64,000 bases of DNA. Origin: Paenibacillus sp. NAIST15-1. Lineage in GTDB: Bacteria; Bacillota; Bacilli; Paenibacillales; Paenibacillaceae. Shown piece by piece: positions 1-64,000 of this stretch. The translations under genes were made by a program, and so were the position numbers. The notes under the pieces are model-generated. The model saw only the letters and a program-made list of their open reading frames with translations, ran no database searches and was not told the origin of the DNA. The DNA lies in contig NZ_BBYF01000019.1 in assembly GCF_001894745.1 (NCBI RefSeq), positions 1 through 64,000 on the forward strand, in the 5' to 3' direction. Every line of letters begins with the position of its first letter. The stretch's first letter is position 1.

Positions 1-1159
1 TATCGTAGCCGCTCTTCTGCTTACCTTGATCCGCAATCCATTCCCGCACGAACTGTGCCTCGTCAGATAGAAGCTCCTCACGGGTCAAGAACCAGTTGGA
101 CTCCTCTTCCGCGATAAGGACACCAATAAGCTCTGCTTGATGTGGATTGTCTCCATGCGCTTCCACGATGATTGTATCCGCGGAAGCAATTATCTGCTTC
201 AACCCACTGAAATCGCCATTCACGAGCTGCACGTTCAATGTATCCTCAGACAGCTCTTCATCAGCAGGTGCTGATGCAACCGTGCCGCCCTCGATCAGCC
301 CGATCTTCTCCATACGCTCAATAATCGACTTGAACTCGAGCTTCTGCAGCATCGGAATCGCCGTGTCCGCCTTAATGCCATGATACGCCATCTCCTCATG
401 GCTCTTCTCCAGCGGCACCTCACGGAAGATCGTTGCAAGCTTCTTGCTCATGCGTGCGTCTTCAGCATGATTGATGAGGTTCTCCTTCATCTTGCCCTTC
501 AGCTCGTCCACATGCTCAAGCACACTCTCTACGCTGCCGAATTGATGCAGCAGCTTAAGAGCCGTCTTCTCTCCAATACCGGGCACACCCGGAATATTGT
601 CCGAGGAATCGCCCATTAGGCCCTTCATATCAATAATTTGTAATGGCTCAATGCCATACTTCTCCTGCAAGGCTGCCGGTGTATATTTCTCAATCTCCGT
701 CACACCCTTGCGCGTGAGCAGGATCGTAACCTGATCAGAAGCAAGCTGGAGCATGTCCTTATCCCCGCTCACAACCGCCATCTCAATTCCTTGCTCATTC
801 GCTTCGCGAGTCAAGGTACCGATAATATCATCCGCCTCGTATCCGCTCATCTCGAAATGAGGAACACCAAGCGCATCAAGGAGCTGCTTCAAGACAGGGA
901 ACTGCTCTGACAGCTCAGAAGGCGTCTTCTCCCGACCGCCCTTATAGTCCTTGTAATCTCCATGTCGGAATGTCTCCTTGCCAGCATCAAATGCAACCAG
1001 CAAGTGGGTCGGCTTCTCTTCTTCAATAACGCGAAGAAGCATCGTTGTGAATCCGTATACAGCATTTGTATGTAATCCTTGAGCATTCGTCAGAGGAGGC
1101 ATTGCAAAGAAAGCGCGGTAAATAATATTGTTGCCGTCAATAATGATCCATTTATCCAT
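1..1159 (-). CDS. polA: DNA polymerase I, N-terminal part (runs off window)
   Basis: This is the first ~386 residues of DNA polymerase I, which carries out gap filling, primer removal and repair synthesis. The visible part is the 5'-3' exonuclease domain. It starts MDKWIIIDGNN and contains the metal-binding segments typical of the FEN-like nuclease (AFDAGKETFRH, GYEADDIIGT, VSGDKDMLQL), then the helix-hairpin-helix region MGDSSDNIPGVPGIGEKTA. It continues into the region before the inactive 3'-5' exonuclease domain. The ATG at 1159 is preceded by a GAGGTG ribosome site at good spacing. In Bacillus polA follows phoPR; here the pst-phoU operon is its upstream neighbour. The 3' end lies outside the window. 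Confidence 0.95.
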   Translation of the reverse strand, partial: MDKWIIIDGNNIIYRAFFAMPPLTNAQGLHTNAVYGFTTMLLRVIEEEKPTHLLVAFDAGKETFRHGDYKDYKGGREKTPSELSEQFPVLKQLLDALGVPHFEMSGYEADDIIGTLTREANEQGIEMAVVSGDKDMLQLASDQVTILLTRKGVTEIEKYTPAALQEKYGIEPLQIIDMKGLMGDSSDNIPGVPGIGEKTALKLLHQFGSVESVLEHVDELKGKMKENLINHAEDARMSKKLATIFREVPLEKSHEEMAYHGIKADTAIPMLQKLEFKSIIERMEKIGLIEGGTVASAPADEELSEDTLNVQLVNGDFSGLKQIIASADTIIVEAHGDNPHQAELIGVLIAEEESNWFLTREELLSDEAQFVREWIADQGKQKSGYD

Positions 1160-1235
1160 TGATTCATGCACCTCAATCCATTCTCTACCTTCATGATAGC
1201 ATAGCCAGTACTAGAAAAGAAAATGATGATATTAT

Positions 1236-1273
1236 GGGAAAAAAATAACCGACCGGGTGATCCGCGGTCGGTT
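1236..1273 (-). terminator. Rho-independent terminator of the pst-phoU operon
   Basis: A 9-bp perfect stem (1247-1255 with 1265-1273, AACCGACCG/CGGTCGGTT) has a 9-nt loop. On the minus strand it is followed by a run of T (ATTTTTTTCCC). It lies about 45 nt after the phoU stop codon and before polA. Confidence 0.85.
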
Positions 1274-1319
1274 GGAGGATGGAGAATAAGATGACATATT
1301 CATCAATGATTCCGTAAGA

Positions 1320-1979
1320 TTAATTATTCAGATCAGGGCGTTGGTTCGTCACAAGATAGACGACCGCCTCACCGATGTTAGTCGCATGGTCGGCAATCCG
1401 TTCGATGTAGCGTCCGACGAAGGTAAGCAGCATCGCCTGAGATGCATTTTGCGGATTCTCCACAACGTACGTCAACAGCTCTCGGAAGATCTGGCTGTAC
1501 AACTGGTCGACGAGGTCATCGTCCTTCGCCATTTTGTAAGCAAGATTCACGTCTTCCTTAATGTAAGCTTGAATCGACTCCCTGATCATGAGCTGTACCG
1601 TCTCCGCCATGCGAGGCAAGTCGATCAACGGCTTCATGAGCGTCTGGCCTTCCATGCGCAGCACAACCTTCGCTACGTCAATCGACAGATCTCCCATCCG
1701 CTCCAGATCATTGGAGATGCGGAAGGAAACGAGAATGCGGCGCAAATCCTTCGCAACAGGCTGCTGTGTCAAAATCAACTTCGATCCCAGATCGATAATT
1801 TTCTCCTCAATGCGATTCAGCTCAACATCCTCGGAAATGATCCGCTTGGCACGCTCGACATCCATATTTTTCAACGCTTCAATTGATTCCGACAAGGCAC
1901 GCTCTACTCGCGTCCCCATCTCTTCAAGCAATGTACTTAGTTCTTCTAAGGCCAAGTCGAACTCTCTCCGCTTGATCAT
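1320..1979 (-). CDS. phoU: Phosphate transport system regulator PhoU
   Basis: This is a 219-residue, all-helical cytoplasmic protein with two PhoU repeats. PhoU couples the Pst transporter to PhoR signalling and keeps the Pho regulon low when phosphate is plentiful. Visible family marks are the start MIKRREFDLALEEL, the motif RISNDLERMGDLSIDVAK in the first repeat and GRYIERIADHATNIGEAV in the second, which are the metal-cluster-binding helices. The length matches the family. The ATG has an AAGGAGTG ribosome site. It is the last gene of pstS-C-A-B-phoU and is followed by a strong terminator. Confidence 0.96.
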   Translation of the reverse strand: MIKRREFDLALEELSTLLEEMGTRVERALSESIEALKNMDVERAKRIISEDVELNRIEEKIIDLGSKLILTQQPVAKDLRRILVSFRISNDLERMGDLSIDVAKVVLRMEGQTLMKPLIDLPRMAETVQLMIRESIQAYIKEDVNLAYKMAKDDDLVDQLYSQIFRELLTYVVENPQNASQAMLLTFVGRYIERIADHATNIGEAVVYLVTNQRPDLNN

Positions 1980-2012
1980 TTGCAGCTACACTCCTTATCC
2001 TTCTTATCAAAT

Positions 2013-2786
2013 TTAGCCGAAGCGACCTGTAATGTAATCCTCTGTCCGCTTATCAGTAGGATTCGAGAACAATTTCTCCGTATTATCGAATTCAACGACT
2101 TCTCCGTTCAAGAAGAACACCGTCTGATCCGATACACGAGCAGCTTGATGCATATTGTGCGTAACCATAACAATCGTGTACTTATGCTTCAGCTCTTGAA
2201 CAAGCTCTTCAATCTTCAGCGTAGAGATTGGATCCAAGGCCGAAGTTGCCTCGTCCATCAGCAGAATGTCAGGGTTGACTGCCAATGCGCGCGCGATACA
2301 GAGACGCTGCTGCTGACCACCAGACAAGCCGAAGGCAGAGCGCTTCAAGTAGTCCTTTACTTCATCCCACAGCACAGCTTGCTTCAAGCTCTGCTCAACA
2401 ATCTCATCCAGCTTCGCTTTGCTGCGAATGCCATGAAGACGCGGGCCGTAAGCAATGTTGTCATAAATCGACTTCGGAAATGGGTTCGGCTGCTGGAATA
2501 CCATACCTACTTTTTTGCGAAGTGTTTCCACATCAACTTCGTTGCTGTAGATATCTGTCCCGCCAATCGCAACTGTGCCTTCAATACGCGTGCCTATGAT
2601 CATGTCGTTCATGCGGTTCAATGTACGAAGCAACGTGGATTTCCCGCAGCCGGACGGCCCGATGAACGCAGTGACTGCCTTCTCCGGAATCGTCATAGTG
2701 ACATTTTTCAAGGCATGATACGTACCGTAGTACAAGTTTAAGTTCTTAATGTCGATTAACGTCTGTAAGGCAGTCGCTGTGCTCAT
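2013..2786 (-). CDS. pstB: Phosphate ABC transporter ATP-binding protein PstB
   Basis: This ATPase subunit drives high-affinity phosphate import through PstA and PstC. It has 257 residues. Walker A is GPSGCGKST (about residues 43-51), the ABC signature is [15 protein letters not shown], Walker B is [13 protein letters not shown] and the switch histidine is in MVTHNMHQA. The Q-loop [10 protein letters not shown] is the typical PstB form. It lies 12 bp after pstA and 33 bp before phoU, so it is clearly co-transcribed. Confidence 0.97.
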
Positions 2787-2798
2787 ACTATCGTCTCC

Positions 2799-3674
2799 TT
2801 AAATATGTTTCTGATATTTATTGCGTAGAATAACTGCTGAGATATTCATAATGATAAGCAGCGCCAGAAGCACGATGATGCCTGCTGCAGCCAGTTCATG
2901 GAATGCAAGTTGCGGTCTAGATACCCAGTTGAAGATTTGAATCGGCATAACGGTAAACTGATCCATAATGCTCTCTGGCAGAAACGCAACGAAAGTCAAT
3001 GCCCCAATCATAACGAGCGGTGCTGTCTCCCCGATTGCCCGGGACAATGCCAAGATAACGCCTGTCATAATACTGGAAATCGAAGACGGAAGCACAGAAC
3101 GGGATACCGTCTGCCATTTCGTTGCACCGAGAGCGAATGAAGCATCCCGGCGCGCCCTAGGTACTGCACGGATGGCTTCCTGTGCAGACACGATAATAAT
3201 CGGCAGCACGAGCAGCGTCATCGTAAGCGCTCCGGAGAGCAAGCTGCGTTCCAGAGCCAATCCGCGTACGAAAATTGTTAATCCCAATATCCCGTACACA
3301 ATGGATGGAACCCCGGCCAACGTACTAATATTCAGTTGAATTAACCGTGTTAGCCTATTCTTCTTCGCGTATTCCTCAAGATAGATCGCCGCTCCTACGC
3401 CGAGGACGAACGAGATAGGAGCCATAATAAGCACCATGTAAATGGAACCGACAATTGCTGATTTCATCCCAGCCTTCGCAGCCATTCGCGAAGGGTAATT
3501 CGTAAATAGATCAAGGTTCAATCGAGACAATCCATCCATCATTATCTGAATCAGCAAGGCCATTAGCGCAATAATACCGATAGAAGTTGCCACTAGGAAC
3601 AGGATATGAAGCACAAGGTCTACCTTCCGGCGGGTACCAATCTGTTTGCGGTTTGCATCTTGAAACATACTCAT
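2799..3674 (-). CDS. pstA: Phosphate ABC transporter permease PstA
   Basis: This is the second membrane permease of the Pst importer, 291 residues, with about six transmembrane segments. The BPD-type permease coupling motif is seen around GATKWQTVSRSVLPSSISSIMTG with the family signature SRAIGETAPLV. The ATG at 3674 lies 4 bp after the pstC stop codon. Its ribosome site (GAGGAG) is inside the last codons of pstC, so translation of the two permeases is probably coupled. PstA and PstC form the heterodimeric channel. Confidence 0.96.
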   Translation of the reverse strand: MSMFQDANRKQIGTRRKVDLVLHILFLVATSIGIIALMALLIQIMMDGLSRLNLDLFTNYPSRMAAKAGMKSAIVGSIYMVLIMAPISFVLGVGAAIYLEEYAKKNRLTRLIQLNISTLAGVPSIVYGILGLTIFVRGLALERSLLSGALTMTLLVLPIIIVSAQEAIRAVPRARRDASFALGATKWQTVSRSVLPSSISSIMTGVILALSRAIGETAPLVMIGALTFVAFLPESIMDQFTVMPIQIFNWVSRPQLAFHELAAAGIIVLLALLIIMNISAVILRNKYQKHI

Positions 3675-3678
3675 TAGC

Positions 3679-4605
3679 TTAGTACTCCTCCCTGAAGCGT
3701 CTTGCCACCCACAGCGCCAAAATATTAAGCAGGAACGTAATCACGAACAAGGTCATACCAACAGCAAAGATCGTTCCATACTCAATGGATCCATGCGGTG
3801 TATCTCCCATGCTGACCTGTACAATATAAGCCGTCATCGTCTGGATGCTCTCCAGCGGATTCCAGGTCAAATGCGGTGTTGCACCTGCAGCAATCGTTAC
3901 AATCATCGTCTCGCCAATTGCGCGCGAGAAGGCAAGTACAGCGGATGATACGATACCCGAGAAAGCTGCTGGAACCACAATTTTCAACGCAACCTCAAAT
4001 CTTGTTGCCCCGAGTGCATATGCCCCATTTCGCAAGCTGCGCGGTACTGCCGACATCGCATCCTCAGACAAGGAAGAGACCATCGGAATAATCATAATCC
4101 CGACAACAAGACCTGCGCTTAACGCATTGAACATTCCCGTCGATGGGAAAATAAATTTCAATAATGGCGTAACGAAGGTCAGAGCAAAATAACCGTAGAC
4201 AATCGTTGGGATACCAGCCAATACTTCAAGAATCGGCTTCACAATTTTGCGAACACGAGTAGGTGCATATTCGCTCAAGTAGATTGCACTTGCAAGTCCA
4301 ATCGGTATCGCAACCAGACAAGCAATAACCGTAATCATTAACGTACCACCTAGCAGCGGCAGGATGCCGAAGGACTTCGGTGATATGAGCGGGCTCCACG
4401 TTGTACCGAACAAGAATTCTGTAATCTTGACTTGCTTCAAGAAAGAGAACGTTTCAGAAAAGAGCGTGTAAACAATCCCGATGGTTGTCGCTACAGACAA
4501 AGCGGCACATAGAAATAATAAAATCGGAACAATTTTATCGGTTACATGTACTTTGCCATTTTTGAATGATATCGTCGTCTCTCGCTGCGGGAGATTACCC
4601 TGCAT
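3679..4605 (-). CDS. pstC: Phosphate ABC transporter permease PstC
   Basis: This is the first membrane permease of the phosphate importer. About six transmembrane helices are visible, with the conserved coupling and signature parts [18 protein letters not shown] and [10 protein letters not shown]. An open frame extends up to 4674, but the ATG at 4605 (MQGNLPQRE) is preferred because GAGAGG lies about 9 nt upstream and the extra 23 residues are not membrane-like. That gives 308 residues, normal for the family. It is followed directly by pstA. The ~150-bp gap to pstS is longer than the other gaps in the operon. Confidence 0.94.
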
Positions 4606-4753
4606 AGCCCTAACCTCTCTTTGCGTTCTTTTACAATTCGTTAACATTGACTTCGTGAAAATGTGATGCCTCAAACATCTGTTTTTGGAGAGACATCACA
4701 TTTCACTGCTAGTATGATGCTGACTATAACCGAAATCGAAGTCAGTACTTCTC

Positions 4754-5758
4754 TTATTTCAACAAGTTCATTTGCTCATCGTATTTTTCTTGTGGAAGTG
4801 CAACGTATCCAACTTCCTTCGCGATGTTGCCTACATTTTTCATATAGTAATCAACGAATGCTTTCACTTCTGGCTGCTCCAGCTTCTTCTTGTTCACATA
4901 GATGAAGAGCGGGCGGGATAGTGGTGCATAACTTCCATCTTTAATTGTCTCTTCAGAAGGAGCGATTGCGCCTTTGCCGCCGTCAACTGGTATTAGCTTC
5001 AGCTTGTCTTGGTTCTCTTCGTAGTAAGAGAATCCGAAGTAGCCCATAGCGTTCTTATCACCAGATACCCCTTGCACGATAGCATTCGTATCGGCACTGA
5101 ATGTGATTTGCTTGTCATTGCGGCTCTCTTGTGCTTTGCCGTTGATTTCTTCAGTGAAGTAGTCGAATGTGCCGTGGTTTGTATCCGGCGAATAAATTTT
5201 AATATCTTCTGCTGGCCATCCTGCACGAACGTCAGCCCATGTTTTTACTTTCGAGTTAGGCTCATAGATTTTCTTCAGTTCATCTGTTGTAATGTGATCC
5301 ACCCAAGTGTTGTCCTTATTCACTACGATGGACAAGCCATCATAGGCCACAGACAATTCCAAGTAGTCGATCCCTTTTTCTTTTGCAGCAGCTGCTTCTT
5401 TTTCTTTGATTGGACGAGAAGCGTTGCTGATTGCTGTCTCACTATTAATGAAGCGTTTGAAACCGCCGCCTGTACCTGCTGTACCAACCGATACGCGTAC
5501 TTCGCCGTTCTCTTTGCCGAACTCTTCTGCAATCGCTTCTGCGATTGGATATACTGTGCTGGATCCATCTATTTCGATCGTGCCTGTCAACTTCTCAGGG
5601 CTAGTCGTTTCCTTCGCCGAATTGTTCGTTTCCGTTGTTGCCGCGTTGTTTCCTTGATTTGCAGAAGCATCATCCTTCTTGCCTCCACAAGCAGCCAATA
5701 CTACTGTCAACGCTGCTACGAGCGTGAGCATCATGATTTGTTTTCCCCATTTTTTCAA
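4754..5758 (-). CDS. pstS: Phosphate-binding lipoprotein PstS
   Basis: This is an extracellular phosphate-binding protein anchored by a lipid. After a signal peptide with a lipobox ending L-A-A-C, a threonine/asparagine-rich linker leads into the PBP-like domain. Phosphate-binding motifs are visible: IDGSSTVYPIAEA, GTGGGFKRF and NASRPIKEKE. An ATG at 5788 opens the same frame but has no ribosome site. The TTG at 5758 (encoding KKWGKQ after the start) has AAGGAG at 9 nt and makes a normal signal peptide, so it is chosen; the mature protein starts at about Cys24. It is first in the pst operon, with a candidate Pho box upstream. Confidence 0.93.
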   Translation of the reverse strand: MKKWGKQIMMLTLVAALTVVLAACGGKKDDASANQGNNAATTETNNSAKETTSPEKLTGTIEIDGSSTVYPIAEAIAEEFGKENGEVRVSVGTAGTGGGFKRFINSETAISNASRPIKEKEAAAAKEKGIDYLELSVAYDGLSIVVNKDNTWVDHITTDELKKIYEPNSKVKTWADVRAGWPAEDIKIYSPDTNHGTFDYFTEEINGKAQESRNDKQITFSADTNAIVQGVSGDKNAMGYFGFSYYEENQDKLKLIPVDGGKGAIAPSEETIKDGSYAPLSRPLFIYVNKKKLEQPEVKAFVDYYMKNVGNIAKEVGYVALPQEKYDEQMNLLK

Positions 5759-5831
5759 GACAATCCACTCCTTTTGATTGATTCCCATGTGTTGTGTTGT
5801 AATGTATTCGTTGTTTGTCTCACATCTAGTA

Positions 5832-5873
5832 TGTTAATGGCTGTTTGTTAAGACTGTTTGGTTTATTTGTTAA
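5832..5873 (-). promoter_or_regulatory. Candidate PhoP box upstream of pstS
   Basis: Read on the minus strand, three TTAACA hexamers occur at 5868-5873, 5846-5851 and 5832-5837. The first two are exactly 22 bp apart (two 11-bp turns), with a weaker ACCAAA unit in the intermediate phase. PhoP of Bacillus binds tandem TT(A/T/C)ACA repeats spaced by about 5 bp. The assignment rests on this pattern and on the position 75-115 bp upstream of the pstS start. Confidence 0.6.
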
Positions 5874-5887
5874 CGGAATGTAAAAAA

Positions 5888-7015
5888 TCAATCTTGCGCT
5901 GACATTGTCTGTAACTGTCGATTTGCCTCATTCGCTGTCACAGCCATGCGTGCTGCGTAAGCATCTACCTGATCCAATCGATTGCGATTTTCTGCTATGG
6001 CACGGAACAGTTGCTCGAACTTGGACAAGGCAGCGTTCAAGCCTTCAAGCGTCGTATTCACTTCGGAATGAGCTTGATCGCCAGTCGTAATCGTCAGCGT
6101 TAAAGCTTCCATCATCTGATGGAGCGTCTCATCGATTTGCTCCGTGGCTGCCTTGGTTAACGAAGCCAACTTGCGCACCTCGGACGCAACCACCTCGAAC
6201 CCGCGCCCATGCTCCCCTGCACGCGCAGCTTCAATGGATGCATTGAGCGCCAGCATATGACAAGAATCCGACCATGAGCGAATAACGCTGACGGCATCCG
6301 CCACCGCTGTTGTATGCTCTGTCAATTTCTTTGTTTGTCTTGCCTGGCTCTCCACACGTATTGACACCTGTTGAAATGCTGAAGATACCTGATCAAGCAC
6401 AGTCTTTCCCGTCAATGTTTCGTCGATCATCCGATCTGCGTGCGATTTGCCATCTGCTGAAGCTTGGCGGACATGCTCTGTTTCTGTTAATATGCTGTGC
6501 AATGCTCCCCGCGTGGACGTAATAACCTCCGATTCCTTCTGCTTCGCTTCGAGTCGTATTTGATTGGATAAGGATGACAGCTGCTTGGAGGTGAGTATTC
6601 CGACATATTTACCCCCACGTGTGACCACAATACTGTCGTACATTCGTTCCTCAGAACGGGACGCTGACATATCCAATAGTTGTTCAGTTTCAATACCGCA
6701 TTCGACAATGAGTGCCTCATTATCCATTACGCGTACAATTGGTTTTTCGTAATAAAGTGCAGGAGAGAATCGCTTGCTCATTTTTTCATGGAATCTCTCG
6801 CGCATCACAATGCCAATCGGTTCAGAATGTTCATTTCCTATGACAAGGCAGCGCAGCGAGCCATCCTCCCGAAATCGATGATCCGCTTCTTCAATGGTGG
6901 TGCTGGCAAGAATGATCGGTGCGAATTGAATGAGATCCTCATACTCTCTCTTCATTATGGATTGTCGATTCGCTCCCTCTCGTCTTACTTCCATCTTCGT
7001 TAGCAACATCGTCAT
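5888..7015 (-). CDS. Soluble CBS-domain methyl-accepting chemotaxis-type signalling protein
   Basis: This 375-residue protein has no membrane segment. Residues ~25-160 look like a tandem CBS module ([43 protein letters not shown]). Residues ~165-370 form the coiled-coil signalling domain of methyl-accepting proteins, with the conserved hairpin tip region [20 protein letters not shown] followed by SEVRKLA. It would sense a cytoplasmic ligand, possibly a nucleotide, and act on a CheA-like kinase or as a stand-alone coiled coil. The start ATG is preceded by GGAG. It lies between pstS and the divergent cyd operon and seems to be a single-gene unit. Its target is not evident from the sequence. Confidence 0.8.
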
Positions 7016-7268
7016 AAGCTCCCACTCCTACTCTAGTCCTGTTATCGGTCTTTAGTCCCAATGTAGCACGGTAATGTTAATGCTGCCATATTGCGTGTTT
7101 TAAGATTTTGTAAATCGACTTTTCCTCATTTTCATATCTTGATAAGACTAACTTTCACGATTTCATCATAGACATCGAAAAAACGGGCATCATTTCACTA
7201 GGAGCTTTTTCAAGGGCAAACCTATTTTTCGGGGATCGTTCTCTCGGGATAAAAGGGAGGGACTATGA

Positions 7269-7385
7269 ATGGGATCTGATAACAACCATATTGAAAAAAT
7301 AAGAAAGCAAGAAAAAATGCTTATCATCGTCTGCTTTGTTGTTGGCGCGATCATGCTGCTGTCCTTCTTGCGAAGGCTATTCTGA
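7269..7385 (+). CDS. Small membrane protein (38 aa) upstream of cydA
   Basis: The ATG at 7269 has GGGAGG eight bases upstream and opens 38 codons ending in TGA at 7383-7385. The product has a charged N-terminus (MGSDNNHIEKIRKQEK), one hydrophobic helix of about 20 residues and a basic tail (RRLF). It starts 155 bp before cydA and ends 38 bp before it, on the same strand. No family is recognised. It could be an accessory small subunit or assembly factor of cytochrome bd, or a leader peptide. The ribosome site and spacing support translation. Confidence 0.55.
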   Translation: MGSDNNHIEKIRKQEKMLIIVCFVVGAIMLLSFLRRLF

Positions 7386-7423
7386 ACGATCGGAACTTAT
7401 ATTTGAAGGAGTGTTGACCTCAC

Positions 7424-8785
7424 ATGCTCACCTATGATCCGGTTATTTTCAGCCGCATACTTACCGGGCTAACACTGTTCGTACATATCGTATACGCCAC
7501 TATTGGTGTCGGAATGCCGTTAATGATTGCACTTGCGGAATGGATCGGCATTAAGCGAGGCGACTCTTATTATCTGCTTATGGCGCGCCGCTGGGCTCGC
7601 GGGTTCACGGTTACTGTAGCTGTAGGCGTCGTAACAGGGACATGCATCGGTCTACAATTGAGCTTATTGTGGCCGAACTTTATGAGGGTTGCAGGACAGG
7701 CTATCGCTTTGCCTTTATTCATGGAGACATTCGCGTTCTTTGTGGAAGCAATCTTTCTAGGCATCTATTTATACACCTGGGATCGCTTCCCGAACCGCAT
7801 CTATCATTTTCTTCTGCTCGTTCCGGTCGCTATAGGCTCCTCAGCCTCTGCCTTCTTCATTACGGCTGTTAACGGCTTTATGAATGCACCACGCGGATTT
7901 GATTTGGTGAACGGGAAAATGACGAATATTGAACCCATCGTAGCGATGTTCAATCCAGCCATGCCGACGAAAGTTGGACATGTGCTCGCAACCGCCTATG
8001 TGACTTGCGCCTTCATTATGGCAGCCATCTCAGCGATGTCTCTGCTGCGCGGCCGCACTCACGCGTATTACAAAAAAGCGCTCCGCATGTCGATGGTGAC
8101 CGCCCTGCTCTTCTCTGTCGCAACAGCCGTCATCGGCGACTTCTCAGGCAAGTATTTGCATGAATATCAGCCCGAGAAGCTGGCGGCAGCAGAATGGCAC
8201 TTCGAGACGAAGTCTCATGCTGAGCTCGTCTTCGGCGGCATTCTTACCGAAAATAATGAGGTGAAATACGGATTTCATATTCCATTTGCCTTGAGCATAT
8301 TAGCGGGCGGCACCCCTGATACTGTCGTGAAGGGATTGAACGATGTGCCCGTTGAGGAGAGACCTCCGCTTAAGGCATCCCACTACTTCTTCGACTCCAT
8401 GGTGTTTATCGGCATGTATTTAACAGTCGTGTCCCTATGGTATGTCATCTGGTTCATGCGCAATCGCCGGCAAAGTCTGAAAAAGCCGCATAATCGTCTG
8501 CTGCTAAGAGCCGTTGTGCTTGGCGCTCCGCTCTCTGTGTTGGCTATCGAATTCGGATGGATGTTCGCTGAGATTGGACGGCAGCCTTGGATTCTATGGA
8601 AAGTCATGACCGTAGCCGAGGGCGCAACAACATCCAATCACGTGGATACAATGCTGTGGCTGTTCACGCTGCTCTATCTTGTCATTACAGTGACAGCCAT
8701 TCGGGTGCTCATTCGCATGTTCAAGCACAACCCTGCTGAAGACGAAATTAAGGCACTTGGCTGGGAAGGAGGAGGGAAGAAATGA
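7424..8785 (+). CDS. cydA: Cytochrome bd ubiquinol oxidase subunit I
   Basis: This 453-residue integral membrane subunit carries the haems of the bd-type terminal oxidase, which reduces O2 to water with quinol electrons at low oxygen. Visible marks are the N-terminal haem b595 histidine region (FSRILTGLTLFVHIVYA), the GRQPW motif (GRQPWILWKVMTVAEGAT) and about nine membrane helices. The periplasmic Q-loop is of the short Firmicute type. The stop overlaps the cydB start (ATGA), so the two subunits are translationally coupled. No cydC or cydD assembly genes are found nearby. Confidence 0.95.
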   Translation: MLTYDPVIFSRILTGLTLFVHIVYATIGVGMPLMIALAEWIGIKRGDSYYLLMARRWARGFTVTVAVGVVTGTCIGLQLSLLWPNFMRVAGQAIALPLFMETFAFFVEAIFLGIYLYTWDRFPNRIYHFLLLVPVAIGSSASAFFITAVNGFMNAPRGFDLVNGKMTNIEPIVAMFNPAMPTKVGHVLATAYVTCAFIMAAISAMSLLRGRTHAYYKKALRMSMVTALLFSVATAVIGDFSGKYLHEYQPEKLAAAEWHFETKSHAELVFGGILTENNEVKYGFHIPFALSILAGGTPDTVVKGLNDVPVEERPPLKASHYFFDSMVFIGMYLTVVSLWYVIWFMRNRRQSLKKPHNRLLLRAVVLGAPLSVLAIEFGWMFAEIGRQPWILWKVMTVAEGATTSNHVDTMLWLFTLLYLVITVTAIRVLIRMFKHNPAEDEIKALGWEGGGKK

Positions 8786-9834
8786 GTTACGAATTAGTCG
8801 GCATCACCGTTCTATGGATCTTCCTGTTCGGCTATCTGCTTGTTGCGTCCATCGACTTTGGGGCAGGATTCTTCAGTTATGTCAGCTCGGTAACGGGCAA
8901 GCGCCATATTATCCATAACGTGATTGAGCGCTACTTGTCCCCAGTATGGGAAGTGACGAATGTGTTCTTAGTCTTCTTCTATATCGGCTTGGTTGGATTC
9001 TTCCCAGATTCCGCGTACTACTATGGAACAGCACTGCTCGTCCCAGGCAGTCTAGCGCTCATTCTGCTTGCCATACGAGGATCGTACTATGCCTTTAGCA
9101 CATATGGGATTAAGAGTAATCGTATCTACCTGTTTCTATATGGAGTCAGTGGATGGCTTATTCCCGCTGCGTTATCCACCGTGCTCGCGATTTCTGAAGG
9201 AGGGTATATCACGGAGAGGGCTGACGGCAGCATTTCATTCCAGTTCCTGAGCCTGTTCACTAACATCTACCCCTATTCCGTTATCGTGCTCGCCCTGGTC
9301 AGCGTGTTGTACATTTCCGCCATGTTCCTGACGTACTATGCATCCAAAGCTGAGGATGAAGGGGCACTCAACATTGTGCGCAAATATGCCCTGATGTGGT
9401 CCGCGCCCACCATCCTAGCCAGCTTGTTCGTGTTCTACGCCATTCAGGGTCATAATGCGGAGCACTTTGCCAATATGTTGGATCGGGCATGGATGTTCGT
9501 TCTGTCCTTCCTGTTCTTCGTCATCGCCGTCTATTATGTATGGAGAAGACGCCGTTATGGCTTAGCGTTTCTATGTGTCATCTTACAATTCGGGTTCGCA
9601 TGGTTTGGATACGGTTCGGCACATTTGCCTTATGTGCTCTACCCCTACATCAATGTCTATGAGCATGTCACGAATCCGGCCATGGCCTATGCGCTGATCG
9701 TTGTATTCGTCCTTGGACTGCTCATTCTGCTGCCTTCCCTCTTCCTGCTTCTTCGCCTGTTCCTGTTCGACGCGAACTATGTGAAGGGGATCAAGAATGG
9801 CACAGGTGGACGGTCGGGCAAGAAGCATATTTGA
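8782..9834 (+). CDS. cydB: Cytochrome bd ubiquinol oxidase subunit II
   Basis: This is the second membrane subunit of the bd oxidase, 350 residues with about eight helices. The N-terminal motif LFGYLLVASIDFGAGF is the usual CydB signature, and SPVWEVTNVFLVFF and PGSLALILLAIRGSYYAFS follow. It overlaps cydA by 4 bp and is followed by a short cydS-like gene 97 bp downstream. Together they form a plus-strand oxidase operon that ends in a hairpin terminator. Confidence 0.94.
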   Translation: MSYELVGITVLWIFLFGYLLVASIDFGAGFFSYVSSVTGKRHIIHNVIERYLSPVWEVTNVFLVFFYIGLVGFFPDSAYYYGTALLVPGSLALILLAIRGSYYAFSTYGIKSNRIYLFLYGVSGWLIPAALSTVLAISEGGYITERADGSISFQFLSLFTNIYPYSVIVLALVSVLYISAMFLTYYASKAEDEGALNIVRKYALMWSAPTILASLFVFYAIQGHNAEHFANMLDRAWMFVLSFLFFVIAVYYVWRRRRYGLAFLCVILQFGFAWFGYGSAHLPYVLYPYINVYEHVTNPAMAYALIVVFVLGLLILLPSLFLLLRLFLFDANYVKGIKNGTGGRSGKKHI

Positions 9835-9931
9835 TAGGATGAGAAGGCATTCATGCAATGCATGCAGCGGATGAAGCGACAGATATGAATGTCGCGCAGT
9901 GCTATGTTAAATATAAAGGAGCACAGAGCAG

Positions 9932-10036
9932 ATGAATCAATTTTTAATCTTTTATGCCCCGTTCATTATTGTTATTGCTTTCGTCATTGCCCTATTTTAT
10001 TGGGGCTCACGAGACATGAATGAGGATGATATTTAG
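9932..10036 (+). CDS. cydS: Cytochrome bd small subunit, CydS-like (34 aa)
   Basis: A 34-codon gene runs from ATG 9932 to TAG 10034-10036, with AAGGAG ten bases upstream. The product begins MNQFLIFYAPF, has one hydrophobic helix and ends in a short acidic tail (SRDMNEDDI). CydS is the single-helix third subunit seen in the Geobacillus bd oxidase structure, encoded after cydB. Size, start pattern (an FYAP-type motif), topology and position all fit. The assignment is by resemblance and context. Confidence 0.75.
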   Translation: MNQFLIFYAPFIIVIAFVIALFYWGSRDMNEDDI

Positions 10037-10062
10037 ATCGCTGTCTCTCGCATCATCCATGG

Positions 10063-10096
10063 AGAACCTTGCCACCGTACGGGCAAGGTTCTTTTC
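10063..10096 (+). terminator. Terminator of the cyd operon
   Basis: An 11-bp perfect stem, AGAACCTTGCC (10063-10073) with GGCAAGGTTCT (10082-10092), is followed by TTTTC. It lies 26 bp after the cydS-like stop codon. Confidence 0.85.
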
Positions 10097-10224
10097 ATTA
10101 ATGGAACTGATTAGTCCCCTACGCAATATATCGTCATTTCGACATTTTTTAACTTTTGATCCTATTTAGACAATCCAAACATTCCCGTTCGACATATTGT
10201 ATGGTAAAATATAGGAGGTTATGA

Positions 10225-11544
10225 TTGAAAATGAGAGTAGGTGCATACAGGATGGCACAGATATTGTCCATCGGCGAATTAATACATAGTTATAGGCGTA
10301 ATAGCGGCATGACTTTAGCGCAATTATCAGAAACATCCGGCGTTCATAAAGGCACAATATCCAAAATTGAAAACGAAGACGTCAAGAGGCCGGAATATAC
10401 GACGCTCCGTCCGCTTGTCGAAGCACTGCACATCCCGTTGGATACGGTTGTCGAACTGTACTTAAGCGTGGACAAACGAGCAGAAATGCGGCTGCATATA
10501 CTGCAGGACGTGATCCAACATTCAGGCTCCGCCGAACTGGCACGAACAGTAGGAGCCAAATTTCTGGAATCACCAAGCGACGACAGCCACTCCTTAGTCG
10601 AACGCCTATATAGCTTCACAGCTTCAGTGGAACACAAGGAAATTCGATTGGCCTTGTACCAATTGATCGTTGACTACTCACGCGATCACGGTATTATGCC
10701 TTTTTTAGCAAAAGGCTTGCTACAGGTGTACCTCATCGAACGAGATGATTTTACTCGAATGCGAGCAGTTTACAATGGACGCAAATATATTGTGGAATAC
10801 GCCCATTTTTTAAGCTGCGAGGACAGAATTATTCTGTATTACAAATTAGGAATTCACGCGTTTAATTTATTTTTATACCGGGAGAGCATTGATTTCTGCC
10901 TTCATGTACTCCAAGAAGCAGATGCAGACAATTGGTACTACATCAATGCGCTTGGCATATTGCGCGATTCTTATTTCTATCTTGAGGATTACGACAAGTC
11001 CGAATATTACTCAATACAATATGAAAAATATGACTACCCACACATCAAGGCGTATTCACTGCTTATGAAGGCATCATTAAACGCAAGAAGGGGAAACTCC
11101 GAAGTAGCTATCGAACTGCTTAAGAACTTTCTAAAAACATGCAACCAGGATGATGCTCTTCTAGCAATCAATCAGTTATTAAAAATATATTTTAAAGGAA
11201 ATCGGTTATATGAAGCCGAACAATTACTTTCATACCCAATATGTCCAAAATCCATTAGTACGAATAACCCCAACATAATCTCGCAGCTAGCCGAATATTA
11301 TTATCACCGAGCTGAATATTTCATTGCCGTTGACGATCTCGATAAAGGGATATCTGATTTTCTGGAGAGCGCGCTGCACTATTCAAAAATTAATGACACT
11401 GATCACGAAAAAGAATGCATAAATCAAATCGTGCATAGCCATCTGCAACAAAACCTTGACATGCCCATATCCACATTAGCTAAATTGAATACATTTTATA
11501 AACGCAGCGCAGCTAAAGAACATAAATTGGAGGGGTTCATGTGA
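10225..11544 (+). CDS. RRNPP-type peptide-responsive transcriptional regulator (HTH + TPR-like repeats)
   Basis: This 439-residue protein has an N-terminal XRE helix-turn-helix (about residues 15-70; GELIHSYRRNSGMTLAQLSE, HKGTISKIENE). A long helical C-terminal part of TPR-like pairs follows (LGILRDSYFYLEDYDKSEYY, LLMKASLNARRGNSEVAIEL). This is the layout of PlcR/NprR/Rgg/AimR receptors, which bind short secreted and re-imported peptides. The TTG at 10225 has AGGAGG six bases upstream; an in-frame ATG at 10231 is the alternative. Its stop overlaps by 4 nt the GTG of a 36-codon pre-peptide gene, the arrangement expected for a receptor and its own signal. Targets are unknown; nearby candidates are the spo0E-like frame and the nitrilase gene. 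Confidence 0.85.
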   Translation: MKMRVGAYRMAQILSIGELIHSYRRNSGMTLAQLSETSGVHKGTISKIENEDVKRPEYTTLRPLVEALHIPLDTVVELYLSVDKRAEMRLHILQDVIQHSGSAELARTVGAKFLESPSDDSHSLVERLYSFTASVEHKEIRLALYQLIVDYSRDHGIMPFLAKGLLQVYLIERDDFTRMRAVYNGRKYIVEYAHFLSCEDRIILYYKLGIHAFNLFLYRESIDFCLHVLQEADADNWYYINALGILRDSYFYLEDYDKSEYYSIQYEKYDYPHIKAYSLLMKASLNARRGNSEVAIELLKNFLKTCNQDDALLAINQLLKIYFKGNRLYEAEQLLSYPICPKSISTNNPNIISQLAEYYYHRAEYFIAVDDLDKGISDFLESALHYSKINDTDHEKECINQIVHSHLQQNLDMPISTLAKLNTFYKRSAAKEHKLEGFM

Positions 11545-11651
11545 AACGTTTCAAAGCAAAGCTATACAATGGTCTCCTTTTCACCGTTATTATCGGACTA
11601 ACAACATTTTTGTCGACATTGGGTAGTGATAACGGACATCACCCATGGTAA
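11541..11651 (+). CDS. Candidate secreted signalling pre-peptide (36 aa) of the RRNPP receptor
   Basis: A GTG at 11541 overlaps the receptor stop (GTGA). It is preceded by GGAGGGG with a 5-nt spacer, located inside the last codons of the receptor gene. The 36-residue product has a basic N-terminus (KRFKAKLYNG), a hydrophobic core of about 15 residues and a polar C-terminal tail (GSDNGHHPW). This is the build of NprX/PapR/Phr-type pheromone precursors, which are exported, cut and re-imported as a 5-10 residue C-terminal peptide. A terminator begins right at the stop codon, so the operon holds only these two genes. Processing and binding are inferred. Confidence 0.72.
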   Translation: MKRFKAKLYNGLLFTVIIGLTTFLSTLGSDNGHHPW

Positions 11652-11678
11652 GAGTGCCAACTTGGTACTCTTTTTTTA
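11651..11678 (+). terminator. Terminator of the receptor/peptide operon
   Basis: The stem AGAGTGCCA (11651-11659) pairs with TGGTACTCT (11663-11671), with one G-U pair and a 3-nt loop, followed by seven T. It starts at the last base of the pre-peptide stop codon. Confidence 0.85.
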
Positions 11679-11788
11679 TTTTAAAAAGTTTCCCTTTAAT
11701 CCCTTTTATTAGAATTCAATAGACACACTATATACTAATAGTTAAGACAGGGCGCCCCATTATTCCCCCTAATCCGAGGTGACGGACT

Positions 11789-11959
11789 ATTATATACTGT
11801 GATGATCTATTAAATAAAATCGATGGACTCAGGCAAGAACTAACCTGCCTCGTGAACCAAAAGAATAATCTTATCGATGACGAAGTCGTCCAAATTAGCC
11901 AACTTCTAGATATTTACATACTGGAACATCAAAAGAGATGCATGAAAAAAAAAGCATAG
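11789..11959 (+). CDS. Spo0E-like aspartyl-phosphate phosphatase (non-canonical or lost start)
   Basis: A plus-strand frame reads DDLLNKIDGLRQEL near its start and ISQLLDIYILEH near its end, then MKKKA and TAG at 11957-11959. The two-helix pattern with the S-Q-x-L-D motif is that of the Spo0E family, which dephosphorylates Spo0A~P and delays sporulation. No ATG, GTG or TTG is found in frame before the motif. A good ribosome site (GAGGTGA, 11776-11782) sits six bases before an ATT at 11789, giving 56 residues. So either an ATT start is used or the start codon was lost by mutation. Confidence 0.6.
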   Translation: MIYCDDLLNKIDGLRQELTCLVNQKNNLIDDEVVQISQLLDIYILEHQKRCMKKKA

Positions 11960-12328
11960 GTAAGGTTTAGTTGGCGACCAATTAAATGTGTATTACAAAG
12001 CGATGACGAAGTAGCTTCCGCCAATTGCGATTATACCTGTCCTTGAACAAATCGCAGAGTAGTTCGAAAAATAGGATAATGCCAAATCGGCGTCGTTCAG
12101 ATGCCGGGTTTTACGTATTTTCACAATACTCTTGTCTGGTTCTGCCACAGCTAATGAGCGGGCCGATCAGAAAATTATGAGATTTATAACCACATGCCCT
12201 TTTGCCCATGCCACGTGCATGAAAATAGAAGCGTCTTGAACATTATCTGACGGATGTTCAAGACGCTTTCTCATGTCATCTCACTTTATTAGATTAATGC
12301 TCTTCTTTGCTTTGGGAGTGTGACAAAA
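11960..12328. other. Intergenic stretch without a recognisable gene
   Basis: This lies between the Spo0E-like frame and the nitrilase stop codon. Apart from the hairpin at 12229-12268 no gene, promoter or repeat could be supported. The part around 12000-12200 may be decayed coding sequence but no family was recognised. Confidence 0.5.
12221..12268 (-). terminator. Strong inverted repeat, probable terminator of the nitrilase gene
   Basis: A 15-bp perfect stem, AAGCGTCTTGAACAT (12229-12243) with ATGTTCAAGACGCTT (12254-12268), has a 10-nt loop. On the minus strand it is followed by CTATTTTC. It lies 60 bp after the nitrilase stop codon. Confidence 0.7.
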
Positions 12329-13333
12329 TTAAAAGGAAGCATTTTCGCCTGAAAAGTTTCGACTGCCAATCTGCAGATTGATTTCCTCATAAGTAATTTT
12401 CTTAGTCTCGTTATCTCCAAACTTACGAACAACAGGTGTAGGATTTTGATTAAAATTCATACTTAAGCTTTGGTTAGAATAGTGACCCGCAGGATCGATG
12501 TAATATTTATAATCAATTATTTTCTCTATATCTATATCAGCATAAGCGATTCCTTCTGTTTCTGCAGGGATCATATCGCTAATTGGTTCTCCATCAGGTC
12601 CATAAATACAAGTATGTCCGCTCTTGAATGTATCGAAGTATTCTTTTTGTTCAGGTGTTAAACAAATCATATTTTTCATTTCTTCCGAATATATAGATGA
12701 TGTCATTAAAACAAAGGTTTGAGTTGAAATAGCATAATATCGACTTGAGATTTCATCATCAAAGTACCCTGGCCAGGAGGCTACATGTACTTGTTCATTT
12801 TGTGAATTCATTGCAAGCAGATTTAAAGGAACCTGGTGTTCCCAGCACATCAGTCCACCCAAATTACCAAGCTCCGTTTTAAATACTGGCATCAAGCTTC
12901 CACTTCCGTCTCCCCATATAAGTCTTTCAGCAACAGACGCTCTCATTTTTCGATGTTTTCCGATTAAATCCCCCTTGGGATTAAACCATAGTTGAGTTAA
13001 ATATAAAGATCCACCATCTTTTTCACTACAAGAAATACATACGTAAGTTTCGTGTTTTCTAGCTGCTTCACTTATTTTTTGAATAGCTAAGCTAGGAATC
13101 TCAACTGCATTTTTGTAGAGATCATGATAGAATTTTCTTGTATATTCTGGATGACCAATAAATGCAAACCAAGGATAACCGGGAAGAAAAGCTTCGGGAA
13201 AAGCAACTAATTTTGCATCATTAGATGCTGCTTCAGCAATCAATTTGCAAGATTTTTCAACTGTTGCATCTAAATCCAAGTATACAGGTGCAGCCTGGAC
13301 AGCTGCTGCGCGATATTTAGGATAATTTCCCAC
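12329..13333 (-). CDS. cynD: Cyanide dihydratase-type nitrilase
   Basis: This 334-residue enzyme belongs to the nitrilase branch of the C-N hydrolase superfamily. The catalytic triad is visible: Glu47 (FPEAFLPGYPW), Lys129 (KHRKMRAS) and Cys163 (GGLMCWEHQVP). The sequence closely matches my memory of the Bacillus pumilus cyanide dihydratase through about residue 290 (IGHPEYTRKFYH, SWPGYFDDEISSRYYAI, ETFKSGHTCIYGPDGE-like), with a different C-terminal tail. That enzyme turns cyanide into formate and ammonia and forms spirals. The start is GTG at 13333 with AAGGAG nine bases upstream. The gene is visibly A+T-richer than the core genes and sits at the edge of the accessory island, suggesting transfer. 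A related aliphatic nitrilase activity cannot be excluded. Confidence 0.85.
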   Translation of the reverse strand: MGNYPKYRAAAVQAAPVYLDLDATVEKSCKLIAEAASNDAKLVAFPEAFLPGYPWFAFIGHPEYTRKFYHDLYKNAVEIPSLAIQKISEAARKHETYVCISCSEKDGGSLYLTQLWFNPKGDLIGKHRKMRASVAERLIWGDGSGSLMPVFKTELGNLGGLMCWEHQVPLNLLAMNSQNEQVHVASWPGYFDDEISSRYYAISTQTFVLMTSSIYSEEMKNMICLTPEQKEYFDTFKSGHTCIYGPDGEPISDMIPAETEGIAYADIDIEKIIDYKYYIDPAGHYSNQSLSMNFNQNPTPVVRKFGDNETKKITYEEINLQIGSRNFSGENASF

Positions 13334-13684
13334 AATAAATTTCTCCTTTTGTAATTATTTATAATTATTTAAGTTCAAATAATTATTTAACTACAAATTA
13401 ACATTTAAGAATCCATTTGTAACCATCCACTATTTATCGACTTGACCATCCACTTTCCATTTTTGTTAAATTGATTAAAGAGAAATACAAATAGCCTTCA
13501 GCATAAACTGGAGTTAATGATTATGTGAACGGGTACAATAAACACCGAAGTCATGGAACACAAGGCTATATGAGCCCAGTTGATTAAAAAAATTGACCCT
13601 AAAAAAAGTTGTCTAGTTTGGTGTTGACAGTCCATACAGCCATTTTAGAAAATTTTCATATGGTTGAGGGGAATAAAGGTTAAG

Positions 13685-13725
13685 TTCTTTCGGAGCGTGA
13701 CGACCGATTCATTCGTCACTGGGTG
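13685..13725. repeat. Island hairpin element, copy 1
   Basis: A ~41-bp repeat starts TTCTTTCGGAGC and ends CACTGGGTG. Its core hairpin is GTGACG (13697-13702) with CGTCAC (13714-13719) around the loop ACCGATTCATT. Other copies are at 17905-17947 and 19659-19700. Relative to copy 2 the stem differs by a matched pair of changes, so base pairing is kept. Confidence 0.65.
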
Positions 13726-13750
13726 TGGATCACAATCAAAAAAAGGAAAA

Positions 13751-13826
13751 CCACATGGAGTTGTTGAACTTGTAACCCGTAAGTGACCTCTTACGGGTTA
13801 CAGTTCATAGTTACACTCGCATGTGG
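13751..13826 (-). repeat. Nested inverted repeat, probable terminator of the 13901-14389 gene
   Basis: The outer arms CCACATG (13751-13757) and CATGTGG (13820-13826) enclose a second stem, TGTAACCCGTAAG (13771-13783) with CTTACGGGTTACA (13790-13802), flanked by GAACT/AGTTC. A compact version of the outer hairpin without the inner palindrome is at 27961-27989. Confidence 0.6.
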
Positions 13827-13900
13827 TAAGAGAAATAAGTACATATTTAATCATCTGTAGTTAATGTTTAAATATTGAAGGAGATACTGAGCTGTGAGAA

Positions 13901-14389
13901 TTACGACCACCCATGCAGATCTACGGTAATTGGTGACAATAAAATTAGTTGATTAACTAATACATCTAAATCCTCTGACTCATTACCATAGTAGTTCAAA
14001 TCCATTATTTTTCCTTTGTAATAGATGGGCACATCCCACCCATCTGCAATTAATTTTTTTGTGATATTATCGCTCGTTTCTTCGATTCTGTTTGCTGCGT
14101 CGAGTAGAACCTTTGATTCTTCAGCAGTCAGTTTCCTTCTTTTTATATCTATAACTTTTCTTAAGTGAAAATCAAACGTTTGATGCTTCCGAACACCTTT
14201 TGATACCTCGAGCATTTTATCTGACCTTACTTCAAACAAGTATGTTTCATCGAGTGCTGCTGTAGGATATATTGAAATTTTCATTATTATATTATCGTCA
14301 ACATCTTTCGAAGTATTCCTTAAAAAATATAATCCTATCAAAAGACATACGATAATCAAAACTAACCCAAAAAGCATATTCTTTTTCAC
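13901..14389 (-). CDS. Membrane-anchored protein of unknown function, probable immunity protein
   Basis: This 162-residue protein has one N-terminal transmembrane helix (LFGLVLIIVCLLIGLYFL) after a KKN start and a mainly polar outer domain. No family is recognised. It directly follows a decayed toxin-tip-like fragment (14394-14613) with a gap of 4 bp, and it is the last gene of the toxin/immunity island. Its position is that of an immunity gene for a toxin acting at or outside the membrane. The frame is intact although the neighbouring toxin piece is broken. Confidence 0.5.
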   Translation of the reverse strand: MKKNMLFGLVLIIVCLLIGLYFLRNTSKDVDDNIIMKISIYPTAALDETYLFEVRSDKMLEVSKGVRKHQTFDFHLRKVIDIKRRKLTAEESKVLLDAANRIEETSDNITKKLIADGWDVPIYYKGKIMDLNYYGNESEDLDVLVNQLILLSPITVDLHGWS

Positions 14390-14393
14390 TAGA

Positions 14394-14613
14394 CTAATAT
14401 GCTCCTCTCAAAGGTAATCCATGCTCTGCTCTTATTTTGTTTTCAGTTATATCGCCATTTCTTACATCTGATAAATATAAGAACCCATCGTTTTATATTC
14501 GTATTGCGCTCCACGCATTGCTCAATCAGCGGATTAGATTTAGGATTAAAAAAGACTGTTGCATCAATTCCTACAGTTGTTACACTCGCATGTGGCGACT
14601 TTCTTTCATTCAT
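14394..14613 (-). pseudogene. Decayed Rhs toxin-tip remnant
   Basis: One frame opens with ATG 14613 and gives PHASVTTVGIDATVFFNPKS followed by NPLIEQCVERNTNIK. A second frame continues with DGFLYLSDVRNGDITENKI and ends HGLPLRGAY at TAG 14394-14396. Joining the two frames makes one continuous domain-like sequence, so a frameshift near 14470 is likely. It lies just upstream of the membrane-anchored candidate immunity gene. The family is not identified, and the join is my inference from the composition of the two frames. Confidence 0.35.
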
Positions 14614-14616
14614 GGC

Positions 14617-15192
14617 TCACTTTTTTGTCGAAGAAAAATTATTTCTAATTGGTTGGGTGTAATCCCAACTAATTAATTTTATATTGTACTTATTTAGCAA
14701 CTCATCTGCTAGAATAACTCCCTTCGTTCCGCTTCCATCTTGGTATTGTTCTGAGAATGAAGCGTTTGGGTAAATTGGCTTGTACCCACTACCGCCTTCA
14801 TCATCACCCATATAATACCAAGCGGGTCCGAGGTCGAAAAATATCTCTTGATTTACGGTTTTTTTGTTTCCGAATGCAATCCCTGAAGTACCATCGACCT
14901 TTAATAGCAGAATCTTGGGATTTCCGCTTGCAAAGCGTTCTTTCCATTTGCGATATTTCCCAGTTCCTTCATTTGAACCAATCCCATCATATTCACATAT
15001 TAAAGTATCTTGAACAACCTTACGTTCCCCGTTTATTTCATATTCCAAACGAAATGGAAATTCACCATAAGTAATTGCAGGGCGCGAAGGATTTGGTTCT
15101 TATTGAATGCCAAAGAGCATGAGAAGCCAAGGCAAAGCAAAATACACTATGATTACAATTGGCGGACGACTTAGCTTATAGTCATTCGCCAA
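14617..15192 (-). pseudogene. Membrane-anchored extracellular protein interrupted by an in-frame stop
   Basis: A TTG at 15192 opens KLANDYKLSRPP-like sequence, then a transmembrane segment (PIVIIVYFALPWLLMLFGI) and Gln, then TAA at 15100-15102. The same frame continues at once with EPNPSRPAITYGEFPFRLEY and runs on as a soluble domain of about 143 residues from TTG 15048 to 14617 (ICEYDGIGSNEGTGKYRKW, FFDLGPAWYYMGDD). A signal-anchor followed by an outer domain makes sense as one gene, so the stop is probably a nonsense mutation. Translation of the downstream part alone from TTG 15048 is possible. It may be an immunity protein or a general envelope protein; the family is not recognised. Confidence 0.55.
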
Positions 15193-15317
15193 TTTTACAT
15201 CCGCAGGTCATTACTCTATTAACTTAATGACATTGACCGCAAGGGGAGCATATCAAACATGTTGGTATCTGATAAGTTCGGGTTAGGTTCTTTCGAGAAA
15301 TACCGCCCCAAGGTCAA

Positions 15318-15962
15318 TTAAGAAAACATTGCATCAATGCTGCCACGATCATAGTCCAATATCCAAGAATTATACTGCTTGTATACTCCTCTCAATGTTT
15401 CCTTGCTTTCAGCCACAATGTCCAAACCTCTATCGTCGTAAAGGTGGAAAATTGTCTTGCTCGTTATGTTTAATAGGTAAATGTCACCATCAACAGTAGG
15501 TTCTAGACCTAATATTCGATTAGCAATAGCTTCTACCAAACCTTCCAACTTTAAATGTTGAGATTTCACATTAGCACAGTATCTAATAGTTACTATTCCA
15601 TCACTTTCATTCGAATCTTTGTATCGGAATTCCTGCTCTTGTTTAATTACACGTCTAAAATCTATCTTGCTGATATAATTGCTAAATACTTTAGTGACAG
15701 TATTCTCTATGTCATTAATTGACTCATTGTCCCATTTATCTATAAATAGCACAAAGTAAATATCATCATTAGGTTCATGTAATGCATTAAATATTTTAAC
15801 CGCTCTCTGTTTCACCTGTTCTACTCTTTTTTCTGGTGTGTCAACATCCCCTCCCATTTCAAATCTAATTGCTATTGAAGCATTGTAAAACAAAGGTTTT
15901 TTCAAATAAATTCCTTCAAAGTATTGCAACAAGAAATCATCTAAATATTTTCCATGCTCCAT
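15318..15962 (-). CDS. DUF3885-like protein, probable immunity protein of toxin cassette 4
   Basis: This 214-residue soluble protein ends with LYDDRGLDIVAESKETLRGV and YNSWILDYDRGSIDAMF. That C-terminal pattern (a Y-D-D-R-G-L-D motif, then a W-I-L-D-Y-D motif) is the signature of the DUF3885 family, which is often encoded next to polymorphic toxins. The gene starts 70 bp after the toxin cassette stop at 16032, with GGGGATGG before the ATG and a perfect 13-bp hairpin in between. The role as immunity to cassette 4 is inferred from position. Confidence 0.65.
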   Translation of the reverse strand: MEHGKYLDDFLLQYFEGIYLKKPLFYNASIAIRFEMGGDVDTPEKRVEQVKQRAVKIFNALHEPNDDIYFVLFIDKWDNESINDIENTVTKVFSNYISKIDFRRVIKQEQEFRYKDSNESDGIVTIRYCANVKSQHLKLEGLVEAIANRILGLEPTVDGDIYLLNITSKTIFHLYDDRGLDIVAESKETLRGVYKQYNSWILDYDRGSIDAMFS

Positions 15963-15982
15963 TCGACCATCCCCATCATTTA

Positions 15983-16015
15983 GCCGTAAAGGGAAAATGA
16001 CATTCCCTTTACGGC
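15983..16015. repeat. Hairpin between toxin cassette 4 and its immunity gene
   Basis: A perfect 13-bp stem, GCCGTAAAGGGAA (15983-15995) with TTCCCTTTACGGC (16003-16015), has a 7-nt loop. A T-run lies on the plus-strand side only. For minus-strand transcription it sits between the toxin stop and the immunity ribosome site. Confidence 0.7.
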
Positions 16016-16031
16016 ATATTTTTAAACGTAT

Positions 16032-17324
16032 CTATCTCAGCTTTATGACTGTACCCGTTAAACTTTTGTGTTTCCTTTTTATGAAATTCCCATATTCATC
16101 TGCATCAGCAAACCAATGAAGTTCATTGCCTCTCCTTTCAAATACCTTAAAAGCGGAGCCACCATGTCCGGTTGTATCTTTTGCCCACCAATAACCTTTC
16201 TTCGTATTATCTTGGTAGGCTGTGATTGTATCTCCATTAAATTTATAGGTAACTTTTGCTTTGGCATTTGTTTTTATATCCCATTTTGTTGTTTTATTTG
16301 CTCTTACCTTTCCACCGACTTCTCTAGCTTTTCCTATGCCCCAGATTATTGTCCCCAATGAAGCCAAAGCTTCCGCAAAGGAAATTTCCTGATGCCATTT
16401 ACTGTAATCCTTGGCTAATTCCGCTCTTGCCCAGTCCGCATTTCCTGCACTATTCTTGTATGCACTTGTTTGCGTTAATAAACCAAACAAATAATTAAAA
16501 CGATTATTATCATACACATCTGCGAACTCTTGACTTAACAAGTTATAAGCGTATGAATATGCTCTACTTTCGGTAGAAGTTATCTTCATAGTCGCTTCGA
16601 GAATGGAATTCAACTCTGACGGTATATATCTGTTCCCACTAGGATCGATATATTTCAACGGATTATTTTGCACATACGTATACAGATTCAGCGTCAGCGG
16701 GTTACCCAGTTCCCCTTCATACGTATCCTCATTAATAAACCGCCCTATACTTGGATCATACCATCTTGCGCGCAAATATTGCAGATTCGTTGTCGCATCC
16801 CAGTATTCGCCCGAGTAACGGAAAATGTTCGGGACTCGCTCCTCCTGAGCCAGTGGATTGCCCCAGATATCGTACGTATAGCGGTTCAATACATTGCCTT
16901 GTGCATCCCGAATCTCCGTAATGTCGCCGTGTCCATTGGATACGTAGTACTGCATACCTTGTCCTGGAACCTGACGAGCCAGAATCTTGCCGTAATCGTC
17001 ATGGACATACGATGCTGTAATCGTGATGCTGCCGTTCCCTTCCACCTTGCCTTCGGCTACGATTTTCGCCCGATCATCGTAGTAGTAACGGGTCGTCACA
17101 CCGTTTTCGGCGCGCTCCATCATCAGGTTGTCGCCGTTGTAGCGGTAGCTGACGGCTTTGCCGTCTTCCGTCGTTACTTGGGTCAGACGGTTGCGGCTGT
17201 CGTATGCGTAGCTGGCTCCCTTGATGTTCGGTACCTGATCGCTTTGTAACGTACTGCGGCCGGAGATTGTACGTATCGCATGTCTCATCGAACTGGCTTG
17301 AGGTCGTGTTGTTATGGAACACAA
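16032..17324 (-). CDS. Orphan Rhs C-terminal toxin cassette 4 (5'-truncated)
   Basis: A 430-residue frame begins inside an Rhs core. Residues ~30-230 are YD/Rhs repeats (YDSRNRLTQVTTEDGKAVSY, YLRARWYDPSIGRFINEDTY), almost the same as the C-terminal core of the full-length Rhs at 28697. A shared pre-toxin domain follows (STESRAYSYAYNLL to LASLGTIIWGIGKAREVGGK), then a tip of about 90 residues (GYWWAKDTTGHGGSAFKVF, HWFADADEYGNFIKRKHKS). The tip resembles RNase-type ends of polymorphic toxins but I do not assign a family. The first ~30 residues are out of register with the core (the proper frame lies next to it), so the 5' end is frameshifted and there is no signal peptide. It is followed by the DUF3885-like gene. 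Confidence 0.7.
   Translation of the reverse strand: MCSITTRPQASSMRHAIRTISGRSTLQSDQVPNIKGASYAYDSRNRLTQVTTEDGKAVSYRYNGDNLMMERAENGVTTRYYYDDRAKIVAEGKVEGNGSITITASYVHDDYGKILARQVPGQGMQYYVSNGHGDITEIRDAQGNVLNRYTYDIWGNPLAQEERVPNIFRYSGEYWDATTNLQYLRARWYDPSIGRFINEDTYEGELGNPLTLNLYTYVQNNPLKYIDPSGNRYIPSELNSILEATMKITSTESRAYSYAYNLLSQEFADVYDNNRFNYLFGLLTQTSAYKNSAGNADWARAELAKDYSKWHQEISFAEALASLGTIIWGIGKAREVGGKVRANKTTKWDIKTNAKAKVTYKFNGDTITAYQDNTKKGYWWAKDTTGHGGSAFKVFERRGNELHWFADADEYGNFIKRKHKSLTGTVIKLR
16312..17290 (-). repeat. Repeated Rhs core/pre-toxin segment, copy in cassette 4
   Basis: The DNA from the pre-toxin domain through the last Rhs core repeats is almost the same as 20877-21850 (cassette 2); the part up to 23322 matches cassette 1 (22908-23322), and the core part matches 29285-29900 of the full-length gene. 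Near-identical blocks of this size are substrates for homologous recombination. Confidence 0.7.
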
Positions 17325-17380
17325 AAGGAACCTTGAACGGTATGAAACCTTTCAAGATCCCCAAGGTGTTTGTTTCACTT

Positions 17381-17656
17381 TTATGCATTTATATAATATT
17401 TAAGTATGTCATGGCGTAATTTATCAATTAATTCATCTTCTTTTAATGAAATAGGGTATAAATCACCATCCTCAAACACAGTATTAGACGCTTCATCATA
17501 ACTATTTGCAAATTCAATAACAAAAGATCTTAGACCTTTTACAAAAGTTATTTTGTAATATGTTCCTCCATATAATAAAAGCGGAGTACCATTTACGAGA
17601 ACCTTTTCAAATTTCAACTCTTGAAATAAATTATCGATTTTCTCCTGTATCTCCAT
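17381..17656 (-). CDS. Probable immunity protein, paralogue of 22309-22575
   Basis: This 91-residue acidic protein starts MEIQEKIDNLFQELKFEK. The ATG at 17656 has GGGAGG just upstream, which is preferred over an in-frame ATG at 17698. It is clearly related to the 88-residue protein at 22309-22575: shared NLFQELKFEK/GLFRELQFEK, YKITFVK/CRVTFIK, IEFANSYDEA/IEYADSYDEA and EDGDLYPISLKEDELI/EDGDLFPVSLGEDELI. Each gene follows a toxin tip of the same type. The toxin tip in front of this copy is decayed, so this is an immunity gene kept without a working partner. The family name is unknown. Confidence 0.65.
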   Translation of the reverse strand: MEIQEKIDNLFQELKFEKVLVNGTPLLLYGGTYYKITFVKGLRSFVIEFANSYDEASNTVFEDGDLYPISLKEDELIDKLRHDILKYYINA

Positions 17657-17663
17657 AGATCCT

Positions 17664-17880
17664 CCCTTACGGCTTAAACAAGTTTCCTTCCATATCATAG
17701 CGTTGCATACTGTTTTACCTGACGATAATTGAAATATGGTATATCTCCATGATGCCTACTTCTAGGATGATACTGTAATATCCTGTCACCACCCCCAATT
17801 TGCTTTAAAACCACCACCATGGGCGATGACTGTCTTCTAATCACCGCTTCCCACTTGTACGTCCACATTTCAGAAAACAT
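17664..17880 (-). pseudogene. Decayed toxin tip, paralogue of the tip of cassette 1
   Basis: The central frame holds GGDRILQYHPRSRHHGDIPY, nearly the same as the tip of the cassette at 22591 (GGDRILQYHPGSRHHGDIPY). Before it, a neighbouring frame reads GGGFKANWG; after it, other frames read LSSGKT and RYDMEGNLFKP with a TAA just before the immunity ribosome site. At least three small frameshifts are needed to rebuild the domain. There is no Rhs core in front of it. Confidence 0.65.
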
Positions 17881-17904
17881 TATACGAAGTGGATGAGGGT
17901 AAAA

Positions 17905-17947
17905 TTCTTTCGGAGCGTGCCGCCCGATTCATTCGGCACTGGGTGGG
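17905..17947. repeat. Island hairpin element, copy 2
   Basis: It has the same element as at 13685: TTCTTTCGGAGC, then GTGCCG (17917-17922) pairing with CGGCAC (17934-17939) around CCCGATTCATT, then TGGGTGG. It lies between the decayed tip and the terminator of the CPCC gene at 18007. Confidence 0.65.
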
Positions 17948-17985
17948 TTAAAAAGAAAGCCTTGAAGGACTTATCCCTCAAGGCT
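17948..17985 (-). terminator. Terminator of the CPCC immunity gene
   Basis: The stem AGCCTTGA (17958-17965) pairs with TCAAGGCT (17978-17985), followed on the minus strand by TTCTTTTTAA. It lies 21 bp after the stop codon at 18007. Confidence 0.75.
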
Positions 17986-18006
17986 GAACATGTGTTACAT
18001 TGTCAT

Positions 18007-18555
18007 TTATTTACTAAACTTCTCCAGTCTATCTGATTCAAGGAATTGTAACGAAGACTTGTTCACTACACCGAATTTAATAAAGTTTTCACGGGCTTGA
18101 GCAAGTGTCATGTGGTTGGGGGAACTATAATAGCTTGGGTCTGTACTTCCATCATCTTCCCAAAAGCATACTGGGCAAATATCGTATTCACCCTTTGTTG
18201 GAAGTGTCTTAAATTCACAACACGGACAACTATAAAATTCTTCCTGCACCCCCTCAACCTCCTGATTAGAATCCAGGATAGCTGTCACTCTCTTCGATAA
18301 ATACTCGTTTCTGACCCCAAGATACTTTTTTCTTAAAGCTACAAGTAACAATGCACTGTAAACTTCATTCATTACATCTTTCTGAGGTTCATCATAATTG
18401 AGTATCTCCGATTGCAAAGTTTCCGGCAACTTATCAAATTCGGGATCGTCTTGGTCTATCCCCCACCAGTCAATTAGGATTCCTTCCCGTTCTTCCTTAG
18501 ATAAATCTTCAATCGTTGTTTTTAAGATAATAGCTATTGCTTCATCTCGATTCAT
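18007..18555 (-). CDS. CPCC-family cysteine-rich protein, probable immunity protein of cassette 3
   Basis: This 182-residue protein has a helical N-terminal part and a C-terminal cysteine-rich domain CPCCEFKTLPTKGEYDICPV followed by CFWEDDGS and LAQARENFIKFG. This is the Cys_rich_CPCC pattern (two C-P-x-C knuckles that probably bind a metal), a family common among polymorphic-toxin immunity genes. The ATG at 18555 has GAGGTGATAAA upstream and follows the toxin-tip stop (18572) by 17 bp, so the two are one operon. A shorter protein of the same family at 28420 follows the tip of the full-length Rhs protein. Confidence 0.75.
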   Translation of the reverse strand: MNRDEAIAIILKTTIEDLSKEEREGILIDWWGIDQDDPEFDKLPETLQSEILNYDEPQKDVMNEVYSALLLVALRKKYLGVRNEYLSKRVTAILDSNQEVEGVQEEFYSCPCCEFKTLPTKGEYDICPVCFWEDDGSTDPSYYSSPNHMTLAQARENFIKFGVVNKSSLQFLESDRLEKFSK

Positions 18556-18571
18556 TTTATCACCTCACTTA

Positions 18572-19629
18572 TTAACCGCCACCGAGTGATTTAGCGAGAT
18601 CAATTGCGGCTTGGAATGGGTCAACAGATCGTCCATCATCTTTGTAAAATGTCCTTATTTGTCGATCTTTAATGTGACCTACAAGTACACGGCCTGATGA
18701 AGGGTCATATTTAACAAGGAAATTACCTACAACCTGTTCTTTGAACGAGGAGTTGGTTTCAGAAGAAAAGCCCTTCGCAAGTTTTAGATAATCGTTTTGG
18801 GAAATATCACCGAATTCATGTCCATGCTTTTCCCAATGGGGCTTTAATTTGCCACTACTAAACCCTTTCCAGTTTATCTCCGCACATGAGATATTATGAA
18901 CCCATATTCCCAAACTGCTAACATAATACGTATGGAAATCACCAACAGTAAATTGTATACCTTAACCATCTCAGCATGTATTACTTTGTTGACTTTGTCG
19001 ATTTTCAAGGTATTCCCGTTACTTTGTTGTAACTTATCCCCCACCTGTAAATCAGCCGCAAGCACCCAACCTTTTCCTTCAACCCAAAACGGATGGTTTT
19101 CGGTTGTTTCGATGAGTTGAACTCCTACCGTAAGTTCATAGGTGATCTCCTTATCATTTCGATACAGATGCGTTACTTCCTTGTAAGCCTGTTCGCCTGT
19201 TACTTCATTCTTGGAAAGAACCTTATCTCCGACTTCAAGGTCTTCGATATTCTTCTCCCCTTCGTCTGTTAATACTTTCGTCCCTGCAGTAAAGCAATTG
19301 CACTTTGCAAGTGCTTTTGTAACTTTACTAACTTTAGTTCCTACTTTAATTAATTTTGCCGGAGGCAAAAATCCCAACAACACAAGTCCCTTATCTGCTA
19401 ATGAGCTATTAGGATCCAATATGGTATTTACATCATCTAGTACAAAGAAATTAGCGCCTTCAACTGCCAATGTTTTACCTGCTTCGGTCTGTGCTTTTAG
19501 AATCGTCTTGCATTGCCCCGGACTCGCTGCACACGTCATTGCAGGTGTTGGTGCCATCGGTATCCCAATATGTCCACTAGGATCGTTATATTTCAGCGGA
19601 TTGTTCTGTACATACGTATATAGATTCAA
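18572..19629 (-). pseudogene. Orphan Rhs/HINT toxin cassette 3, frameshifted
   Basis: The frame from TTG 19629 (NLYTYVQNNPLKYNDPSGH, the end of an Rhs core) has its own linker, then a HINT protease-like domain (CNCFTAGTKVLTDEGEKNIE, ETTENHPFWVEGKGWVLAAD). It goes out of register after KVYN at about 18951. The tip is in the next frame (18572-18913): GIWVHN, then LKPHWEKHGHEFGDISQNDY and VVGNFLVKYDPSSGRVLVGH. One missing T in a T-run (AATTTACTG here, AACTTTACAG in the copy at 20490) explains the break. The tip resembles the H-x(3)-H-G-x-E-F-G RNase-like toxins. The 5' Rhs core is missing. A CPCC immunity gene follows. Confidence 0.7.
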
Positions 19630-19658
19630 TCTCAGCTACAGCATTGATGAGCATTAGG

Positions 19659-19700
19659 TTCTTTCTAGACATTCCGCTCGATTCATTCGGCACTGGGTGG
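19659..19700. repeat. Island hairpin element, copy 3
   Basis: This is a diverged copy: TTCTTTC, TAGACATTCCGCTCGATTC, then ATTCGGCACTGGGTGG. The right arm is kept and the left arm is partly lost. It sits at the 5' border of cassette 3, just outside the truncated Rhs core. A further partial copy (GGTTCTTTCGAGAAATACCG) is at about 15289-15308. Confidence 0.55.
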
Positions 19701-19744
19701 GGGTAAAAGAAAACCCTTGAGAAAGTTGCGTATTCCCCAAGGGT
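19701..19744 (-). terminator. Terminator of the Imm8-like gene
   Basis: ACCCTTG (19713-19719) pairs with CAAGGGT (19738-19744). On the minus strand it is followed by TTTTCTTTTACCC. It is adjacent to the stop at 19753. Confidence 0.75.
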
Positions 19745-19752
19745 GTAACCTA

Positions 19753-20133
19753 TTACTTATTTTCGTCTAGCTTTGATAATATATCTTTTTCCGTATAGAA
19801 CTGGATATTGTCATACTCCCAGTTCAAATGACGATTAATAGCTTTTGCGGCTTCTTCCCAAGTAGGTCGAATACAATCTTTGAGTATTTCTTTTATTTCT
19901 GTTTCTAACAATTCTAGCTCAAAGTTTTGAACAATGAATGTTGCTCTACAATTTAACATCTTATTTTCATTAAGACTTTTTATCACATACTCAGGTGTTA
20001 ACACTTGAAAATGAAAACAATCAGAACCGACATCATCTTCTTCAGCAATATAAGCTGTACCTCTTAATTTAGAGCCTTTCAAACCATCTTTAATTTCAAT
20101 GAAATCAATACCTTTGAGTACGGGAACAACCAA
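19753..20133 (-). CDS. Imm8-like immunity protein of cassette 2
   Basis: This 126-residue protein has the pattern FHFQVLTPEYV, FIVQNFELELLETEIKEIL and TWEEAAKAINRHLNWEYDNI. The last motif (T-W-E-E, then a helix, then W-E-Y) is typical of immunity family Imm8. The TTG at 20133 has GGAG seven bases upstream. It follows the stop of toxin cassette 2 (20154) by 20 bp and has its own terminator. The protein is intact although the cassette in front of it carries a nonsense codon. Confidence 0.7.
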   Translation of the reverse strand: MVVPVLKGIDFIEIKDGLKGSKLRGTAYIAEEDDVGSDCFHFQVLTPEYVIKSLNENKMLNCRATFIVQNFELELLETEIKEILKDCIRPTWEEAAKAINRHLNWEYDNIQFYTEKDILSKLDENK

Positions 20134-20153
20134 CTAATATCTCCACCTTTTTA

Positions 20154-21985
20154 TCATTTGACCTTGATATGAAAATTGCCACCCGTCTGAGTATCCTCTA
20201 AATTCAACTCAAGTCCTCCATTTTTCTTAAAACCATACCTTGCTACATATCTGCCATCGGAGCTTACATAAGTTGTATATCCGTTACTAGCAGTACCTTT
20301 TGTATAACCTTTTCCTACAAATTCAGTAGCTGCTGTTTGTGCTGTACTTTTTGTTATATAGCCAACTTCTAGACCTGCGTTTCCTGTGTTTGTTTTACCC
20401 ATAGTAGCGAGAGTTTTAGGGCTTAAGTTACACTCTGTATTATGAACCCAAATACCCAAATCCGTCACATAATACGTATGGAAGTCAGCTACTGTAAAGT
20501 TATAAACCGTAACTGGCTCATTCAGTTTAATGAACTCAACCTTTTCAATCGTCAGGTTGCTTCCGTCAGATTTTTGGAGCTTATCGCCCACTTGGAGTTC
20601 ATAGGCGAAGACCCACCCTTTTTCTTCTACCCAAAATGGATGGTTGTCTGTCGTCTCTATGATCTGCTCCCCAACGTTCAGCTTAATTATATCATCACGT
20701 TGGTTGCGGTATAACCCCGTTACTTCCTTATAAGCCAACTCTCCATCAGGGTTATTCTCATCCTTGGAGAGAACCTTATCTCCGACCGCAATGTCTTCGA
20801 TATTTTTCTCTCCATCGTCTGTTAGAACCTTGGTTCCCGCTGTGAAGCAGTTACATCCGCCAATCGCTCTAACCTTTCCACCAACTTCTCTAGCTTTTCC
20901 TATGCCCCCGATTATTGGTCCCAATGAAGCCAAAGCTTCCGCAAAGGAGATTTCCTGATGCCATTTACTGTAATCCTTCGCTAACTCCGCTCTTGCCCAG
21001 TCCGCATTTCCTGCGCTATTCTTGTATGCACTTGTTTGCGTTAATAAACCAAACAAATAATTAAAGCGATTATTATCATATACATCTGCATACTCTCAAC
21101 TTAACAAGTTATAAGCGTATGAATATGCTCTACTTTCGGTAGAAGTTATCTTCATAGTCGCTGCGAGAATAGAATTCATATCTGAAGGTATATATCTGTT
21201 CCCACTAGGATCGATATATTTCAGCGGATTGTTCTGTACATACGTATACAGATTCAGCGTCAGCGGGTTACCCAGTTCCCCTTCATACGTATCCTCATTA
21301 ACAAACCGCCCTATACTTGGATCATACCATCTTGCGCGCAAATATTGCAGATTCGTTGCTACGTCACAATATTCGCCCGAGTAACGGAAAATGTTCGGAA
21401 CCTGTTCCTCTTGTACCAATGGATTGCCCCAGATATCGTACGTATAACGGTTCAATACATTGCCTTGGGCATCTCGGATTTCCGTAATGTCGCCGTGTCC
21501 GTTGGATACGTAATATTGCAGACCATGTCCTGGTACCTGACGAGCCAACAGCTTGCCGGTCGAATCATGGACATACGCAGCTGTAATTGTGACGCTGCCG
21601 TTCCCCTCTACCTTGCCTTCCGCTACTATCTTCGATCTATCGTCATAGTAGTAACGGGTCGTTACGCCGCCTTCGGTGCGTTCTACCATCAGGTTATCCC
21701 CGTTGTAGCGGTAGCTGACGGCTTTGCCGTCCTCCGTCGTTACTTGGGTCAGGCGGTTGCGGCTATCGTACGCATAGCTAGCTCCCTTGATGTTCGGTAC
21801 CTGATCGCTTTGCAGGGTTCTGCGGTTATCCCGATTATCGTATGTGTATGCCTCGTTGAACTGGCTTGAGGTCTTGATTCGGTTCAGTTTATCGTAGCTA
21901 AATAGATAACCTGCTCTATTATCATTTTTAGCCGTAATATTTCTGTTGTTATCATAGGTATAGCTGTAGTTCGCGAATGCTTTTT
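20154..21985 (-). pseudogene. Orphan Rhs/HINT toxin cassette 2 with an internal stop
   Basis: From about 21985 to 21096 the frame encodes an Rhs core end (YDNNRNITAKND, YRYNGDNLMVERTEGG, ARWYDPSIGRFVNEDTYEGE) and the start of the shared pre-toxin domain. A TGA at 21096-21098 replaces an Arg codon (CGA in the copy at 23125). The frame goes on to 20154: rest of the pre-toxin domain, HINT domain (CNCFTAGTKVLTDDGEKNIE, TTDNHPFWVEEKGW, YNFTVADFHTYYVTDLGIWV) and a ~95-residue tip ending GGNFHIKVK. The tip family is not recognised. The downstream part (20154-21056) could still be made alone from an internal start. An Imm8-like gene follows. Confidence 0.7.
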
Positions 21986-21989
21986 AGCA

Positions 21990-22308
21990 CTTGTGCGTCA
22001 GTTCGTCCTGACTGTTTCCACTTTCAGCTTTGTTTCTTATTTCTCTATCGAGATAATAACACTCAGCTATCTGTTCTCTAACCGATTCATACTATGCTTG
22101 AACTTGTAAAATTAAACCTTCTTTTCTCTCTACTTACTGTACATGCTTTTCCATTTTTCTTATCCTCTTTTGATTTAGGAATGCAAAAGTAGGCTTATTC
22201 CTCCTTATCATTCAAGTAGAAATAAGCCTTTGAGAGAGTTTGTCAAGTTGTTGTATTGTACGATCTTCCTCTATGTTATTGATTACATTCAAATATTGTT
22301 CGATCACA
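21990..22308. other. Intergenic junction between cassettes 1 and 2
   Basis: The Rhs core of cassette 2 ends abruptly at about 21985 and unrelated A+T-rich DNA follows. Besides the terminator at 22186-22229 no gene was found. The stretch near 22230-22275 (TTTGTCAAGTTGTTG, TTGTATTGTACGA) resembles 28245-28300, which lies just after another immunity gene. Confidence 0.45.
22186..22229 (-). terminator. Terminator of the cassette 1 immunity gene
   Basis: AGGCTTAT (22191-22198) pairs with ATAAGCCT (22222-22229). On the minus strand it is followed by ACTTTTGC. Confidence 0.55.
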
Positions 22309-22575
22309 TTATGAATCAGCTATTTCATACCTCATTCTATTAATCAGCTCATCCTCACCTAATGATACTGGGAACAAATCCCCATCTTCAAATAGATTTT
22401 TTTCTGCTTCATCATAACTATCCGCATACTCAATTACGTATGATTCTAGTGTTTTAATGAAGGTTACTCTACAGTATTTCCCATCACGTACAAAAACATT
22501 TGTGTTGTTGAGTATTTCCTTCTCAAATTGTAATTCTCTAAATAACCCCTCAATTTTTTTCTCAATTGAATTCAT
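22309..22575 (-). CDS. Probable immunity protein of cassette 1
   Basis: This 88-residue acidic protein is a paralogue of the one at 17381-17656, with the same order of motifs (FRELQFEKEI, YCRVTFIK, IEYADSYDEA, EDGDLFPVSL, EDELINRMR). The ATG at 22575 is preceded by GAGGTG and is favoured over the ATG at 22590. The gene follows directly on the toxin tip stop at 22591. The family name is unknown; its function as an antitoxin is inferred from pairing twice with the same kind of tip. Confidence 0.65.
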   Translation of the reverse strand: MNSIEKKIEGLFRELQFEKEILNNTNVFVRDGKYCRVTFIKTLESYVIEYADSYDEAEKNLFEDGDLFPVSLGEDELINRMRYEIADS

Positions 22576-22590
22576 TTCACACCTCGCCAT

Positions 22591-23322
22591 TTATTCAATT
22601 AGATGGCCATTCATATCATATCTCTTTGTTCCTGACTTACCTGAGGATAGTTTATAGTAAGGAATATCACCATGATGTCTACTTCCCGGATGATATTGTA
22701 ATATTCTATCTCCTCCCCAGTGAACTCTAAAACCTCCTCCTTCTTCAAAAGGTATTCCTTTATATTTTTCACTCTTATTTAGCGCTGTTGGATTATACCC
22801 GTTATCCTTTAGATACTTATGAAGCTCATCTGGTTTAATCCCTTTTAGTTTACTTGGGTCATTCAGGATATCATCTAAACCATTAATATTTCTTACTGCC
22901 TTTCCACCAACTTCTTTACCTTTTCTTATGCCCCCGATTATTGGTCCCAATGAAGCCAAAGCTTCCGCAAAAGAGATTTCCTGATGCCATTTACTGTAAT
23001 CCTTGGCTAATTCCGCTCTTGCCCAGTCCGCATTTCTTGCACTATTCTTGTATGCACTTGTTTGCGTTAATAAACCAAACAAATAATTAAAACGATTATC
23101 ATCATATACATCTGCATACTCTCGACTTAACAAGTTATAAGCGTATGAATATGCTCTACTTTCGGTAGAAGTTATCTTCATAGTCGCTGCGAGAATAGAA
23201 TTCATATCTGAAGGTATATATCTGTTCCCACTAGGATCGATATATTTCAGCGGATTGTTCTGTACATACGTATACAGATTCAACGTCAGCGGGTTACCCA
23301 GTTCCCCTTCATAAGTATCCTA
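22591..23322 (-). CDS. Orphan Rhs toxin cassette 1 (5' end cut by the IS110 element)
   Basis: The open frame enters from the IS110 border at about 23322 (DTYEGELGNPLTLNLYTYVQ), passes the shared pre-toxin domain (NRYIPSDMNSILAATMKITS to LASLGPIIGGI) and ends in a tip of about 95 residues: LDDILNDPSKLKGIKPDELH, YNPTALNKSEKYKG, GGDRILQYHPGSRHHGDIPY, then a G-T-K-R-Y-D-M-N-G end. TTG 23283 is a possible internal start. The tip type occurs a second time, decayed, at 17664-17880. It lacks the signal peptide and nearly all of the Rhs core, so it is a displaced cassette that could only act after recombination with a full-length Rhs gene. Confidence 0.7.
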
Positions 23323-24850
23323 GTTTATAAAACGGAACTTAGAATAAAGAAGGTGGCAACTGGCTCTCTCAACCAATTACCACCAATTATATCATCCTAC
23401 TTGCACTCTCGGAATCGTTGGCATCTCATAAGCTGATTTCTTCTTCATCATTGCGTAGATGATATTAATCAGCTTCCTCATGATACATATAATGGCTTGC
23501 TGCTTTGTTTTCCCCTCGGACATCCGCTGTAAATAGTAAGCATGAAAATAGGGATTCCTCGGCACTCTTTTAGTGCGAGTAACGGCGATCTGACGGATAG
23601 CAAGGCTTTTGATGATGTCATGCAACTCTCGGTTTCCTTGCTTACTTTTATAGTTGCGCGACTTATTTCCTGAACCAACCATTACTGGAGCAACACCAGC
23701 AAAACGAGCCAGCTTATCCGCTGTTGGAAAACGATGAATATCACCAATCTCTGCCACAAGTTCCGCTGCTGTCACAATATCTATCCCTGTCATGGATTCT
23801 AGTTGGAAGCCAAGCTGTCCCATCAACTGCTCGATTTCAACTTCAACCCTAGCAATCTCTTTCTTGAAAAAGCTAGCTGACCTCACCTGACTGACCACAA
23901 CCGAATCACGTGAATCTTGAAAGTCACGATACGTATCACCATCAACGGAAATAAGAGATAATATTTGACCAGCCTTCTTATGGGAAAGCCCATTATTGCT
24001 ATGGCTTCGCAGAAACTCAGCTAATTTTTCCTCTGACAAGTCTTTCAATTTGTGCGGTGAAGGATAGGCTTCCCAGAAGGCTAACGCCGTTTTACCATCA
24101 ACTTCAGAGAAGAACTTCTTATAGCTTGGATATGGGTAACTAATCTGTTGATGTAGTTTCTTTACCGTTGCTGTCAGGCTTTTGGCAAACCATTTCCGCT
24201 GCGTGACAAGCTGACTAATCGCCCAGTACAAATCGATCGGCTTAGCATCAGGTAATCGCTCCAGTTCATCTCTCAATACCTTTGCAACACATTCAGCGTC
24301 CCAACTGTCAGACTTCTGAACCGTCACATGGCTCTGTCTTCTAGCATTTGCTAGTTTGGCATTGACCTCTTTCACCCAGCATTGATTTTCTTTAAGATAG
24401 ACAGCCAACCCTCTGCCGTAACCTCCTACATCCTCAAGCCCATAGACAACCGACAATCCTTTTTTGGCATACTTCCTAACTTCCTTAACGAGTAAGGGAA
24501 ATGCAGACGGCTTATTATCGAATTTAATTTCTCCTAACTTTTTGCTCCAACAGTCAATAATGACGGCTGTATGATGCTGTTTATGTAGGTCAACTCCTAC
24601 ATAAACAAGATTCTGCTGCTCAATCATTTTCCTCCGCTCCCTCTGTATTTGAATTGTTACTAATGAGTTTGATTCCAGTTCAATCAAGACTCGTTGCTAC
24701 TCAGACACTTGCTCCGTATGTATCAGCCCATTAGTAACCACTCAAACGAGTGGCTAGAACAACAATGGTTAAATAAGTTTGCATCCTCAGTTCGAGCGGT
24801 CACTGCCGCAAAGACACGTTAGCAATATCTCATTTATCTTCAATGCGTTC
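23323..24850 (-). mobile_element. IS110-family insertion element
   Basis: The element interrupts the Rhs core of cassette 1 at about 23322. It holds the transposase gene plus ~70 bp on its 3' side and ~220 bp of non-coding DNA on its 5' side. IS110 elements lack classic inverted repeats, so exact ends cannot be fixed from one copy; the right limit is somewhere before the recombinase stop at 24856. Confidence 0.6.
23392..24627 (-). CDS. IS110-family transposase (DEDD recombinase)
   Basis: This 411-residue transposase has an N-terminal RuvC-like DEDD domain (VYVGVDLHKQHHTAVIID, then YGLEDVGGYGRGLAVYL and AKLANARRQSHVTVQKSDSW) and a C-terminal Transposase_20 domain (MTGIDIVTAAELVAEIGD, RFAGVAPVMVGSGNKSRN, GNRELHDIIKSLA). 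The ATG at 24627 has GGAGCGGAGGAA upstream and is preferred over the frame start at 24687. IS110 enzymes are guided by a non-coding bridge RNA made from the element ends. Confidence 0.92.
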   Translation of the reverse strand: MIEQQNLVYVGVDLHKQHHTAVIIDCWSKKLGEIKFDNKPSAFPLLVKEVRKYAKKGLSVVYGLEDVGGYGRGLAVYLKENQCWVKEVNAKLANARRQSHVTVQKSDSWDAECVAKVLRDELERLPDAKPIDLYWAISQLVTQRKWFAKSLTATVKKLHQQISYPYPSYKKFFSEVDGKTALAFWEAYPSPHKLKDLSEEKLAEFLRSHSNNGLSHKKAGQILSLISVDGDTYRDFQDSRDSVVVSQVRSASFFKKEIARVEVEIEQLMGQLGFQLESMTGIDIVTAAELVAEIGDIHRFPTADKLARFAGVAPVMVGSGNKSRNYKSKQGNRELHDIIKSLAIRQIAVTRTKRVPRNPYFHAYYLQRMSEGKTKQQAIICIMRKLINIIYAMMKKKSAYEMPTIPRVQVG

Positions 24851-24855
24851 CTTGA
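24628..24855 (-). ncRNA. Candidate IS110 bridge-RNA region (5' non-coding end)
   Basis: About 220 bp upstream of the transposase hold no gene. In IS110-group elements this 5' end carries the bridge RNA with target-binding and donor-binding loops. The stretch contains short inverted repeats (for example CCACTCAAACGAGTGG at about 24736-24751). The RNA limits are not determined here. Confidence 0.4.
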
Positions 24856-25632
24856 CTAAATAATTGCTTGATGCACTCCATCTGCTTCGATCTGTCCGTA
24901 ACGATACTTTCCCTGATAAAATGCTTTACGGTCTAGGATTCGCTTCACCTGTACCTTGGTGAACATCCTTCCTTGCTCCGTAGAGAACCCTTCTTCATTC
25001 AATTTCTCAGCTAATGCCGATAATGACCATGTAGGATACTGCTCTTTAAGACAGAATAATCGTTGAACAATGGCTGCTTGCTTCTCGTCAATAACGATTT
25101 TCTTTGAACCTCGTTTCCCCTTATAACCAAAAGGAATGCCGCCACCTGCAAACTTGCCTTCAGATGCTTTCTTATTTCGCCCTCTACCTAATTTCATTGA
25201 GATTTCTAATCGCTGGTATGCATCCAACAACTCCATAAGACCGTTAATCAAAAAGTCTGATGGGTCTTTCTTGAATATGCTGTATGTTGGCTGCTCGATG
25301 CTTTGGATGTCAATGTTGTGCCTTTTCAATTCACGATGAACAAGCACTTTAACTAGATCACTTCGCCACAATCGGCTAGTGTTTAGAACAACCACGTAAT
25401 CAACCTTATTGCTAGCTATGAACGACATCATATCTTGAAAACCCTCACGTTCGACTTCTAAGGCTTCTTCATCCACCTTCGCACCGCTTATGCCTTCATC
25501 GGTAAAGACATGAACCAGATGCCATCCTTGTCGCTCACAATAGGCTTTGATCTCATCTTGCTGGTAAGACAGGCTGTAGCCATCCTTCGCTTGTCCTTGT
25601 GTACTAACCCGAACATAACCTATGACATTCAT
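24856..25632 (-). CDS. Serine recombinase (resolvase/invertase family)
   Basis: This 258-residue protein has an N-terminal catalytic resolvase domain (MNVIGYVRVSTQGQAKDGYS with the active Ser in RVST, VVLNTSRLWRSDLVKVLVHR) and a short recombinase/HTH domain (GIPFGYKGKRG, EKLNEEGFSTEQGRMFTKVQ). It ends IEADGVHQAII, a normal end for short members of this family, so it is probably complete. It is next to a replication-like gene and two regulators and may mobilise this small element. A divergent XRE gene starts 185 bp upstream. Confidence 0.9.
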   Translation of the reverse strand: MNVIGYVRVSTQGQAKDGYSLSYQQDEIKAYCERQGWHLVHVFTDEGISGAKVDEEALEVEREGFQDMMSFIASNKVDYVVVLNTSRLWRSDLVKVLVHRELKRHNIDIQSIEQPTYSIFKKDPSDFLINGLMELLDAYQRLEISMKLGRGRNKKASEGKFAGGGIPFGYKGKRGSKKIVIDEKQAAIVQRLFCLKEQYPTWSLSALAEKLNEEGFSTEQGRMFTKVQVKRILDRKAFYQGKYRYGQIEADGVHQAII

Positions 25633-25816
25633 TGGATTACCTCCCTGTTAACCCTAGCGTTACACGAATTAGAATTAATGTTACGCTAAAGAGTTATACC
25701 CTTAAAAGTATATAACTATTGTATTACCTTTAAGCGTATATATCAATGCTAGGATGGATAGAATATGATATAGTACGGTTAACAGTATGATGTATTTAGT
25801 GGAGGATTACTTTCCC

Positions 25817-26026
25817 ATGAGATTAAAAATTAGATTGAAAGAAATACTAGCCGAAAAAGGGATTTCCCAGCGGCAACTCTCTTTACAGATGAATATTCGA
25901 CATGCAACGATTAACCATCTATGTTCCGACTCTGTTGATCGGGTTTATATCCGAACGTTAGAAGCCGTTTGTGAAGCTTTAGACATTTCGATTCATGAAC
26001 TAATTGTTGAAGATCAGGAAGCATAG
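25817..26026 (+). CDS. Small XRE/Cro-family repressor
   Basis: This 69-residue protein is nearly all helix-turn-helix: RLKIRLKEILAEKGISQRQL, MNIRHATINHLCSDS, IRTLEAVCEALDISIHELI. The ATG at 25817 has GTGGAGGA about 10 bp upstream; the ATG at 25787 has no ribosome site. It is divergent from the serine recombinase, and the shared intergenic DNA contains a direct repeat of CTTWAA-type sites (25701-25717 and 25730-25744) that could be its operators. Such small Cro-like proteins regulate integration modules. Confidence 0.8.
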   Translation: MRLKIRLKEILAEKGISQRQLSLQMNIRHATINHLCSDSVDRVYIRTLEAVCEALDISIHELIVEDQEA

Positions 26027-26116
26027 ACATTTGAAAATGCAACCATAGTCGGTCGCTGGATGTGCTATGCCCTTTACTCCAATTCATTTCAAGCCTTTGG
26101 GTATAAACCATCCCCC

Positions 26117-26131
26117 CGATAACAGTTATCG
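26117..26131. repeat. Palindrome near the replication gene
   Basis: CGATAAC A GTTATCG is a perfect 15-bp palindrome between the XRE gene and the 3' end of the replication-like gene. A related ATCGTTATCGG lies at 26231-26241. It could be an operator or part of a replication origin. Confidence 0.4.
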
Positions 26132-26278
26132 TGATGGTAAACATTTTTTATGTAGTGGATTGATTTCTCTTAGTTTTCACGTACAATTATAATTATGTTA
26201 TTTTTATTTCATCCATCATCATGGACTTTTTATCGTTATCGGCAAAATAACGTGTCCCTGTCTGAGAGGATGTGTTTC

Positions 26279-27184
26279 CTAGCTGTTTATAGCTAATGGA
26301 CTTAGGCAGTTCCCTTTGGGAATTGTCATTTTTTTTGCCGTGCTCTTGCGGATGGCATAGGTTGACGGTTTATATATCTGCCTTAGCGTTGATTCATCAA
26401 ACATGTGTTGCAGCATTTGGAAGCCAAGCATGGTTTCGATCTTGGATATGTTCCCTTTGTTTTCCATCAACCAAGATAAACCTATGTTACTAGCTTCTGC
26501 TGGATATTCGATCTGACCAAGCACCTTGTCTGTCATGTAGTTAAAGAATGGCTTGGCAATCAATTCAATGGCTTTCCTTGTAGGTGCATACTTTTTCATA
26601 TCGCTATCGCTCGGATTGACTTCAAGTCGCAATATTCCTTTGGCACGCTCGATAATGTCACTTGACTCCTTAGCTTTCGTGACTTGCTTATGCTTGTCAT
26701 AGAACATGATTCCACTACTTTTATTCCAATATTTTACAGTTTGATCTTGGTTGTACATAGTCGTGTTCTTATAGGCTAACTGTTGTTTGCTTAGTAACCT
26801 CACGTAATCACCAACATTCTTACCAACTTGAAAATTCCAGCAAACATCACATCGACTGACCGTCCATTCGAAATGTGGAATATGAATATAAAATAACTGC
26901 TGTATTCTTTCTTGCAACCTATCGAAGAATAGTGGTATATCTTCTTCTTCTAATATTGTTACATTGTCTCCATATAAGAACTTGGGAATAGAGACTTGGA
27001 TATGTAGGGTTTGACTACTCTCGATATATTTCATATATGGAATTTGTTTATCGTGAAACGTATAACTTGTATTTAACGCACCTGTTTCCTTGCTTAAAAA
27101 TGTAACAGCCTTACCAGTGAGCTGATTCAATGTGCCTGAATCAATGGCAACGGGTCTTACTTTCAATCTTACGGTGTCAAACAT
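26279..27184 (-). CDS. Replication-initiator-like protein (phage/plasmid rolling-circle type)
   Basis: This 301-residue protein starts MFDTVRLKVRPV and holds IPHFEWTVSRCDVCWNFQVG, IMFYDKHKQV and AKGILRLEVNPSD. This order resembles the phage/plasmid replication proteins of the gene II/X (CRI) group, in which the conserved F-Y-D-K and L-R-L-E-V strands belong to the HUH-nuclease-like fold. I do not see a clear catalytic Tyr motif. With a recombinase, an XRE protein and an HTH regulator it forms a ~3-kb mini-element that may replicate after excision. Confidence 0.55.
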   Translation of the reverse strand: MFDTVRLKVRPVAIDSGTLNQLTGKAVTFLSKETGALNTSYTFHDKQIPYMKYIESSQTLHIQVSIPKFLYGDNVTILEEEDIPLFFDRLQERIQQLFYIHIPHFEWTVSRCDVCWNFQVGKNVGDYVRLLSKQQLAYKNTTMYNQDQTVKYWNKSSGIMFYDKHKQVTKAKESSDIIERAKGILRLEVNPSDSDMKKYAPTRKAIELIAKPFFNYMTDKVLGQIEYPAEASNIGLSWLMENKGNISKIETMLGFQMLQHMFDESTLRQIYKPSTYAIRKSTAKKMTIPKGNCLSPLAINS

Positions 27185-27259
27185 ATGTAACCTTCTTTCT
27201 ATTTTTAAGATAATCTAGAATCTTGGATGTAATTAGATATGTTATAAGAATGGGCGACA

Positions 27260-27883
27260 TTAGTCCTCTTTCGGCTGAAACTTGTTTTTATGCTTCTGAT
27301 AGAACAATTCTACATCGTCCAAGAAGCCATTCTCGCTCAATTGCTTGTACTTAGGCTTGTAACCTCCAAACATACTGTTTCGTTGAGCTAAGTGATACAC
27401 CAAGGCTTTCATCATCTCTGCTTCTTGCTTTCCTTGACACAGAAGCTTAACGACATCTTGGAAGACTTCAGAATTTTCACCATACTCGTCTTCATTAATA
27501 GCTTTTCGAATGCTGTCTATTAACTTGGTTTCTTTGCTTTCCTCAAGATAGTCAATAATTCCCTTGTTCTGAGATACAACCTCTGATGTGGTGAACTCTT
27601 CACCATTTTCATCAATGCGAGATACCTTAACCTCATCAAATACATCCATTTCTCGGAAGTATTGAATCTGAATATCGATCTTTTCGGATTCAGTAAGCTC
27701 CTTCTGAAACAGATCAAACTCCTTGATTCCAAAGAGATCAGATAACCGCGCTAAACGCTGCTGCGGTATCTTCCTTCTGCCCTTAATCCAATCTTGAAAC
27801 GTTTGCTTAGATACTCCAACTTTCTCGGCAACTGTCTTATACTCCATTTGCCATGTATCTGATATAAATTGTAGTCCAACCAT
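27260..27883 (-). CDS. HTH regulator of the mini-element
   Basis: This 207-residue protein has an N-terminal helix-turn-helix (MEYKTVAEKVGVSKQTFQDW, KGRRKIPQQRLARLSDLFGI) and a long acidic, helical C-terminal part without recognisable domain. The gene starts 75 bp before the replication-like gene. Two near-identical palindromes (CATACTAAGTATG and CATACCAAGTATG) lie in its own promoter, suggesting that it represses itself. Confidence 0.7.
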   Translation of the reverse strand: MVGLQFISDTWQMEYKTVAEKVGVSKQTFQDWIKGRRKIPQQRLARLSDLFGIKEFDLFQKELTESEKIDIQIQYFREMDVFDEVKVSRIDENGEEFTTSEVVSQNKGIIDYLEESKETKLIDSIRKAINEDEYGENSEVFQDVVKLLCQGKQEAEMMKALVYHLAQRNSMFGGYKPKYKQLSENGFLDDVELFYQKHKNKFQPKED

Positions 27884-27894
27884 CTCATCACCGC

Positions 27895-27955
27895 CATACT
27901 AAGTATGTCTTACGGTAATATTATATTATTGCATACCAAGTATGTCGACAACAAA
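27895..27955 (-). promoter_or_regulatory. Promoter with two operator palindromes for the HTH gene
   Basis: On the minus strand TTGTCG, 17 bp and TAATAT make a sigma-A-like promoter. One 13-bp palindrome (27932-27944, CATACCAAGTATG on the plus strand) lies in the spacer between -35 and -10. The second (27895-27907, CATACTAAGTATG) lies between the start point and the ribosome site. Centres are 37 bp apart. Confidence 0.6.
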
Positions 27956-27960
27956 AAAGG

Positions 27961-27989
27961 CCACATGGAGTTGTTACACTCACATGTGG
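27961..27989. repeat. Compact CCACATG hairpin
   Basis: CCACATG (27961-27967) pairs with CATGTGG (27983-27989) around GAGTTGTTACACTCA. The same outer hairpin with a palindromic insert is at 13751-13826, and its right half occurs at 14575-14595. Confidence 0.6.
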
Positions 27990-28016
27990 CACCTATTGTT
28001 ATTATCAAGAGCTTAA

Positions 28017-28113
28017 TATTTTCTGTTCGAGCAACTTCCGCAACTTCCCGATCCGAATGATGTGAAAGCACTGGACAAGCTGCTTCCGTGGTCGCCATCG
28101 CTCCCATTGACTT
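28017..28113 (+). pseudogene. Remnant of an IS66-family transposase C-terminus
   Basis: The plus-strand frame reads LFEQLPQLPDPNDVKALDKL followed by LPWSPSLP. This is the typical end of IS66 TnpC (L-F-E-x-L-P, then A-L-D-x-L-L-P-W-S). Only about 30 codons remain. It marks an old insertion at the edge of the island. Confidence 0.6.
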
Positions 28114-28419
28114 ATCATGTCTTCAAATCCTGACAATAGTATATCTGGTCCTCATCTGTATAACAAGGTGTGGGCTATTTGACGCTTACGGACATGCAAA
28201 AAAAGCTCATTCCTACTCATAAAACAAGTGGGAAAGAGCTTTGAAAGTTTATCAAGTGTTTAAGTTATTTAGTGCTTGGTTTGTTGGTTGTATTGTACGA
28301 ACCAATTGTCAAGAAGTAAATCCTCTGCTCTTTTGTAAGTGTTATTCGTTTATTGAGGTGATATTTCATGCTGTTAACCCTAAATTAGGTATGCAGACCT
28401 TAAAGTTTCTGAATGAAAA
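28114..28419. other. Intergenic region between IS66 remnant and CPCC gene
   Basis: It contains the terminator at 28196-28241 and A+T-rich DNA partly similar to 22230-22275. No gene is supported. Confidence 0.45.
28196..28241 (-). terminator. Terminator of the Rhs/CPCC operon
   Basis: AAGCTC (28203-28208) with GAGCTT (28236-28241), extended by TTCC/GGAA, is followed on the minus strand by TTTTTTGC. Confidence 0.7.
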
Positions 28420-28680
28420 TTACTCAATATTATTCCTTGGTAATTCTTCTTCCAACGGCTCTCTAACCATATTTTTATATTGAAGTTTGCATACGCCAAA
28501 TTGTTTATAATTCTCTCTGGCTTGATTCAACGAAATATGGTTTGCTCCTATGTTTATGTCGGGCTTAGCATGAGCTACAACATCAAACTGCCAAAAACAC
28601 ACATCGCAAATATCTACAACCACTTCATCCTCACTTTCAATAGTAAAATTACAGCAACATGGACACTGTAATCTCTTCAT
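28420..28680 (-). CDS. CPCC-family protein, probable immunity protein of the full-length Rhs toxin
   Basis: This 86-residue protein starts MKRLQCPCCCNFTIESEDEV and continues DICDVCFWQFD and LNQARENYKQFG, the two-knuckle pattern of the Cys_rich_CPCC family. The ATG at 28680 has GAGGGTGTGG upstream and lies 17 bp after the Rhs stop at 28697; the longer frame to 28779 overlaps the toxin and has no ribosome site. A longer CPCC protein pairs with cassette 3, whose tip resembles the tip of this Rhs protein. Confidence 0.72.
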   Translation of the reverse strand: MKRLQCPCCCNFTIESEDEVVVDICDVCFWQFDVVAHAKPDINIGANHISLNQARENYKQFGVCKLQYKNMVREPLEEELPRNNIE

Positions 28681-28696
28681 ATTTCCACACCCTCTC

Positions 28697-31600
28697 TCAC
28701 TTAGGAGCATACAATCCGATTTGCTCCTTCCAATATTTAATTCCATCAATTGGCTTATAGTAAGTTGATATTCCACCATACTGATTTATAATTCCAAATT
28801 CATTCGTTGCTGTATCATACCTAAAATATGTGCCTTCTTTTGAAACAAAAGATTGCGTTGTTGAGGTTGGAGATTTCTCAAGAAAATTTCTTGCACCTTT
28901 AAGATATTGAGCCTCAGTAGTAAAACCAAAATCACCTTTATGGTCATTAAAGTGTTTTGTTAGAGTACTCTTACCATTACCTCTCGTAAAATCAGAAGCG
29001 GTATTTCTTGTACCTGAATATGACTTTCCAATATAACCCGTTCCCTTAGGCTTCAATGCTTTTTCAATATTCAGTTTGTTAAATGATTGTGCTTGATTCC
29101 ATGAAACTTCAAATTTCACATTGGGCGAAGCACGTGTTATTTTCGGAGGAGGTGCAGAGTTACCTCTAACAACTGTACTTCCCACATAGCCGTTACTGGC
29201 AGAACCACCTCCACCACCTTTGCCGTTCCCAACGCATTCCATTGCAGTTTCTGTAAATGCACATTTGCTATTACCTGTAGGATCAATGTACTGTAACGGA
29301 TTATTCTCCACATACGTATACAAATTCAAACTCAGCGGATTCTTGATTTCCCCTTCATACGTATCCTCATTAATAAACCGCCCTATACTTGGATCATACC
29401 ATCTTGCGCGCAAATATTGCAGATTCGTTGCTGCGTCCCAATATTCGCCCGAGTAACGGAAAATGTTCGGGACTCGCTCCTCCTGAACCAGTGGATTGCC
29501 CCAGATATCGTACGTATAGCGGTTCAGGACATTGCCTTGTGCATCCCGGATTTCCGTAATGTCGCCATGCCCATTGGAAACGTAATAGTGTATGCCCTGT
29601 CCTGGAACCTGACGAGTCAGTAGCTTGCCGTAATCGTCATGGACATATGATGCTGTAATCGTGATGCTGCCGTTCCCTTCCACCTTGCCTTCGGCTACGA
29701 TTTTCGCCCGATCATCGTAGTAGTAACGGGTCGTGACGCCGCCTTCGGTGCGTTCTACCATCAGGTTGTCTCCGTTATAACGGTAGCTGACAGCTTTGCC
29801 ATCTTCTGTTGTCACTTGGGTCAGACGGTTGCGGCTGTCGTAAGTATAGCTTGCCCCCTTGATGTTCGGTACCTGATCGCTTTGCAGGGTGCTGCGGTTA
29901 TCCCGCTGGTCATACGAATATGCCTCATTGAACTGACTTGATGTCTTGATTCGGTTCAGCGGATCGTAGCTAAATTGATACGCCGCTCCGTTATCATTTT
30001 TAGCCGTAATATTTCGGTTGTTATCATAGGTATAGCCATAATCCGCAAATGGTGCCTCGCCTAGCTTCTGCTGGATGCCGACCATGTTCAATCCGTCATA
30101 GGCATAGCTTATATTCAAGCCCTGCGACGATTTCAAGTCCGTAATCCGATTATAGGATTCATCATACGAATAGTCGAATCGGGCCAGTTCTCCTCCGGCT
30201 CCTTCCACTACTTTCATGCTCCTTGGCGCTGAAATCGGGATGAATCGTTCCGTCTGGCTTGCCAGGCGGTAGCTGCCCGACGTTAAGGCTTGCTCTTCGC
30301 GCAATCCCCGCTGATCGTAATTGAATGACAACACCGTCTTATCTGGATACGTGATGGATGCCAGTTCGCCTGAAGGATAGTACGCGTAGCCCGTCGTCCC
30401 TGTCTGATCCGTCATTGCCGTCCGCTTGCCCATCGCGTCGTAGCTGTACGTAATCCGCTCGTCCGGAGCAGCGACGGCCGTCAGGAAATTCCGGTTGTTG
30501 TATTCGTATTGTTGAACCTGTCCTTTCCGGTCGATGCTTTTGATCACATTGCCGTTACCGTCATAATAGAAGCGTTTGCTTTGCTTGTTCGGATCGGTTT
30601 GCTCCAGCAGGCGGCCGATGCCGTCATGCCGCTTCTGAACCGTATTTCCGTCCGCATACTTGACTTCGACCATATCACCCGACAGATTATACCGATACCG
30701 CGTCGTCTTCCCTTCAGCATCCGTAACGGCGATCAATCGTCCCAGTACATCATACTCGTATTTCGTCGCATTATGGTTTCCATCGTAAGCAACCTTGACG
30801 TTGCCCGCATAGTCGTATTCATAACGAGCCAACAAGACTTCTTGACCCGACGGCTTGATTTCTTCCTTCTTGATGACCCGATTCATGATGTCATACGTGT
30901 CGCGAATGCCGTTATTCGTCCCGTCGAAGATCGTTTTCGAGTTGGCCACATCGTCATAGACAATGCGCTTTATTCCATTCAGGGGGTTTTCCTTTATGAC
31001 CCGATCCCAGGCGTCATATTCATATTGAATTTCGGATCCATTAAAGTCCCCTTTGCGGATCAGCCGGCCGTTCTCGTCATACGTGTGCTGGGCCATGCCT
31101 CGTCCATTCGTTTCAGCGATCAGGTTGCCAAGCGGATCGAAATGCTTCTCGATTTGCAGTCCATTCGGATCGGTAATGAACATCTTGTTGTTCTGATCAT
31201 CATAGACGACTGCCGTCTTCGTTCCGTCGGGATGAATTTCGGCTGTTATTCGTCCCAGCTTGTCATACGTATAGGAGATGCTGTTGCGGTTGCCGTCCGT
31301 ATATTTCGTCGGGAGTCCGGTCTCTGGAATATACTCCATCCGGCTTTCCACGAATTCATTCTTGCCGTCAGCGTTCTGTACCCCTACGCTTTGTCCGCTT
31401 AGATACATGCTCTTGAATTGAGAGCTGAATTCTTGGGAAATGACCGTGTCCGCCGTATCTCCCTTTATCCGAATCTTGACCGGATTTCCCACATAATCAT
31501 ACTCATAATTCTGCTGCTGAACGATGTCTCCCCTGCTATTTTTGGAGACGGCTTGCTTTAACTTTCCGCGAATTGTCTCGTACTCGTACTCGGAATGCAG

Positions 31601-33634
31601 GGTCATATCCCGATCTATCGGCACGCTGCTCTTTATCATGACGAAGAGTTCGTTCGGCAATATGTCTTTGTACTCATAATGGCTTGTCGCGCCGAGCGGA
31701 TTCGTTTCTGAGGTCAGTTGCCCCCGATAATCATACTCCCGCGTCGTCACGCGAGGCACGGACGCGCGTCCCCCCTGATAATTCGCCTCCTCGATCTGGG
31801 TCGGATTCGGATTTCTTAGGTCTCTATTATACGAGTACTTAAATACCTGACTATCATTTGTCTGTTTACTTCGAACTTCCGTTTTCGTGTTATAGATTGC
31901 CGAAGGCGCATCATACGCAACAAACTGCTTTTCGTACGTATAGGTCGTTGTTTTGAAATTATCGTACACGTCCACGGAGAACTCGAAATTCCGCTCGATG
32001 TACTTACCGCCATCCCCGATTCCGTCTCTATCTTGTTCGTTATTCATATCTTTCGTATATCTTAGGTTCAACTCGTTTTTTCGGGTATATCTCGGCGAAC
32101 TATAGTAATTGCGGCGCGATTTATATCGCACCACATTTTCCTTTGCGAAATCTCCGATCGTTCGTTCAATTGCGCCGTCAAATCCGAATTCCGTAATGGC
32201 CTTGGTCGGGTGTTCGATGACGCCAAGCGCGATCATCTCGTTCTCTCCCCAAAATATTCTGCGATCATTCGAATATTTAGGAAGATTTTCATAAGACCGG
32301 ACCAAATTGAATTGCAGGATGTTCCATACGCCATACTCATACTTGGTCGAGCGGCCCAGCGGATCGATCACTTCCGTTAAAATATCTTGCTCCCGGTACA
32401 AATAATCGTTCTTTATTTTTTTAACCCTTTCTTTCCAATAGATCACCCTTCGATCCCCGTTTTGAATCGTAACTGCACGATTACCGTGGTAGGTAATATT
32501 CATCTCATTACTATAGCGGCGATCGCTGGTCCAGCTTTGGATCCGATGCAGAACTCTACCCACTTCAGATTCATAGGTATACGAAAATTGAATCCAGTTT
32601 TTGTCTTGATCCTCGATCAAGATGAGTTCGCCGATATGATTAAAATATTGCTTGACTCCCGTCGTTCTATTAATGAGTTCATATGAGGCCATCTCGCCGG
32701 ACGGCAATAATTTGTTCGATTCCCAAAAGTCGATATCTCCAAGGGGGTAGCCTTTTAAACGGTTATCTTCAAGCGCATAGGTGCCTGCACCTGAAATATA
32801 GATGTAGTCATTATGATTATTTATCGATTTAATATATGAAATATCCCAAATCCATCCCTTGCCAAGATGGAATCTCTCCTCTTCCTGGGTCTCCCGCGTT
32901 CTATTTCTACCATATTCGTTCACATAAATATCGTCCTTCGCCAAGTTGCTGTCATAAATTCTCCGCAGCGCGAAATCCATGCCGTTTGGTCCAGGCATTA
33001 CCATATCCGTTACTTCCACGCGCAAGGAGCCGTCGACAGGCGAGATATGGTCGCTAAAGGATCCGACGGAGTAAGGCGCTTGATCCAACCGGATTGGACG
33101 ATTGCGGAGCGCTTTCTCATCGTATAGATTATTCCCAAGGAAGGCTAACGAGCGCTTCTCCCATAATCCATACACTTGATCCGTCACCGACGGTTTCCCT
33201 TTCCCGTAGACCTGCTCCGTTACGCTGGCTTGATACACAGCCTCCGATACACTTTTCATTTTTTCCTGATGCTCAATTAACGGATCTGGAGCAGGCTTCA
33301 AATAAGTGCTGTTCATGAATTGCTCATAGTCTCTTCCCTGCTGCTTGGCTTTTAGACCTTGATAGATTTGATGAAGCTCGTAGCCCTTGAACAGCTCCTC
33401 CGTTACCCAATCCCTCGTTACGCCAAAGGTTTCGGTTAGGGAGGTAATCGTAATAAGCTCGTCTGGATTAAAATCCGTGAACGTTGCGTGCGGACCATAT
33501 ACACTGGAGGTTACCGATGGATAGATTTCTTTCACCGATTTCTTAGATGCAATAGCTTCTTCTGCAGAAGCGAAAGGCACGCTTGTAATCAATAGTACAC
33601 ATGCGAGAATAAGTGATAGCCATCTTTTCAACAT
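28697..33634 (-). CDS. Full-length secreted Rhs/YD-repeat polymorphic toxin
   Basis: This 1645-residue protein has a signal peptide (about residues 1-24, cut after FASA) and a long N-terminal region including a DUF6531-like part (HISPVDGSLRVEVTDMVMPG). Dozens of YD repeats (YEYDVLGRLIAVTDAEGKTT, YDAWDRVIKEN) end in the conserved Rhs core end YLRARWYDPSIGRFINEDTY. The last ~190 residues are a variable tip: a glycine-rich linker, then LTKHFNDHKGDFGFTTEAQY and YDTATNEFGIINQYGGISTY. That resembles RNase-like toxin ends of the BECR type. The ATG at 33634 has AGGAGAG upstream. Such proteins encapsulate the toxin and act on neighbouring cells. The downstream CPCC gene is the likely immunity gene. 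Confidence 0.9.
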   Translation of the reverse strand: MLKRWLSLILACVLLITSVPFASAEEAIASKKSVKEIYPSVTSSVYGPHATFTDFNPDELITITSLTETFGVTRDWVTEELFKGYELHQIYQGLKAKQQGRDYEQFMNSTYLKPAPDPLIEHQEKMKSVSEAVYQASVTEQVYGKGKPSVTDQVYGLWEKRSLAFLGNNLYDEKALRNRPIRLDQAPYSVGSFSDHISPVDGSLRVEVTDMVMPGPNGMDFALRRIYDSNLAKDDIYVNEYGRNRTRETQEEERFHLGKGWIWDISYIKSINNHNDYIYISGAGTYALEDNRLKGYPLGDIDFWESNKLLPSGEMASYELINRTTGVKQYFNHIGELILIEDQDKNWIQFSYTYESEVGRVLHRIQSWTSDRRYSNEMNITYHGNRAVTIQNGDRRVIYWKERVKKIKNDYLYREQDILTEVIDPLGRSTKYEYGVWNILQFNLVRSYENLPKYSNDRRIFWGENEMIALGVIEHPTKAITEFGFDGAIERTIGDFAKENVVRYKSRRNYYSSPRYTRKNELNLRYTKDMNNEQDRDGIGDGGKYIERNFEFSVDVYDNFKTTTYTYEKQFVAYDAPSAIYNTKTEVRSKQTNDSQVFKYSYNRDLRNPNPTQIEEANYQGGRASVPRVTTREYDYRGQLTSETNPLGATSHYEYKDILPNELFVMIKSSVPIDRDMTLHSEYEYETIRGKLKQAVSKNSRGDIVQQQNYEYDYVGNPVKIRIKGDTADTVISQEFSSQFKSMYLSGQSVGVQNADGKNEFVESRMEYIPETGLPTKYTDGNRNSISYTYDKLGRITAEIHPDGTKTAVVYDDQNNKMFITDPNGLQIEKHFDPLGNLIAETNGRGMAQHTYDENGRLIRKGDFNGSEIQYEYDAWDRVIKENPLNGIKRIVYDDVANSKTIFDGTNNGIRDTYDIMNRVIKKEEIKPSGQEVLLARYEYDYAGNVKVAYDGNHNATKYEYDVLGRLIAVTDAEGKTTRYRYNLSGDMVEVKYADGNTVQKRHDGIGRLLEQTDPNKQSKRFYYDGNGNVIKSIDRKGQVQQYEYNNRNFLTAVAAPDERITYSYDAMGKRTAMTDQTGTTGYAYYPSGELASITYPDKTVLSFNYDQRGLREEQALTSGSYRLASQTERFIPISAPRSMKVVEGAGGELARFDYSYDESYNRITDLKSSQGLNISYAYDGLNMVGIQQKLGEAPFADYGYTYDNNRNITAKNDNGAAYQFSYDPLNRIKTSSQFNEAYSYDQRDNRSTLQSDQVPNIKGASYTYDSRNRLTQVTTEDGKAVSYRYNGDNLMVERTEGGVTTRYYYDDRAKIVAEGKVEGNGSITITASYVHDDYGKLLTRQVPGQGIHYYVSNGHGDITEIRDAQGNVLNRYTYDIWGNPLVQEERVPNIFRYSGEYWDAATNLQYLRARWYDPSIGRFINEDTYEGEIKNPLSLNLYTYVENNPLQYIDPTGNSKCAFTETAMECVGNGKGGGGGSASNGYVGSTVVRGNSAPPPKITRASPNVKFEVSWNQAQSFNKLNIEKALKPKGTGYIGKSYSGTRNTASDFTRGNGKSTLTKHFNDHKGDFGFTTEAQYLKGARNFLEKSPTSTTQSFVSKEGTYFRYDTATNEFGIINQYGGISTYYKPIDGIKYWKEQIGLYAPK

Positions 33635-33729
33635 GATCTCTCCTATCAATTATCTTTCCTTGCACATCAATTAGACATCGGTTGAAAAAGCCTTCATCTG
33701 ATGTATGCTCCGTCTAAACTCACTTCATT

Positions 33730-35451
33730 TCATTCCATCTCTTCCGGAAGGAACATTTCTACCGGCCCTGAAGGGTTGTAGGTCGGGTTAAATCGTAAAT
33801 TATGAATTACGATGTTTTCTCCCCATGCCTCGTTGCGAACTATCGGCAATAAACGGACAGAAACCGATATTTCTCTAGTATTTGGTGCAATATCTCCTCG
33901 TATAGTAATCACTTGTCTACCATTGCCTAATATATAAGTCTCTTTATACGTTTTTTGGGGAAAACTACCGATTCTCTTAGGAGGCCCAACCTCAACTTCC
34001 AATTTTGCATTACTGCTGCTTAGAATCGAAATCTCGCCGTATAAGGCGAATTTCCCTTTCTCAGAACTCGGCTCCAGTGAAATGTCTTGGTAAATTTCAG
34101 CCGAAAGATTCCCCCATATTCCAAATGGTACGGATATGTTTTGGCCTCCATCACCACTACTCTTCCCATAAATAGCTCCTACATCCGCTCCACTACTTCT
34201 TTTTGCCCAGCCTTGTGCGATATCGCTTTTTCGATCAAACAACGTAAATAACGAGTTCCATAATGCCTGCGGTTCAGTACTATACTCAATTGAAACCTGA
34301 GCAATGTAAACATTGTTGATGTTGATGTTGACATTGCTTACTCCACTGTAACGCGCTCCCACGTACACAGTTGCATAGACTGCACCTTTTGGAATATTCC
34401 CTCTTAGTGATGCAGTCTGGTCAGTTATACTATCTGATGTTGTATAATTCGTTCCTAGCAATGTCCCCTTCTCATTAAAAAACAAAATTTGAAAATGAGT
34501 ATTTACATTGCCAAGTCGATTAAATATCCCTCTCAATTGATAATTTCTCGAATCATCAATTAATAGATGCTGTATCAGGTATGATTCTTTACTAGTGCCG
34601 TTAGAATTATAAGAGATGACCTGCCTTTTCTTATAGTCACTAGTAGTCATCAAGTTAAACTTAGCAGAACCATTATCCCCTGAGATTTCCCAATAATCTG
34701 GAATTGTTCCCTCCGCGACTTGAATTTCTCTGCCCTGAAAATCATGATTCATGAGCAAATTAAAATAATAATCTAAACCATAGGAGACATCGACTCCCTT
34801 AATTACTATCGTGCCAGCCGCATTATTGCCACTTGAATGGATCGCGATTTGCACAATCGCTCTTTCTGCTTTTTGAGGAATACTCTCTCTGAGGCTCATC
34901 GTGAAGAAGAAATCTCTCTGCAGCGTGCTTTTTTGGCTCGCATTACCGATAACCTTTCCTGTGTTATCTACAAAATCGACCATCATCACAACCTCTGCAT
35001 TCTGTAGATGTTCAATCTTTAAGGAAGCTTTCAGATCAAACCCACGGCTGGATTCCTTCGTAATCCACAGTGCCTGCTTGATTCCAATGAAATCTCCTAC
35101 TGGAATATTACTCGCTTGAATCTGTTGATGATTTCTTGATCCTATTTTTTGGATGTTAAAGCTCGATGCAGCCTTGTCATCCGTCATATATGACCAGCCT
35201 ACCGCTTTGCCACCATTGTTTACTTCATGAAAATCTCCGTTTTTCAGCTTATCCTTATATGTCCTCTCTCTTAAACTTTTACTTGTCAGATTTCCATTGC
35301 TATCTGCCTGATAGACGACTTCCTTTTCATCTTGCGTGATCACCGATAGATTCCCATTCTTGTCATAACGATATTCCGCTTGATGAGCACTTACGCTAGT
35401 TACGGAAAACGTCAAAAATGATAGCACTACGAACACAATCGCACACCTCAT
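33730..35451 (-). CDS. Secreted YD-repeat/carbohydrate-binding-like partner of the Rhs toxin
   Basis: This 573-residue protein has a signal peptide (about 22 residues, ending SVSA). Two short YD-type repeats follow (YRYDKNGNLSVI, VVYQADSNGNLTSKS), then three long beta-rich modules of similar pattern. Each begins with an NGDF/NHDF/NSLF-like strand and a W-motif (KNGDFHEVNNGGKAVGWSY, MNHDFQGREIQVAEG, WNSLFTLFDRKSDIAQGWAK), like carbohydrate-binding or concanavalin-type folds. The ATG has AAGGAAGG upstream. It precedes the rhs gene by 95 bp in the same direction, so it may be co-transcribed and help in cell-surface placement or delivery. Exact function unknown. Confidence 0.6.
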   Translation of the reverse strand: MRCAIVFVVLSFLTFSVTSVSAHQAEYRYDKNGNLSVITQDEKEVVYQADSNGNLTSKSLRERTYKDKLKNGDFHEVNNGGKAVGWSYMTDDKAASSFNIQKIGSRNHQQIQASNIPVGDFIGIKQALWITKESSRGFDLKASLKIEHLQNAEVVMMVDFVDNTGKVIGNASQKSTLQRDFFFTMSLRESIPQKAERAIVQIAIHSSGNNAAGTIVIKGVDVSYGLDYYFNLLMNHDFQGREIQVAEGTIPDYWEISGDNGSAKFNLMTTSDYKKRQVISYNSNGTSKESYLIQHLLIDDSRNYQLRGIFNRLGNVNTHFQILFFNEKGTLLGTNYTTSDSITDQTASLRGNIPKGAVYATVYVGARYSGVSNVNININNVYIAQVSIEYSTEPQALWNSLFTLFDRKSDIAQGWAKRSSGADVGAIYGKSSGDGGQNISVPFGIWGNLSAEIYQDISLEPSSEKGKFALYGEISILSSSNAKLEVEVGPPKRIGSFPQKTYKETYILGNGRQVITIRGDIAPNTREISVSVRLLPIVRNEAWGENIVIHNLRFNPTYNPSGPVEMFLPEEME

Positions 35452-35630
35452 GTTTCGCCCTTCCTTTCTAAAATATATGACCGTCCCTCTCTTTCAAAAA
35501 ACCGTTCTCCCCCCTTCATTATTCTAGGACTTACAATAATAATATCCTATTTTTCCTTGATTTTACTATTTTAAATTTTGGGGAAACTTTTTCTCCGTGA
35601 AATTTTGAGTGAATATTTATCTGCCCCGAA

Positions 35631-35668
35631 TAAAAAAAGACTTACTCGGTTAGAGTAAATCTTTTTTG
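35631..35668. terminator. Bidirectional-type hairpin
   Basis: TTACTC (35642-35647) pairs with GAGTAA (35653-35658), extended after one mismatch by AAAAAGA/TCTTTTT, so there are T-runs on both strands. Confidence 0.6.
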
Positions 35669-35900
35669 GCAATTTATTTCGGAAGACAGCCGGAATCTGC
35701 GCTTCTTCGCATGACGAAGTACAATTTCCGCTGCTTGCAGGCGATGCTCCGCATGTTCGGATTCCATCATCTCTTGCATGCGGCTCACTTAACCCGATCT
35801 CCGGTTCCAAGTCCGAATCATCAAATAACGACTCATCAATTTCAACCTAAATTTCCCCTAAAGGAATCTCTTCTCATCAGCACGTAGACTTCGTTCAATA

Positions 35901-35948
35901 TAAAAAAGCTGTCTCCTATGTAGTGATCCACTACAAGAAAACAGCCTT
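35901..35948 (-). terminator. Hairpin downstream of the PadR gene
   Basis: AAGGCTGT with ACAGCTT (one bulge) encloses an inner stem TGTAGTG/CACTACA. On the minus strand it ends in TTTTTTATA. Confidence 0.6.
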
Positions 35949-36101
35949 CGAACATCCTGCTCTTGAGGCGTTGCTTCATCATGTCGTACGATTCCAGGTA
36001 TCGTATATCAGCGAGGCCTCGTCAAAATCGCGACTTACATCCCCGCCATTCTAGGAAATACATATTCGTATCTCCTACATTCCCTAACCGTCGATTAACC
36101 G

Positions 36102-37019
36102 TTACTGAATAAGCCAGCTCTCCGCATCTGCTCGCGTTTCAAAAACCCCGAAATGATTGCTGCGATTGGATTCTCCCACCATTTCCTTAAAGCGGCCTCT
36201 ATTTAACGATGGATGGGGAATGATGACAGCTGTCTTCACATGGTAGTTCGTAAACTTTTGAATCATTCTTCCCGCTACGCCCGTTCTAAGACTAAAGAAC
36301 TCCCCAGCAAGAGCTTCCCCGTGCACCAGAAGCAGCTCAACATCATTCTCCTTGCACAAGGCAATCAAATCTACAGCATCCTGCTCCGTACTTAACGGCG
36401 TGTCGCTTGCAATCAATTCGATATATGGCTTCGTTTCGTTTTCGACGAGTTTATAGTTCATAGTCATTCTCTCCTTCATTTGTTTTCTTGCCTTAAGCTC
36501 CTTGCGAATTCCCTGCACCCATTTCAATTCATTGAGATAGTTGGACAATAGATTCTCAGAAATTTTATTCCACAAAAAGGCTTCCCGCTCATTTCGATTC
36601 GGCTCTTGGAGTCCACGATTCATTTTTTCTTGCTGATAGACGAGCTGCATGTTGATCCTGTCCTCATACCGATCCAGCAGATCATCTAATTCCTCGTCGT
36701 CTAGTTGGTCTGCCCATGCCAATTGGATAAGGAATGTATTCTTAAGCTCGGGAAGTTCAGGTTCCTCGAGCACCCATTCTTTTAATCGGAGCATTCCCTC
36801 ATCTGTAATGCTGTAAATTTTTTTGGATGGGGAACTTTCCTGATGCTTGATTTCGTTTGTGACTAGGCCATCATCCAATAGCTGAACAAGCGACTTATAG
36901 ATTTGATTGTTATTGCCGGACCAATACATCGCTGATGAGTCCTCAAAAATCTTCTTCAATTCATAGCCGGAAGCCGGCTTCCAGCTCAGAAGCCCCAGAA
37001 TGGCATATTTGATCGACAT
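36102..37019 (-). CDS. PadR-family regulator fused to a DUF4180 domain
   Basis: The N-terminal ~170 residues are a PadR winged-helix repressor (MSIKYAILGLLSWKPASGYE, IYKSLVQLLDDGLV, KIYSITDEGMLRLKEWV) with the helical Vir_act_alpha_C part. The last ~115 residues match DUF4180 (YIELIASDTPLSTEQDAVDL, VHGEALAGEFFSLRTGVAGR, HFGVFETRADAESWL). The ATG at 37019 has GAGGTG seven bases upstream. PadR proteins respond to small phenolic or lipophilic compounds; no obvious target gene is adjacent. The fusion is in one uninterrupted frame of 305 residues. Confidence 0.8.
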   Translation of the reverse strand: MSIKYAILGLLSWKPASGYELKKIFEDSSAMYWSGNNNQIYKSLVQLLDDGLVTNEIKHQESSPSKKIYSITDEGMLRLKEWVLEEPELPELKNTFLIQLAWADQLDDEELDDLLDRYEDRINMQLVYQQEKMNRGLQEPNRNEREAFLWNKISENLLSNYLNELKWVQGIRKELKARKQMKERMTMNYKLVENETKPYIELIASDTPLSTEQDAVDLIALCKENDVELLLVHGEALAGEFFSLRTGVAGRMIQKFTNYHVKTAVIIPHPSLNRGRFKEMVGESNRSNHFGVFETRADAESWLIQ

Positions 37020-37111
37020 CGAAAAACACCTCATTAGGTTACTAATAACATAGGTTAATAATAATCTATATCATTGATAATGTAAATACTGGATGGTTGA
37101 TTAGATCAATA

Positions 37112-37163
37112 AAAGAAAAATAGGGCTGCCCCATAATCACATCGGATGTGACGGGACAGCCCT
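37112..37163 (-). terminator. Terminator of phoP
   Basis: AGGGCTG-C-CCC (37122 onward) pairs with GGG-A-CAGCCCT (ending 37163), with a further inner ATCACATC/GATGTGA-like stem. On the minus strand it is followed by ATTTTTCTTTT. Confidence 0.8.
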
Positions 37164-37201
37164 ACTATATTAAAAATTCCATATTCTCATTTTCATGCAA
37201 C

Positions 37202-37936
37202 CTAAGATGGAAGCACACCCTGCTTCTTATGAACGACAAGCTTGTAGCCCACGCCACGAATCGAATCAATCTGCACAGATTGTTGATTCATCTCCAGCTT
37301 CTTGCGAAGAGAGCTGACATGCACATCTACTGTCCGCTGTCCGCCAATATAGTCAAACCCCCATACGGCGTTCATCAGGTCATCTCTTGTTACTACGGTT
37401 CCAGGGCGCTGTACTAAATATAACAATACTTCAAATTCCTTAGGCCGCAGTGGAATGAGATCATTATGAAGCGTAACCTCATACTTCTCTGGATAAATCC
37501 GCAGATCGCCAAGTGCAATCATCTTGTCATCAGACTCTTCGGACAATGTCAATCCGGTTCCGTCACTCGATGTCCGTCTTAGCACCGCTCCCACTCTTGC
37601 CAACAGCTCTGCAACACCGAAAGGCTTCGTAATATAGTCATCAGCACCACACTTCAGACCTTGTACGACCTCTTCCTCCGCATTTCGAGCAGTTAGAACA
37701 ATCACTGGGGTACGAATCCCTGCCTGTCTTACTCGCGACAATATTTCGAAACCGTTCATTCCCGGAAGCATAATATCTAGAACGATAAGATCAAATTTGC
37801 GATGGAGCGCCATCTGCAAGCCCTGAGTCCCATGATCGACAACCGTTGTCTCATACCCTTCCAAAGTCAGGTTGTAGGACAGCAGTCGCGCCAGTGTCGG
37901 TTCATCTTCAACTACCAATACTTTAATCTCTGACAT
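37202..37936 (-). CDS. phoP: Phosphate response regulator PhoP
   Basis: This 244-residue OmpR-type response regulator has a receiver domain with the acidic pocket (VVEDEP), the phospho-acceptor Asp in LIVLDIMLPGMNGFE, Thr in VLTARN and Lys in YITKPF. A winged-helix DNA-binding domain follows (LRPKEFEVLLYLVQRPGTVV, RTVDVHVSSLRKKLE, IRGVGYKLV). PhoP activates pst genes in low phosphate. It lies downstream of phoR with a 149-bp gap and ends at a strong terminator. The name rests on the neighbouring PhoR-type kinase, sequence type and synteny near mdh. Confidence 0.88.
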   Translation of the reverse strand: MSEIKVLVVEDEPTLARLLSYNLTLEGYETTVVDHGTQGLQMALHRKFDLIVLDIMLPGMNGFEILSRVRQAGIRTPVIVLTARNAEEEVVQGLKCGADDYITKPFGVAELLARVGAVLRRTSSDGTGLTLSEESDDKMIALGDLRIYPEKYEVTLHNDLIPLRPKEFEVLLYLVQRPGTVVTRDDLMNAVWGFDYIGGQRTVDVHVSSLRKKLEMNQQSVQIDSIRGVGYKLVVHKKQGVLPS

Positions 37937-38085
37937 AATCTTCCTCCGAAAGTCGAATCGATTATACGTAATCGTCTTTCTTCATCGTTTCTCAACATTA
38001 TCGTAACATATATCATGTGATGTTGACCAAGCATTTTTTGAAAATGTTGAAAATTAATGAAAGGCAGCCGATCTCATCGCGTGGC

Positions 38086-39906
38086 CTACTTTACACTATT
38101 CGATAGCATCTGAATATCTTGCACGACTGGCAACTCGATCGTGAACGTCGTACCCACCCCAAGTTCACTGTCTACGCGAATTAATCCATGATGAGCATCA
38201 ACGAGATGCTTCACGATGGACAAGCCTAGGCCAGTTCCTCCGGAACTGCGAGACCGTGCCTTATCAACACGATAGAATCGTTCAAATATGCGCGGCAAAT
38301 CCTTCTTCGGAATACCGATGCCAGTATCGGATATAGTCAGACGAATCCACTCTGCTTCCCCGTTCTCGCTATGTTCAATCGGCATTGCTATAATTTTTAC
38401 GTGACCGCCTTCTGGCGTGTAATTAATCGCATTCGACAAGAGATTCAGTACAATTTGACGGAAGCGATCCTCGTCAGCCTCTACATACATATCTTGTTCT
38501 GTACTCAGAAGAACATCTATTCGCTTCTTGTCAGCTTCCTTCTGGAGCATCTCCACCGTCTTCTCCAAGAATAGATCGACCTGAACCGGGGAATATTGCA
38601 GCGGCACCCGCTTCGACTCTATCTTAGACAGCTCCAATATATCGCCGATTAGGCGATTCAACCGCTCACTCTCATCATGGATGATCTGCAGGAACGACGT
38701 TGCTATCTCTGGGTCATTCATCGCGCCATTCATTAAGGTCTCCGCGAATCCCTTCACCGCAGCAATCGGTGTCTTCAATTCATGGGACACATTGGCCACG
38801 AATTCACTTCTCATTCGTTCAAGACGCCGAATTGTAGATACATCCTGCATGACAAGCAGTACACCTGCCCATTCATTGTCTGTGAAGTAAACGGGCACTA
38901 CACTCACATCAAGCAGACGTTCTTCTGGATAATACAGTGTAATTTCATCATGACTCGCTACTTTGCGTTCCAGCACCTCTGCAGTCATTTGCTGCATCTC
39001 ATGTGGCGCTCGAACATCCTCGAAGGTACGTCCGATCCACTCGGTGCTCTTAATGCCCAATATATGCTCCGCCTTGCGATTCAACAGACCAACTTGGCCC
39101 TGAGCATCAATCATAACAATGCCATTAATCATATGTTCAAGCACTGCCTGAAGGCGGCTTTCCTTCTCGCGAATTTCCGACATTTGAACCTGCAGACTAT
39201 CAGCCATCGCATTAATCGCAGATCCAAGCTGCCCGATCTCATCTTTCCCGACAGATTGAGTTCGTGCCCGATAGTCCATCTGTGCGATACGCATCGCGAC
39301 GCGGGTCATATTCTCAATTGGCCGTGTCATGTTATACGCTATTCGATAGCTGACAATAGCTGCGACAAGGAACAATATAGCGAGCCCTATCGACAGATAA
39401 GCCCACAACTCTCGTACACTGCTCTCTACATCTGCCAGACTCATCGCTAAGCGTACGTAGCCATCGAAGTCTGGAGTATGAACAGGACTAGCAACATACA
39501 GCATATTTTGCCGAAGGGTATCGCTATAGCGAATTTTGGAGCCTAGTCCATCCTTCTTCGCAGCAGCGATCTCCTCTCTGTTCAAGTGATTATCCAACTC
39601 AGCTACTGGACGGTCAGAATCTCCGACAACGGTTCCATCCTTCAGTATGAACGTAACCCTTGCATCAGCACTATCATGAAGCTTGCGAGCCCAGTCTGTG
39701 TAGTAGCTGGCAAGCTCTTCGAAGCGGTTTCCCTGCTTCCAGACCAAGGTCTGTTCGATGAGCATAATTTCCCGGGACATATTTTGCTCAAGCTGCCGAA
39801 TATGACTCGTCTTGAATGTAGATGCCATATAAATGCCCGCTGTTAGCACTGAAATACCGATAAGCAAGACAAACACAAAGGTCAACCTTGTGCGAAAACG
39901 TGACAT
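38086..39906 (-). CDS. phoR: Phosphate sensor histidine kinase PhoR
   Basis: This 606-residue membrane kinase has TM1 (FVFVLLIGISVLTAGIYM), an extracytoplasmic domain of about 135 residues and TM2 (LSIGLAILFLVAAIVSYRI). HAMP (NMTRPIENMTRVAMRIAQMD), PAS (LEHMINGIVMIDAQGQV), HisKA with the phospho-accepting His in SEFVANVSHELKTPIAAVKG, and HATPase (LNLLSNAINYTPEGG, ISDTGIGIPKKDLPRIFERF, GGTGLGLSIVKHLV) follow. The layout is that of PhoR. AAGGAG precedes the ATG. Unlike Bacillus, the kinase gene comes before the regulator gene. Confidence 0.9.
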   Translation of the reverse strand: MSRFRTRLTFVFVLLIGISVLTAGIYMASTFKTSHIRQLEQNMSREIMLIEQTLVWKQGNRFEELASYYTDWARKLHDSADARVTFILKDGTVVGDSDRPVAELDNHLNREEIAAAKKDGLGSKIRYSDTLRQNMLYVASPVHTPDFDGYVRLAMSLADVESSVRELWAYLSIGLAILFLVAAIVSYRIAYNMTRPIENMTRVAMRIAQMDYRARTQSVGKDEIGQLGSAINAMADSLQVQMSEIREKESRLQAVLEHMINGIVMIDAQGQVGLLNRKAEHILGIKSTEWIGRTFEDVRAPHEMQQMTAEVLERKVASHDEITLYYPEERLLDVSVVPVYFTDNEWAGVLLVMQDVSTIRRLERMRSEFVANVSHELKTPIAAVKGFAETLMNGAMNDPEIATSFLQIIHDESERLNRLIGDILELSKIESKRVPLQYSPVQVDLFLEKTVEMLQKEADKKRIDVLLSTEQDMYVEADEDRFRQIVLNLLSNAINYTPEGGHVKIIAMPIEHSENGEAEWIRLTISDTGIGIPKKDLPRIFERFYRVDKARSRSSGGTGLGLSIVKHLVDAHHGLIRVDSELGVGTTFTIELPVVQDIQMLSNSVK

Positions 39907-39966
39907 GGTTCTACTCCTTCTCTCTGCTTCAATTCATTGTTGTTACTGTCTACGTATTAATCCTAC

Positions 39967-40962
39967 TTATCCCTTTTCCGTTTGACCAGCAGAAAGTTTA
40001 TTAATCTTTTGTAAAATTGCGTGATACACGGTGGCAGCTGGCTGCTGAATCAATATGGCGAGTACAACAGCAACGGCTGTTTCCGGCCCGAAGTACCTCA
40101 TCGCTAGCACTAGACCAAGAGAGATATTGCGCATCCCTGAAGCGAAGCCCAATGTCCCCTGAATTGCTGTGCCGCTGCGCTTGAACATAAAGCTCAATCC
40201 CCAGCCTAGTGCATAACAGACGGCAACGAGCAGCAGCACGACGAAGAACAGCCCTATTGCCTCACTCCCCCATGCCCGCACATAGGGGCCAATCGCTGCT
40301 GCATTCAAGAGTACAACACCAACAAATGCAGCCTTCGATGCAGGCAGAAGCACGGGCGCAGCAGATGCCTTGGCCTTGCCTCCTGTCCATTCATATATGC
40401 AAATGCCTGCTGCGGTCGGAACCACAATAATCCACAGCAAATCAAGCAGCATCGCCCATACATCGAATGCAATGGTAGCCCCGAACATCGCAGACAGCGA
40501 TGCGGGAACAACGATGGGGCTAAGCAGTGAGTCCATGACCACTAGAGCCAACATCAGAGGGACAGATTCTCTCGCCATCTCCACCCACAGCACAGAAGAT
40601 ATCCCTAACGGGATAATCGTGAACAGAACGAGTCCAGCCGTATAAGATGATCCTGCACCGAACAGAAGCGTGCCTATCCCATAGGCTGCGATCGGTGAGA
40701 TGATATGCGTCAGAATGAATACGGCCGCGAATAGAACCGGATGCCGAAAGGCTCCCATCACATCACGGCGTCCACATCCTAGCCCCATAACGAAAGTAAC
40801 AAGTCCGAACATCCACGGAACGTAGGGCACGAACGGAAGCAACGGCTCACTACAAAGAACCCCCAGCACCAAGCAGCTGGGGATAAGCAAGTACATATAC
40901 CGTTCGAACCAATCGTTCACGATCAGACCGATATTACGATCGAACTTTATTTTTCGATTCAT
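39967..40962 (-). CDS. Bile acid:sodium symporter (BASS)-family transporter
   Basis: This 331-residue membrane protein has about ten helices, in the order expected for the BASS fold: MYLLIPSCLVLGVLCSEPLL, MFGLVTFVMGLGC, LVLFTIIPLGISSVLWVEMA, and GTLGFASGMRNISLGLVLAM near the second crossover. Members carry organic anions with sodium. The start codon overlaps the fumarase stop by one base (TAATG), so the two are translationally coupled. This makes transport of a dicarboxylate or keto acid plausible, but the substrate is not known. Confidence 0.75.
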   Translation of the reverse strand: MNRKIKFDRNIGLIVNDWFERYMYLLIPSCLVLGVLCSEPLLPFVPYVPWMFGLVTFVMGLGCGRRDVMGAFRHPVLFAAVFILTHIISPIAAYGIGTLLFGAGSSYTAGLVLFTIIPLGISSVLWVEMARESVPLMLALVVMDSLLSPIVVPASLSAMFGATIAFDVWAMLLDLLWIIVVPTAAGICIYEWTGGKAKASAAPVLLPASKAAFVGVVLLNAAAIGPYVRAWGSEAIGLFFVVLLLVAVCYALGWGLSFMFKRSGTAIQGTLGFASGMRNISLGLVLAMRYFGPETAVAVVLAILIQQPAATVYHAILQKINKLSAGQTEKG

Positions 40963-42515
40963 TAGAATACTGGAGCCTTGAACTGAGACAGCTTCTCAAG
41001 CGAACTCCGATCTACATCTGCATGCAAGCTGTTCCCATGGGAATCCATCGTAACAATTGCTGCAAATCCTTCTACGTCCAAATGCCACATCGCTTCTGGA
41101 ATACCAAATTCCATATAGTCAACGCCATTTACACGCTTGATGCACTCTGCATAATATTGCGCAGCACCGCCAATTGCATTCAAGTACACCCCGCCATGCT
41201 CCTGCAAGGCGGCCAGAGTCTTCGCTCCCATCCCGCCTTTGCCGATAACAGCACGGATGCCGAATTTCTTCATAATATCACCTTGGTAAGGCTCTTCGCG
41301 AATACTCGTCGTCGGACCAGCAGCCTTGACATGCCAGCCTTCCTCATCCTTCAGCATGACAGGACCGCAGTGGTAGATAACTGCCCCATTCAAATCAACC
41401 GGAGCATCATGATCCATCAAGTACTTATGAAGGGCGTCACGGCCAGTGTGCATCTCCCCATTTATAATGACAACATCGCCCACACGCAAGGAACGAATCG
41501 CTTCCTCCGTAATTGGAGTTGTCAGCACGACTTGACGACTCTCTCCTTGCTCAGAGGCAGCTGCGACTTGTCCAGAGTTCTCTGATTTCTGTGAAGCTGC
41601 CATAGCTACCTCTGTTCCGCGCTCATATATCCATTCGCGGATCGCTCCCGAATCGCTGTCGATAATCACGCCCTGACGACGGAATGCCCAGCAGTTGTAC
41701 GCAACAGATACGAAGAAGCTTGCTGGAAGACGGTTCATCACGCCAATTTTACATCCGAGCAGGGTGACCTCACCGCCGAAGCCCATCGTTCCAATCCCGA
41801 GTTCGTTAGCTTTCTCCATAATATATTGTTCCAGCTGTGCCAAATCAGAATGAGGATTCACATCATCTGCCTTGCGGAACAGTTGATGCTTCGCAAGCTC
41901 GTATCCAGTCGTTCGGTCGCCACCGATGCCAACACCGATGAAGCCTGCACTGCAGCCCTGCCCTTGAGCCTGATAGACAGCATGCAGGATACACTTGCGA
42001 ATGCCGTCCAGATCACGGCCTGCCTTGCCGAGCCCTTCCAATTCCGCAGGGAGGCTGTATTGAATGTTCTTATTCTCACATCCGCCACCCTTGAGAATCA
42101 GCTTCACTTCAATATCTTCACGATCCCATTGCTCGAAGTGGATGACCGGCGTGCCCGGTCCTAAGTTATCTCCGCTGTTCGCTCCTGTTAAGGAATCAAC
42201 TGAATTCGTACGAAGCTTGCCCTCTTTCGTTGCACGGCTAATCGCTTCGCGAATGTCTTTCTTCATTTGGATTTGATTCGCTCCAATGGGTGTATGTACA
42301 ATAAAGGTTGGCATGCCTGTGTCCTGACATATCGGCGACACATTTTTCTCAGCCATGGTGATATTCCGAGCGATTGTGCTCAAGGACAAGCCGGAACGCG
42401 TTGCAGCATCCTCTTGTGCCTGTGCCTCTTGAATCGCGCGCCGTACATCCCCTGGCAAATTTGTAGACGTTTCTACAATTAAATCATACACACTCTGCAA
42501 AAATGATGTCATCAT
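40962..42515 (-). CDS. Class I fumarate hydratase (iron-sulfur)
   Basis: This enzyme of the TCA cycle interconverts fumarate and malate. At ~517 residues it is the fused alpha-beta form of class I fumarases. Residues ~60-290 carry the cluster cysteines (SPICQDTGMPTF, GGGCENKNIQYSLP, VTLLGCKIGV); residues ~335-515 are the beta part (GRDALHKYLMDHDAPVDLNG, CGPVMLKDE, GPTTSIREEPY, GKGGMGAKTLAALQEHGG). The ATG at 42515 has AGGAG seven bases upstream; the frame to 42542 has no ribosome site. It is coupled to the BASS transporter. Confidence 0.93.
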   Translation of the reverse strand: MMTSFLQSVYDLIVETSTNLPGDVRRAIQEAQAQEDAATRSGLSLSTIARNITMAEKNVSPICQDTGMPTFIVHTPIGANQIQMKKDIREAISRATKEGKLRTNSVDSLTGANSGDNLGPGTPVIHFEQWDREDIEVKLILKGGGCENKNIQYSLPAELEGLGKAGRDLDGIRKCILHAVYQAQGQGCSAGFIGVGIGGDRTTGYELAKHQLFRKADDVNPHSDLAQLEQYIMEKANELGIGTMGFGGEVTLLGCKIGVMNRLPASFFVSVAYNCWAFRRQGVIIDSDSGAIREWIYERGTEVAMAASQKSENSGQVAAASEQGESRQVVLTTPITEEAIRSLRVGDVVIINGEMHTGRDALHKYLMDHDAPVDLNGAVIYHCGPVMLKDEEGWHVKAAGPTTSIREEPYQGDIMKKFGIRAVIGKGGMGAKTLAALQEHGGVYLNAIGGAAQYYAECIKRVNGVDYMEFGIPEAMWHLDVEGFAAIVTMDSHGNSLHADVDRSSLEKLSQFKAPVF

Positions 42516-42754
42516 GAACTTGCTCCTCTCATCTCTAATCATCCCGGGAAATGAGTGTTCTTGATGCAGATCTCGGAAGCAACGGGAAGTAGTCTTTGTT
42601 ACAATTTCGTCAAATGAGTTCCAATGCTATTATAATATCACAAGGCGTGCACCTAATCGAAGCATTTTCCACGCCTATCTCCTGCGACAATCCGCAGTCA
42701 ACTGATTGCTGCAATTGTAGAGCGTCTAGATATCCCCTTGAAAGGAAGGATCCT

Positions 42755-43384
42755 ATGAGTACAACTGAGAATTCAACAACCAAACCCCATCATTTTCTCG
42801 CCTATATGTACCGGCTCAAGCATATCGAACGCTGGAGTCTCATGCGAAATACAGACAAAGAGAATGTTGCGGAGCATACCTTCCATGTTGCTATGACTAC
42901 CCATATGCTGTGCACGATTGCTAATGAGGTGTTCCATAAGCAAATAGACACCGGGCAAGCTGTAGCATTGGCCTTATTTCATGATGCTACCGAAGTATTT
43001 ACAGGCGACATTCCTACTCCTGTCAAGCACCACAACAGCCGACTGCTGAACAATTTCCGTGAAATTGAACAGTTGGCCGCCGAACGCTTAGTCGGCATGA
43101 TTCCTCCCGAACTGCAAAGCATCTACACGCCCCTCATTGATCCGCAAGGAGATCATGAGTTGCGGAGTTATGTGAAGGCAGCCGATCTGCTAGATGCTTA
43201 CGTTAAATGCATCAGTGAGCTAGCTGCAGGCAATCGCGAGTTCGAAGTCGCCAAGCGCCAGACGGAACAGAAGCTGAAGCAGCTGAATATGCCAGAGGTA
43301 CAATATTTCCTGACTACGCTCGCTCCGAGCTTCAACATGACTTTGGATGAAATATCTCTATCGGATGAAGAAGAGCATACCTAA
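42755..43384 (+). CDS. HD-domain 5'-deoxynucleotidase, YfbR-like
   Basis: This 209-residue protein has the HD metal motif set: H in AEHTFHVAMTTH, HD in LALFHDATEVFTGDIPTPVK and D in YVKAADLLDAYVKC. The stretch F-H-D-A-T-E-V-F-T-G-D-x-P-T-P is characteristic of the YfbR group, which removes phosphate from deoxyribonucleoside 5'-monophosphates. The ATG at 42755 has AAAGGAAGGATCCT upstream; the open frame from 42596 has no ribosome site. It is divergent from the fumarase gene across a 239-bp gap. Confidence 0.85.
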   Translation: MSTTENSTTKPHHFLAYMYRLKHIERWSLMRNTDKENVAEHTFHVAMTTHMLCTIANEVFHKQIDTGQAVALALFHDATEVFTGDIPTPVKHHNSRLLNNFREIEQLAAERLVGMIPPELQSIYTPLIDPQGDHELRSYVKAADLLDAYVKCISELAAGNREFEVAKRQTEQKLKQLNMPEVQYFLTTLAPSFNMTLDEISLSDEEEHT

Positions 43385-43492
43385 GAGCTGATGTCATAGA
43401 CACATATGTGAAGTCGAGTATGAATTCATGTGTTTGTTACAATAATGGAAATACCAACACCACAGATTGATTTCATAGAAAGGAAGTCATGA

Positions 43493-44641
43493 ATGCCTAT
43501 TTTTAATCCTACTCTCGTTCACCGCATCTTCCGAGCAACATGGGTGCTACTGATTATTGCTGCGTTTACAGCGGTATTCTATTTCGGTTTTTCGATCATT
43601 TGCCCGTTTCTGATTGCCTGGCTGCTTGCTTACATGATGAATCCAATCGTTCGTTTTTTGGAGAAGCGTTGGAAGTTCCGCCGTGGATTCGCCGTGATGA
43701 CGGCCCTACTGCTCTTCGCAGCCATCATCGTAGGAATTCTGTACCTATTCACGACGAAGATCATTTCCGAATCATGGCATATTATGGGGATCGTACAGAA
43801 TCAGATTGTGGAATGGAGAATACAGGCTGAAGCCTATTTCTATTCTGCGGAGTTCCAGCATTTTCTCACCGACATGAATGATACATTCAATTTTGCAGAT
43901 TTGAAATCATCGCTGTCAAAATACACAGGAACGATTGCTAGCGGAGGCACGTTAATTGTCGCCTACTTGTTTCATTTCTTGAAAGCTACCGTCTTATTCC
44001 TGCCTAAGCTTGCGGTCATCACAGTCATTGTCTTGGTAGCTACATTCTTAATCAGCAAACAGTGGAATACGATTTCATCCAAGGGCAACACACTCATTCC
44101 TGAACGGGTACGCCGCTCTCTTGGAGTCGTGACAAGTGATTTGCAGAACGCCGTGTTCGGATATATTAAAGGGCATATTATTCTCTCCAGTATTACCGCA
44201 TTTGTCTTCTTTCTTGGCTTGCTTGTACTAGGAGTAGAATATGCTTTTACCATCGCGCTTATTGGCGGCATTGTAGACCTGATTCCATTAGTCGGCATCC
44301 CTGCTATCGTTGTGCCATGGGCTGTATTCGCCTATGTTGAAGGAAATGTATTTTTAGGAACAGGACTGCTCATTATGTGGCCTATTATTCTCGTTACTCG
44401 GCACGCCTTTGAACCGAAAGTATACGGGGACAGCATTGGACTGAATCCGCTTCTGCTTCTCATTTTTCTTTATGGTGGTTTGAAGCTGTTTGGCGTACCC
44501 GGCATCATTATTGGGATCCTCGCTCTCGTCGTGCTTACTGCGTTGCAGAAAGCTCATGTGTTCCGGGATGTATGGCGCTATATTATGACCGGCTCCTTTT
44601 TCAGTAAAGAAGACGATCAGGCTGTATCGCTCATTGACTAA
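43493..44641 (+). CDS. AI-2E family (YtvI-like) membrane protein, first copy
   Basis: This 382-residue protein has about seven to eight helices: an N-terminal pair (VLLIIAAFTAVFYFGFS, CPFLIAWLLAYMMNPIVRFL), a central amphipathic domain and C-terminal helices. The family end motifs are ALIGGIVDLIPLVGIPAIVV and FEPKVYGDSIGLNPLLLLIF. It belongs to the UPF0118/AI-2E exporter superfamily and is closest in pattern to the sporulation protein YtvI. A paralogue is encoded at 49208-50323. AAAGGAAG precedes the ATG. Its role in export or sporulation is inferred from the family. Confidence 0.78.
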   Translation: MPIFNPTLVHRIFRATWVLLIIAAFTAVFYFGFSIICPFLIAWLLAYMMNPIVRFLEKRWKFRRGFAVMTALLLFAAIIVGILYLFTTKIISESWHIMGIVQNQIVEWRIQAEAYFYSAEFQHFLTDMNDTFNFADLKSSLSKYTGTIASGGTLIVAYLFHFLKATVLFLPKLAVITVIVLVATFLISKQWNTISSKGNTLIPERVRRSLGVVTSDLQNAVFGYIKGHIILSSITAFVFFLGLLVLGVEYAFTIALIGGIVDLIPLVGIPAIVVPWAVFAYVEGNVFLGTGLLIMWPIILVTRHAFEPKVYGDSIGLNPLLLLIFLYGGLKLFGVPGIIIGILALVVLTALQKAHVFRDVWRYIMTGSFFSKEDDQAVSLID

Positions 44642-44700
44642 GGTTGGATAAGTACGCGTAAACGATCTTAGACCATTCATCAGGTGATTCAAACAAAAAA

Positions 44701-44743
44701 ACAAAAAAATCGCCCGGCTAGACGTAAGTCTGACCGGGCGATT
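44701..44743. terminator. Shared terminator between convergent genes
   Basis: AATCGCCCGG (44708-44717) pairs with CCGGGCGATT (44734-44743). The T-run is on the minus-strand side, directly after the gene at 44747; the plus-strand YtvI-like gene also ends just before it. Confidence 0.85.
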
Positions 44744-44746
44744 CTA

Positions 44747-45190
44747 TTATCCTGCCGTTACCGTAATGAACTTATAGCTATAAACCATCAGAAGTACAAT
44801 GACGATGAACAATACGAAGATAAGCGTACTGAAAGTGCGAACCTTGCCTGTAGCTGCTGCATCCGCTTTACCGCTTTTTGCGGACTGCGCTGCAAGCTTA
44901 ATTTGCTTGCCCATGATGCCGCTAAATGCAGCAATCGCCAGGAAGACAACCGTTGTCAATACCATCCAGAGCACACTGTACTTCGCTTGGCTCATGAGAT
45001 AACCGCCTGTTATGAACTGAACGATTAAGAAATACTGTCCCAGACGATTCGCCGTTCCCACGCCCACGAGCAGCCCCTCTTGTCCTGCTGTAGACAACTT
45101 GTTTAATTTCCCTACGATAAATGGAACAATGGCATAGAACCCCATTGCTACTGCACCTAAAATGTGCAAAAGACTAAAGGCACTGTACAT
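44747..45190 (-). CDS. Four-helix membrane protein of unknown function
   Basis: This 147-residue protein has about four transmembrane helices (LLHILGAVAMGFYAIVPFIV, LGQYFLIVQFITGGYLM, LWMVLTTVVFLAIAAFSGIM, LIFVLFIVIVLLMVYSYKFI). An intracellular Lys/Ala-rich loop lies before the last helix. The start at 45190 (MYSAFSLLHILG) has GGAGGG upstream; the ATG codons upstream (to 45238) lie on or before the ribosome site. The topology is like DUF2269-type or copper-resistance-D-like small membrane proteins, but no family is assigned. It is convergent with the YtvI-like gene and lies downstream of mdh behind mdh's own terminator. Confidence 0.65.
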   Translation of the reverse strand: MYSAFSLLHILGAVAMGFYAIVPFIVGKLNKLSTAGQEGLLVGVGTANRLGQYFLIVQFITGGYLMSQAKYSVLWMVLTTVVFLAIAAFSGIMGKQIKLAAQSAKSGKADAAATGKVRTFSTLIFVLFIVIVLLMVYSYKFITVTAG

Positions 45191-45260
45191 GAAATACATT
45201 CCCTCCATAGACATGATATGGTTCAATCTTCGTTCCATTATACTAAAATTTACTTACTAA

Positions 45261-45298
45261 CACAAAGAAAGACACCGAAATATTCGATGTCTTTCTTG
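45261..45298 (-). terminator. Terminator of the citZ-icd-mdh genes
   Basis: AAGAAAGACA (45265-45274) pairs with TGTCTTTCTT (45289-45298). It lies about 50 bp after the mdh stop codon. Confidence 0.75.
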
Positions 45299-45348
45299 AT
45301 ATTTCTATGAGATTTGTCACAATGTTCATAAATAATGGAATCATTGCA

Positions 45349-46299
45349 TTATACACGTTCTCCAGCGACCACTTGAATAACGTTACGGACAGATTCGGCC
45401 GACTCATCCAGTGCAGCCTTCTCTTCTGGCGTCAGTTCGATCTCGATCACTTTCTCTATACCATCTCCACCGAGTACAGCCAGTACGCCCATAAATAAAG
45501 CGTCATAACCGTATTCCCCTTCGAGGTATGCGATGACCGGGAGAATCCGTTTTTTGTCTTTCAAAATGGCTTCCGCCATTTGCACGATGGAAGCAGCTGG
45601 TGCGTAGTAAGCACTTCCGTTGCCAAGCAAATTGACAATTTCACCGCCGCCTACACGTGTACGCTGTACAATTTCTGCAATTCGTTCTTGTGGAATGAGG
45701 CTCTCAATCGGTACTCCGCCTGCGCTCGTATAACGAACGAGCGGTACCATATCATCCCCATGACCTCCAAGCACAACGCCGCGCACATCTTCTACGGATA
45801 CGTTCAATTCTTCTGCAATGAATGTACAGTAGCGAGCGGTATCCAGAACGCCGGATTGGCCGATTACGCGATTTTTAGGGAATCCAAGTGCTTCAAAAGC
45901 AGCAAATGTCATTGCATCTACCGGATTACTCAAAATAATCACGTAGGCATTCGGGCAATAAGCCTTCACATTCTCACATACCGACTTCACAATGCTCGCG
46001 TTCGTAGTCACCAAATCATCACGGCTCATACCAGGCTTGCGAGCTATCCCTGCTGTAATGATGACGATATCGGAATCTTGCGTGTCTGCATAGTTCGATG
46101 TTCCTGTAATTCGGCTGTCAAAGCCTTGAACCGGGCCAGCCTCCAACATATCAAGCGCCTTGCCCTTCGTCGGATTCTCCAACTGAGGAATATCTACTAA
46201 TACAACATCTCCAAGTTCTTTCTGAGCCAACATAAGAGCAGTTGTCGCTCCAGTGAAACCAGCACCAACGACTGTGATCTTGTTGCGTCGAATAGCCAT
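45349..46299 (-). CDS. mdh: Malate dehydrogenase (NAD)
   Basis: This 316-residue enzyme of the LDH-like MDH group oxidises malate to oxaloacetate. It has the Rossmann glycine motif [19 protein letters not shown]-binding Asp in VLVDIPQLE, substrate-binding Arg residues in [15 protein letters not shown], the N-P-V-D motif ([11 protein letters not shown]) and the catalytic His in [20 protein letters not shown] of its ribosome site overlaps the icd stop codon (15-bp gap). It lies in the order citZ, icd, mdh as in Bacillus. Confidence 0.96.
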
Positions 46300-46313
46300 T
46301 CGGATTCGACCTC

Positions 46314-47612
46314 CTAGTTCAAATGATTGATGATGTGGTCAGCAAACTCCGAGCATTTTACTTCTGTCGCGTTTTCCATCAGACGCGCAAAATCATAAGT
46401 GACAGTCTTGCTGTTGATGGCGTTTGCCATGCCTTTATAGATGAGGTCTGCAGCTTCCTGCCAGCCAAGATGCTCAAGCATCATAACACCAGACAGAATA
46501 ACAGAACCTGGGTTTACTACGTCTTTATCTGCATATTTCGGAGCAGTTCCGTGCGTTGCTTCGAAGATCGCATGTCCTGTCACATAGTTGATGTTCGCTC
46601 CAGGTGCGATGCCGATGCCGCCAACTTGAGCAGCCAATGCATCAGACAAGTAATCGCCGTTCAAGTTTAATGTCGCGATGACATCGAATTCCTTCGGACG
46701 AGTCAATACTTGCTGCAATGCGATATCTGCAATTGCATCCTTAATAATGACCTTGCCAGCCGCTTCAGCTTCTGCTTGCGCCTTGTTAGCCGCTTCCGTG
46801 CCTTCAGCCTCTTTGATGCGGTCATATTGTCCCCATGTGAATGTGTGCTCTGCGAATTCTTGCTCCGCCACTTCATAACCCCAGTTCTTGAACGCACCCT
46901 CGGTGAACTTCATAATGTTCCCCTTGTGTACGATCGTCACGCTCTTGCGGTTATGCTTGATCGCATATTCGATCGCAGCACGGACAAGACGCTTGGAGCC
47001 ATCGGAGGATACAGGCTTAATGCCGATACCTGATGTCTCAGGGAAGCGGATCTTCTTCACTCCCATTTCTTCTTGGAGGAATTGAATCACTTTCTTCACG
47101 TCTTCCGATCCGGAAGCATACTCGATGCCAGCGTAGATGTCTTCCGTATTCTCACGGAAAATAACCATATCAACCAGCTCAGGATGCTTAACAGGAGAAG
47201 GAACACCATCGAAATAACGTACTGGACGCAAGCACACGTACAGATCAAGCTCTTGGCGAAGTGCAACGTTCAGAGAGCGAATGCCGCCGCCGATTGGCGT
47301 CGTCAATGGACCTTTAATCGCTACAATGTACTCGCGAATGGCTTCCAGCGTATCATTCGGCAGCCATTCACCGTATTCATTGAATGCCTTCTCGCCAGCG
47401 AATACTTCATACCATGCAAGTTTGCGTTCGCCGTTGTATGCCTTCTCAACAGCTGCATCCAATACACGCTTGGATGCGCGCCAAATATCACGACCTGTGC
47501 CATCCCCTTCAATGAACGGGATAATTGGATGAACAGGAACTTGGAGCTTGCCATCCTCAATCTTAATTTTCTCGCCTTCGGTTGGTGGTGCAAATTTGTC
47601 CAATTGAATCAC
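46314..47612 (-). CDS. icd: Isocitrate dehydrogenase (NADP)
   Basis: This 432-residue enzyme converts isocitrate to 2-oxoglutarate. Motifs include [13 protein letters not shown], the phosphorylatable and substrate-binding Ser region ([20 protein letters not shown]), [31 protein letters not shown] and the coenzyme site [19 protein letters not shown]. The open frame extends to 47699, but the GTG at 47612 ([10 protein letters not shown] after it) has AAGGAGG seven bases upstream and gives the normal family length. It sits between citZ and mdh. Confidence 0.95.
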
Positions 47613-47745
47613 AGATGTTCCTCCTTCAATTTCATTGTCACACAAACAGCTAACGGGAGCTACTCTTCTATTGTAGCAACCCGTCAATTTGTAAGACAAC
47701 CTATGTTTTCAAAAACTTCTACATTTATCTCAATTGAGTTGATAA

Positions 47746-48858
47746 TTACCGTTCTTGAATCGGGATAAATAACTGACTGGATGGGCCTGTATACTCTGCA
47801 CGCGGTCGAATGATACGGTTATTGTCCAACTGCTCCAAAATGTGCGCTGTCCAGCCGGATACGCGGCTGATTGCAAAGATTGGCGTGAACAAATCTCTCG
47901 GAATGCCCAGCATGGTATAGACAGATGCTGAATAGAAGTCAACGTTCGGCTTCAGTCCCTTCTGTCCAGTAACGAGAGACTCAATGCGTGTCGACATATC
48001 ATACAGCTTCATATCTTGACACGCTTCTCCAAGCTCACGGGACATCTTCTGCAGATGCTTCGCCCGAGGATCCCCGTTCTTATACACACGGTGTCCGAAG
48101 CCCATAATCTTCTCCTTGTTGTCAAGCTTGGACTGAATATAATCATCAACACGATCAAGGTCAGCAATCTCCTCCAGCATCACCATAACCGCTTCATTGG
48201 CTCCCCCATGCAGCGGCCCCTTCAGCGCGCCGATTGCCGATACAACACCGGAGTACATATCCGACAAGGTGGCAACCGTAACCCGGGCAGCGAATGTAGA
48301 GGCGTTCAGTTCATGATCCGCATGAAGGACAAGCGCCTTGTCCATAGCAGATACAGCGCTATCGGAAGGCTCCTCGCCAGTTAACATATATAGGAAATTA
48401 TAAGCGATGGAATGACCCGGTTTCGGAGAAATCGGCTCCTTCCCTGCACGAACGCGTGCAAAAGCCGCGACCACAGTTGGTAGCTGTGCTTGCAGCGCAA
48501 TGGCTTTATGTACATTAGCGTCATGCCCCGTGTCATTCGCTTGCTCATCATACAGAGCCAATGCAGAAATCGCAGTTCGGAGAACAGCCATCGTATTCGC
48601 GTCTGACGGATACAATTTCATTTGTTCAACAACGGCTGAAGGAATTGCAGCGCTCTTCTCCAGACGAGTGCGTAACTCCGAAAGTTCCTCTTGATTTGGC
48701 AGCTTGCCGAACCACAATAAATGAACAACTTCTTCGAATGTCGTATGATCGGCCAAATCGTCGATATTATAACCGCGGTATGTTAGCACACCATCGATGA
48801 TTGAGCTAATAGAAGAAGTCGTTGCAACTATGCCTTCCAAACCTTTCGTTGCTGTCAT
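47746..48858 (-). CDS. citZ: Citrate synthase
   Basis: This 370-residue citrate synthase is of the short Gram-positive type. Catalytic and substrate motifs are LHADHELNASTFAARV, GPLHGGANEAVM and GFGHRVYKNGDPRA. The N-terminus reads GLEGIVATTSSISSIIDGVL, the usual start for this group. AAAGGAGAGAGGG precedes the ATG. It is the first gene of citZ-icd-mdh on the minus strand. Confidence 0.95.
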   Translation of the reverse strand: MTATKGLEGIVATTSSISSIIDGVLTYRGYNIDDLADHTTFEEVVHLLWFGKLPNQEELSELRTRLEKSAAIPSAVVEQMKLYPSDANTMAVLRTAISALALYDEQANDTGHDANVHKAIALQAQLPTVVAAFARVRAGKEPISPKPGHSIAYNFLYMLTGEEPSDSAVSAMDKALVLHADHELNASTFAARVTVATLSDMYSGVVSAIGALKGPLHGGANEAVMVMLEEIADLDRVDDYIQSKLDNKEKIMGFGHRVYKNGDPRAKHLQKMSRELGEACQDMKLYDMSTRIESLVTGQKGLKPNVDFYSASVYTMLGIPRDLFTPIFAISRVSGWTAHILEQLDNNRIIRPRAEYTGPSSQLFIPIQER

Positions 48859-49207
48859 CTGCCCTCTCTCCTTTGCATATGTAACCTAATACCATCCCAT
48901 CTTTCTTTTCCCTGTGTTATCTCGATGTGTTTCGAAGTATTCCGCCCCGGAAAAAAAGGCAAGTTTTTCTATTAAGATGATAATGGATAATGTCGGAAAT
49001 GTGAACGGTTTCAGTTGAAAAATATGGATAGAAATGCTTTATCAGAGGTATAAACGTTTTTTAAACTCCTTGAAATCATTGAGGATAAAAAGAAAAAATC
49101 AAGGAAATTGGGTATGGCGCATAGCATATAGAAAGGGTCGTCCTCCCAGATCGGACGTGCTGGGAAACCGAGGATTTACAGTAGGATTCATGGAGGTGAT
49201 TGAGATC
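48859..49207. other. Divergent intergenic region citZ / ytvI
   Basis: It contains the citZ leader on the minus strand and the ytvI leader on the plus strand. The open plus-strand frame from 49034 has no ribosome site and is treated as leader, not coding. No clear operator was recognised. Confidence 0.5.
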
Positions 49208-50323
49208 ATGGAGCAGCACATCATCAAGCGTATTCTTCGCGGAGGGTGGGTATTGACCGTTGGTATACTTATACTCTTATCCTGCTATCTATTAGTCCCC
49301 CTGCTCTATCCGTTTCTCATTGCCTGGCTGATCGCTCTAATGCTCAATCCCGTTGTTGAGTGGATGTCAGAACAGTTCCGCATGCCGCGCTGGCTAAGTG
49401 TTACGATATGCTTGACCCTGTTCATTACGTCGATGCTAACGGTTGCGGCAGCGGTAGTTACGCGTGTGGTGAGAGAGGTTTATAATCTGTCCAATTCTAT
49501 GGATCATTTTCTCCGTCTATGGAGGGAATTCTTTATTCAGCTGTTCGAAAATGATAAGGTTCGCACATTTCTTGAAACGCTTGGCTCCTTATACAAAGAT
49601 AATCCAAATCTTCAAGGCTCGATCAACAGTAACTTATCGAGCACTGCAGAAAAGATAACGACAGTGATCACCAACTTCATCACCTCTTTTCTGGATGCGA
49701 TCGTCCGTCTCTTGTCCAGTCTTCCAAATGTGGCATCCATTTCAATCATCATTCTCTTATCCGCCTTCTTCATAAGCAAGGACTGGTCGCGTTGGATGGG
49801 CATCCCTGCACGTGCCATGCCTGCCTCCATTAATCAATCCATGCGTACGATCTGGGGCGATCTGAAGCAGGCCCTATTCGGTTACTTGCGAGCCCAGTTA
49901 TTTCTGATTTCCATTACGATGTTCATCATTACAACAGGACTCATTGTTCTGCGCGTGGATTATGCAATCACCATAGGCCTTCTCGTCGGCATTATCGATT
50001 TGCTGCCGTACCTTGGTGTCGGTGCTGTCATGATTCCATGGATTGTATACTGCTTTGCCGTTGACCAAGGTTCGCTTGGCATCGGCTTACTTATCGTATA
50101 TGCCATCGTCCTGCTCACGAGGCAGATTATGGAGCCGAAGGTACTGGCGTCAACAGTCGGTCTTGATCCGCTCCTCATGCTAATTGCCATGTTCGTCGGC
50201 ATGCAGTTGTTCGGCTTCCTCGGACTTATTGTCGGTCCCGTCTCCCTCGTTCTGCTGTCTGCCATGAAGCGAGCAAATGTCTTTCTGGATTTACAGACGT
50301 ATATTATCAGCGGCAGAAAATAA
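49208..50323 (+). CDS. ytvI: Sporulation integral membrane protein YtvI
   Basis: This 371-residue protein belongs to the AI-2E/UPF0118 superfamily, with the start MEQHIIKRILRGGW and helices LTVGILILLSCYLLVPLLYP and FLIAWLIALMLNPVVEWM. C-terminal motifs are GLLVGIIDLLPYLGVGAVMI and MEPKVLASTVGLDPLLMLIA. The ATG at 49208 is preceded by the very strong ribosome site GGAGGTGATT. The size and the place between fxsA and citZ match Bacillus ytvI. A paralogue is at 43493. Confidence 0.85.
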   Translation: MEQHIIKRILRGGWVLTVGILILLSCYLLVPLLYPFLIAWLIALMLNPVVEWMSEQFRMPRWLSVTICLTLFITSMLTVAAAVVTRVVREVYNLSNSMDHFLRLWREFFIQLFENDKVRTFLETLGSLYKDNPNLQGSINSNLSSTAEKITTVITNFITSFLDAIVRLLSSLPNVASISIIILLSAFFISKDWSRWMGIPARAMPASINQSMRTIWGDLKQALFGYLRAQLFLISITMFIITTGLIVLRVDYAITIGLLVGIIDLLPYLGVGAVMIPWIVYCFAVDQGSLGIGLLIVYAIVLLTRQIMEPKVLASTVGLDPLLMLIAMFVGMQLFGFLGLIVGPVSLVLLSAMKRANVFLDLQTYIISGRK

Positions 50324-50351
50324 AAAACGCACTGTTCAAATGTACACAAAA

Positions 50352-50388
50352 ACGCCCGCCACATGGTTCTTCACCATTCAGCGGGCGT
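50352..50388. terminator. Terminator between ytvI and fxsA
   Basis: ACGCCCGC (50352-50359) pairs with GCGGGCGT (50381-50388), between the convergent ends of ytvI and fxsA. Confidence 0.75.
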
Positions 50389-50401
50389 GTATATTTCAAG
50401 T

Positions 50402-50803
50402 TTAGAAACGGCGGAAATAAATAAAATTTCCGTCCTTCATCTTTTTCTCCAACCACTTAAGCAGATAGTGCCGATAGATCGGTCTAGTCAGCGGAAATAC
50501 AAGTGTGAAGCCAATAATATCCGTAAAGAATCCCGGTGTAAGCAGTAAGATTCCTCCTGCAAGAATACATAGGCCTTCTACCGCAGAACGTCCTGGAATT
50601 TGCCCTGCCTGCATCTGCTTCTGAGCTTCTGCCAACACTTGATTCCCTTCGTAGCGCGCAATTACTGCTCCGATAACCCCGGTAAGCAATATCAACAGGA
50701 ACGTATTCCAGCCCCCTACCCAGTTGCTCATCAGTACGAAACCGTACACTTCCAGTGCAGGAATTAATGTCAGAGTAATGAGTACCCATACCATCGGATT
50801 CAA
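50402..50803 (-). CDS. fxsA: FxsA-family membrane protein
   Basis: This ~133-residue membrane protein has the FxsA pattern: LITLTLIPALEVYGFVLMSN, LLILLTGVIGAVIARYEGNQ, a cytoplasmic segment, and GGILLLTPGFFTDIIGFTLV followed by FPLTRP. A TTG at 50803 has GGAGG nine bases upstream and is preferred; the ATG at 50824 includes the ribosome site in its codons. FxsA overproduction relieves phage exclusion in E. coli, and in Bacillus the gene (ytwI region) is next to ytvI. The normal role is unknown. Confidence 0.85.
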   Translation of the reverse strand: MNPMVWVLITLTLIPALEVYGFVLMSNWVGGWNTFLLILLTGVIGAVIARYEGNQVLAEAQKQMQAGQIPGRSAVEGLCILAGGILLLTPGFFTDIIGFTLVFPLTRPIYRHYLLKWLEKKMKDGNFIYFRRF

Positions 50804-50947
50804 GAACCATTCCCTCCCTTGCATAATGACTTATGCATTGCATCTTGCATTACAATCATGCAACTCTCATAGATGACATTCTAAGTAGAATCATTCCCAT
50901 CCATCTCTTGAAATGGAGAAATCAACATCCTTCATACTGAAGATGAA

Positions 50948-51448
50948 TTAAGAGGTCGGGCGCATTCGCTCCAGCAATGACCATACATCTTCCGCTTCCC
51001 GCTCAAGACGAATAGGCCGCCAATCCGCATTCAGCCAAGCAAGAGTAGTTGTTCCTTCTACGAGCAGCTTGCCGGATGGCTTAGAGACCCAGCCTGCTTC
51101 AGGCAGGCCTGTGTCTGTACCGCCCTCTATCCTGCATACTTGTGACTCAAATGTCAACCGGAGAGGCGACAGCTGCATCAAACGAGTATATACCATCACT
51201 CGATCATCATAGTATGCGGGACGCTTGAACTTCACCTGCAAATCGACCACAGGGAGCAGCAGCCCTCTTGCTTCAAGATCCCGATAGTTCATACCGAGAG
51301 CTCGAATCCATTCCGTTCTTCCGACTTCGAACCAAGTCACATAGTTGCCGTGGAATACGACATTCATTCGATCTGTCTCTTGATAGCGAACGCGCAGCGG
51401 ATTACCAAACCATACCGATTGATCTTCTTCCCTAGCGTCATGATACAT
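50948..51448 (-). CDS. Acyl-CoA thioesterase (4-hydroxybenzoyl-CoA thioesterase-like)
   Basis: This 166-residue protein has a hotdog fold. The YbgC-type motif is visible: RVRYQETDRMNVVFHGNYVT followed by WFEVGRTEWIRALG, then LQVKFKRPAYYDDRVMVYTR. The family catalytic Asp position (R-Y-x-E-T-D) is present. The ATG at 51448 has GGAGGAGG upstream; the ATG at 51475 does not. It lies between fxsA and pyk with its own spacing, so it is probably a separate unit. The substrate is unknown. Confidence 0.8.
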   Translation of the reverse strand: MYHDAREEDQSVWFGNPLRVRYQETDRMNVVFHGNYVTWFEVGRTEWIRALGMNYRDLEARGLLLPVVDLQVKFKRPAYYDDRVMVYTRLMQLSPLRLTFESQVCRIEGGTDTGLPEAGWVSKPSGKLLVEGTTTLAWLNADWRPIRLEREAEDVWSLLERMRPTS

Positions 51449-51499
51449 CTTCTTTCCTCCTCCATTGTAGCGCATTCGAGGGTACGTTCACAAATACAG

Positions 51500-51528
51500 C
51501 AAGAGCAATGGTTCAACCATTGCTCTTG
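51500..51528 (-). terminator. Terminator of pyk
   Basis: A 12-bp perfect stem, CAAGAGCAATGG (51500-51511) with CCATTGCTCTTG (51517-51528), has a 5-nt loop, 43 bp after the pyk stop codon. Confidence 0.75.
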
Positions 51529-51570
51529 TCTGGTATTGCTTCTATATTCAATTGGATAGGCCTATTCTTA

Positions 51571-53001
51571 TTAGCAACGGCCTTGTCCGATTTGGCTTAC
51601 TTTAACAAGGTTTGTAGAACCTGCACAGCTTGTAGGAACACCAGCTGTGATCACAACCAAGTCGCCTTCTGCAACGATGCCTGTCTTCACGCCGCCTGCA
51701 ACAGCAACGTCGAACATTTCGTCTGTAGAAGTAGCTTGATCGACTTTAACTGGAGTAACACCCCAAGTCAAGGACAAACCACGCATTACTTGCTCAGAAG
51801 GAGTCACAGCGATGATTGGAGCTTTCGGACGGTATTTAGATACCATACGCGCTGTGTAGCCTGTTTGTGTAGAGCTGATGATTGCCTTTGCATCCAGATC
51901 AAGAGCTGTGTTAGCAACTGCTTGGCTGATTGCATCAGTAACTGTAGCTTGCTGTCTCGAGCTTTGTTTTACCAAGATTTCACGGTATTCAAGCGCAGAT
52001 TCAGCTTTTTCAGCGATACGGGACATTGTCAATACGGATTCAACTGGGTATTTACCAGCAGCTGTTTCACCGGACAACATGATTGCATCCGTACCGTCGA
52101 AGATTGCGTTTGCCACGTCACTTGCTTCCGCACGTGTAGGACGTGGGTTGCGTTGCATGGAATCAAGCATTTGTGTAGCTGTGATAACTGGCTTGCCAGC
52201 CAAGTTGCACTTCTCGATCATACGCTTCTGAACGAGTGGAACTTCTTCAGCTGGAATTTCAACGCCAAGGTCACCACGAGCAACCATCAAGCCGTCAGAC
52301 GCTTCCAGGATTGCATCCAGGTTGTCTACGCCTTCTTGGTTTTCGATTTTGGAAATGATTTGGATATGAGTTGCATTGTGCTTCTCAAGCAATTCACGAA
52401 TTTCCAAAACGTCTTGCTCTTTACGAACGAACGAAGCAGCGATGAAATCAACGCCTTGCTCGATACCAAAACGGATGTCGTTCGCGTCTTTTTCTGTAAT
52501 ACCTGGCAAGGAAATTTTCACACCAGGAACGTTAACGCCTTTTTTGCTCTTGATTGTGCCGCCGTTAACGATTTTACATTTGATTTCTGTACCTTGAATC
52601 TCAACAACCGTCAAACCAACGAGGCCGTCATCGATCAAGATTGTGGAACCGACTTCAACGTCACGAGGCAAGTTCTCGTAAGTTACGGAGATGCGGTCTT
52701 TATCGCCAAGGATCTCTTCTGTTGTCAATGTGATGAACTCGTCTTCAACGAGGTCAACGGAGTCAACAGCAAGCTTACCTGTACGAATTTCAGGGCCTTT
52801 CGTATCAAGGAGAATTGCAACCGTTTTGTTCAATTCTTGGGATGCTTGACGAATGTTTTTGATTCGGTTGCCATGCTCTTCAAAATCACCATGTGAAAAA
52901 TTGAGACGAGCAACGTTCATGCCAGCCATGATCAATTTTTTAGTGTTCTCTAAAGATTCGCTGGAAGGACCGATAGTACAGACGATTTTTGTTTTACGCA
53001 T
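51571..53001 (-). CDS. pyk: Pyruvate kinase
   Basis: This glycolytic enzyme forms pyruvate and ATP from phosphoenolpyruvate. It starts [16 protein letters not shown] and has the nucleotide/PEP motifs [14 protein letters not shown] and [12 protein letters not shown], the active-site segment [21 protein letters not shown] ([12 protein letters not shown]), [22 protein letters not shown] and the C-terminal domain ([13 protein letters not shown]). With 476 residues it lacks the extra C-terminal PEP-utiliser-like domain of Bacillus pyruvate kinases. The ATG at 53001 has GGAGG upstream. Here it lies next to accA, with no pfkA between. Confidence 0.95.
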
Positions 53002-53221
53002 ATGGGCTTCCTCCAATTATGTGTGTCTCTCTGTATCTCTATATTGTATTGCTAAAAACAAGGCTCTCAACTATCTAATTTACTATACTCAATAAAATTT
53101 GTATATGAAGATAATCATATTTATAAGTTTTACCAGTGAACGATATTTTAAGTCAATTGACTTATGAAAACCGTGTCATCCCTGTCAGGACGCGGGATTC
53201 AGGACACAGACGCCACTGAAC

Positions 53222-54187
53222 TTATCCGTGCTGCAGAATGCCGAACTCGCCAATATTGCGAAATTTGTCATATCTATCTTCGCGAAGCTGCTCTGGGGAC
53301 ATCCCCATCAGCTCGGTCAGATGACGCCAGAGCGCATCTTTCATGTTGGCAGAGGCCGCTTCAACATCCTTATGCGCACCGCCTTGAGGCTCTGGAATGA
53401 TCTCCTCGATCACATTGAGTTCCTTCAGGTCAGAAGCTGTGATCTTCATCGCTTCTGCTGCTTGGTCAGCTTTGGACGCATCCTTCCAGAGGATAGATGC
53501 AGCACCGTTCGGGGAAATGCATGAATAGATTGCATTCTCCAACATAAGAACTCGGTTGCCTACGCCGAGCGCGAGCGCGCCGCCGCTTCCACCTTCACCG
53601 ATAACGACGCAAATAATTGGCACACCGAACATGGCCATATCCCGCAAATTGCGTGCAATAGCTTCTGATTGTCCTCGTTCCTCAGCTGTATTGCCTGGAT
53701 ATGCACCCTTCGTATCGATGAAAGTAATGATCGGACGACCGAACTTGTCCGCTTGATGCATGAGCCTAAGTGCCTTACGGAAGCCTTCTGGATGCGGGCT
53801 GCCGAAGAATCTTGCAATGTTGTCCTTAGTATCCTTGCCCCGCTGATGTCCGATTACCGTTACCGGCACCCCGTTCAGTCGCGCCAATCCGCCCACAATA
53901 GCAAGATCGTTGCCGAACAGTCGGTCACCATGAAGCTCAATGAAATCAGTAAATATATGCTGGACAAAATCCAGTGTGGTTGGTCGCTGTTGGTGTCTCG
54001 CCAAGTGCATTTTCTGCGATGGGGAGATGCTAGCATAGATCTCTGCCGCTAACTTGGCGTAACGCTCCTCCAACCGGGCGATTTCTTCAGTAAAGTCAAT
54101 TTGCTTCTCGTCGCCGAACCGTTTTAATTCAGCAATCTTCTGCTTCAACTCCACCAAAGGTTGCTCGAACGGAAGTTCATTCGCCAT
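53222..54187 (-). CDS. accA: Acetyl-CoA carboxylase carboxyltransferase subunit alpha
   Basis: This 321-residue alpha subunit acts with AccD to move carboxyl from biotin to acetyl-CoA, giving malonyl-CoA for fatty acid synthesis. Motifs are [40 protein letters not shown], the crotonase-fold oxyanion regions [20 protein letters not shown] and [20 protein letters not shown], and the end [12 protein letters not shown]. The start overlaps accD by 11 bp, so synthesis of the two subunits is coupled. Confidence 0.96.
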
Positions 54188-55058
54188 GAGCTACATCCCC
54201 TTTCACCGTATGCAGATCGATAAGTTTCGCCAACGTGGACTTCATGTCCTTGCGCTGCACGACCAGATCGATTTGTCCATGCTTCTGATTGAATTCAGCC
54301 GTTTGGAATTCTTCCGGAAGCTTCTGACGAATCGTCTGCTCGATTACGAGACGGCCAGCAAAGCCTACTCTTGCCCCAGGCTCAGCTATAATGATGTCGC
54401 CAAGCATAGCGAAGCTTGCAGACACTCCACCCATAGTCGGATCCGTGAATACCGAAATATAGAACCCGCCTGCTTCATGGAATTTCCCAAGCGCTGCACT
54501 TGTCTTGGCCATCTGCATCAGACTCAAGATGCTCTCCTGCATTCTTGCGCCGCCAGATGTAGAGAAGATGACTAACGGATATTGTTTCTGCATAGCAGTT
54601 TCAATAGCTCGTGTAATTTTTTCTCCTGTTGCCGAACCCATGCTGCCAGTAAAGAAATCGAAGCTCATCACAGCTACGACAACCGGAAATCCTCCAATTG
54701 TCCCCTCGCCCGTAATAACAGCTTCATCCATGCCGGATTTCGCTCTTTGCTGTTCCAGCTTGTCCTTATATTCTGGAAAAGCAAGCGGATCTGCGGATAC
54801 GATATCCGCATCATATTCAAAAAATCGGCCTTCATCCAAAGTCATCTCAATGCGCTCCCTTGCATTCAAGCGCATATGATGCCCGCATTGCGTACATACC
54901 TTCAGGTTTTTCTCCAGCTCTTTATGATATTGAATCGAGCCACATTTTGGACATTTATTCATCAAACCTTCGGGTATTTCGCGTTTGGGACGGTCATCGT
55001 GTACAGATCCGGACGGCACCGTTGCGTACTTTTTCTTTTGAAATAAGTCTTTAAACAC
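54177..55058 (-). CDS. accD: Acetyl-CoA carboxylase carboxyltransferase subunit beta
   Basis: This ~293-residue beta subunit has an N-terminal zinc ribbon ([20 protein letters not shown] followed by TQCGHH) and a crotonase-type domain ([60 protein letters not shown]). The GTG at 55058 (FKDLFQKKK after it) has AGAGGTG six bases upstream and fits the family length; the frame to 55109 has no good site. It overlaps accA downstream. Confidence 0.95.
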
Positions 55059-55150
55059 CCGATACACCTCTTTAGGCGTGATTTCTCCAGTTGAAATACA
55101 GGACATCATCCTATTGCTTCAAACTAGAGATTGTCCTAACCATAGACAAC

Positions 55151-55193
55151 AAAAATCGGCTGTTTGAACGATAACATCGTCATTCATCAGCCG
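55151..55193 (-). terminator. Terminator of the 62-aa gene
   Basis: CGGCTG (55157-55162) pairs with CAGCCG (55188-55193), with an inner ACGAT/ATCGT stem. On the minus strand it ends ATTTTTGTTG. It separates the small gene from accD. Confidence 0.7.
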
Positions 55194-55195
55194 CA

Positions 55196-55384
55196 TCATG
55201 CATGCAAGATCGAATTAAGCACTTCCTGAACCTCTTCAACTTCTCCGGAAGGCACTAGAATTTCAAACTGTTGTTTAGACAGATGGATTGGACGGATCTG
55301 AATAAGGAATCCTTCCTCGGTCAGCTTGCGCTGAATCTTATCTGCTAAATTGGCAGTCGGTGCGATGTAGATAACTGTCCACAC
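55196..55384 (-). CDS. Small conserved protein, DUF2007-like
   Basis: This 62-residue protein starts at GTG 55384 with GGGGGGT upstream. The pattern VIYIAPTANLADKIQRKLTE, a central beta strand and FEILVPSGEVEEVQEVLNSI suggest a beta-alpha-beta-beta-alpha ferredoxin-like fold, as in the small DUF2007 signalling-type proteins. It is located before accD on the same strand and ends at its own terminator. The function is unknown. Confidence 0.6.
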   Translation of the reverse strand: MWTVIYIAPTANLADKIQRKLTEEGFLIQIRPIHLSKQQFEILVPSGEVEEVQEVLNSILHA

Positions 55385-55553
55385 GCGCGATTGACCCCCC
55401 TAACGTTCCAGAAACGGCTCATATAATGCCATTATGATATCATAATTGTCAATTTCATCGCAACAAATTCCAACAGACTTGCTGCAATGCGCTGCCCAAT
55501 AAGCAATGATGAACCAGCGCCAAGCCTTATCCTATCTCGGCTATTCGTATTCT

Positions 55554-56078
55554 TTAAGAATTTGCATTCATATCGTCAAGCTTGCAGGCTCCACCCTCGC
55601 CATACTGCTGAGCACGCTTGTCGTGATGGGCAATTCTTGCTGACGCCGCAGCAGCTAATCCAGCTACAATATCATCTAGAAAAACATGAATTCGCGTACG
55701 ATCCGAATTGAGCTGATTAATGATGCCAAGTTTGGCCTTATCCAAGTATCCGAAGCTGGTGAGGCCGATCATTCCATATACGCTCGTAATGCCAAGTGCA
55801 AGTGTCTCATCAACACCATACAAGGATTCATCCGTCTCCATAATCGCTTGAAGCGGCTCCGGCAGCAGCTTCTGCTCGGCAAGCAAATCCAATGCAATGC
55901 CTGTAATGAGCGTGTATTGAACTTCGCGCTTGCGAGTTACGGCTCGTACGCTGTCCAGACAATCCTCCAGCGTCAACGCTGCATTGTATGGCTGCTGAAG
56001 ATGGAGCACAATCTCCGCGATGGATTCAAGTGATACGCCGCGCTTAACAAGCCATTGTTCCGCCATATTGAATGTCAT
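55554..56078 (-). CDS. Phosphatidylglycerophosphatase A-like protein (YutG type)
   Basis: This 174-residue protein matches the PgpA/YutG pattern in the short soluble Firmicute form: MAEQWLVKRGVSLESIAEIV, LQQPYNAALTLEDCLDSVRA, VTRKREVQYTLITGIALD, and the C-terminal FLDDIVAGLAAAA metal-binding-like motif after RTRIHVFLDD. Its predicted role is phospholipid head-group metabolism. It is monocistronic between dnaE and the 62-residue gene. Confidence 0.72.
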   Translation of the reverse strand: MTFNMAEQWLVKRGVSLESIAEIVLHLQQPYNAALTLEDCLDSVRAVTRKREVQYTLITGIALDLLAEQKLLPEPLQAIMETDESLYGVDETLALGITSVYGMIGLTSFGYLDKAKLGIINQLNSDRTRIHVFLDDIVAGLAAAASARIAHHDKRAQQYGEGGACKLDDMNANS

Positions 56079-56198
56079 GGCGTCCCCTCCCTTCGCCCCT
56101 TCAACTTCACCTACCCGTGAATAGGGCGTATGACCACTCTATGCGAGATGATAAGGAATTGTGCTACTTACGGGAGGAGATTCGATCCCTGACATTTG

Positions 56199-59100
56199 TT
56201 ATTTGACGCGTACGGTTCCTGCACCGAACATTGATTCGATCCGCTTGAACAGATCCGGCGACGGCTTCAGCGAATATGCCTCGCTAAGCGCCCGCAATTG
56301 CTGTTCTCGCTCATAGAACAATACAGTCGGCAGCGGCCCTGGCTGCGACTTCAAGAGTTCCTTCAGCTGTTGCAGCAGATCTGGCCGCTCATGATCGGCT
56401 GTAATCTTAATATATACTCGCTGTCGCTGTGGTTGGCGCCCACTCGTTCTGGAAGCAGGAGCTTCGGTTCCCCCACCCTGTGCTGTGTTCCGCAGACGAG
56501 CTGCGGATGAACTCCTATCCGTCCTATCCGCAGACATGCTGCCCGCATCTCGGTTCATGTCGGCAGCCGCTTCAGCACCACGTTGTAGGTTGACCGCCGC
56601 CTCTCGTTGATTCGGGCTTCGTCCAGACGGTTGTTCGCCGACCATGCGCGACTGAGAAGCTTGTCCACCACGCGTCTCAGAGGAGCGTCTGCGATGGGCA
56701 GCACGCTTCGTCAATGCAGCAATCGCATGGGGCTCAAGAGGTACAACCTCGTCAGCAAGCAGCTTATAGCCTTCATCCTGACGCTGCACCTTCGCCCGCA
56801 GCGCAATCAATGCTCCCTTCCCAATCAACGGCTCTGATCGGCGCCACACTTCGGGGAACAGCACCACTTCAGCCCGCTCGATCCGATCCTCAATTTCAAT
56901 GAATGCCATCGGCTTGCCCTTCTTCGTCATTATCGTTCGAAGCGACACAACCATCCCGGCAACGGTACATTCACTCTCGTCCGGCACCTCATGCAAATCA
57001 ACAAGCCGATCCGTCTCGGAGGACTCCAGCAGCTGTGCATGGTCATCCAGCGGATGACCGGATAAGTATAATCCAAGCAGCTCGCGCTCCAGCTCCAGCT
57101 GCTCTGCCATGGCGAACGGCGGTATATTCGGATAATCAATCGTCCAATTGTTTACTTCGACGAAGCCAAACAATTGAATTTGAAGATCCTCTCTTTCCTT
57201 ACGCCATTTCGCAGCCGCATCCAAGGCCTCATCCAGCATGGCCAATAGCTGTGCCCGATGCCCTGGAAGTGAATCGAATGCCCCCGCTTGAATAAGCGAT
57301 TCAATGACTCTGCGATTGCACACCCGAAGATCAACTCGCTGACAGAAATCGAGCAAATCTGCAAATGGCTTTTCCTTCCGCTGTTTCAATATGCTTTCTA
57401 TCGCAAGCGTACCCACATTCTTAATCGCGCCAAGGCCGAAGCGAATTGCGCCATCAACGGGCGTAAAGCGAACATAGCTTTCATTAACATCCGGAGGCGA
57501 TACCGTTATGCCTATTCTTCGACAATCCTCAATGTACTCTGCAATCTTCCGATGGCTTCCCATATTCGCTGTCAGCATGGACGCCATAAATTCTGTCGGA
57601 TAGTGAGCCTTCAAATAGGCAGTTTGGAAGGCTAGCACGCCGTATGCAGCTGCGTGAGCCCGTGGGAATCCATAATCAGCGAAGCGAACGATCATATCGT
57701 ACACCCGATTTGCTTCCACTTCCGTATACCCTTGATTCAGACTGCCTTCTACGAAATGACGCCGCTCTTGATCAAGCACTTCCCGCTTCTTCTTCGAGAC
57801 CGCGCGCCGCAGTAAATCCGCTTCTCCAAGAGAGAAGCCTGCCATTCTGGAGGCGATATGCATAATCTGCTCTTGATAGACAATAATCCCGTACGTATCC
57901 TGCAGGATCGGCTTCAGATCGGGATGGGGATATTCGACAGCTTTCAACCCATGCTTGCTATGAATATAGTTCGGGATGAACTCCATTGGACCCGGACGAT
58001 ACAGCGCAAGCACGGATACGATATCTTCAAATACAGATGGCTTCAGTTCTCGCAGAACACGCCGTACGCCAGCTGATTCAAGCTGAAACAACCCTGTCGT
58101 ATCCCCTCGGCACAACAGTTCATAGGTCGCCTCATCCGCATCATCAATCATGCCTAGATCAAGCGGTTCATCGCCGCGAAGATTGACCCATTCTAAGGTT
58201 CGTTCAATAATCGACAATGTTCGCAAGCCGAGGAAATCCATCTTCAGCAAGCCGATCGATTCTAAATTTTCCATCGAGTATTGGGTGAGAGCAATATTCT
58301 CGGTTCCTGCCTGCAGGGGGACATAATGCGTTAACGGCTCCTCACTGATGACAACACCTGCTGCATGGGTTGATGCGTGGCGCGGCATGCCTTCTACCTT
58401 AGACGCCATATCAATAAGCTCGCGTATGCGCGAATCACGTTCTCTCCAACTGCTTAGCTCGCTGCTTGCCCGCAATGCCTTCTCAAGCGTGACTCCAAGT
58501 TGATTCGGAATCAGCTTCGCTACCCGATCCGTATCGTTATAAGGCACATTCAATGCCCTGCCGACATCCCGCACCGCTGCCCGCGCAGCCATCGTACCGA
58601 ACGTAATAATCTGCGCCACGCGGTCATGGCCGTACTTATTCGCAACATAAGCAATAACCTCATCACGCCGCTCATCATTGAAGTCAATATCGATATCAGG
58701 CATCGTCACCCGTTCCGGATTCAAAAATCGCTCGAACAGTAAATGATACTTGAGCGGATCGACATTCGTAATCCTCAAGCAGTACGCCACAAGACTACCC
58801 GCTGACGAGCCCCGTCCGGGACCTGTCATAATGCCTTGTTCATGGGAGAAGCGAATGAAATCCCACACGATAAGGAAGTAATCAGAGAATCCCATATTCT
58901 CAATCGTATTCAGCTCATAGACAAGCCTCTCTCTCGCCTCTCGCTGGAAGGCTTCATCCTGCCATTCCGGCAGTGCTTGATAGCGGCTCGTCAGCCCCTC
59001 TTCGCACAATTGTCGCACATACTGTCCTGCATTCATGCCTTCAGGGAGCGGATGATAGGCAGGAAGGACATGCCCTCCGAAGTCCAGCGTCACATTGCAC

Positions 59101-59909
59101 TGCTCCGCAATACGAGCCGTATTCGCAACCGCTTCCGGGACATGACGGAACATTGCCGTCATCTCTTCCTGCGACTTAAAGTACATCTGGTCGGTATGCA
59201 TGCGCATCCGCCCCTCATCCTCAACCGACTTCCCCGTACCTATGCAAATAAGGACATCCTGCATCGCTGCATCTTCCTGCTGCAAATAGTGCACATCATT
59301 CGTTGCAACGAGCGGAACGCCCGTCTGCTCACTTAAAGCTATAAGGCCAATGTTAACCTTCTTCTGTTCCGGAAGGCCATGGTCCTGCAGCTCAATATAA
59401 AATCCATCACGGAAAATATCCTTATATCGTTCAACCGCGCTGCGCGCTGCCTCTTCATTGCCGTGAAGCACATGCTGCGACACCTCGCCGCCAAGGCAGG
59501 CGCTTAGCGCGATTATCCCATCTGCGTATTTGCGGAGCGTATCCATATCGACACGAGGCTTATAATGAAATCCCTCCAAGTGCCCTACGGAGCAAATCTT
59601 CATCAAATTGCGGTATCCCTGCTCATTCTTCGCCAGCAATATGAAATGATAAATAGGCTGTTCCTTGCGCGATACCCTCTCCTGGAGCGCTCCTGTCGTT
59701 ACATACGCTTCCACGCCAATAATGGGTTTAATGCCATGCGACATACATGCTTTATAGAAAGGAATGATTCCGTACATCACCCCATGATCCGTGAGGGCTA
59801 GCGCCTTCATTCCGCATGCGGCTGCTCGTGCAGCAAGCGCTTCAATACGCGCTGCTCCGTCGAGCAAGCTGTATTCACTATGCACGTGCAAATGCACGAA
59901 CTGATCCAT
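56199..59909 (-). CDS. dnaE: DNA polymerase III subunit alpha DnaE
   Basis: This replicative or lagging-strand polymerase has about 1236 residues. It has a PHP domain (FVHLHVHSEYSLLDGAARIE, ALTDHGVMYG), the polymerase palm with catalytic Asp residues in RVTMPDIDIDFNDERRDEVI, thumb and fingers (YRPGPMEFIPNYIHSK, GIIVYQEQIMHIASRMAGFS), helix-hairpin-helix and an OB-fold domain (CTVAGMVVSLRTIMTKKGKP). Near residues 1070-1165 there is a low-complexity Arg/Ser/Gln/Ala-rich insert before the last domain. The ATG at 59909 has AAGGAG eight bases upstream; the ATG at 59918 is too close to it. Confidence 0.96.
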   Translation of the reverse strand: MDQFVHLHVHSEYSLLDGAARIEALAARAAACGMKALALTDHGVMYGIIPFYKACMSHGIKPIIGVEAYVTTGALQERVSRKEQPIYHFILLAKNEQGYRNLMKICSVGHLEGFHYKPRVDMDTLRKYADGIIALSACLGGEVSQHVLHGNEEAARSAVERYKDIFRDGFYIELQDHGLPEQKKVNIGLIALSEQTGVPLVATNDVHYLQQEDAAMQDVLICIGTGKSVEDEGRMRMHTDQMYFKSQEEMTAMFRHVPEAVANTARIAEQCNVTLDFGGHVLPAYHPLPEGMNAGQYVRQLCEEGLTSRYQALPEWQDEAFQREARERLVYELNTIENMGFSDYFLIVWDFIRFSHEQGIMTGPGRGSSAGSLVAYCLRITNVDPLKYHLLFERFLNPERVTMPDIDIDFNDERRDEVIAYVANKYGHDRVAQIITFGTMAARAAVRDVGRALNVPYNDTDRVAKLIPNQLGVTLEKALRASSELSSWRERDSRIRELIDMASKVEGMPRHASTHAAGVVISEEPLTHYVPLQAGTENIALTQYSMENLESIGLLKMDFLGLRTLSIIERTLEWVNLRGDEPLDLGMIDDADEATYELLCRGDTTGLFQLESAGVRRVLRELKPSVFEDIVSVLALYRPGPMEFIPNYIHSKHGLKAVEYPHPDLKPILQDTYGIIVYQEQIMHIASRMAGFSLGEADLLRRAVSKKKREVLDQERRHFVEGSLNQGYTEVEANRVYDMIVRFADYGFPRAHAAAYGVLAFQTAYLKAHYPTEFMASMLTANMGSHRKIAEYIEDCRRIGITVSPPDVNESYVRFTPVDGAIRFGLGAIKNVGTLAIESILKQRKEKPFADLLDFCQRVDLRVCNRRVIESLIQAGAFDSLPGHRAQLLAMLDEALDAAAKWRKEREDLQIQLFGFVEVNNWTIDYPNIPPFAMAEQLELERELLGLYLSGHPLDDHAQLLESSETDRLVDLHEVPDESECTVAGMVVSLRTIMTKKGKPMAFIEIEDRIERAEVVLFPEVWRRSEPLIGKGALIALRAKVQRQDEGYKLLADEVVPLEPHAIAALTKRAAHRRRSSETRGGQASQSRMVGEQPSGRSPNQREAAVNLQRGAEAAADMNRDAGSMSADRTDRSSSAARLRNTAQGGGTEAPASRTSGRQPQRQRVYIKITADHERPDLLQQLKELLKSQPGPLPTVLFYEREQQLRALSEAYSLKPSPDLFKRIESMFGAGTVRVK

Positions 59910-60032
59910 ACCATTCACTCCTTCAACCTGCCATGTTATACGAACATATTTTCGTCTCTTATTGTATCATAATTCCGCCAGCAAGTCCTATACATGTACA
60001 AAGGGCAATTCTATGTGAAAAGGGGCGTTACG

Positions 60033-60359
60033 ATGGGTTCATTTCTCTCGAAAGCACTTCTCGATTTCTTCATCGCCTTCGGCATCGTGCTCGGAGGTGC
60101 CATACTGGCGGGCATAGGGTCCGTCATCGCTCTTCAACCCCCTTCTGATACGATGCGCCATATTGCGGAGCATCTTAAAATATGGGCAGTCGTAGCTGCC
60201 GTAGGTGGAACGATCGACCCGATCCGAGTCATCGAGAGCAACTTCTGGATGGGCAACTTGAATCCAGTCTTTAAGCAGCTCATCTTCATTTTCGTATCAT
60301 TCTTGGGAGCTCACCTCAGCACAGAGCTCGTTCACTGGATTTGCCGGGAACGCGTATAA
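60033..60359 (+). CDS. ytrH: Sporulation membrane protein YtrH
   Basis: This 108-residue membrane protein has three helices (LLDFFIAFGIVLGGAILAGI, MRHIAEHLKIWAVVAAVGGT, KQLIFIFVSFLGAHLST) and the pattern GGTIDPIRVIESNF. This is the YtrH family, needed for normal sporulation in Bacillus and always near dnaE. The ATG at 60033 has AAGGGG upstream; the frame from 59994 is longer but lacks a ribosome site. It is divergent from dnaE and followed by ytrI. Confidence 0.85.
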   Translation: MGSFLSKALLDFFIAFGIVLGGAILAGIGSVIALQPPSDTMRHIAEHLKIWAVVAAVGGTIDPIRVIESNFWMGNLNPVFKQLIFIFVSFLGAHLSTELVHWICRERV

Positions 60360-60459
60360 CGCAATACGCCACCGATTTCATTCTGCATCAACCACTTCTT
60401 ACGCCGGAATCGCGCATAACATCGCGTAAAGGAGTCAAGGGAAGGAAGGAGCTTGCACG

Positions 60460-60954
60460 ATGCGCCAGCGTAAAACCCCATTATGGCTCAGCAATCTCGC
60501 ACTCATCATTGTCGGCAGCGTCATCGGTGCGGGAATCTACCATGCGGTCTATTTGCGTCAATTTAATGAGGTCATGATGATCAATATTGATCTGCGCGAC
60601 CGTCTTGCCCATTACAAGGCTGAAACGGAAGACTTGCTTCGCTACAAAAATCGGAAAACCATTATTAAAAGCATCGACCTTCACATCTACAAACAGCAGA
60701 ACGACACAAGCATCCCGCAAGCAGATGAAATGGAACTGCGACGGCGCTTGCTCAAGGACTTGGCCGTATTGAAGGGACGCAACGTGTTCAAAATTGATGA
60801 GTACAGCAAGCTTGTGGAAGGGCTTTTGTCCCGTAAAATATATCCCGACGTGAATGACAAGGACTACACGGTTCAGCTCCGAACAATGCTCGTCACCGAA
60901 GGAGTGCTTCATGTGTGGATTGATGTACATCCTTATGTGCCAACATCCCCTTAA
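60460..60954 (+). CDS. ytrI: Sporulation membrane protein YtrI
   Basis: This 164-residue protein has one N-terminal helix (NLALIIVGSVIGAGIYHAVY) and an outer domain (ITIDLRDRLAHYKAETEDLL-like start, then VLKGRNVFKIDEYSKLVEGL and YTVQLRTMLVTEGVLHVWID). It matches YtrI by topology and place 100 bp after ytrH. GGAAGGAG precedes the ATG. The role is in spore formation together with YtrH. Confidence 0.8.
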   Translation: MRQRKTPLWLSNLALIIVGSVIGAGIYHAVYLRQFNEVMMINIDLRDRLAHYKAETEDLLRYKNRKTIIKSIDLHIYKQQNDTSIPQADEMELRRRLLKDLAVLKGRNVFKIDEYSKLVEGLLSRKIYPDVNDKDYTVQLRTMLVTEGVLHVWIDVHPYVPTSP

Positions 60955-61079
60955 GAGAATCATCACTCGCTTAGGCATCCCACTAAATCTTGTAGGACAG
61001 CCCCCTGGAATATGGTAATATAAAGGAGTTTAGATTGTATTCGTTTCCATATTGTCAAAGAAGGAGAGTTGCTTAATCG

Positions 61080-61385
61080 ATGGAAACTATCCAATGGGTG
61101 CTCATTATCCTGATTTGTGTGACTTCAGGAATGTCTGTGTATTACAGCTTTCGTTCAAGACGTGAGCAGGCCACAGCGCTTCGTGGCTTGTATGCGGCTA
61201 GAATGAATATGTGTATGGGAATTATGCTGCTGCTCATCGCAACGATCCAAATTTTCATGTTCACAGCATCGACAGTTAGAGTCATTGTAGGAGCTGTACT
61301 GCTCGTAATCGGATTATTCAATTTGTTCGCTGGGCTGCGCAATCACAGCCATTATCAAGCCATCTATTCCGCAGGTAAAAAATAA
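61080..61385 (+). CDS. YtpI-like membrane protein
   Basis: This 101-residue protein has three hydrophobic helices (WVLIILICVTSGMSVYYSF, MCMGIMLLLIATIQIFMF, VIVGAVLLVIGLFNLFAGL) and a short polar end with NHSHYQAI, typical of YtpI. AAGGAG precedes the ATG. In Bacillus ytpI lies between ytoI and nrnA-ytrI; here it sits directly between ytrI and ytoI, without nrnA. The function is unknown. Confidence 0.78.
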   Translation: METIQWVLIILICVTSGMSVYYSFRSRREQATALRGLYAARMNMCMGIMLLLIATIQIFMFTASTVRVIVGAVLLVIGLFNLFAGLRNHSHYQAIYSAGKK

Positions 61386-61399
61386 TCGCCTCATCAACA

Positions 61400-61455
61400 A
61401 AATGGGATTGCCTCTCATATGCCGCGTTACAGCAGCAGAGGCAATCCCATTTATT
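61400..61455 (+). terminator. Terminator of ytpI
   Basis: A 15-bp stem, AAATGGGATTGCCTC (61400-61414) with GAGGCAATCCCATTT (61438-61452), is followed by ATTTG. Confidence 0.8.
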
Positions 61456-61587
61456 TGCTCGTCGTGAAGTATCCCTATCCATATACCTAAGTCCCAGTTG
61501 CTCTTTGCGTATTCATTTGGATTAGACAACTAGACATACATTCTCTCTCCGAAACATTAAGTCCCTACTGCGGTGCATAGCTGTGCG

Positions 61588-62922
61588 CTAGTCGTGATCG
61601 ATCGACTGTGCGGTCATCATTGCTTTGGCGACGAGATGCTCTCCGTGGCGGATGGACAATTCCAGCTTGCAAAACTTGCGGCTCATCTCGATAAATTCCG
61701 GATGCAGCGTAACGATATCCTCGATTTGAAGCGGGCGGACGTAATAAGTTGTCATATTCTCCATAACGTGATCATAGCTGCGAACATCCTTCACCGCCCG
61801 CAAAGCGGCCTGCGTCATAATGGTGGATAAGATGCCCTCCGATACAGAACCGAATCCATTCACCATCTGTGGTGTGATGACACCACGGAAAAAGAGCTGC
61901 CCCTTATCGTCCCGCTCTTCTTCGAACCCATTCCATATCAGGTCATCGAACGTCTCCCCGAGATGCGGCTCCTTACGGGCATCACGCATCGCCTGCAGCA
62001 CCTGCCGCCTGGTCACTACAGCAATGAGCTTGCGGTTGCGATCGACGATCGGGAGCAGTTCAACGCCCTCCCACACCATCGTATGCGCTGCCGAAGCGAG
62101 CGTCGTCTGCAGCGTAGCCGTGATCGGACTCCGCGTATAGAGCTTTTCAATGCTCGTGTCTGGTTCAGCCCCCAGCACATCCTTGTATGTAATCATACCA
62201 ATAACCCGGTACCACTCGTCTACGACGGGGAATCGAGTATGACTTGTCTCATCACGCAGTCGTTGGAAGTCGCCAACTGTGCTGGATGGACGCAGCACAA
62301 TCATTTTGTCTTTCGCTGTAACGATGTCTTCAACGATCATAATCTTCTTCTTAATTAACCGGTCGAACAGCGCGCGGTTGATCATAGAGCCGACTGTAAA
62401 TGTATCGTACTTCGAAGAGATAATTGGCAAGTCCAGCGCATCGGCCAGCAGCTTCACCTCTCGGCTTGTTCCGAATCCACCCGTTATAAGTACACCTGCT
62501 CCATGCTGAAGCGCAAGACGATGAGCATCCTCGCGGTTCCCGACAATGAGCAAGCTCCCTGCATCAATATACCGAGCCATGGCATCCAGCTTCATCGCGC
62601 CGATGACGTATTTGTTCAGCGTCTTCATCAGACCGCGGCTTCCGCCAAGAACATGACCGCCTAAAATATCGACAACTTCACCGAATGTCAGCTGTTCGGA
62701 CATATTGCGCGGCTTCTTCTCTACCCGAACCGTGCCAATACGTTCCTTCGTGACGACGATCCCGATGCTCTCTGCTTCCTTCACGGCACGATAGGCGGTT
62801 CCCTCACTAACGCCCATTTCCTTCGCCAACTTACGAACCGATATTTTCGTCCCCGGCTTCAAACTTTCAATATGCTGCAGCAATTGTTCGTGCTTCGTTA
62901 GCGTCGCATCATGGCCATCCAT
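61588..62922 (-). CDS. ytoI: DRTGG/CBS-domain regulator YtoI
   Basis: This 444-residue protein has an N-terminal winged-helix (LTKHEQLLQHIESLKPGTKI, LAKEMGVSEGTAYRAVKEAE), a DRTGG domain (VDILGGHVLGGSRGL, HGAGVLITGGFGTSREVKLL), a CBS pair (MIVLRPSSTVGDFQRL, VVDEWYRVIGMITYKDVLGA, LPIVDRNRKLIAVVTRRQVL) and a C-terminal hotdog-like domain with VRPLQIEDIVTLHPEFIEMS. This domain order is that of YtoI. It probably regulates genes in response to a nucleotide or acyl ligand, but targets are unknown. Convergent with ytpI. Confidence 0.88.
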   Translation of the reverse strand: MDGHDATLTKHEQLLQHIESLKPGTKISVRKLAKEMGVSEGTAYRAVKEAESIGIVVTKERIGTVRVEKKPRNMSEQLTFGEVVDILGGHVLGGSRGLMKTLNKYVIGAMKLDAMARYIDAGSLLIVGNREDAHRLALQHGAGVLITGGFGTSREVKLLADALDLPIISSKYDTFTVGSMINRALFDRLIKKKIMIVEDIVTAKDKMIVLRPSSTVGDFQRLRDETSHTRFPVVDEWYRVIGMITYKDVLGAEPDTSIEKLYTRSPITATLQTTLASAAHTMVWEGVELLPIVDRNRKLIAVVTRRQVLQAMRDARKEPHLGETFDDLIWNGFEEERDDKGQLFFRGVITPQMVNGFGSVSEGILSTIMTQAALRAVKDVRSYDHVMENMTTYYVRPLQIEDIVTLHPEFIEMSRKFCKLELSIRHGEHLVAKAMMTAQSIDHD

Positions 62923-62997
62923 CTGTTACACCCCTATATCCCGAACTGTTGTATTCTGTGCTTAGTTTACCATATATTTATAGGTAACTGCAAAATA

Positions 62998-63035
62998 AAC
63001 AAGCTGGCATCTGACGATTCAGATACCAGCTTGTT
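62998..63035 (-). terminator. Terminator of the YhgE/Pip-like gene
   Basis: AACAAGCTGG (62998-63007) pairs with CCAGCTTGTT (63026-63035), extended inward by ATCTGA/TCAGAT. It lies 29 bp after the stop codon at 63064. Confidence 0.8.
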
Positions 63036-63063
63036 AGCTAAGCATACGAGGGAATACACAGCC

Positions 63064-64000
63064 TTATCCCGCAATCACTGCGGATGAATCTGCCTTCTCC
63101 TTGTTCACCAGCTTGCGATAGAACATTTGGAACGACAAGCTGCTTGCTGCCAGTGCGAGTCCAATGTACACCGACAGGAATCCGAGATTCATCCATACAT
63201 AGCTCATATCACCTAGTGAGATAACACCACGGAAAGCCCGTATTGTGTACGTCATCGGAAGCCATGGATGAAGCATTTGGAAAAATGGCGGTGTCAGCTC
63301 AATTGGGAACGTTCCTGCCGTTGAAGACAACTGCAGCACGAGCAAAATAATAATGATAAACCGGCCTACATTGCCAAACGTCGTAATGAAAAATTGGATC
63401 AAGGCAAAGAAGGTTAAGCTCGTTGTCAAGCATACAAGGAAGAACATCGGTATATTGGTTACAGGCAGGGTAATGACCGTAAGTACAACTGTACCGCAGA
63501 TGATCACTTGCAGAATGCTCTCGACTGTCATAAAGCCAAATTTACTTACCATCCAAGCCATACCAGATGGGGGCCTCCCGCTTGTTTGTTTCAACGGATA
63601 GACCATGGAGAACATAAGTGCACCCACGAAGAATCCAAGCGATAAGAAATACGGGGCCATACCAACGCCATACGTTGTGACGTCATGATTATCCAGCTTG
63701 TCACTGCCTACCGGAGATGAGATCATCTCATACGTTTTGTCGGTCGGGTGCTGCATCGCCTTCTCTGCACCCTCTCTCAGCTTGTCGCGCAGCTCTGCGC
63801 CTCCATCTTGCAGTCGCTTCTGACCATCTAAAAGCATCGCAAATCCGTCGTTAATCGAGGCCTTGGCCTTCTCTACCTGATTCAGCATATTACTCATCTT
63901 CTGGAACATAACCTTCTGCACATGACTGGCTGCTTCATTCAGCTTCATATCCGCCAAATTATGCAGCATATCACGCGCCATAGGCTCCATCGCATTTACT
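63064..64000 (-). CDS. YhgE/Pip-domain membrane protein, C-terminal part (runs off window)
   Basis: At least 312 residues are visible. There is a helical, coiled-coil-like outer part (VQKVMFQKMSNMLNQVEKAK, LLDGQKRLQDGGAELRDKLR), then six membrane helices of ABC-2 permease type (YGVGMAPYFLSLGFFVGALM, FFALIQFFITTFGNVGRFI, GTFPIELTPPFFQMLHPWLP, MTYTIRAFRGVISLGD). This is the end of the YhgE/Pip family (phage-infection-protein and ESAT-6/WXG100 secretion EsaA-like relatives). The 5' part lies beyond the window. Function in export is inferred from the family. Confidence 0.85.
   Translation of the reverse strand, partial: VNAMEPMARDMLHNLADMKLNEAASHVQKVMFQKMSNMLNQVEKAKASINDGFAMLLDGQKRLQDGGAELRDKLREGAEKAMQHPTDKTYEMISSPVGSDKLDNHDVTTYGVGMAPYFLSLGFFVGALMFSMVYPLKQTSGRPPSGMAWMVSKFGFMTVESILQVIICGTVVLTVITLPVTNIPMFFLVCLTTSLTFFALIQFFITTFGNVGRFIIIILLVLQLSSTAGTFPIELTPPFFQMLHPWLPMTYTIRAFRGVISLGDMSYVWMNLGFLSVYIGLALAASSLSFQMFYRKLVNKEKADSSAVIAG

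What the first reader, a model, noticed from the sequence alone, without database searches (positions are those of the whole stretch)
10225..11651. Two-gene peptide signalling system: RRNPP receptor overlapping a new 36-residue pre-peptide
The receptor (XRE HTH plus TPR-like repeats) ends in ATGTGA. The GTG inside that sequence starts a 36-codon gene with a strong GGAGGGG site buried in the receptor 3' end, followed at once by a terminator. The small product has a basic start, a hydrophobic core and a polar tail (GSDNGHHPW). Translational coupling of a receptor with its own pheromone precursor is the known layout of NprR-NprX and Rgg/AimR systems. The peptide tail with two His and a final Trp is one I do not recognise from described pheromones. 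The downstream Spo0E-like frame and nitrilase gene are candidate outputs.
Basis: partly seen in the sequence, partly recalled or inferred. Interest (0 to 1): 0.87.

Follow-up and report, generated by a model that had tools for sequence, protein, structure and literature searches.

The report
Trp-tailed pheromone and receptor operon
A Paenibacillus gene pair encodes a probable density signal (a small secreted peptide ending in Pro-Trp) and its intracellular sensor, next to a sporulation-control phosphatase gene; in relatives, and elsewhere in the same genome, that phosphatase is welded onto the sensor itself.

Summary
The receptor (10252-11544; HTH plus nine TPR-like helix pairs in a model of pLDDT 91) ends ATGTGA. 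The GTG inside starts a 36-codon ORF (11541-11651) with GGAGGGG upstream and a conserved terminator behind. The ORF is selected as protein (dN/dS 0.24, nine orthologues). A signal-like short ORF follows 47 of 59 unfused relatives but only 6 of 1360 shuffled downstreams. The odd Trp tail is the rule: 45 of 46 distinct relatives carry Trp in the last ten residues.

By sequence it is not close to AloR13. It belongs to the receptor family beside AloR on plasmid pBRLA33, so very probably RRNPP_detector 'cluster 8' / RRNPPA 'subfamily 08', predicted but, as far as I found, untested. Its tails carry Trp rather than the DPG motif reported for subfamily 08.

Spo0E is the supported output; the nitrilase is not. 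All seven receptor loci of this genome have a Spo0E (one copy broken), and in several lineages, two copies in this genome included, Spo0E is fused to the receptor and the peptide gene is gone. I found that fusion in no paper searched. Export, processing and regulation remain inferred. The window's own spo0E lacks a usual start codon.

The parts
10252..11544 (+). Receptor: XRE/SinR-type HTH (about residues 7-73) plus nine TPR-like helix pairs (77-420); TTG 10225 is a possible earlier start
11529..11535 (+). Shine-Dalgarno GGAGGGG inside the receptor 3' end
   Evidence: sequence
11539..11544 (+). ATGTGA: receptor stop and propeptide GTG start (four-base overlap GTGA)
   Evidence: the same offset (-1) in 17 of 47 loci with a propeptide, this one included
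11541..11651 (+). Propeptide gene, 36 codons
   Evidence: dN/dS 0.24 over nine orthologues; strict scan 47 of 59 unfused loci against 6 of 1360 shuffles
11622..11648 (+). C-terminal tail GSDNGHHPW, presumed source of the mature peptide
   Evidence: Trp in the last ten residues of 45 of 46 distinct propeptides; maturation is inferred
11650..11680 (+). Intrinsic terminator directly after the propeptide
   Evidence: present in nine of nine orthologues aligned
11719..11736 (+). Probable spo0E promoter: -10 TATACT with GACACAC block upstream, partly conserved, no good -35
   Evidence: alignment of nine orthologues; a related motif is not enriched genome-wide, so tentative
11789..11959 (+). spo0E-like gene (SQxLD signature as SQLLD); would start ATT/ATA, first usual start codon only GTG 11852
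   Evidence: Pfam PF09388 39.6 bits; frame and start comparison

Best explanation
It is a receptor-propeptide quorum-sensing pair of the RRNPPA class, in the family next to AloR (very probably subfamily 08 / cluster 8), with spo0E as its output. The propeptide is translated by coupling from the receptor's end, leaves the cell by its signal-like N-terminus, and is trimmed outside to a short C-terminal peptide ending in HHPW. That peptide is re-imported, binds the concave face of the nine-repeat TPR solenoid and changes how the HTH acts at the separately promoted spo0E gene behind the terminator. By analogy with Alo13 (receptor activates spo0E, peptide shuts it off), crowding would lower this Spo0E and so favour Spo0A~P. 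SHOWN by calculation: gene layout, selection on the peptide, Trp tail, HTH-TPR fold, Spo0E linkage, receptor-Spo0E fusions. INFERRED: export, cleavage, import, binding, direction of regulation.
Confidence: 0.82

Rival explanations
1. It is simply an AloR-AloP system, a further member of the family described in P. polymyxa.
For: Same order receptor, overlapping propeptide, spo0E-like gene as Alo13; same bacterial family; the published structural tree puts subfamily 08 sister to AloR; the Brevibacillus phage Sundance member of the window's family has a local BLASTP match to AloR13-type receptors (26% over 111 residues, E about 1e-8).
Against: BLASTP of the window's receptor to five AloR13-type receptors finds nothing better than E 0.002 over 48 residues; the family profile finds only N-terminal HTH segments in those five genomes; profile-profile probability 24% although E 8.5e-4 over 372 columns; one phage and one plasmid carry both types side by side; AloR13-type propeptides end HGxGG-like, these in Trp.
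Confidence: 0.1
2. The small ORF makes a membrane mini-protein or a translated leader that tunes the receptor mRNA, not an exported signal.
For: Short, hydrophobic, coupled to the receptor, followed at once by a terminator.
Against: A leader role does not explain a Trp in the tail of 45 of 46 distinct propeptides with otherwise diversifying residues, nor its absence in 9 of 9 fused receptors tested; basic start, hydrophobic core and polar tail fit exported RRNPP propeptides.
Confidence: 0.06
3. In this strain the pair is a relic: the pheromone circuit is decaying, since the window's spo0E has no usual start and other receptor loci of the genome are damaged.
For: Start codon replaced by ATA/ATT; C2 receptor interrupted by a stop and its Spo0E match holds a stop; C5 peptide gene frame-shifted and C26 without a propeptide.
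Against: Receptor and propeptide of the window are intact; low dN/dS on both; a 98% identical receptor is on record from P. alvei A6-6i-x; ATT is a permitted start in table 11 and sits nine bases after GAGG.
Confidence: 0.12

Closest known systems
RRNPPA subfamily 08 / RRNPP_detector cluster 8 (Paenibacillaceae; PMC10075063, PMC12700828, passages read)
   Same: HTH plus nine TPR-like pairs; propeptide directly downstream; chromosomes, plasmids and phages; the receptor beside AloR on pBRLA33 is 28.9% identical over 426 residues (E 1e-62); Brevibacillus relatives end NPGY/DPGY, one relative in the window's genus NDPGW
   Different: Published peptides show a DPG motif; none of the 46 distinct propeptides does, they carry Trp after Pro, Gly, Asp, Glu or the like. 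Cluster 8 member lists (supplements) could not be opened.
Alo13 of Paenibacillus polymyxa (PMC7425212, parts 1-3 of 7 and passages read)
   Same: Receptor, overlapping propeptide and spo0E-like gene in the same order; there the receptor activates spo0E and the peptide shuts it off
   Different: No significant full-length sequence similarity; tail chemistry different (SHGRGG against HHPW)
NprR-NprX (Bacillus cereus group)
   Different: 10% identity in that alignment; different peptide and neighbour gene
QssR-QssP systems of Clostridium saccharoperbutylacetonicum (PMC7206700, passages read)
   Same: Five of seven spo0E-like genes lie downstream of QSS1, QSS2 and QSS5 there
   Different: Another receptor subfamily; the words fusion and fused do not occur in that text
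Rap-Phr (aspartyl-phosphate phosphatases)
   Same: The fused relatives would likewise be peptide-gated phosphatases of the sporulation relay
   Different: Rap acts on Spo0F~P through its own N-terminal domain; here a Spo0E domain, presumed to act on Spo0A~P, is added at the C-terminus and the HTH is kept

Membership tests
RRNPPA receptors in general | HTH or effector N-terminus plus TPR-like solenoid | tested here: met
   Pfam, PDB profile search, model with nine helix pairs, best VIA-align match NprR; generic TPR proteins score close by or, in Foldseek, better
RRNPPA receptors in general | Adjacent short ORF with exportable N-terminus | tested here: met
RRNPPA receptors in general | Secreted, matured, re-imported peptide that binds the receptor | not testable with these tools
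   needs mass spectrometry and binding assays
RRNPPA subfamily 08 / cluster 8 | Sequence membership of the receptor | tested here: inconclusive
RRNPPA subfamily 08 / cluster 8 | HTH-9TPR architecture | tested here: met
RRNPPA subfamily 08 / cluster 8 | Widespread DPG motif in the peptide | tested here: not met
   Not in the window peptide; DPGY in two of three Brevibacillus relatives (NPGY in the third) and NDPGW in one relative of the window's genus. Described as widespread, not universal, so this does not exclude membership
AloR-AloP | Sequence similarity to AloR13 | tested here: not met
   best BLASTP E 0.002 over 48 residues; profile hits HTH only in five AloR13-bearing genomes; hhalign probability 24%; a local match exists for a phage relative
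AloR-AloP | Receptor, overlapping propeptide, spo0E-like gene in this order | tested here: met
Spo0E-like phosphatases (the downstream frame) | PF09388 with SQxLD signature | tested here: met
   39.6 bits, cut-off 23; SQLLD in the translated frame; the signature itself is recalled
Spo0E-like phosphatases (the downstream frame) | Translatable start | tested here: inconclusive
   ATT/ATA where several orthologues have GTG

The most novel reading that the evidence does not exclude
In this Paenibacillus lineage the pheromone receptor has been fused several times to its own output, Spo0E, with loss of the peptide gene, giving single HTH-9TPR-Spo0E proteins that listen to the peptide of a neighbouring intact system and gate Spo0A~P dephosphorylation directly: a Rap-like device re-invented with a different phosphatase, still attached to a DNA-binding domain. 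The fusions are shown; their function is not.
Probability: 0.37. Interest if true: 0.8.

Novelty: new variant of a known kind. Interest (0 to 1): 0.56.

Why it matters
The locus adds a Trp-tailed peptide code to a predicted but, as far as found, untested quorum-sensing subfamily, with a family-wide signature (tail Trp) that makes mature peptides guessable. A 2013 PLoS Biology article (PMC3601992, passages read) says that the mechanisms regulating Spo0E activity or transcription remain largely unknown; a receptor family that sits beside Spo0E at every locus of one genome, and is fused to it in several lineages, makes that directly testable with synthetic peptides in laboratory strains.

Tried and rejected
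Chance ORF: rejected. AloR proper: rejected as close sequence membership. Nitrilase as output: not found at any other receptor locus fetched; most orthologue loci hold only 0.8-1.8 kb downstream, while four longer arrays and L011 have a cyclase-like gene there (one of them Pfam-scanned, PF04199). Shared operator: TCGACAYATTRTATA with up to 2 mismatches occurs 57 times in the genome against 65 for the reversed control, and the block is not conserved upstream of receptor genes; only the -10 region before spo0E is conserved. Rfam: no RNA family in 9800-13500. PDB by sequence for the Spo0E frame: nothing relevant. NCBIfam and PHROGs gave no functional name for the receptor; phrog_32768 (unknown function) covers residues 5-419, E 3.6e-69. 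Single origin of the fusions: a tree of 71 receptors needs 5 changes of the label, starred branches force at least 4, and one clade is rejected (p-AU 0.0008, lnL 479 lower); gene conversion among tandem copies and long branches could mimic part of this, and it was a quick tree.

Selection bias: the 83 receptor ORFs (some partial) come from the loci I fetched, about half of the 174 matches counted and mostly the better scoring; the listings (171 Spo0E matches counted) were truncated, and one search scored only four candidates a genome. Unfused loci failing the strict propeptide scan (12 of 59): L017, three receptors of P. alvei DSM 29 (L012), own-genome C5 and C26, L056, L068, L065, L081, one of L075, L027; L027 and L068 show a candidate on the looser scan. 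At 3 of the 6 further loci no propeptide was found.

Not in print: searches (open-access library only) showed no receptor-Spo0E fusion in their listings, nor did passages of PMC7425212, PMC10075063, PMC9765709, PMC12700828, PMC7206700. PMC3035606 was seen only in a listing. Supplements could not be opened.

Full report
WHAT IS THERE. The receptor frame runs from ATG 10252 (TTG 10225 possible) to TGA 11544. Its last two codons are ATGTGA, and the GTG inside opens a 36-codon ORF, 11541-11651, with GGAGGGG at 11529-11535. A hairpin with T-run follows at once (-12.7 kcal/mol, z -3.7). A Spo0E-like frame lies at 11789-11959 (Pfam PF09388, 39.6 bits against a cut-off of 23).

IS IT MORE THAN CHANCE. 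Over nine orthologues the small ORF has dS 1.38 and dN 0.33 (dN/dS 0.24; 0.16 in the closest five; 0.27 in fourteen paralogues). pN/pS is 0.41 in the signal part and 0.43 in the tail for the orthologues, so both parts are constrained. A strict scan finds such an ORF after 47 of 59 unfused receptor relatives and in 6 of 1360 shuffles; 18 of the 47 start inside the receptor (17 with the same four-base overlap as here), which the shuffles could not imitate, so the fair comparison is 29 of 59.

THE TAIL. Within this receptor family it is ordinary: of 46 distinct propeptides 45 hold a Trp in the last ten residues and 29 end in it; three more do too (one holds NDPGW). The rate expected from random frames of the same loci is about 13%. 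Tail motifs include HHPW, IHPW, IYPW, IFPW, VIPW, IMPW, DHGW, DTGW and NPEW; the exception among the 46 ends HPF. Brevibacillus phage and plasmid relatives end NPGY or DPGY. Tail and receptor distances correlate (Mantel r 0.53, 22 pairs, 0 of 5000 permutations; shared ancestry not removed).

WHICH FAMILY. The published primer Alo13_F, with one mismatch, matched 10 of 394 genomes of the family; I read five. One locus has a propeptide ending SHGRGG, the published mature AloP13, and all five have a 74-75-codon ORF in the place of the published spo0E-like gene (not domain-scanned). The window's receptor has no significant BLASTP match to these AloR13-type receptors (best E 0.002 over 48 residues); its family profile finds only HTH segments in those five genomes, and profile-profile comparison is ambiguous (24%, E 8.5e-4). 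A phage member of the window's family does show a local match to them (111 residues, E about 1e-8), so distant kinship is likely. Plasmid pBRLA33 of Brevibacillus laterosporus LMG 15441 carries an AloR (45-48% identical) with an AloP-like peptide, and next to it a receptor of the window's type (28.9%, E 1e-62). PMC10075063 (passages) says a plasmid of this strain holds one AloR-AloP and one 'cluster 8' system, so by elimination this is cluster 8. PMC12700828 (passages) describes subfamily 08 as HTH-9TPR, Paenibacillaceae, sister to AloR, with a DPG motif in the peptides: the architecture fits, and DPG is seen in Brevibacillus and one relative but not here. That cluster 8 and subfamily 08 are the same set is my inference from the number and shared authorship. 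At E 1e-25 the family was found in 20 of 394 genomes of the bacterial family, 17 of them among the 19 of the window's genus (four candidates scored a genome).

THE OUTPUT. In this genome all seven receptor loci have a Spo0E within about 1.4 kb (five, one of them with a stop inside) or fused (two), and 7 of the 10 Spo0E matches lie there; in 200,000 random placements at most two of the separate ones fell so close. Of 83 receptor ORFs examined 33 have a separate Spo0E, 12 a fused one, 29 none within about 1.3 kb and 9 were cut too short. In the window's own clade 9 of 13 unfused receptors have both propeptide and Spo0E (in L014 only a 16-bit partial match); the other four are L017, where a transposase-like gene follows the receptor, and three receptors of P. 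alvei DSM 29. The nitrilase is not conserved there. Caveat: where aligned, orthologues of the same spo0E type start with GTG, the window has ATT-ATA; the first usual start in frame, GTG 11852, would lose the first part of the domain.

THE FUSIONS. Some relatives continue from the last TPR helix straight into a Spo0E domain: Pfam PF09388 scores 38.8-43.0 bits at the C-terminus of eight of eight such proteins scanned. Among listed Spo0E matches in the genus, 14 lie in frames of 300 codons or more, in 8 of 19 genomes (list truncated), two of them in tandem in the window's own genome on C12, directly after an intact receptor-propeptide-Spo0E set. A region search in a protein database found 13 proteins, all HTH-bearing, 12 of them with a precomputed Spo0E domain; a P. 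popilliae protein 79% identical to the window's receptor is fused too. Junctions differ, for example ECINQ-NKIN against ECINK-LENLND. None of the nine fused receptors tested keeps a propeptide gene, against 47 of 59 unfused. The tree needs five label changes, of which starred branches force four, and rejects a single clade (p-AU 0.0008). Both halves are under purifying selection in the five compared (dN/dS 0.12 HTH, 0.18 TPR, 0.33 Spo0E part), and SQxLD is kept in 14 of 16 database members. The fused model shows two helices, 396-417 and 423-456, after the last TPR helix, at lower confidence (block means 58-75). Several fused genes are damaged or cut, for example in L047, L048 and L152.

MECHANISM. 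Shown: layout, selection, tail code, fold, Spo0E linkage, fusions. Inferred: Sec export, external trimming, import, binding, and direction. For direction I lean on Alo13, where the receptor activates the downstream spo0E and the peptide shuts it off (PMC7425212, parts 1-3 of 7). The terminator and separate promoter of spo0E fit that scheme. The fused forms suggest a second, direct route in which peptide binding alters the phosphatase itself; this is untested.

VERDICT. Taken alone the window locus is a new member of a predicted subfamily; with its Trp code and the fused relatives it is a new variant of a known kind. Interest is moderate for the locus and high for the fusions if they prove peptide-gated.

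Noticed in passing
window 9932-10036 (+): 34-aa CydS-like gene (PF22282, 50.7 bits, cut-off 25) directly after what look like cydA-cydB (7424-9834; names recalled).
   Followed up: partly
L155 (own genome C12:5500-14500): Intact receptor, 64-aa propeptide ending EIAW and Spo0E, then two receptor-Spo0E fusions in tandem.
   Followed up: yes
L118 (Brevibacillus phage SecTim467) 2977-6320: Window-type receptor, unannotated propeptide (..AYTDDPGY) and Spo0E directly followed by an AloR-type receptor: two signalling families side by side on one phage.
   Followed up: partly
L117 (Brevibacillus phage Sundance) 2977-4871: Receptor, overlapping 48-aa propeptide (..TDNPGY) and Spo0E on a phage.
   Followed up: partly
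L153 2108-2704 and L154 (- strand, oriented 1960-2637): Proteins of about 200 aa with signal-like starts and no Pfam match lie between receptor and Spo0E at the C5 and C26 loci.
   Followed up: partly
window 11789-11794: spo0E start codon GTG of several orthologues replaced by ATA, preceded by ATT.
   Followed up: partly
L017 (G009) after the receptor: Transposase-like gene (named by eye) directly behind the receptor where peptide and spo0E genes are expected.
   Followed up: no
window 16000-35500 (-): Large YD-repeat/RHS-like protein with several partial downstream copies, a transposase-like gene at 23392-24687 and a recombinase-like gene at 24856-25632; names recalled from reading, not scanned.
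   Followed up: no
window 36102-37034 (-): PadR-like regulator (named by eye) resembling a gene that flanks receptor arrays in L047-L049.
   Followed up: no
plasmid hits H6 (P. thiaminolyticus NZ_CP106993) and H9 (P. larvae NZ_CP020558): Window-type receptors on plasmids, 59.6% and 31.9% identical.
   Followed up: no
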